A stretch of DNA of 27,699 nt from Saccoglossus kowalevskii. Taxonomy: Eukaryota > Hemichordata > Enteropneusta > Harrimaniidae. The notes beneath the pieces were generated by a model. The model saw only the letters and a list, made by a program, of their open reading frames with translations, was not told the DNA's origin and ran no database searches. This document shows, in pieces, positions 1 to 27,699 of this stretch (within the stretch, counting starts at the first letter, position 1; each line of letters opens with the position of its first letter). The translations under genes were made by a program, and so were the position numbers. The stretch spans positions 335,495-363,193 of the forward strand of contig NW_003124899.1 in the NCBI RefSeq assembly GCF_000003605.2, in the 5' to 3' direction.

Positions 1-327
1 ATTTCCTTTTAAAAATTAAAAGAATGACGTTTCACATCAAATATATTATTGTTGTTTTCGAACCCCCTATTCAAAAGTGCTGGCTACGGGCCTGCAAACA
101 ATGAAAAATATATAGGATTGTATACTAGTATACCTCTCAGCTGGTTCCACTGCCTAACTGTTGCTTATACCAGGATTTAATTACAGCACCTAGACGGTCT
201 GTGGTTACAGCTTCATGTTCCGAGTAATCGCAGGAAATTGGCATTACAAAAGAAACAAAAAGACTGCACTCCCATGCAATTAATAGAAAGTGAAATTTTG
301 AAGTCACTGATGTAGGCAACGAATAAC

Positions 328-365
328 TTGAAGGCTGAAATTATAATTGAAGGCTGAAATTATAA
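328..365 (+). repeat. Perfect 19-bp tandem duplication
   Basis: TTGAAGGCTGAAATTATAA occurs twice back to back (328-346 and 347-365) without a mismatch, so it is recent or conserved by slippage. Confidence 0.9.
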
Positions 366-382
366 TTACCCTGACGTTTGTT

Positions 383-527
383 GTCATATAATTTGTTTAT
401 TTCAATTTCTCCTGAAGTCAAACAGAATACACTAGTGAAAGGATGATTTGGGTGTATTGTATATGGAGGGGTGGGGGTGGAGTCATATAATTTGTTCATT
501 TCCACATCTCATGAAGTCACATAGAAT
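383..527 (+). repeat. Direct repeat, two 46-bp copies about 99 bp apart
   Basis: 383-428 and 482-527 both begin GTCATATAATTTGTT and end AGAAT. They match at 39 of 46 positions when aligned by eye without gaps. The spacer includes a G-rich run (GGGGTGGGGGTGG). This looks like an old local duplication. Confidence 0.75.
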
Positions 528-2009
528 TTCACTTAATTTATTTTCGCTGAAAAGTTTTCAAGCATTACGTGTGGATCTAATTTTCATTGTGCTGTGTCAA
601 GTCTTGAGTCAATAGGGTATGAGTGATAATAAATTAACAGGCGAAGTTGTAGCGTGCAGCTCAGCGACGACCGCAGTCGACGAAAGTCATCCCGTCAGTG
701 GAGTACCGCAGTAGCGCGGCATGTATGCCAATGCACACATTTAAATTTAAATAAACTATGTATGACTGACTTCGAACACTTCGCCATATCGTACGAATCC
801 TTCACCATTGTATTCAAACGTGGTGCGCTGTTACATTCTCTTTCAAACCCGGGATTCAACCATTAGGGGCGTTTCAGTAAAAAATACAAAAAAAACTATC
901 GCAAATTATGCAAAATTTTCAAATCAGTATAATAAAACAGAAATGCTCAGCGATGCAAAAGAAGGATAAATTTTACTTTTCAGTATACACGTCTCTGTTG
1001 ATACAATTCCTCACATATTCTACTCCCAATTACTCCTGCGTAAAATGGAATAGCCTCTTTCCACGTTGACATTCAGAGTAAAGTCACGTGATAGGCTGTT
1101 AAAATCGGCTGTTACAGACACTTTCGCCGGTCACGAAAATGTGTTTAATTCGCTCTCATTCAAGCAACAATGCATATTTCCCAGTGGGAGTGAACCTAGT
1201 TCGAATCTGCCATTAAAAATAGGGGGCTTTTCAGCAAAAAACGAATAACCCTTGAGTGCACACAATACACTGAATTTTAGAACAAATCTTGCATTAGTTA
1301 CAGCAGCAGAATATCACAGAAATATCAGACGAAACATGAAAACACTATATATACTGTATTTCGGCCTGAACCCTCTTTATTGCAATTCCAGGAATCACTC
1401 CCATATATGCAACCTTTTTCCACCTGAGTATCACCCATCCCTGAAAACAAACTCTTAATTAATACCACTCTGAAGCGTTTGATAATAAATGTGTGTGGGT
1501 GTGTGTGTAAGCCGCCCTCTTGTGATGAGCATTCGGTATTATTTTGTCTTTATTAATTCTCGCTATCATGTTGATTATAATGTGATGAATGACCTGGACA
1601 AAGCTGAGTTGTGACTTAAATGGCGTACAACTTTTGAAAGACATAACGGAAACAGATAAACTGATATTAATATCCTTTGTATTGCTGGAGACACCAATTA
1701 CATACAAGACACAATAAATGTGTTTTTTTTACTTGTATAAATATTTACAAGTATCTCATTATTATTGTTGATGTCACAATACCATTTCCGGATAGGTAAG
1801 TTTAAATTTTAACAACGATTTATGAAAATATATATTTATTATTTGTTTACTGTATGTGCTACTAATTGAACAATGTTGGAACATTTTCAAATGACCTCGT
1901 TGCACACTGCGCCCGTTAAATAGGCCTTTAATGTAGACTCAAACAAGAATGTCAAACGTCATCATTGGACAATATTTCACATATATAACGTCGATTGAAA
2001 AACGTATGT

Positions 2010-2155
2010 TCAACGTTGGATACTGATGTTGTTATAATACGGGGATCTTATGTTGTTTCAAATAGCACTAACAACATTTCCATTTTATTTCAACGTTAGA
2101 ATCTGAGGCTGTCGCAATATTGTTTTTATGTTCTTGCGTGCCGGGGTACTATGAT
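2010..2155 (+). repeat. Degenerate tandem repeat with TCAACGTT(G/A)GA heads
   Basis: Two units of about 80 bp start at 2010 and 2090 with TCAACGTTGGA and TCAACGTTAGA. Both continue through CTGA(T/G)G, a TATTG/ATAAT word and TTATGTT. A weaker third unit may precede them (AATGTCAAACGTC, about 1950). The same CAACGTTG word heads another repeat at 20368. Confidence 0.5.
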
Positions 2156-2409
2156 TGGCGACCAGTGATATACGAACTTTCTACTGTATAACAAATAAAT
2201 AGTGATACCAAATAAAGCAATGCATCTATACTTTACACAAGTACTTTGAGTGGAACATTGTATAACTTTAATTTAATCATTTGATAGATATTTAATTTAG
2301 CATTTGAATTTGTCCATCAAATTTTGCAGCACTTGTTATGTTGTTGTTATTGCTGCTGTTTTTACTTCCAATAAAATAAGCTATAAACTTGTAAAGAATT
2401 AAAACAAAA

Positions 2410-2514
2410 AGCATGGAACTGCAGGGAAACTGAGCAGTTTTATTTTCAAATACCCAAATCTAGTAGTAATCAATTGTGAAGGGTATACATATTGTCTGAC
2501 ACGATGACATAAGA
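2410..2514 (-). other. Cyclase 3' UTR with poly(A) signal at 2439-2444
   Basis: On the minus strand the first AATAAA after the stop lies at 2444-2439, about 70 bases downstream. It is followed within 25-35 bases by a T-rich stretch (about 2410-2390) typical of a downstream cleavage element. That gives a 3' UTR of roughly 100 bases. The exact cleavage point cannot be read. Confidence 0.6.
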
Positions 2515-2662
2515 TCAGGTGGTTCGGAAACCAATGACGGTCAATATAAGGATGGTGTACCATTGCCATTGTACAGTGATTGGCTGCTGGCCGCTGAATT
2601 CGTATATCCCTGTACATTCATCATCACCAATATGATCGATGCACATCATATGCATTACATCT
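2515..2662 (-). CDS. CD38-like: Cyclase exon 7: last disulfide, hydrophobic C-terminus, stop
   Basis: Codes for residues 270-318 and a TGA stop (2517-2515). The acceptor is TGTGTTCTTACAG. MMCIDHIGDDEC (275-286) matches LLCSDNPNAREC, the last family disulfide. The tail then runs YEFSGQQPITV and a hydrophobic stretch WYTILILTVIGF (304-315) before RTT. Small residues S293-G294 followed by a spacer and a short hydrophobic end fit a GPI-attachment signal, as in BST1 and the schistosome enzyme. At about 12 residues the stretch is short, so a soluble product remains possible. Confidence 0.91.
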
Positions 2663-5600
2663 CTGTAAGAACACATTTAACCCACGAATAAAACTTAATT
2701 AAATCAACTTTACTAGAAATGGTAGGATGAGCCTTATTTGTAACTAAATGTTATCTTGCAATTTCACAAGATATTATTGACTACTCACGGTGAATTTTCC
2801 ACGCAGTTATGAGCTATCCCCTTTTCGTCCAGAATTCTCTCTAATTCGATAATGGAAGCTGACGTACACGTATCACTGAAATATAAATGGTGTCATAGTT
2901 GTTTCAGTAACAGTGAATGCGTCTACTACTCGGAAGAGTGGTATGAACTAGAAGTTTTGTGCAAAGTCGGATAAACTCGTTTCATGGAAACTCACCCAGG
3001 TGTCTCGCCTATTAAAGTTATTAAATTTATGTTCATTGAAGCCACGTCTTCTGATGTAAGTATGGCCAACTCGTACTGTGCAAAGTAACTTTCAAAACAA
3101 AACAAAGTGATAGTGTGGGTCTGTAATAAGTTCATTGTAGTACAGCGGAAGGACACAAATTACATAACAGTGTGGTCAGGCATTTCCATGAACTTAAAAA
3201 AGGTCTTCTTAGTATTTACAGTTGTTCACATCGAATGTCATAGCTACTTTATCAATACAAATTACCTGTTATTTGATTGAAAAGCACCACCAGGACGATT
3301 GCTATTGAAAAACACTTTTGTATCCCCCCGTGCATACTCAGCAAACTGAAAAAAGAAAACAAATATCCAATATATGACCATGTTCAAATGTTTCATGATT
3401 GATTTATTTACATTAATAAATGGAAACACACTAAATATATGTTCATTCGAACTGAAACCATGTGGTTGACGTAACACCATTGTATTGTACAGTAATTATT
3501 TAGGGGAATTACCACTAACTATATCCATAACACTCAAAGGGATTTCTAGAACCACTTCCAGGAATTTCTACTGGATTTTCAGACCGATGTTTTTCTCCAT
3601 CGACAACATATGTTTTGTAGGTGAAAGGTGAACGTTAAATAAACATAAGCAAGAATAAATCATAAATATAAAAAAGGATGGTGGTTGTCACGCCGCATGT
3701 GAGACATTTGTGTTGATAAACATTTTCAAACAATCAAATGCGCTTTTCTAATAGAAATCACGAGTACAAGTTTTGACCGAGGCGCGACGTGCACTAATTA
3801 CCGCTAGTGACTCCTTCGATACCTTCAATCACCGAAGCAATTATCTAATTAAAACTTTGTAACATCTCAGTTTGTACTCGTTGGTCTGCACGAGTCAAAG
3901 TATTTGTTTATATGAGACCCATATCTCGCGCATGCCTGTAGTTTTTTTTACAACGTTCTATGTTGTAATAGTTCATTGTTGAGTAGTGTGGCATTTGTCA
4001 AGCAATGTCGTGGTTTAAAACAAGGAACCATAAAACTCGAGGTTTGTTTCTGGATGTAGATGATCGTTCTCCCTTACTTACATAAGTAGATGCAGCAGCC
4101 CAGAAAGCATCAATCGATCCTACACCAAATCCACATTCACCTTCCGCGGGACAGGCTTCAGTATCAAAACCAGACGGGTGAGTAGTTGAACCACAGAATG
4201 AAAGGTAGTTTCCAGTATACCCAATGAGAGTTGTATCTAAACTTGTTCTACGATTGCCTCGAAATGCATATTCTGTAACCGTATCGTACACGTCCCAACC
4301 ATCCCAGAATAGTGCCTACAAACCAATCACAAAACACACTATGCGTTGAACCTGCTAATCCCTGGGTTGGCAGACGTACAAAACACATCATTCATTGTCG
4401 CACTTGTTGCACCAAGTTGACGCTAGAATGACCTGAACGATGCACAAGAAATATATAATCTGTTTGGATGAGTGAGTACCCTCCTGAGGGCGACTTCAGT
4501 GTCTACCAGACGAACTGGTAACGCCGCCACTAGCGCCGCCAGTCTACGCCTATGTGAAACGCGTTGGTGAAACACTGAAGAATACGTGGCATTGCAATGC
4601 ACACGCACATACATACACCACTGTGTTGAATTTAGGTACAAATGGTTGCTGCGTATCTTTGTGCATAATAAATGTTTATATAATCTCATTTGTACATTTG
4701 TGAGTCACACTTGAATGTAGTGACGTCCTGTTTTGTACTTGGTCACGAGTCTGTATGAATATTAGTTATTTAGTAATTCCAAAATAAAGAGGCATGTCAG
4801 GTTAGTAACTAACATTCAGCACCAGCTACAGTTTGTGTTTTTTTATTGTCAAATCTTTATCAGTTGTTTTATATTGTGGACTTTATTATAACGTGTTATT
4901 GTTTTTACTTTCCTCGTTCGAAAAGAAGATCGAGAGAGAGACATCGAGTGTGAGCGGGAGCGTGAGAGATCCCGCCCGGGACAACCAATTTTATTTTGTG
5001 TGGTATTATATTATAATTTGTATCTTTCTAATTCATATTCATTTGAGATCTGCTGACACCCACTGCTAATTGGTTTCATAACGATTCCAATATAGTATCA
5101 AGCCAATTATGTGAAATAAAAAACACATATTGCTGATTGTTCAGATTGATTTGTCATATAGTTACATCGTGAAGTGTAAACTATCTTACTGGAGAGTCTA
5201 GTAGTGCTACTTAGCGGTAATTTACTTTCTACAAAGGCGAATCTCTTGCTCATCAAGTCACTCATATTCTCAGTAAATGCAGATGTCGTCCAAAGTTAGA
5301 TGTATTACTGGGTCTTACAAATGTTCAATCAAACACTGGTACATGCATCTATATATATTGCCATCCTTCAAAGAGGGACACCAGAAATATTTGTTTTCAT
5401 ATGGCACAAAAAAAAACATTCCAATGAATTTTCCAAACATTAATTCTAGTAATGCTTTATTGTTAAATAACGTCATTCTATTATGTCGATTTTCATGTTG
5501 TTCACTTGTATTTATAATATTAAGCTATACGATTCCACTAACTTTGTTGGGAATCATACTGATTCAACACATTTCTAAACTCAAATAGCATCGGTATTGA

Positions 5601-7982
5601 AAAAAAACACAATTTTCAACAACGTATTGGCTTTTCACTTGGAACTGACTGTGGTCCTTCACAGACGGATGTATATTTAGAAGAAGGAAAAAACGACATA
5701 CCTACATACATTATTGTCCCAAGTGCTTATATTTTTGCCAAAGGTGAGCATAACTATAAATAATCTTGACAATCCATCATAAATGGCTAACCAAAAAGTA
5801 TGTCCATATATATTGATATATACTTAAACGAGAACATGACCTGAAAAGCAAAACGTATTTGTTGGCAACTTACCGAATCAGTATCATGTGTGTGTTTGGT
5901 AAGAGAAATGAAATGTTGGTAATCCTCTTTTATGACGTCACATGGTTCTCGAAAAGCGACTGCAGACTCCAGAGAGTTCCATATCTCTGTGCAGTTCATG
6001 TTTCTGAAATAAATAATGGTTACAGAATGCAATATATAAATATTTCTGGAAAAGCGCATTTGCAGATGGCATCGATCATTTTAGTTTTGTTTTTGATACA
6101 TATGTGACAAGACTGGAGGTTAACATAACACAGACATTATGAGCATTTTTTATTCCATGTATTATATATTGTTAACTTGGCAGTGTGAGTCAATACACGA
6201 AAACACTTTTGTGTGAAGCAACAATATTGAACAATTCACCTCATTGGAAAGAACCATTTAATAAACAACATGGCTCTGCTCAGGCAATAAATCGTGATAT
6301 TGCCCTCACAAACTTGTGATATTTATTAAACTACCCACTGTGATCCATTCTGGATCACTGTCACTCCATTCACTAAGGCATCATACAACCATCTGTAGTT
6401 ATATCTTATTTTGTTTTATTTTGACTGGCCCTCTATGCTAACACGCTCTTTACCACCTACCCTTAATGGACGCTGGCTAGCTCAGCACCATTTCTTAAGA
6501 CATGCATCTATAGATTCGGAAATGTCTCAATTTCTGTCCTGATTTGTGAATCTGTTTCTAACACTGCATGATCCAAAGTTCTCAAAATATCTCAGAATAT
6601 ACCATAACAGATCTCTCATTTTGCAGCGGTTGTGTCAGGATTGCCTACCCTGAGCCATTGCCTCTATCCCAGGCTCGCTCGGTCAGCTATTTTATAAACT
6701 TCCCTAGTGATTGTAAATTTCGTTCTGGGATTTAGTGACAGTCCATGTGTGTAAATGTGGTTTGTCCCATGTCTTTTGATTATTTAGCCCCATTCATTTG
6801 TAATAATACTAGTAGTAAAACATAAACACAATATGCTATTGTGAAAGACAATAACCAGCCCATGCGTGAACTTGGTGGCGCTATTACAGTCGAGATTCTG
6901 TAGAGCGTATTAATCATGTATAAAACTGTGAATGTTATTTTCATAATTGTGCATATGTTTTTACTTCTGTCCCGCCTACGACGAGCTGAGGCAGCGCTAT
7001 ATTCCAAACATATACACTAAGCAGCCCCGCCTACAACACCAGTTCATTAACCTAATGACCAACAAAAATCCACAAACTGTTAGAAATTGTGCTAAATATG
7101 TATTTTATTCTTTTCGTAATAGAGAATCGTTGTTAGAGGAAGCAATTCTTAATGATATCTAACTATTGTATTTAATCTTTGTTTAATCTTTACCATGTGT
7201 AACCTGTGACCGCATATACTAGTGATGTATCTTTGAGTGTACTTAGGGTCGGCGGCCTATGGTACTTTGGAAATAAACATTATTATTATATAATGTTCAT
7301 ATTTTGGGTAACTTTCTGAAATCTATCCAGAAGCAGCCAGCGAGCGATTTTAAACATTTCCATTCAAATTATTTGATAACTGTCATGTACTTGTTTCTAT
7401 CAATATGGGTGCGGTACCCTTAAGCTGTTCGGTTGTGCTCTCGCTCTTCTCCTTTCAGAAGGTGCCCTCCAACTATGGAATTAAAATTATGCTCTACCTT
7501 TTAATTTTAATCTTTCCTTTTGCCCATTGCATGTGGTGTGTGCATCCAACTTTGTCGGACAGCTTCGGCTCTTGCACACAGAAAGTGACAAAATAATGGT
7601 AGTTACGATATCCTACTTGCTGAAGAATATTAGGCTATGCAGTGTACCGAACGTAAAGCTTGACAGTCAAAATACATGTGTCCAAGTAACACTCACTGAA
7701 CCTCACTTGTACAGCTGTTTACACAAAGGGGTTCGTTGACTGCTTCCGCCTGTCCCGCCACACGATACCCACGCAACATTTTTTACCCCTTACTCACGAT
7801 AGTTCTTCCTTGTCGATTCTGGGGTTGACATATCCCTGCTTGAAATCTTCGCATCGTCCTATGACAATCCTCTTGAAAGACGGTAGCGTGCCCGGTCCTG
7901 TAAAATCATCCGTCGCACTGCAAACCACACACAGGGTAACGACACTACTAAATAACAGGTAAATAACATCAAGTAAAGCCAT
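2515..7982 (-). CDS. CD38-like: ADP-ribosyl cyclase (CD38/BST1/Aplysia cyclase family), 7 exons, 318 aa
   Basis: Seen: exons 7982-7798, 6003-5874, 4315-4082, 3345-3266, 3088-2996, 2875-2789 and 2662-2515 join in frame (957 nt, intron phases 2,0,0,2,2,2, all GT-AG). The 318-residue product has a signal peptide (about 1-23) and ten later cysteines (44, 66, 83, 146, 160, 166, 244, 265, 277, 286), in the order and context of the five conserved disulfides of Aplysia cyclase. Active-site tryptophans are W109 (ALFW) and W177 (DAFW); the catalytic glutamate is E216 (QYEL). The extra CD38-only cysteine pair is absent. Family knowledge: these enzymes convert NAD to cyclic ADP-ribose, ADP-ribose and, by base exchange, NAADP, feeding calcium signalling. 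Odd: TLEDTL reads SLDTTL (130-135), so the CD38 E146 position is Asp132. Two residues are inserted between W109 and that motif. Inferred: ecto-enzyme, possibly GPI-anchored through its C-terminal hydrophobic tail. N-glycosylation sequons are N65 and N208. An in-frame TGA at 8028-8030 supports the start. Enzyme family is near certain; substrate preference is not. Confidence 0.95.
2789..2875 (-). CDS. CD38-like: Cyclase exon 6: CGAGS..CVEN segment
   Basis: Codes for residues 241-270 (partial codons at both ends). The acceptor is TTTATATTTCAG; the donor is CACC|GTGAGT. DTCTSASIIELERIL matches EKCGAGSLLDLEKLV, and HNCVENS matches FDCVENP of Aplysia cyclase. C244 and C265 form the fourth conserved disulfide by homology. 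Confidence 0.93.
2996..3088 (-). CDS. CD38-like: Cyclase exon 5: catalytic glutamate
   Basis: Codes for residues 210-241 (partial codons at both ends). I chose the acceptor at GTTTTGAAAG|T rather than the more canonical-looking TTTGCACAG 18 bases downstream. Only the upstream site keeps phase 2 with exon 4, and it adds SYFAQ before YEL, matching the DSFFGKYELPNL block of Aplysia cyclase. E216 aligns with Aplysia E179 and CD38 E226. Y211 occupies the Aplysia F174 / CD38 T221 position. The donor is CCTGG|GTGAGT. Confidence 0.9.
3266..3345 (-). CDS. CD38-like: Cyclase exon 4
   Basis: Codes for residues 184-209 plus two bases. The acceptor is TTTTCTTTTTTCAG; the donor is AACAG|GTAATT. FAEYARGDTKVFFN matches the FAEAACD..HVMLNGS strand of CD38. 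An RGD tripeptide (189-191) is present; whether it is exposed or binds integrin is unknown. The junction with exon 5 builds Ser210 (AG|T) and so completes the N208-N209-S210 sequon, close to where CD38 has KNST. Confidence 0.92.
4082..4315 (-). CDS. CD38-like: Cyclase exon 3: active-site tryptophans and variant signature loop
   Basis: Codes for residues 106-183 as one 78-codon exon. It starts ALFWDG (W109 corresponds to CD38 W125). It then carries the variant SLDTTLIGY loop (130-138) in place of TLEDTLxGY, and LSFCG (144-147) where relatives have L(T/V)WCG. C160 and C166 follow, and DAFW (W177) corresponds to CD38 W189. It ends STY|GTAAGT in phase 0. The coding frame stays open past the donor into the intron, so a plain ORF caller overextends this exon. 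Confidence 0.94.
4316..5873 (-). other. Cyclase intron 2, with a base-composition shift
   Basis: Bounded by GTAAGT and TTTGTAG. The block 4410-4690 is clearly richer in CpG and GCC than its surroundings and carries two close CGCCGCCA words (about 4512-4532). A purine-rich GAGAGAGAG stretch follows at 4930-4965, with a small GCGGGA/TCCCGC hairpin. These look like inserted repeat sequence of unknown family. The open frames here (4423-4689 minus, 4833-5069 plus, 5277-5588 plus) show no recognisable domain. Confidence 0.6.
5874..6003 (-). CDS. CD38-like: Cyclase exon 2: NCT..W and PCD region
   Basis: Codes for residues 62-105. The acceptor is TTATTTATTTCAG and the donor is TCG|GTAAGT. It contains NCTEIW (65-70), corresponding to the DCSALW/CQSVW segment of known cyclases, and EPCDVIKEDY (81-90), matching the HPCNITEEDY block of CD38. 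N65-C66-T67 is a glycosylation sequon with cysteine in the middle. C66 should pair with C44, and C83 with C166, by homology. Confidence 0.93.
6004..7797 (-). other. Cyclase intron 1 (contains an antisense LINE fragment)
   Basis: Bounded by GTGAGT and TTATTTATTTCAG. Besides the LINE remnant (about 6945-7290) it holds a perfect short hairpin, GTGATCCA-TTC-TGGATCAC at 6340-6358. It also has a TA-rich pair of inverted ATTAAAATT/AATTTTAAT words near 7478-7512. I see no other coding exon on either strand. Confidence 0.85.
6945..7290 (+). mobile_element. 5'-truncated LINE (non-LTR retrotransposon), 3' end
   Basis: A reading frame from 6968 to the TAA at 7160-7162 begins CPAYDELRQRYIP and continues through a basic, aromatic tail. 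This is the widespread C-terminal signature of CR1/jockey-type LINE reverse transcriptase proteins (CPxYxxLRxxYIP). Just upstream, HMFLL-like residues sit in another frame, so there is a one-base frame slip before the cysteine. The tail is a 3' UTR of about 125 bases ending GGAAATAAACATTATTATTATA, cut here to its last bases: AAATAAA followed by ATT repeats. AATGTT occurs just outside both ends (6931-6936 and 7292-7297), a possible imperfect target duplication. The insert is antisense to the cyclase gene and lies wholly within intron 1. Confidence 0.65.
7798..7982 (-). CDS. CD38-like: Cyclase exon 1: signal peptide and first cysteine
   Basis: Codes for residues 1-61 plus two bases of codon 62. 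A hydrophobic core at residues 4-22 is followed by a likely cleavage after CSA (residue 23), then a variable linker and the family hallmark IGRCEDF (41-47), matching FLGRCKDYE of the Aplysia enzyme. The donor is TC|GTGAGT (7797-7792), phase 2. The start is the first ATG after an in-frame TGA at 8028-8030. Confidence 0.93.
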
Positions 7983-8036
7983 CGTGACGTTTATGTGTTG
8001 AGTTAGATATGTCGACGTGCACTCTGGTCAATGAAT

Positions 8037-8128
8037 ACTGCGTCAAGAGTTAATTGGAGTCACGTGCACTACGAGTGATGATCACATGCTCATCCTTATA
8101 AAGATACTAGTACTGTGGCGGGAGGGGT
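8037..8128 (-). promoter_or_regulatory. Probable cyclase core promoter: GC box, TATA box, E-box
   Basis: Reading the minus strand toward the gene: a GC-rich box (CCCTCCCGCC, about 8126-8117), a TATA-like TTTATAAGG (8102-8094), and CACGTG (8066-8061). Start of transcription would fall near 8065-8072, giving a leader of about 85 bases. The element CCTTATAAAG is almost symmetrical and could also serve the plus strand. Downstream, ACGTCA half-sites lie near the ATG. All of this is motif reading without expression support. Confidence 0.45.
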
Positions 8129-8130
8129 AT

Positions 8131-10356
8131 TTGTTTGTCGGGACAGGTCTAATGGTAAGCTAAACTAATAGTAATAGTACAACTTCAATGATAGCATAGC
8201 ATTCTCGATAGTTTTGTGGCTGCTCACGCCGTGGTGAGGGCTTAGTTTGATGACAATATATCACCTTTGACTGCCCCCGTTTGAGGCCAAAGAAAGGATT
8301 GGTTTGCATGTCAGCATAATAATAATTTACTGCCACACAGATACTAAGGTTTCAATTAGGTTGTTGAATAAACAATATGTGGTTTGCGGGAAGGACAACT
8401 CATATTCAAAGTGGGTCTATTCGGCTGGTAGGTCCTTCCAAATTGAGACTGTGCCAAGTTGACTCGCATGTTTTTAGCTTTTCTCCTCCACGGAGAGCTT
8501 TCTCACGGAACTCACCTGAGGTTACAGAAGGGTTAACAGACTGGTACTCCCTCGCTCCCGGTTTTAACACACTTCAGGGGTCCAACAGTTCATTCTGACT
8601 GACTTACCTCGATAATGCACAAACACATGCAAATATCTTAGTATATGAACAGTAAAACTTCACCCTAATGGCGAACGCAACTAAGGAATTCCAATTATTC
8701 ACATAAAAGGTCTGAGAATGCAACAATCCATCCACGGGTGAGTTGGCATTTGTCGTCTACAATTTACAAGGGGACAAAAAGCGGCGGATAGTTTTACATC
8801 ATTTTACATGTAACCTTTTTCACGTTTAAACGTGTCAATGCAATACCCATATAATATGGCTCTTCAAATGTCCTACTCCTTTGAGCACACCTTAGATGTG
8901 TTATGATAAAGTCGTGTATGGGGCACGTTTACATTGTATACAAATTGGTCTCACTAATCTGCAGTTATAAGGCAGTCCTGCTTATGAGGTTTGCATTGAG
9001 GTCTAATTGAAGTTAAAGTGGGTCAACAGTCAAAGCTCACAAATAACAACCTGCTTTTCTAAAGAACTACATGTTGCATTACCGAATCTCACACATAAAA
9101 CGTGCTCATAACAATTACTTACATAACAACGACAATGAATTAGCGAGAACTGTGCGATGACATTCTTGAATAAACGATTCAATGTCATGTATTTCATTGA
9201 GCACTTTCTGATGACATATATTTTTTTTCGAGAGTCTGCATATAAAGAAACGCATTCCACTACGGTTGTGTTGTACCGCGTCTCGTGATGCGCAACATGT
9301 AATGCCCACAGAACACATTGGTAAATATGTCATCCTTGCTGGGTTTGTATTCTGTGACAAAACATCGTATATTGAAACCTGTGCATTTTTTATCGTTTCC
9401 ATTGTCTTGTAAATAGTATGTAAATTTTGTTGAGAAAGTGGTATTCGTTTTTGAAAACATAGTAAAGAACAAAATAAACTATACATGAAACAATCTTTTG
9501 ACCTTGGCTACTCTGAAACATATTAATATTTAAAAAAATGTGTAAAATGAGGGGACCATGCTGCCAATGGTACGTTTGAATTCATTGTTATGTAAATATA
9601 TTGATGAAGGGATAATCTATTGAGAAAGTACTTCTTGACTGTTCACAAATTTAATGTATTTTGAGTGCAATTGAGTATAAACAATAAATAATTAGATATT
9701 TCTCTAACCGACACCAAAGACAAATAATACAATGGCAAAATTCCTAGTAAAATTCGTAAGCTACAGTAATTCATCTATGTTTTAAAAAAGGAAATGCTGC
9801 CCTAATAAAGATAAGTGTAGTTCAGGGGAGATATACATCATCTAAATAAACATGTAGATTGAAATATGGATTTTATGGCTTGTGAGGAGCAACTGCAAAT
9901 TCGTTTGTATTATAAACATAGTATCATCAATATTTTTTTACGTTTGAAAGTGTTATATCAACATCAACAAAGTAGCATCACAGGGTAGTTATTATCTATG
10001 AATCTTTTATAATAAAGTGATGTCGGGTATATATTATAAGCTTTTCATCACATGGACATCTCCAAGTGCAATAAAGACAAGGACATTATAATTTTGTCTA
10101 AACATTATATTATATTATTATACATATTATACATATATACATAAGTAACAGCGTGCCGTAATTACGCGGTATTTTATGGCGTATGTACATCCTATCATAT
10201 AAGGAAATGCGAATTCCAAATATGCAATGATTACGCGCGTAACATGGCTACCACCAGAGTTTGACCGGACTCCACACAAAGAAGTTCGCTGATTCTGTTC
10301 TAAACGTTTTGGATTTCTCACGATGTATTCTTGGAGAGAAAAGATGTATATTAATA
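8131..10356. other. Intergenic stretch upstream of the cyclase, no confirmed gene
   Basis: Strong minus-strand splice-donor matches occur at 8607 (CGAG|GTAAGTCAG) and 8513 (CTCAG|GTGAGTTCC), and could belong to a distal 5' UTR exon of the cyclase. A plus-strand ATG|GTAAGC lies at 8153. A 123-codon minus-strand frame (9486-9115) has no recognisable domain. The rest is AT-rich DNA without visible structure. Confidence 0.45.
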
Positions 10357-10485
10357 AGGATATTACGAGAATACCTCAAAGTATGCACTCAGACAGTACG
10401 CCGCGCATCGACCTCCGCTGCGCCTCGGTCGATACTCCAGCTGTACTATCTTCGTGCATACTTTGAAGTATTCTCGTAATAACCT
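10357..10485. repeat. 129-bp palindromic (foldback/MITE-like) element with GC-rich core
   Basis: Outer arms 10357-10400 and 10442-10485 are inverted copies matching at about 39 of 44 positions (TTACGAGAATAC..TCAAAGTATGCAC). Inside them a second short stem, ATCGACC/GGTCGAT (10407-10413 and 10427-10433), frames a GC-rich loop. The CpG-dense core stands out sharply in AT-rich DNA. No clean target duplication is visible. This fits a non-autonomous foldback element or a cruciform-forming repeat. Confidence 0.75.
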
Positions 10486-10875
10486 CATATTATATTATAT
10501 TCAACATAGCATGGCAGTTGAGTGTGATAATTTTCTCTATCCTCATACTGCGTGCAAACTGGGTACATCCGTCGAGTGGATTGAACGTTCGACACCATGG
10601 CTTAGTTTCACAAAGTACGCCACTGGTTTTACACAATATATTTTGAGATTTTATCTGCAGTTTATTTTGATTCGTCTCTGAAATCATAATCGGTATTTCC
10701 ACACCAAACAAATTCGTCCCTCCAGGAGTACCGTTTTTCGAAACATAGCACAAATAAACAATATTCAGAAGTACTATATTTTTGCCTTGGGGTACATGAA
10801 TATACTTGCCGAGTGAAATGAAATTTGAACAACAGTAATGGTACTTTTAGACAGTCACTTATTTTGACTAAAAGT

Positions 10876-10926
10876 AATTTGCATATCACCCATGTTTTCG
10901 GTATTTTCACGGTCGATATGCAAATG
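10876..10926. repeat. Inverted octamer-like pair ATTTGCATATC/GATATGCAAAT
   Basis: An exact 11-bp inverted repeat is separated by about 29 bases. The ATTTGCAT word is the POU/octamer consensus. It may be a binding-site pair or chance hairpin; no nearby gene supports regulation. Confidence 0.4.
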
Positions 10927-12947
10927 AACATGGTATTTCCATTGGCTACCGAACTATTTTTATTTTGTAAGCACATTTTCGTCTGATATTTTTATCCGGT
11001 TCAAATTGTTCAGCAACATATTTGGCATATTAGGTGTACATCACATCGTGGCTCAACTAACGTCCACGAGTAATTTATTCGGACAGTGATTCAGATTGGA
11101 TGTCTGATTATTTTATTTTCACACAGACAGTGAAACGCGTTCTACACTGACACGCGTTGCTATAGCGTAACACTATCTTGGAACATATTAATGGGCAATG
11201 GGGTTCCTTGACCTAAATTCCATCCCTGTTTGTTGCACGTTTTTCTTTAATATGAAATAATCAAATATGGAACATATGTAATAATAACAGAACCTTCGCT
11301 CGTGAAAGTAGGGCCGCAGGATACACCGCATCTCTCGTGAAAATAACTTCCATACACAACGAAAGCCACGGGGAGGATGTGGGGTTCTGTCATAGTATTA
11401 TATTAATTCGAATATATCTCGCAGTTTCAGAAGTCGACTAAAACTCGTGTGTGATATAAAGCCGTCTATATTTTCGACGTCATTATAAACTCTCACATCA
11501 CAAACTCTCACAACTTTTTCTGCGCACAGAAGTGTGTTTAACTCACGTCAAATGGTGAGTGTTAACGTATTGTGGAATTTGAATTGATTCCAAAATTTAT
11601 CATAATGATACAAATACATCCCGAAATCATAATTACAGCAATGGCTGCACAAATGCAATAACGGTAATCTTAGGATATACAAATGAGCTAGATCCCTCTA
11701 CGATTTCTGAAATCTCAAATTACCACGTCAGTTTTTATTCAGAATGAATGGCAATGACTTACACTCGTTCGAAAAATCTAATTGAAATCTATCTATATTG
11801 GTAGTAGTTCAAGGCGATTGATATATGATATATGGGACCTAACAGATGTAACATTAATATTATAACAATAAGAAATAACACAAATAACAAAGACAAATAA
11901 CATTAGGAACAATAAAATATAACAATTAAACAATTACTGGAAATGTACATCCTATACCTACATCAGATGATTCTGTGGTGAGATTGCGATACGATTTGAC
12001 AGAACGGACTATTTAGTGTGTGTGTGTGTATTACATTTATGTACAATCAATTCGAACGCAAGCTGTGCTATTACTCTAGCGGTTTATATCACGGGCCATG
12101 ACACAATGGTCGTCACGGTATCTCATCAAAGCGCACAGATTATTCACTGGAGTAAAATCGTTTTATAGCAGATAATTTAGATTTCTCCCAATGAATTATA
12201 TTTGTCTTTAATATCTAGAGTAGGCCTATATACTTCTAGTGTACGTCGACCGGGATTTATAATGGCTTTATCGACGTGATCAAAATACCACAGTTTTAGG
12301 GTGTACCCGGTTTGGATCTAGGTAGAAGGTCACTCGCATAGTAAACATAATTTATGACCTAAGTACTATTCTTATCTGCTGTCTAAATGTTTGTACTAAG
12401 ATTTTTTTTTATTTTTGGCGGGCATATGCAGCGCGCGAGGCTCGCGGTACACAAGAAATTTGGAGAATTTGTTTAGACATAAAAAAATAAGTGCTTGTAT
12501 ACATCCTGAATTCTTATTTGCTATTTAATATTCACGGAACTACGGAACACATTTTGTAACATGTGTGAAAGTTACATGTTTATTGGCATAGTAAAAGAAC
12601 TGTTCTAGTTGCAGACTGCACTAAAATCTCGTAAAAATACAATGCAATATTATGGTTCAGTGGGCTAAGTTGAACCAGTTTCACGAGGTAAATGTACATA
12701 GAAACTGTTGACTAAAAAAGTATGATTTCAAGAGAAGATAAGAATATAGTATAGTATATAAGTATAATCTAGGCTGATGATACAACTCCAGCATCTCAGC
12801 CTAGTAGTAAACAACTGAATTAGGCACAATAGGCCAAATCTCTGAAGGTAAGACACCAACATTACTGATATGAAAAGACAAACTGAGGGCGCTGTACAAG
12901 CAAAAAGGAATTCAACCCATATACCGCCACCTATGTTATTTTTTAAT

Positions 12948-13110
12948 TATTGCGCCACCAGTTTTCAGAATATGACGTATCTTGGAACTATTAGGCTATC
13001 GCTCTTCAAAATATGACAACTCTGTACATTTTAGCGCCCCCGGTGTTGAGAATGTGATTTATATTCATTATAGCGCCACCATTTTTCATAATAGGAATTA
13101 TTTATAGTTG
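12948..13110 (+). repeat. Degenerate tandem units headed (T)AGCGCCACC
   Basis: Units start near 12948 (ATTGCGCCACCAG), 12996 (CTATCGCTCTTC), 13032 (TAGCGCCCCCGG) and 13071 (TAGCGCCACCAT). Each is followed by T-rich then AATATGA/AATGTGA/AATAGGA sequence. Unit length is about 36-48 bp. A CCGCCACC head at 12924 may be an eroded first unit. The GC heads recur in otherwise AT-rich DNA. Confidence 0.55.
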
Positions 13111-13420
13111 AATTTTTCATCAAAACACACAGAGATCTCACTGTACCCTGATTATATAGTATTCAATTTAAATAGTGTTTTCGATGCGTAGTCAGGTGCG
13201 GTGTTTGGTGCTGGTGGTGGTGTCGGCAAAGCGTGATGCCATACAGACATATTTGTTCATTTACTGATTAATAAGCTATATGTTTATTCATCATTGATTT
13301 GTATTAACTTTCATATTCATTTGTTTAGTTATTTATTAATTTGGTTAGTTAATCTTCATATTAATATACTTATTTTAGGCCCTCTACTATATACATTATA
13401 ATTTACTTCCAATGTATATA

Positions 13421-13462
13421 GGAAATCAGACTAGACTAGCAGTAAGCTATTTTCTGATTTCC
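13421..13462. repeat. Perfect 10-bp inverted repeat GGAAATCAGA/TCTGATTTCC
   Basis: Arms 13421-13430 and 13453-13462 are exact inverted copies with a 22-base spacer, forming a possible hairpin. The flanks are AT-rich with ATT and AAAT runs. There is no sign of a gene or a terminator context. Confidence 0.6.
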
Positions 13463-14102
13463 TTTTTACCTAGTATTTCTTATTGTTATTATTATTATTG
13501 GGTAAATAAATAAATATTATTAAATAATAGGAGATTTAATTCTAAAGCACTGTTTTTATATTATTTTCGAAATTCGCATGTTACTTGCCGAACTCATCGC
13601 TGGTTTTAAAACAACTTGTTTTATTATCAACCGAGAGCTGGCGCCTCATACAAAAAGACCGAGATCATAATACCTGACGTTGGGGGAGTTGTTTTACTGG
13701 CAACGAATGCAGTTTGTGTCAGTTAGTTTAACAGTTGCATACTGGGCGCACGTGAAAATGGCGCCATCTAAGACAAATATCACCATTAAAAACAAGTAAA
13801 ATTAAAAGTAAAATATTTATTTATAATAAAACATACTTAATAATTGTTCTATACTGTGTAAAGTTATGTTGAGGCTTCATTTTTTGTAGATTATGTCGAC
13901 TTTTATCCAGGACAACAACAAGAACAGTTGACTTCCAAAAACTTTGAAGTTTGTCTGGTTTCTACAACATTGAAATTGATTGTCTCATACTTCGAAAGGT
14001 ATATTTATTTGAATAATATATTGTTGCGTCATGGTTTGCAGGTTAAACTACCTGCGACCCACACCCAGAATAATCCTCGGGTCAATATACTTAATTATAC
14101 AC

Positions 14103-14103
14103 C

Positions 14104-14134
<31 letters not shown>

Positions 14135-14142
14135 TCTTTCTC
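14103..14142 (+). repeat. (CT)n microsatellite
   Basis: An almost uninterrupted CT dinucleotide run of about 40 bases, broken by CC and TTT near its 3' end. The serine/leucine runs in overlapping open frames come from this repeat and are not protein evidence. Confidence 0.95.
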
Positions 14143-15045
14143 ATATCCGTAGTAATTTCCTCTCAAAGCCAATCTATATAGAAACGAATAGTCACTACCT
14201 AATACAAGTAACAATTACCCGCAGTAAGATGCCAATTAAAGTTACTGTGTTTTCCATTGAATGAAACTCCTGGTCAATCGTATTCTGTTAGGATTACATC
14301 AACCACTGCTTGAAAATTGCCTCTCGGACGTATTACACTCGATTATCTGTGTCGTACAAATTATCGAATGCATTGGGTTACGTATAATGGAATACCGCAA
14401 AATAACGTTTCTCGAGGATCGGATTACTTAAGTTGCCACCTTCAATTGCGTAAAGCTAGCTTCAAAGGAGCGCTGGCGGAAATAGTGTTGAGTCTCGCAG
14501 TTCATTCACTTGACTTCGTTGTTAATTATAGTAGATTGGGTTCGTAGCGGGAAGGTTACTTTTTATTGAATTTTCAGTCAGAATGCTTCAAAAAAAGGAA
14601 AGGGGTGTTTGCAAATGTTAACCCCGACGATGTCGCGGGGAAAGGGATATTATTCAATCGTGGGTAATATCGCACACGACCTGCATCACAGGTGATCTAA
14701 CCACGGATATCAATGGCATGTGACGTGTTTGATGCATGCTTGAGAGGTTAGCAAAATCATTGGTTTATATTCCTAATGGCGGGTGTGACATTTAGAGCAG
14801 GAAATGCTCACACTTTTCGACATTGTGTTGCCGCTAGCCGACAGAATTGCGCATTTTTTGTATTTGCATTATTTTAAAAGTTTGAAAGTTAAGCGTTTTT
14901 GGCGAAAATATGTATTTTCTAAAATTGTTGTTTCATATGGAATTTTAAGGACCATGTTGGATTATGAGTTATTGTACCCTAATTCTTTTTCTTTTGAAGC
15001 GTACTGTATAAAAGTCTTTGAATGAAAAACGAAAAACACCTTCTT

Positions 15046-15097
15046 CGCATGTGCGGTGATTGTTATTGTACGTACCAAAACAATTACTGCACATGCG
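15046..15097. repeat. 19-bp inverted repeat with GCGCATGTGC-like ends
   Basis: CGCATGTGCGGTGATTGTT (15046-15064) and its near-perfect inverse (15079-15097, two mismatches) flank a 14-base spacer containing GTACGTAC. The end words resemble NRF-1 sites (GCGCATGCGC). It could be a small palindromic element or a regulatory hairpin. Confidence 0.6.
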
Positions 15098-15501
15098 CAT
15101 TAATTAGAGAGTCGTTGTTTCAGCGAACGAATACTTGGATATGAGCTTTGAGAACAACGTTTTTAGATCGTTACAAACCATAATCAAATATATTTATCAA
15201 CATAAAACAGTAGTATCAACAATTCAATTTTCTTGTGCATATTTCATCTTTAAACACGTACCTGCAACAGTGTTATGAAGATACAATGTTTTTTTCAATA
15301 CACTAGCGTAGTAGCAACTATTTGGTAAATTTATGCTTTGTCATCTTCATTGTGTCATTTATTCTGCAACAGTGTATCTGTGAACGCGTATTTAAATATA
15401 TCTTTTAAATTATTACAAAAAAAAAGGTAAAACAATTTCAATATTAACAATGCAGTGTTTTCCTGTTTATAACTTGTATTTCGCAGAAATGTATAAATAA
15501 A

Positions 15502-15783
15502 GTGCTATGCATGCGTATATGTTTACTATGTATGATTATTGCTATGGTAACTGCACAATTATCAGATGATGTAAAGATCAATATATTAGTATTTCTTCGT
15601 GCATGTAATTTATATTGCTTTCATATTTCCCGACCAGTACTTGATGAATTCAATGCAAGGGAGAGTGGAATTGGCTGCGTTAAAATCCGCTTCTCGTGTG
15701 TTGGTTTCCGTGATTATATTTGCAGTACGTTAACGCTCAATATATACTGTCCCAACTGCAGTTCTGGCAAATCAATGCACTGA
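15502..15783 (+). CDS. Candidate small secreted Cys-rich protein (weak)
   Basis: A 93-codon open frame starts MLCMRICLLCMIIAMVTA, a good signal-peptide shape with a likely cleavage before QLSDD. The remaining 75 residues contain seven cysteines, with spacing that I do not recognise. A TATAAATAAAG word lies at about 15491, too close to the ATG to be its TATA box. Frames this long arise by chance in DNA of this composition, no splice or poly(A) signal supports it, and an odd cysteine count is unusual for a secreted fold. I cannot assign a function. Confidence 0.15.
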   Translation: MLCMRICLLCMIIAMVTAQLSDDVKINILVFLRACNLYCFHISRPVLDEFNARESGIGCVKIRFSCVGFRDYICSTLTLNIYCPNCSSGKSMH

Positions 15784-17410
15784 TCTCCCTTGATATGTTC
15801 CCACATTTCAACTTGAAATAATTACCACACGTCTCCGTGAAATGAGAAATAATATAACCTAATGTTTAATATGCGTTTCTATCGTACCATGCATACTATC
15901 TGCGTGTATTTTTGTTCAAATAACGCCGACACACCAATGCTAATCACCGCGATATTTAATCACCAATGCCCTTAGCAGACAGTCCGCCTAGCAACCATCA
16001 ATCGATGCCTAATCCAACTTTCCAACATATTCTATTCAATACACTTGTGTATGTACATAATCAAATCGGCTCGATGGTTCAATTGTATTCGTGCTTGAAA
16101 TTTCACCAAAGACACACGCATACATCCCACACACTGTGGTTCTTTATAGATGTGATTCATTTGATTGTAACATTTGCTTAGTGTAATTGCAATTCGCATG
16201 GAAATAACTATCGGGGTTATGCTGTTCTTTATCCTTCGTACGTATATATACAACTGTTGTATAGAATGTATAATTCAAGGCTGGTTGTATACACATATAT
16301 ATATATCAATAAGACAGGGTGCTACACAACCAATTATCTCGAGGAAGAAAGTTGTCGAGTGTCTTAAACTTAAGAAGAAAAGGAACAAATCTGATTATCT
16401 CTGCTGATCAAAAGGGGGAACGTGACTGTTAAATACTATGTGTGAAATTTGATGCGTGCAGTCTTTTGAAGTAATTAAATTTCCTGGTAAGAATAAATGG
16501 ATTTGTAACATGACGTTTTAGTGTCACAGCTATTCACCTCACACAGGTGTCCGCACAATGGGATAGAGAAGGCCGTGAATGTGATCTAGAATAACATACT
16601 AAAAGGAATAATGTAAACGTATCTCTAACTGCCAAGTGATGCGAACAGTGTCTATGTGTAATGAGATTAGTTTCTTTCATGCTTTGTAGGCGCGATTCGG
16701 CTTACCGTGAGTTTGGATATATTCAGATGTAAAATATATTCTCTTCTACTAATTAATAAATGTATTCCAAAGTAGTTGCATTGACACCTTTTCGCATTTA
16801 CATCTTTCCTCAAGAGTTAACAATTGTCAGTTCAAGTATACTGATATATAGTGAAAGTATCACGGATCTATTATCATATCTTGTGTGGTACGAGTAACGT
16901 GAACATCACATTCAGACATTTTCATATCACGGTACTCCAAAATACGTTATTACCTTTTATATTTTATAGATAGAAACCAGTAATTGTAGTTATTAATTAG
17001 TTATGTACTTTATAGGTTACCGAACCAAATTCAAATCAAAATAGTTTATTATAAGGGCCTGAATCCCTACTGCTTTTCGTGAGTTGTTTTGAGAGAACCG
17101 CTGATCGGAATGCTTTCACATTTCAGTGTTGATATGAGCTAATGGGAACTGACGCATCATGCTTCCGAAATTTGGATTGGACACGTGATGTGACAGCCGA
17201 ATTGGTTTTAGCATTTTTGAGCTTTTTTAAGCTACATTTTTATATTATTGGCATATATGCTAACAATATTGCAAATACATATAGCACATCATATGATGTT
17301 AGTTTGTGTTATTGTTAATGTACCAACAAAAACGGCGTAATTTTTTGAATCTTGGTAACTTAGTTGAAATTGAGTTAACGAGAAATGGCTTTTAAAATAG
17401 ATAAAACTTA

Positions 17411-18192
17411 TTTGGGGGGGGGGAGTACTACATCACCAATTGAAATTTGGGTATGTCATTTAGGTTTCGCGTGACATCAACACCACAATTCGTCGCATTG
17501 TTTGGCAGACATCTTGGATCTTTTAAGACAATTGTTAAGAAGTATTCAATTGACTTAATCGCGGGGGCCACAACGATTTGAATTTGTTGTGTACTTCCAA
17601 TATGACCAATTGAATCGACAGAACATCACGTGACTCGTGCTATACATAATTACCATAAATTCAATAACATGCTTTGTTATTTACTTTGTACCAATTGCAT
17701 TGAATATATAGAAGCCGATTATGACTAATCACGTTATTTGACTGCCGTTTTAGAGTTGCGGCATTTTCGTATAAGAGTGCTGCGCAAGAATATCGGCAGT
17801 GTTACACTGGCAGCATCAGTTCAAAATATTTCTGAATGCAAATAACGAAAAACCAAAGAGCAGGAAATTGTTATCTGTAAATTGCGGTTTGTATAAAGCT
17901 ACCTTAAAAATATTTATAATCACCTTTTTATGTTTCATACACTTTTTCATACATCGATTTGATTACATCACACCTATTCACAAAATTATTTTACAATAAT
18001 ATATTCCTATTTAAAATGTGTGACACACGTGGCGCAACAAACACTATAATCGGATCATTTGGGAATTTGTTGGGTGTTTTATTTCCACTTTATCGAAATG
18101 CAAATCAGCAATTCTTTGTGCTTATTGCCAATAAAGAGGAGATATATACAACGTAACCAAGCGTAAGACGATTAGTTCACCCCCCCCCCAAA
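17411..18192. mobile_element. Possible non-autonomous DNA element with T3G10 inverted ends and TA flanks
   Basis: TTTGGGGGGGGGG (17411-17423) and its exact inverse (18180-18192) are the only long G and C runs in the neighbourhood. They are flanked by TA on both outer sides (17409-17410 and 18193-18194), as expected for insertion into a TA target. The 782-bp interior has no transposase-like frame, and the inverted identity does not continue past the homopolymers. That makes it a MITE-like candidate only. Two unrelated homopolymer runs would look the same. Confidence 0.35.
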
Positions 18193-21100
18193 TAGCGCAA
18201 AGGCCTAGTTATATAATAAAATGAAATTTTCCACATGAATGCGCTTCTATGATTGCTCTTTTTGTGTTTTCAATAACTAGGGAATTAAATCTTAGGTGTA
18301 GTCGTACTTTGGCCGAGAATGTCGACACTTAGTGCAACAAACCCACCCTTATTATAAACCTACACAGTGGATGCTGAAATGTTAAATAAAAATAGAATGT
18401 TATAATCAACATGATAATAAGCTCATGCTCACGTTGCGATAACATTACATCGTACACATGGAATTTGGCAATAGTTTATCTACTTTTTTATCGATATAGT
18501 TTATTAGCATTTATTCGACAACGCAAGTTGAAACCATCCCAGATTGGGCTTATACTGATAAATAGACAGTGGATGTGAGAGAGGCCTGAACATCGTAAAT
18601 GTAGTTTCCGAAAACCTTATGGTCAGTTTGAAAGTAAACTTATTTTGGTTAAAAAATCATTTTAATTGTTCTCCACCAGTTCGACAGTCAAAATGCATGT
18701 ATTATTTTATTTTCCCACTGTGTACAGTCAGGAATATATTTTTGGACAACATTTGAGGATAAGTCCCGTTTAAAGGCATGCGAGTCTTCAAAATGACTTT
18801 CAATCACAGGTTTATTTAAATCATTGTTAATCAATGTGCTAGTATTTACTCCAAACTGTTTTGACAATTTGTTCTTTCAGGGCAGAAAATGGTGTGCGTA
18901 ATGTCAGCATTTGAGATTGACTGAAAAACGACTACATCTTTCATGACACACTGGCGGATTGTGGGAATCGTGACGTACGGGGTAAGCATAATTAGTTATA
19001 TACGGTCGAACAAATTAGCACAACCGTAAGATGTTTTTTCTTTGAAGCATATTTATTTTACCGTGAATAAAACAAACCACCATAATTTTTTAATATGTTT
19101 CCAATGTGTCGTGTGTGTGGATATGATGAAAGCTGGGAATATAGCTCATACACACCCGAAGCATTCAGCCATCGATGATACGAACGGTAAGCCACTACGA
19201 GCAACTGTAATTGCAACCACTGTGTTAACCTCGTATATGTATGTATACTTGAGTATACTGTCAAGTCGTTGCTTGCTTGGTTGACGTCGCTATCACTAGC
19301 AGTTCATTGTATTTGCTAGGGTCGGGAAAAATACTTTTCACATTTTTTCACAATTTCCGTCAATTTAGCTAGCAACCTCGACAATCTGCAGCATTGAGGA
19401 AATGCACGATGTTACGCCTACCATTAAATACATCACAGTATACGGTTGGGGCAATCTAAACGACGTACCGCTTTTGTTCGTCTACAATTGATTGTCATTT
19501 ATAAAATGGTAAAGAAGCCGCATAAAAAAGTCAATAATGGCTCTCTCGTTAAATGTCGCATGAAATGATACATCTATAAATCTCAGATGTCCTGCGACTT
19601 GTCATTCATTTGCATAATCAACTCAACTATACATTTCATAGAGGCAACTTACCCATGATGCAATATGCGTTTGTTCAATCCACCACTCATCAACCTGCGT
19701 GTCCCTAGATACAATAAGGCAGGCGAGGGAATAATGAAGGTACCTTACGCCATGTCAGATATAATTCGATGCTTGACAAGTTTTTTACGCCATGAGCAAT
19801 ACGCTGAGAAAGGGTGCAATACGATTTTAATCGTGACAACACTATGTGGAAGTCACACTTCCAAACTGTAAAATAAAAAAACCAATTCGACTGGCGAGTA
19901 AAATAAATAAATTGGATGAACATGCAATGAAAATTGGATTGCGTTGAGGTTACACTTCAACGAACGAAGCAGATAGCCATTGCGCGTACTATTAGACTAA
20001 GTGGTAGTCGGAAAACAGGAAAGCTAATATAACCAATTTACCGAATTTCCACGTTCTTATGTCAATCCTTTTAGACTCGGGGGAAAAATAATTAACTATT
20101 AATGAGCAATATACTTGCAAATCTTAAGATTAGAAGATAAGAAGGTCGGGACGTTTTTTTTTCTAGTTGAACTTGTGGGGATAATACAATGTCACGAATG
20201 ACGATTGCACATAACGCGTACGGTTAGAACAGTTCACATTACATTATGAAAGGTCAATGCTTATCACAAAAACGTCTTAAACAGGCAGGGCAATCAGGCA
20301 TGAACAAACACAGTATACATGAACACTATTTCTTGGGTGGAAAACTAATCCCTTAAAGATGGCTACGCACTCATCTCAACGTTGACTGAAACACATACTC
20401 ACGCCAACATTGAGTGACATATACATGTATATTCACATCAACGTTGACTACGAATCGTATCTGTCTTTTTGATAATTCAATAATTCAATATATCCAAATG
20501 ATTCATTGTAATCTAATTATAGTGTGTTAGTATTACATGTACTATGATGTGTTTGTTTGTTTTAGACGGGCAAACCCTAATGAAATACAAGCAAATTTAT
20601 ATAAATTTCAAGTATTTAAAAAAAAATGTAAGAAAGCATGAATTTGCGTAATTATTTTTTGAGGGATCAGAGCTAAAAACAAAACACGACCAGTAGGTCG
20701 ATTGGGAATAATTGGTCCAAGTTGAGAAGTTACATTGCCCATCTTTATAGGATTAATTAATGAAAGCATAGTGTGCCATCGTGGCCTCGAAGCTAATTTC
20801 TCCGGCGAAGATAGATGATAATTTTTACATATAAACTTCATTCATAAAAAAATAATGGCAGTGTTGATTTTATTTACCTTTAAACATTATATATTTACAC
20901 TTTTCAGTTTCTTGGTTTCCAAGCGAAGCGGCGATGATTCATATTAAGCTGCTAGGGTGTTAAATTAAGCATTTTTTACAACATGGGACCATTCATCTGT
21001 TGGTTTATGTTACAAAAACAGATCAAGACAAGTAATTTCAATATTTAGGAGTGGCGTGTCGACAAATATATGTTTCATACACATGCTCGCATAATTATAT

Positions 21101-22495
21101 GCATTGACATTTCAAAATAAGCATTGGCATTATGAAAATAAGTAACAATTTGTCCAAAAAATAAATCCATATTACTTATGGGCAATTTGGGACCCGTTGG
21201 TTTCCTTCTTTGCATTATTTAGCGCGGCATGAAGATGAAATTACAATTTCTAAAGCCGTCATAAGGACATGTAGTTAAATTATAAATTCCATGTAAGTCG
21301 ACCTTCGTTACAATCTATTTCGAGCCTTCCTTTGGGCGTGTAATGTGCATAGCGAGGTACGCTCAATGTGTTCGAATCATTTGTATTCGTTCATAATGTG
21401 CAAGGTAGTTAATATGTCATCGCTAAACTCTTCCTTTGTGTGCATTCTTGATGAAGCAACACTGATGTCGCCAATAAAGTCTCGCCGAATCGATGCCTAT
21501 TAATTTGCAAAGCATCAAGTTCATATTCAGTGAACCAATCTATACATATCATCATCGCCAGTCCATCTAACGAAAGCAGTGGTAGCACAATTCCCTGCAA
21601 TGATAATCATCAGTTCACAATTAGAATTGTCAGTGCCGCGCCTGAATGTCGGCTCATATATTTTGCTTATATGTATCTGTGTCGCTATCGAGTCATTTGG
21701 CTCGCCTATAAAGAATGTCAAACTAATCTTCTAATAGATGTGACTATTCTGCCTGACTTATTCTAAATTTGGATGATTAACACTCGTTGTAAGATTAGTT
21801 ATTTCGCATTTATGATTCTATTATTTGCATTGACATGTGTTCACAGTATGTGCGTTGAAAATGGAAATGTCTACTTTGTATTAAATATGTAATTGGCATT
21901 TAAAGAAAAAAAATATGTTTTATTTGAGAATTCATCGCATTTCTTGTAGTTACAACAATTGTTAATACTGTGACATTTCTTTGTAGAAATTATATTTAAT
22001 GCACCTCGAAGGTAGGATTGTGCATTTTTAGATGTAAACAGATTTTACTTTATAGTACATAATTCTTTGCAAAGTGACAAAAACCCCAAATATATGATCA
22101 AATAATGGAACACAATTATTGAACATAATATATAAATAAAACAAATATGTGCTTGACATTTGAAGAAAAATAAATCGTGAGAGACCTTTCACGATGCGAA
22201 GATCTGCCAATAAATTAGAATTGAATAATAAAATAAAATATAATATTACTTTACATCTATATCATGTATACAACTAATTAATCAAAACTTGTTTTACTCT
22301 ACATCCCACAGTTAAATTAATCTTATTTATTTATTATTAGTATGTCTAGCATCGTTGTCATAGTTACTAACGTATATGCGACCAGACAATCGGTAAGCTC
22401 TCGGGCAACTTCGCTATTCACAAATTACCCTCTCTAGGAACAGACATATCTCAGAACTAGACTTAGAAGACATATAGCTACCAGGCCAAATACGG
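18193..22495. other. Non-genic stretch, isolated splice-like signals only
   Basis: A 101-base plus-strand segment (18881-18981) has a strong acceptor (TTTGTTCTTTCAG) and a donor (GG|GTAAGC), but stops occur in all three frames; at most it is a non-coding exon. A minus-strand segment at 19653-19702 also has both splice signals and one open frame. A minus-strand frame at 20608-20841 and the exon-like piece at 21409-21594 are unassigned. Nothing links these into a gene. Confidence 0.45.
20368..20463 (+). repeat. Three-unit tandem repeat with CAACGTTGACT
   Basis: Units of about 32-34 bp begin CAC at 20368, 20400 and 20434. They carry TCAACGTTGACTGA, GCCAACATTGAGTGA and ATCAACGTTGACTAC, then CATA/GTAT-type ends. 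The middle unit is the most diverged. The core word is shared with the repeat at 2010. Confidence 0.6.
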
Positions 22496-22745
22496 ATGTT
22501 CACCAAGGATGCACGCACGCCGAGAATGACTACCATGCTCACGTTGTTGCGAGAAAAATGCAAGATTATTCTGTTTCTGTTTGCAATGTTAACTCCAGGA
22601 AGAGGATTTACTACAACATCGGTGAGTTTAATCTGTGCTATGTATCCGAGAAACACCAAATGATTTGAAATGCTGTAATTGTTGATAGGAATATTTTTGC
22701 TTACAGTCGAAGATCATAAAACCTCGTCGAATATCTACAGTATGA
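22496..22745 (+). CDS. Candidate two-exon secreted micropeptide, 54 aa (weak)
   Basis: Exon 1 (22496-22621) follows an in-frame TAG (22475-22477). It codes for 42 residues with in-frame ATGs at 22496, 22526 and 22535 and a hydrophobic core KIILFLFAMLTPG, fitting a signal peptide or signal anchor. It ends TCG|GTGAGT. An 85-bp intron ends TTTTTGCTTACAG (22706). In phase 0, exon 2 then adds SKIIKPRRISTV and a TGA at 22743-22745. Both splice sites are strong for this gene-poor stretch. Against it: the peptide is tiny and unrecognised, no near poly(A) signal is seen, and the minus strand of exon 1 is also open (22659-22414). Confidence 0.25.
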
Positions 22746-25700
22746 TTAAGCATATACAAATTTAACCGCGTTTAATGATGATTTATATTCTAAACAAAAT
22801 ATGTTATGATTGCCAATCTCATGAAAGATACGCCTGTAAACATTGTTTGCATACGCGCGTGACGTGACACGCGCTGCCACACGCTGTACAACATTCTTAA
22901 ATATCTGTACATCATTAAGCGAATTTGACAAATGCATATTACATAAACGGGACCTTAATTTATCTAAAAGCAACATTCGTATTAAGGAATATATGTTTTG
23001 CTGAATTACTTGCTGATAGATAAACTAACATGATAGCATACACGACGCGTTTTACAGTAATCCGGACGTAGTTTACGTCTCATTAATTATGTCGAGAGAT
23101 GACTCTCAATAGGACATATATACATGTCACATCAACAGGCTGCAAACAATAATAAAGTTTGACATATTTTTGATGAAAAGTGATTTATATTAGTTAAGTT
23201 CTCGTCGTCTGGTTTTATTCTTTTTACTCGCACCTTCCGTCAAAAAGTAACACCGAATACGATTGTTTCTTATAAAATGTAGTATTCCCAATATTATGCT
23301 TGTTCGGGTCATTACAGTGAGCTCAGGTTGTGCCAAAACATGTATAATATACTGAAATAGTTGACACGAGATTCATTAACCAGTAAATATGTAAATTTGC
23401 CAATTACCTATACAATAATCTCTATTTGTAAAAAGGCAACCATGTGATTACATGGGTCAGGTGAACAGTGGCCACGGTGATCAGCATAAAGCACTGTTTT
23501 GGAGACTAATACAAATCTCGTGGTTATCGAATTATCGAATAAGGTCTATTAGTATTGTTACATTCATTACATGGACTATGTATGTGATGCAATCAGTCTC
23601 AAAGCGAGCCATCCACGTGAGTTTAACTCTCCATTAGCGCATGACATAACCCCGGGACATCACAATAAAAACAAATTATAGACTAGCCAAACTAGCTCTA
23701 GCTAATGACCATCGAACATTATTGTGTCGTATGTGAATGAAGATTGAACATGTTTATAGCATCCTCTCGGCGAAACTATTACATCATTGTAATACTATGT
23801 GTAGTTAATTGTACTGAGCTCACTTGGAGGTACTCACAAATGTACACACGGGAAATTATTCTTCCTACCCAGGAATAAATCTGTCGACGTAATTTATAAG
23901 TTGATTGCCTTTTTTCAAGGCAGTTATTTCTCCCTGGTAGCCACGATGCTGATTGACTGTCCCTTGCGGGAATGCCAAATAATTTGTTTCGTTGGATGTG
24001 ATTAATATTTGCTCAATTTAAACTTATCAACGTAAGTTGGAAATATTGACACACAAAGAACACAAACACGTGAGGTAAAGCGGCGATTCCTTATCGTACA
24101 ACATATGGCGTCCAATAACACCCGCTGAAGATCGAACAGATTCGTTATATCCATTATTTAGCGTATTCTCATTTAAGTACTCCGTCTCTTAGTGGAACAT
24201 TTTCCGTAAGCAAGTAATATCCATCAACATCATCCTTTCACTATCATTCGTTACGTTTATAAACTGGCTTTTCGTTTATGGCCGCTCTTTAAAGAAGCTT
24301 CCGTATTTCGTTCATTTCGAACCTGTCATGATATCATCAGAAACCTTAATTAGAAATTCCAAATTTGATAACAGTGGATCATTCTAATGGGTCTTCGTAA
24401 TCTTATATAAAACGAATATTAGTGTGGGCATGCCTAAGTGCCTAACGTATTTGCCTATTAAGATCGCATGTACATCCTTTTAGCAGGGTGGAAAGAAAGT
24501 TGCAAGAATACAGATGTCTCACATTATATGTTTGATGAAACACGTCTCTTTATTAAAGGCGAGAACATTTATATGGTGGCTCCTTGTGCGATTTCTATCG
24601 GAGAACATCAACGAGGCGATATTGTGACAACTATTCAGGCACTGAGTTCATGATGTAGTTCAATCCTATATGGTCCGATAGACAGGTAATAATGTAGAGA
24701 ATCGAAGGCAATCCTTCTAATAATTGTAAAAAGGCACAATCTGTTGTTGAAATCCGACGCAGTTGTTTATGTAACACTCGTGCGTCATCGTTATTTTTAA
24801 TCAACGTGCATGTAAGGAAAACAATTATGCAAATTAGTTTGTACTGCATAACTATTCATATCTATGTCATTCGTCTACTGTACTCTGTGTTCGCAGTCTT
24901 GTCTTTCGCAAATGAATTTTCACACATAATAACCACGTTTTAAATACATGTACCTGGATTCGCTCGCATCCTTCTAACTATTCATGCATAAATATCTGTA
25001 CGAGATACACACTTCTGATATAATCACATTCATATTACAAACACGTAACAGAAGAAATTGGAACACGTTGCTGTAGACCCGCACCTCACTACGCTACACT
25101 CCTATAAATAAACCGTTCAAAAACTTGTATTGGTTGTATTAATTCGACGTTATTCCTGTACTGATATTAAATTTCCACTTAGTGCGTATTATTGCGTGAT
25201 ATGAGTTTGTGACGTCACATACAATATATTTAGGCTTATTTCTTTGAATATACTTTCATACGCGTTGTTTTTGTTAAATGACTCAGCATTGTGTAAGACG
25301 GGAGTCAATAAACCGGACAAAGTAGGTAGACATGATTGCATGGATTTACAAATAGTAAATATTTTTCCGGTTTTTTTTTTGCAAATTACTAAATAAACTT
25401 GAATCAATTAGTACTAAATTTTCGAACACTTTTGAATGTGCACATAAGAAGAATGCGAAAATTTTAAATGACGGCAAAATAACTCATGTTTACTGTCAAA
25501 CGGTGTTCGGTAAAAACATACAACATAGCAAATTTCAATAAAATAAAATGAATGTTGCATCTGTAAAACAATGCTTCCTGTTTAGAAGAAATCAACTTCG
25601 CAAACTTCAGTCAGATTATACATAGATGCGAAAAAAACTTTGACATTGGGTTCTTTGCCGAAAACGACTCGTAAATATCGCCACTCGGATTAGTTTCGTT

Positions 25701-27699
25701 ATCAATATCGATAATAATAATAATAATATGAGTTTATAGGTTGCAAAATAGAAAAGTGTTGTTTTTTCTGGATTTGGAGTTGCGCTATGTGTGTCGTTAT
25801 TATGTTTTGACCCCAGGTAAAACTAACGAAAAATACACAAATAGAGCGTGATGTGAATTGAATTGAACACCGCGGGTATCACAGTTGTTAATACGATATT
25901 AATTATTTTATTTAAAGACCTCTAAACCCTCTTACCGTACCGTTGAATAATAAAAATCCTGATTTTTCAGCACAAATAATTCATATGCATAATATGTACC
26001 ATATATCTTTTTCTTATTCATTATTGCTACTGTGGTATTGGTACAAATTCGTATGCAATGTCCGTTCCATTGTTATGGTTCACTGCAACCGTAGTACGAG
26101 GTTGAATGGAATAAGAACTCGTTATACCACATGTGAACGTGAAGATATTAACGAAAGAATTGAATACAAGGTTTCTAAACAACGATGTTGAATATGAAAA
26201 TGAATTCACCTTTATATTTCCTAGTACAATTGAATAATATGTAAAAAAATAAGCAGTCTAATAAATGTACGGTAAAACCAGGGACATGCGTTTAGTTTAC
26301 TAGTTGGGTTTATTGAACACACGAAACGAGTCAGCAATATAAAATTGATTGGAAATCAATATAACTGAACTGCACACTGATTTTACCTCCATGCTCGTAT
26401 TACTGCGATACAAATGTTCCATCAGCTGTTAGATTAGGCACGTTTTTATTAATGTATACCATCTAATATGTTATAGTTTATCGTTGAGCGTATGCGTACT
26501 ATGGTTCCTCCTTGGAAACAACTGTTTCGTATATCAATTATTGTGTATGCGGTCCGTCCGTTCAATTCACGGCGGAACATCGAGTGATCTTTCTCTATGT
26601 TTTAATATGAATTATTTCTCTGTATATATTTCGATCAATGTAGAGAATGTAACGCAATGTTTGCTAATCTATTTACATCCTGTAAGTTGTCAAATATAAT
26701 ATTATATAAGTAGTATGCTTTAAACGGTGTATTGAATCTATATGCTACAAGTGAACGGTTAGGTTGTTTGTAGTAATGATTTATAATATGTTACTTTCGT
26801 TTTTTTGGTAGGTAGCGATGTTATAACGCGTGTAATCGTGAATACAAGTAATTACAGTGAGAACAACCGCGAGTACTAGTAACACGTTATTGTTAGACAT
26901 ACGTTAGGTATAATCACACTGAGCATATGGTTCGAAGGAAAAATGGTTCACCTAATTCGATCCGGTGATCCCTCGCAACACATTGTATATTGGTGCGTAC
27001 TTCTCTTTAATAACAGCGGGTCCAGCAATTACTATACTCTCTGAGATATATTACGAAAACAAGAAATAATATGATTACACTATTTCAATGAAATGTGTAG
27101 CAACTGTAATAAAGAAGCCATATTTTTCTCGCCAATGGAGATTTGAGATGCCATTACAATATATGCATGACGTGATTGAATGATTCAAATATGTTCAGCA
27201 AGAGGGCTACTGACAAGTATAATAGTTGGAAAATGTGAAATATTTGAATTTAGCAAGACGATGCATCAGCTGTTTGTGAAAATTAGTAAATTTACTTCTA
27301 ATTATTTATTCAGAGTTATATCACATCCAATTTCTAATCGAATCTCATTCTATTAATGTTGTACTAATGTGATGCACATTAACAATACAATATTTATAAC
27401 GATGCATTACATAGGTCATAGAATGTAATTCTGCTTGACATTTCAACGTTTAAGATTATTAAGAAAAAGATGGTCGGTTCCATGATCATGTCACGGTAGG
27501 TCAATGTATACTAACGTCATTTGAAATTGTAGGAGAATAAGGCGGATTTATGTCAGGCAAAGACCATCATCTGAATGCACTGAAATAGAAATACAGGTGG
27601 AAGTTATAATCTAGCCAATGAAGTGGATATTTGATAGGATATACCGCGGCGGTGTTTCCTTGACACAAGAACAGTCAAATTTTAGAAAGTGGCTTAGAA
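22746..27699. other. Non-genic stretch to the window end
   Basis: It is AT-rich with no exon chain that I can support. An (ATA)n run lies at 25711-25728. Frames at 23452-23637 (ends at CCAC|GTGAGT), 24468-24653 (follows CATCCTTTTAGCAG) and 26484-26699 (crosses CATCCT|GTAAGT) touch splice-like words. They have no shared phase or recognisable product. The last 1 kb shows nothing notable. Confidence 0.45.

Follow-up and report, generated by a model that had tools for sequence, protein, structure and literature searches.

An animal ADP-ribosyl cyclase gene with SLDTTL at the position of the TLEDTL loop

Results and Discussion

The minus strand of the window (the whole stretch of 27,699 nucleotides that was analyzed) carries, from 7982 to 2515, an animal ADP-ribosyl cyclase/NAD glycohydrolase gene, apparently intact and, judging from its sequence, predicted to be expressed and active, in which the regulatory loop reads SLDTTL (residues 130 to 135) instead of the TLEDTL of Aplysia cyclase and human CD38. 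Enzymes of the CD38 type convert NAD into molecules that act in calcium signaling. The glutamate of this loop is a known switch among cADPR synthesis, cADPR degradation and NAD hydrolysis, and here it is an aspartate. We consider the product to be a secreted, possibly GPI-anchored NAD-converting ectoenzyme that would have kept the core chemistry of the family and would release cADPR more readily than hydrolyze it, a reading to which we assign a probability of about 0.5. The gene encodes a naturally occurring variant of a familiar enzyme and not a new kind of enzyme, and the supposed role of the family is unchanged. How this switch evolves can be tested on such a naturally occurring Asp variant, in which the partner His has also changed.

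Gene structure

The gene comprises seven coding exons, all on the minus strand, with a spliced length of 957 bases (318 codons plus the stop). The splice model was assembled manually, with the sequence and the alignment of the family as guides, and its residue numbering agrees with that of the preliminary description of this DNA (W109, D132). Exon 1 (7798..7982) contains the start codon, a signal-peptide-like stretch and the first conserved cysteine, Cys44, while exon 2 (5874..6003) encodes residues 62 to 105, with Cys66 and Cys83. Exon 3 (4082..4315) encodes residues 106 to 183 and carries Trp109, the SLDTTL loop, the FCG triplet, Trp177 and Ser181. It is followed by exon 4 (3266..3345; residues 184 to 210), exon 5 (2996..3088; residues 210 to 241, with SYFAQYEL, Tyr211 and Glu216), exon 6 (2789..2875; residues 241 to 270, with Cys244 and Cys265) and exon 7 (2515..2662), which encodes residues 270 to 318 and the stop and includes Cys277, Cys286 and the hydrophobic tail YTILILTVIGF. 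On the same strand, 70 bases past the stop, lies an AATAAA hexamer (2439..2444), a possible polyadenylation signal. All six introns have GT-AG borders, and the 318 codons are read without a stop or frameshift.

The interval that the preliminary description had singled out coincides exactly with exon 3, which is flanked by TTTGTAG and GTAAGTAA (4315 to 4082 in the direction of reading). The alignment places small extra insertions in this exon around THPSGF and CGFGVGS as well. For exon 5, a start after TTTGCACAG was ruled out, as it breaks the frame with the donor of exon 4. The acceptor TTTTGAAAG was chosen, which keeps the frame and gives SYFAQYEL against the SFFGKYEL of Aplysia; the open frame across the junction of exons 4 and 5 is partly the result of this choice.

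Eight exons are reported for the Aplysia, snake and vertebrate CD38 genes (PMC6368836; PMC9033130) and nine for the CD157 gene (PMC9033130). Our model has seven coding exons and not eight, with an additional untranslated exon being possible. Exon counts, which are unequal even in CD38 and CD157, do not define the family. In human CD38, according to the gene description in PMC9033130, Lys129 is found in exon 3, a Trp numbered 185 in exon 4 and the catalytic Glu226 in exon 6; here, exon 3 holds both active-site Trp stretches and exon 5 the catalytic Glu. If Trp185 of CD38 is the second active-site Trp, as we assume, exon 3 is likely an apparent fusion of exons 3 and 4 of the human CD38 and Aplysia genes, with intron loss as the simplest reading.

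To look for paralogues within the window, we compared the protein to it with a loose tblastn search, which recovered its own exons, all with E values of at most 1.5e-12, and no further match with an E value under 5.8. Six-frame Pfam scans of positions 8101 to 27699 (with X at stops), from which short exons can escape, retrieved no family at E values up to 0.1, leaving some 20 kb of upstream DNA without a known domain in these scans. Rfam (gathering threshold) and tRNA searches of the whole window gave no match. This upstream part contains an inverted repeat (10354 to 10488) with 46-nt arms that are 87% complementary and separated by 43 nt, possibly a short inverted-repeat element, and, on the plus strand (15502 to 15783), an open reading frame of 93 amino acids that opens with a hydrophobic signal-peptide-like stretch, in a region with no Pfam match. 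At the other end of the window, a 46-nt direct repeat is present at 383 to 527 in two copies whose sequences agree to 85% and whose starts lie 99 bases apart; a 19-nt tandem repeat lies close by, at 323 to 367.

Family membership and conserved core

The translated protein matched the ADP-ribosyl cyclase family PF02267 with an E value of 2.2e-55 and 188.1 bits, against a curated cutoff of 25, along profile positions 3 to 239 of 241. Among proteins of solved structure, the best matches were Aplysia cyclase (E value of 8.3e-34, 120.5 bits, query residues 36 to 287) and then human BST-1/CD157 (E value of 1.7e-33, 119.5 bits, query residues 30 to 287), with the mammalian CD38 entries ranking after both. 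Identity in the MAFFT alignment was 30% to Aplysia cyclase, counted across the aligned domain, and 29% to human CD157. In the three-sequence alignment (the window protein, Aplysia cyclase and human CD157), all ten family cysteines occupy invariant columns, in line with the earlier observation that they are intact. The FW, W, S, F and YE columns are also invariant, so that Phe108, Trp109, Trp177, Ser181, Phe212 and the catalytic Glu216 are kept in all three proteins. The alignment assigns the first active-site Trp (CD38 W125, bovine W118) to Trp109, with its codon at 4304..4306, the second (bovine CD38 W181) to Trp177, at 4100..4102, and the catalytic residue to Glu216, at 3072-3070, all on the minus strand. 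The catalytic Glu and the two active-site Trp by which membership in the family is judged are therefore all present. Along these lines, the catalytic Glu and both Trp are conserved in the published sea urchin alignment, and one Trp is missing in Schistosoma (PMC1949048).

Beyond the ten conserved cysteines, the protein has only Cys18 and Cys21, both within the presumed signal peptide, and the CD38-type pair C119-C201 is therefore absent. This pair is reported to be indispensable for cADPR hydrolysis by CD38 (PMC9033130), and its equivalent is described as absent in Aplysia too (PMC6368836). The N and C termini are the most hydrophobic stretches of the protein: the most hydrophobic 11-mer starts at residue 10 and, among the eight most hydrophobic ones, the sole 11-mer outside the N terminus begins at residue 305. 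Termini of this kind would be expected of a signal peptide at the N-terminal end and a GPI signal at the C-terminal end. Entry of the product into the secretory path is probable and a final GPI anchor possible.

The regulatory loop and its surroundings

Within the loop (4226..4243, minus strand; codons AGT TTA GAT ACA ACT CTC), Asp132 (codon 4237-4235) stands at the place of the regulatory Glu (CD38 Glu146) and Thr133 at that of the next Asp (CD38 Asp147), and the TLEDTL signature is not found in the protein. HMMER and MAFFT both aligned SLDTTL onto the TLEDTL of Aplysia without gaps, and both placed two extra residues directly after FWDG, which brings the spacing between the first Trp and the loop to 23 residues versus 21 in both Aplysia cyclase and human CD157. 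FCG (residues 145 to 147; 4190..4198, minus strand) is found where Aplysia and human CD38 have WCG and human CD157 has WCR. These changes, namely the two substituted acids that give SLDTTL, the insertion of two residues after Trp109 and the replacement of WCG by FCG, had all been proposed from an unaided reading of the DNA and were recovered in the spliced translation and in the alignments. Nor has the Glu been displaced within the loop, as there is no Glu between Glu120 and Glu158.

A single sequencing error behind the loop is unlikely, because the Glu and Asp codons have both been replaced in frame and Ser has taken the place of Thr. With one genomic copy seen and a splice model made by hand, we also considered a wider assembly or sequencing error, or a gene in decay; the six GT-AG introns, the 318 codons free of stops and frameshifts, the retention of the ten cysteines and the catalytic residues and the several loop codons that differ in frame all argue against it, making this explanation highly improbable.

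The regulatory subsite has changed outside the loop as well. Thr119 (codon 4274..4276, minus strand) aligns with Aplysia His85 and bovine CD38 His126, a placement that could shift if the two-residue insertion were set elsewhere. In bovine CD38, Glu138 is reported to be hydrogen-bonded to Trp118 and to His126, and the latter may relay protons (PMC3329556). CD157 has Asn at this partner-His position, so that Glu and its His partner are both absent in the two Glu-less proteins of the alignment (2/2, a very small sample). The earlier statement that the other catalytic residues are intact is thus correct for Trp109, Trp177, Ser181 and Glu216 but not for the position of Aplysia His85. At the position of bovine Asp147 and CD38 Asp155, the window protein has Asn141, Aplysia also has Asn and CD157 has Asp. 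Where the cited papers do not print a residue number for Aplysia cyclase or human CD38, the number given here comes from counting. Tyr211 (codon 3087-3085, minus strand) is found at the position of Aplysia Phe174, where CD157 has Phe. Phe174 is said to direct the folding of the substrate for cyclization in Aplysia, and its counterpart in CD38 is Thr221 (PMC3686795).

Predicted chemistry of the enzyme

In the reading that we prefer, NAD would enter the active site, held and folded by Trp109 and Trp177, and nicotinamide would leave, with Glu216 holding the ribosyl intermediate as in CD38. The fate of this intermediate would then be decided by the loop acid. The Glu of the CD38 loop is described as holding the nicotinamide amide as this group leaves, together with N6 of the adenine and the attacking water molecule (PMC3329556). 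A shorter acid without its partner His would have a weaker hold on the attacking water and on cADPR; the intermediate would go to cyclization or base exchange more often than to hydrolysis, and the cADPR released would be degraded slowly. We would expect this lean toward the cyclase reaction, together with poor breakdown of cADPR, because the Asp lacks the His, an aromatic residue occupies the Phe174 position and the extra disulfide is absent. That the loop Glu sets the balance between cyclization and hydrolysis, as the preliminary description had stated, is reported in the literature (PMC6368836, PMC3686795, PMC12356396), and CD38 Glu146 mutants, the Asp mutant included, are reported to reach cyclase activities of up to 9-fold that of the wild type (PMC6368836, citing Graeff 2001).

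A bolder reading, possible but doubtful, is that an invertebrate lineage rebuilt the regulatory subsite (Glu to Asp, His to Thr, Asp to Thr and two added residues) into that of an enzyme devoted to cADPR synthesis, with little capacity for hydrolysis. If this were true, the CD38 gate would be evolvable by coordinated change and not by loss of the acid.

Human CD157 warns against certainty about a cyclase lean, since it too has other residues in place of the Glu (Ser) and the His (Asn), and its residue at the Phe174 position is Phe. In HeLa transfectants, it is reported to show NADase activity with almost negative NGD cyclization, and its catalysis is rated as far weaker than that of CD38 or Aplysia cyclase (PMC5698419). 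The same source refers to reports of cyclase activity of CD157 at acidic pH with metal ions and states that NGD and NAD cyclization are not always equivalent, NGD being an imperfect proxy (PMC5698419). The window protein could by analogy be a weak ectoenzyme of this type, with a relaxed subsite, acting mainly as a surface or binding protein and hydrolyzing NAD only slowly. The two proteins have the absence of Glu and His in common, their stretches before the catalytic residue are similar (FFADYE in CD157 versus YFAQYE), the score to CD157 is close to that to Aplysia cyclase (119.5 versus 120.5 bits) and the window protein has a hydrophobic C terminus too. However, the acid is retained here as Asp where CD157 has Ser, the core catalytic residues are kept, and a common loss of the Glu does not imply a common function, so that we hold this explanation only tentatively and as rather doubtful.

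Hardly any replacement of a Glu is milder than Asp, and the Asp may largely be able to stand in for it, which would count against a cyclase lean, as does the fact that Tyr211 differs from Phe. The enzyme might then be an ordinary multifunctional NADase with CD38- or Aplysia-like products, in which Asp132 has taken over the role of the Glu, the two inserted residues offset its shorter side chain and the loop has drifted neutrally. The acid-for-acid change is indeed conservative, the insertion is found in the same segment and the loop already varies among accepted members of the family. On the other hand, Asp is listed among the replacements that raise cyclase activity in CD38 (PMC6368836), and the partner His and the adjoining Asp have changed as well; we regard neutral drift as unlikely. 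With the cyclase-leaning ectoenzyme as the preferred reading, altered chemistry is plausible and the product ratio is a prediction. The original view of a functional gene with altered chemistry stands insofar as the gene has an open frame and sound splice sites and retains its cysteines and catalytic residues, while the exceptional status it gave to the loop is weakened by CD157 and by the bacterial enzyme Nac1.

How widespread is the canonical loop

In the three aligned loops (SLDTTL in the window protein, TLEDTL in Aplysia and PLSDVL in CD157), the two leucines alone are common to all three. TLEDTL is said not to vary among snake venom enzymes and to occur in every CD38 molecule (PMC6368836), and it has been termed the signature motif of the family (PMC3329556). 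Because human CD157, an accepted member, reads PLSDVL, we take TLEDTL, from the aligned sequences, to be a mark of CD38 and Aplysia cyclase rather than a defining feature of the whole family. Bacterial Nac1 is reported to have Ala at the site of the loop Glu and to yield cADPR and ADPR at a ratio close to one (PMC12356396). The preliminary description had placed the loop among the most conserved of the family; with PLSDVL and WCR in CD157 and Ala in Nac1, the rarity of the change was overstated. When the window gene is viewed alongside CD157, with Ser, and Nac1, with Ala, the "signature" would seem to be a property of certain branches and not of the family as a whole.

We also scanned viral contigs with the window protein and prokaryotic genome contigs with the three-sequence alignment. 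None of the 6 pattern matches in the former or of the 72 in the latter encodes a relative. Bacterial members are already in print (PMC12356396), so the prokaryotic scan either missed them or they are too distant. The collections scanned were viral and prokaryotic, and misses in them carry no information on animals. SpARC4 reportedly has a noncanonical active site with Tyr142, in a paper from 2010.

Comparison with known enzymes

Aplysia ADP-ribosyl cyclase (PDB 3zwm, 1lbe and others) has the same ten cysteines, both active-site Trp and the catalytic Glu, as well as an Asn at the position of Asn141 and an aromatic residue at the Phe174 position. It differs by TLEDTL instead of SLDTTL, by His instead of Thr119, by having two residues fewer after the first Trp and by the eight exons reported for its gene (PMC6368836) versus seven coding exons here. 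Human CD157/BST-1 (PDB 1isf) shares the ten cysteines and the catalytic residues and, like the window protein, has no loop Glu, no partner His and an aromatic residue followed by Phe-Ala before the catalytic stretch. CD157 is GPI anchored, while anchoring of the window protein is only suspected, and the two differ in PLSDVL and WCR versus SLDTTL and FCG, with the second Asp of the loop kept in CD157 and lost in the window gene. Human and bovine CD38 belong to the same family by sequence search; unlike the window protein, human CD38 reads TLEDTLLGYLADDLTWCG at the loop region. CD38 is also reported to have the extra C119-C201 pair (PMC9033130) and Thr221 at the Phe174 position (PMC3686795), neither of which is found in the window protein.

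Other members can be set beside the window protein from their published descriptions. In Nac1 of Actinophytocola oryzae, the equivalent of Glu146 is described as naturally absent, with the catalytic Glu kept and a signal peptide predicted (PMC12356396); this enzyme differs in being bacterial and in having Ala at the site. Sea urchin SpARC1 to SpARC3 are invertebrate members with ten cysteines, a signal peptide being predicted for SpARC1 and SpARC2 (PMC1949048). The Schistosoma enzyme, another invertebrate member, is described as GPI anchored and is without a Trp that is kept in the sea urchin enzymes (PMC1949048).
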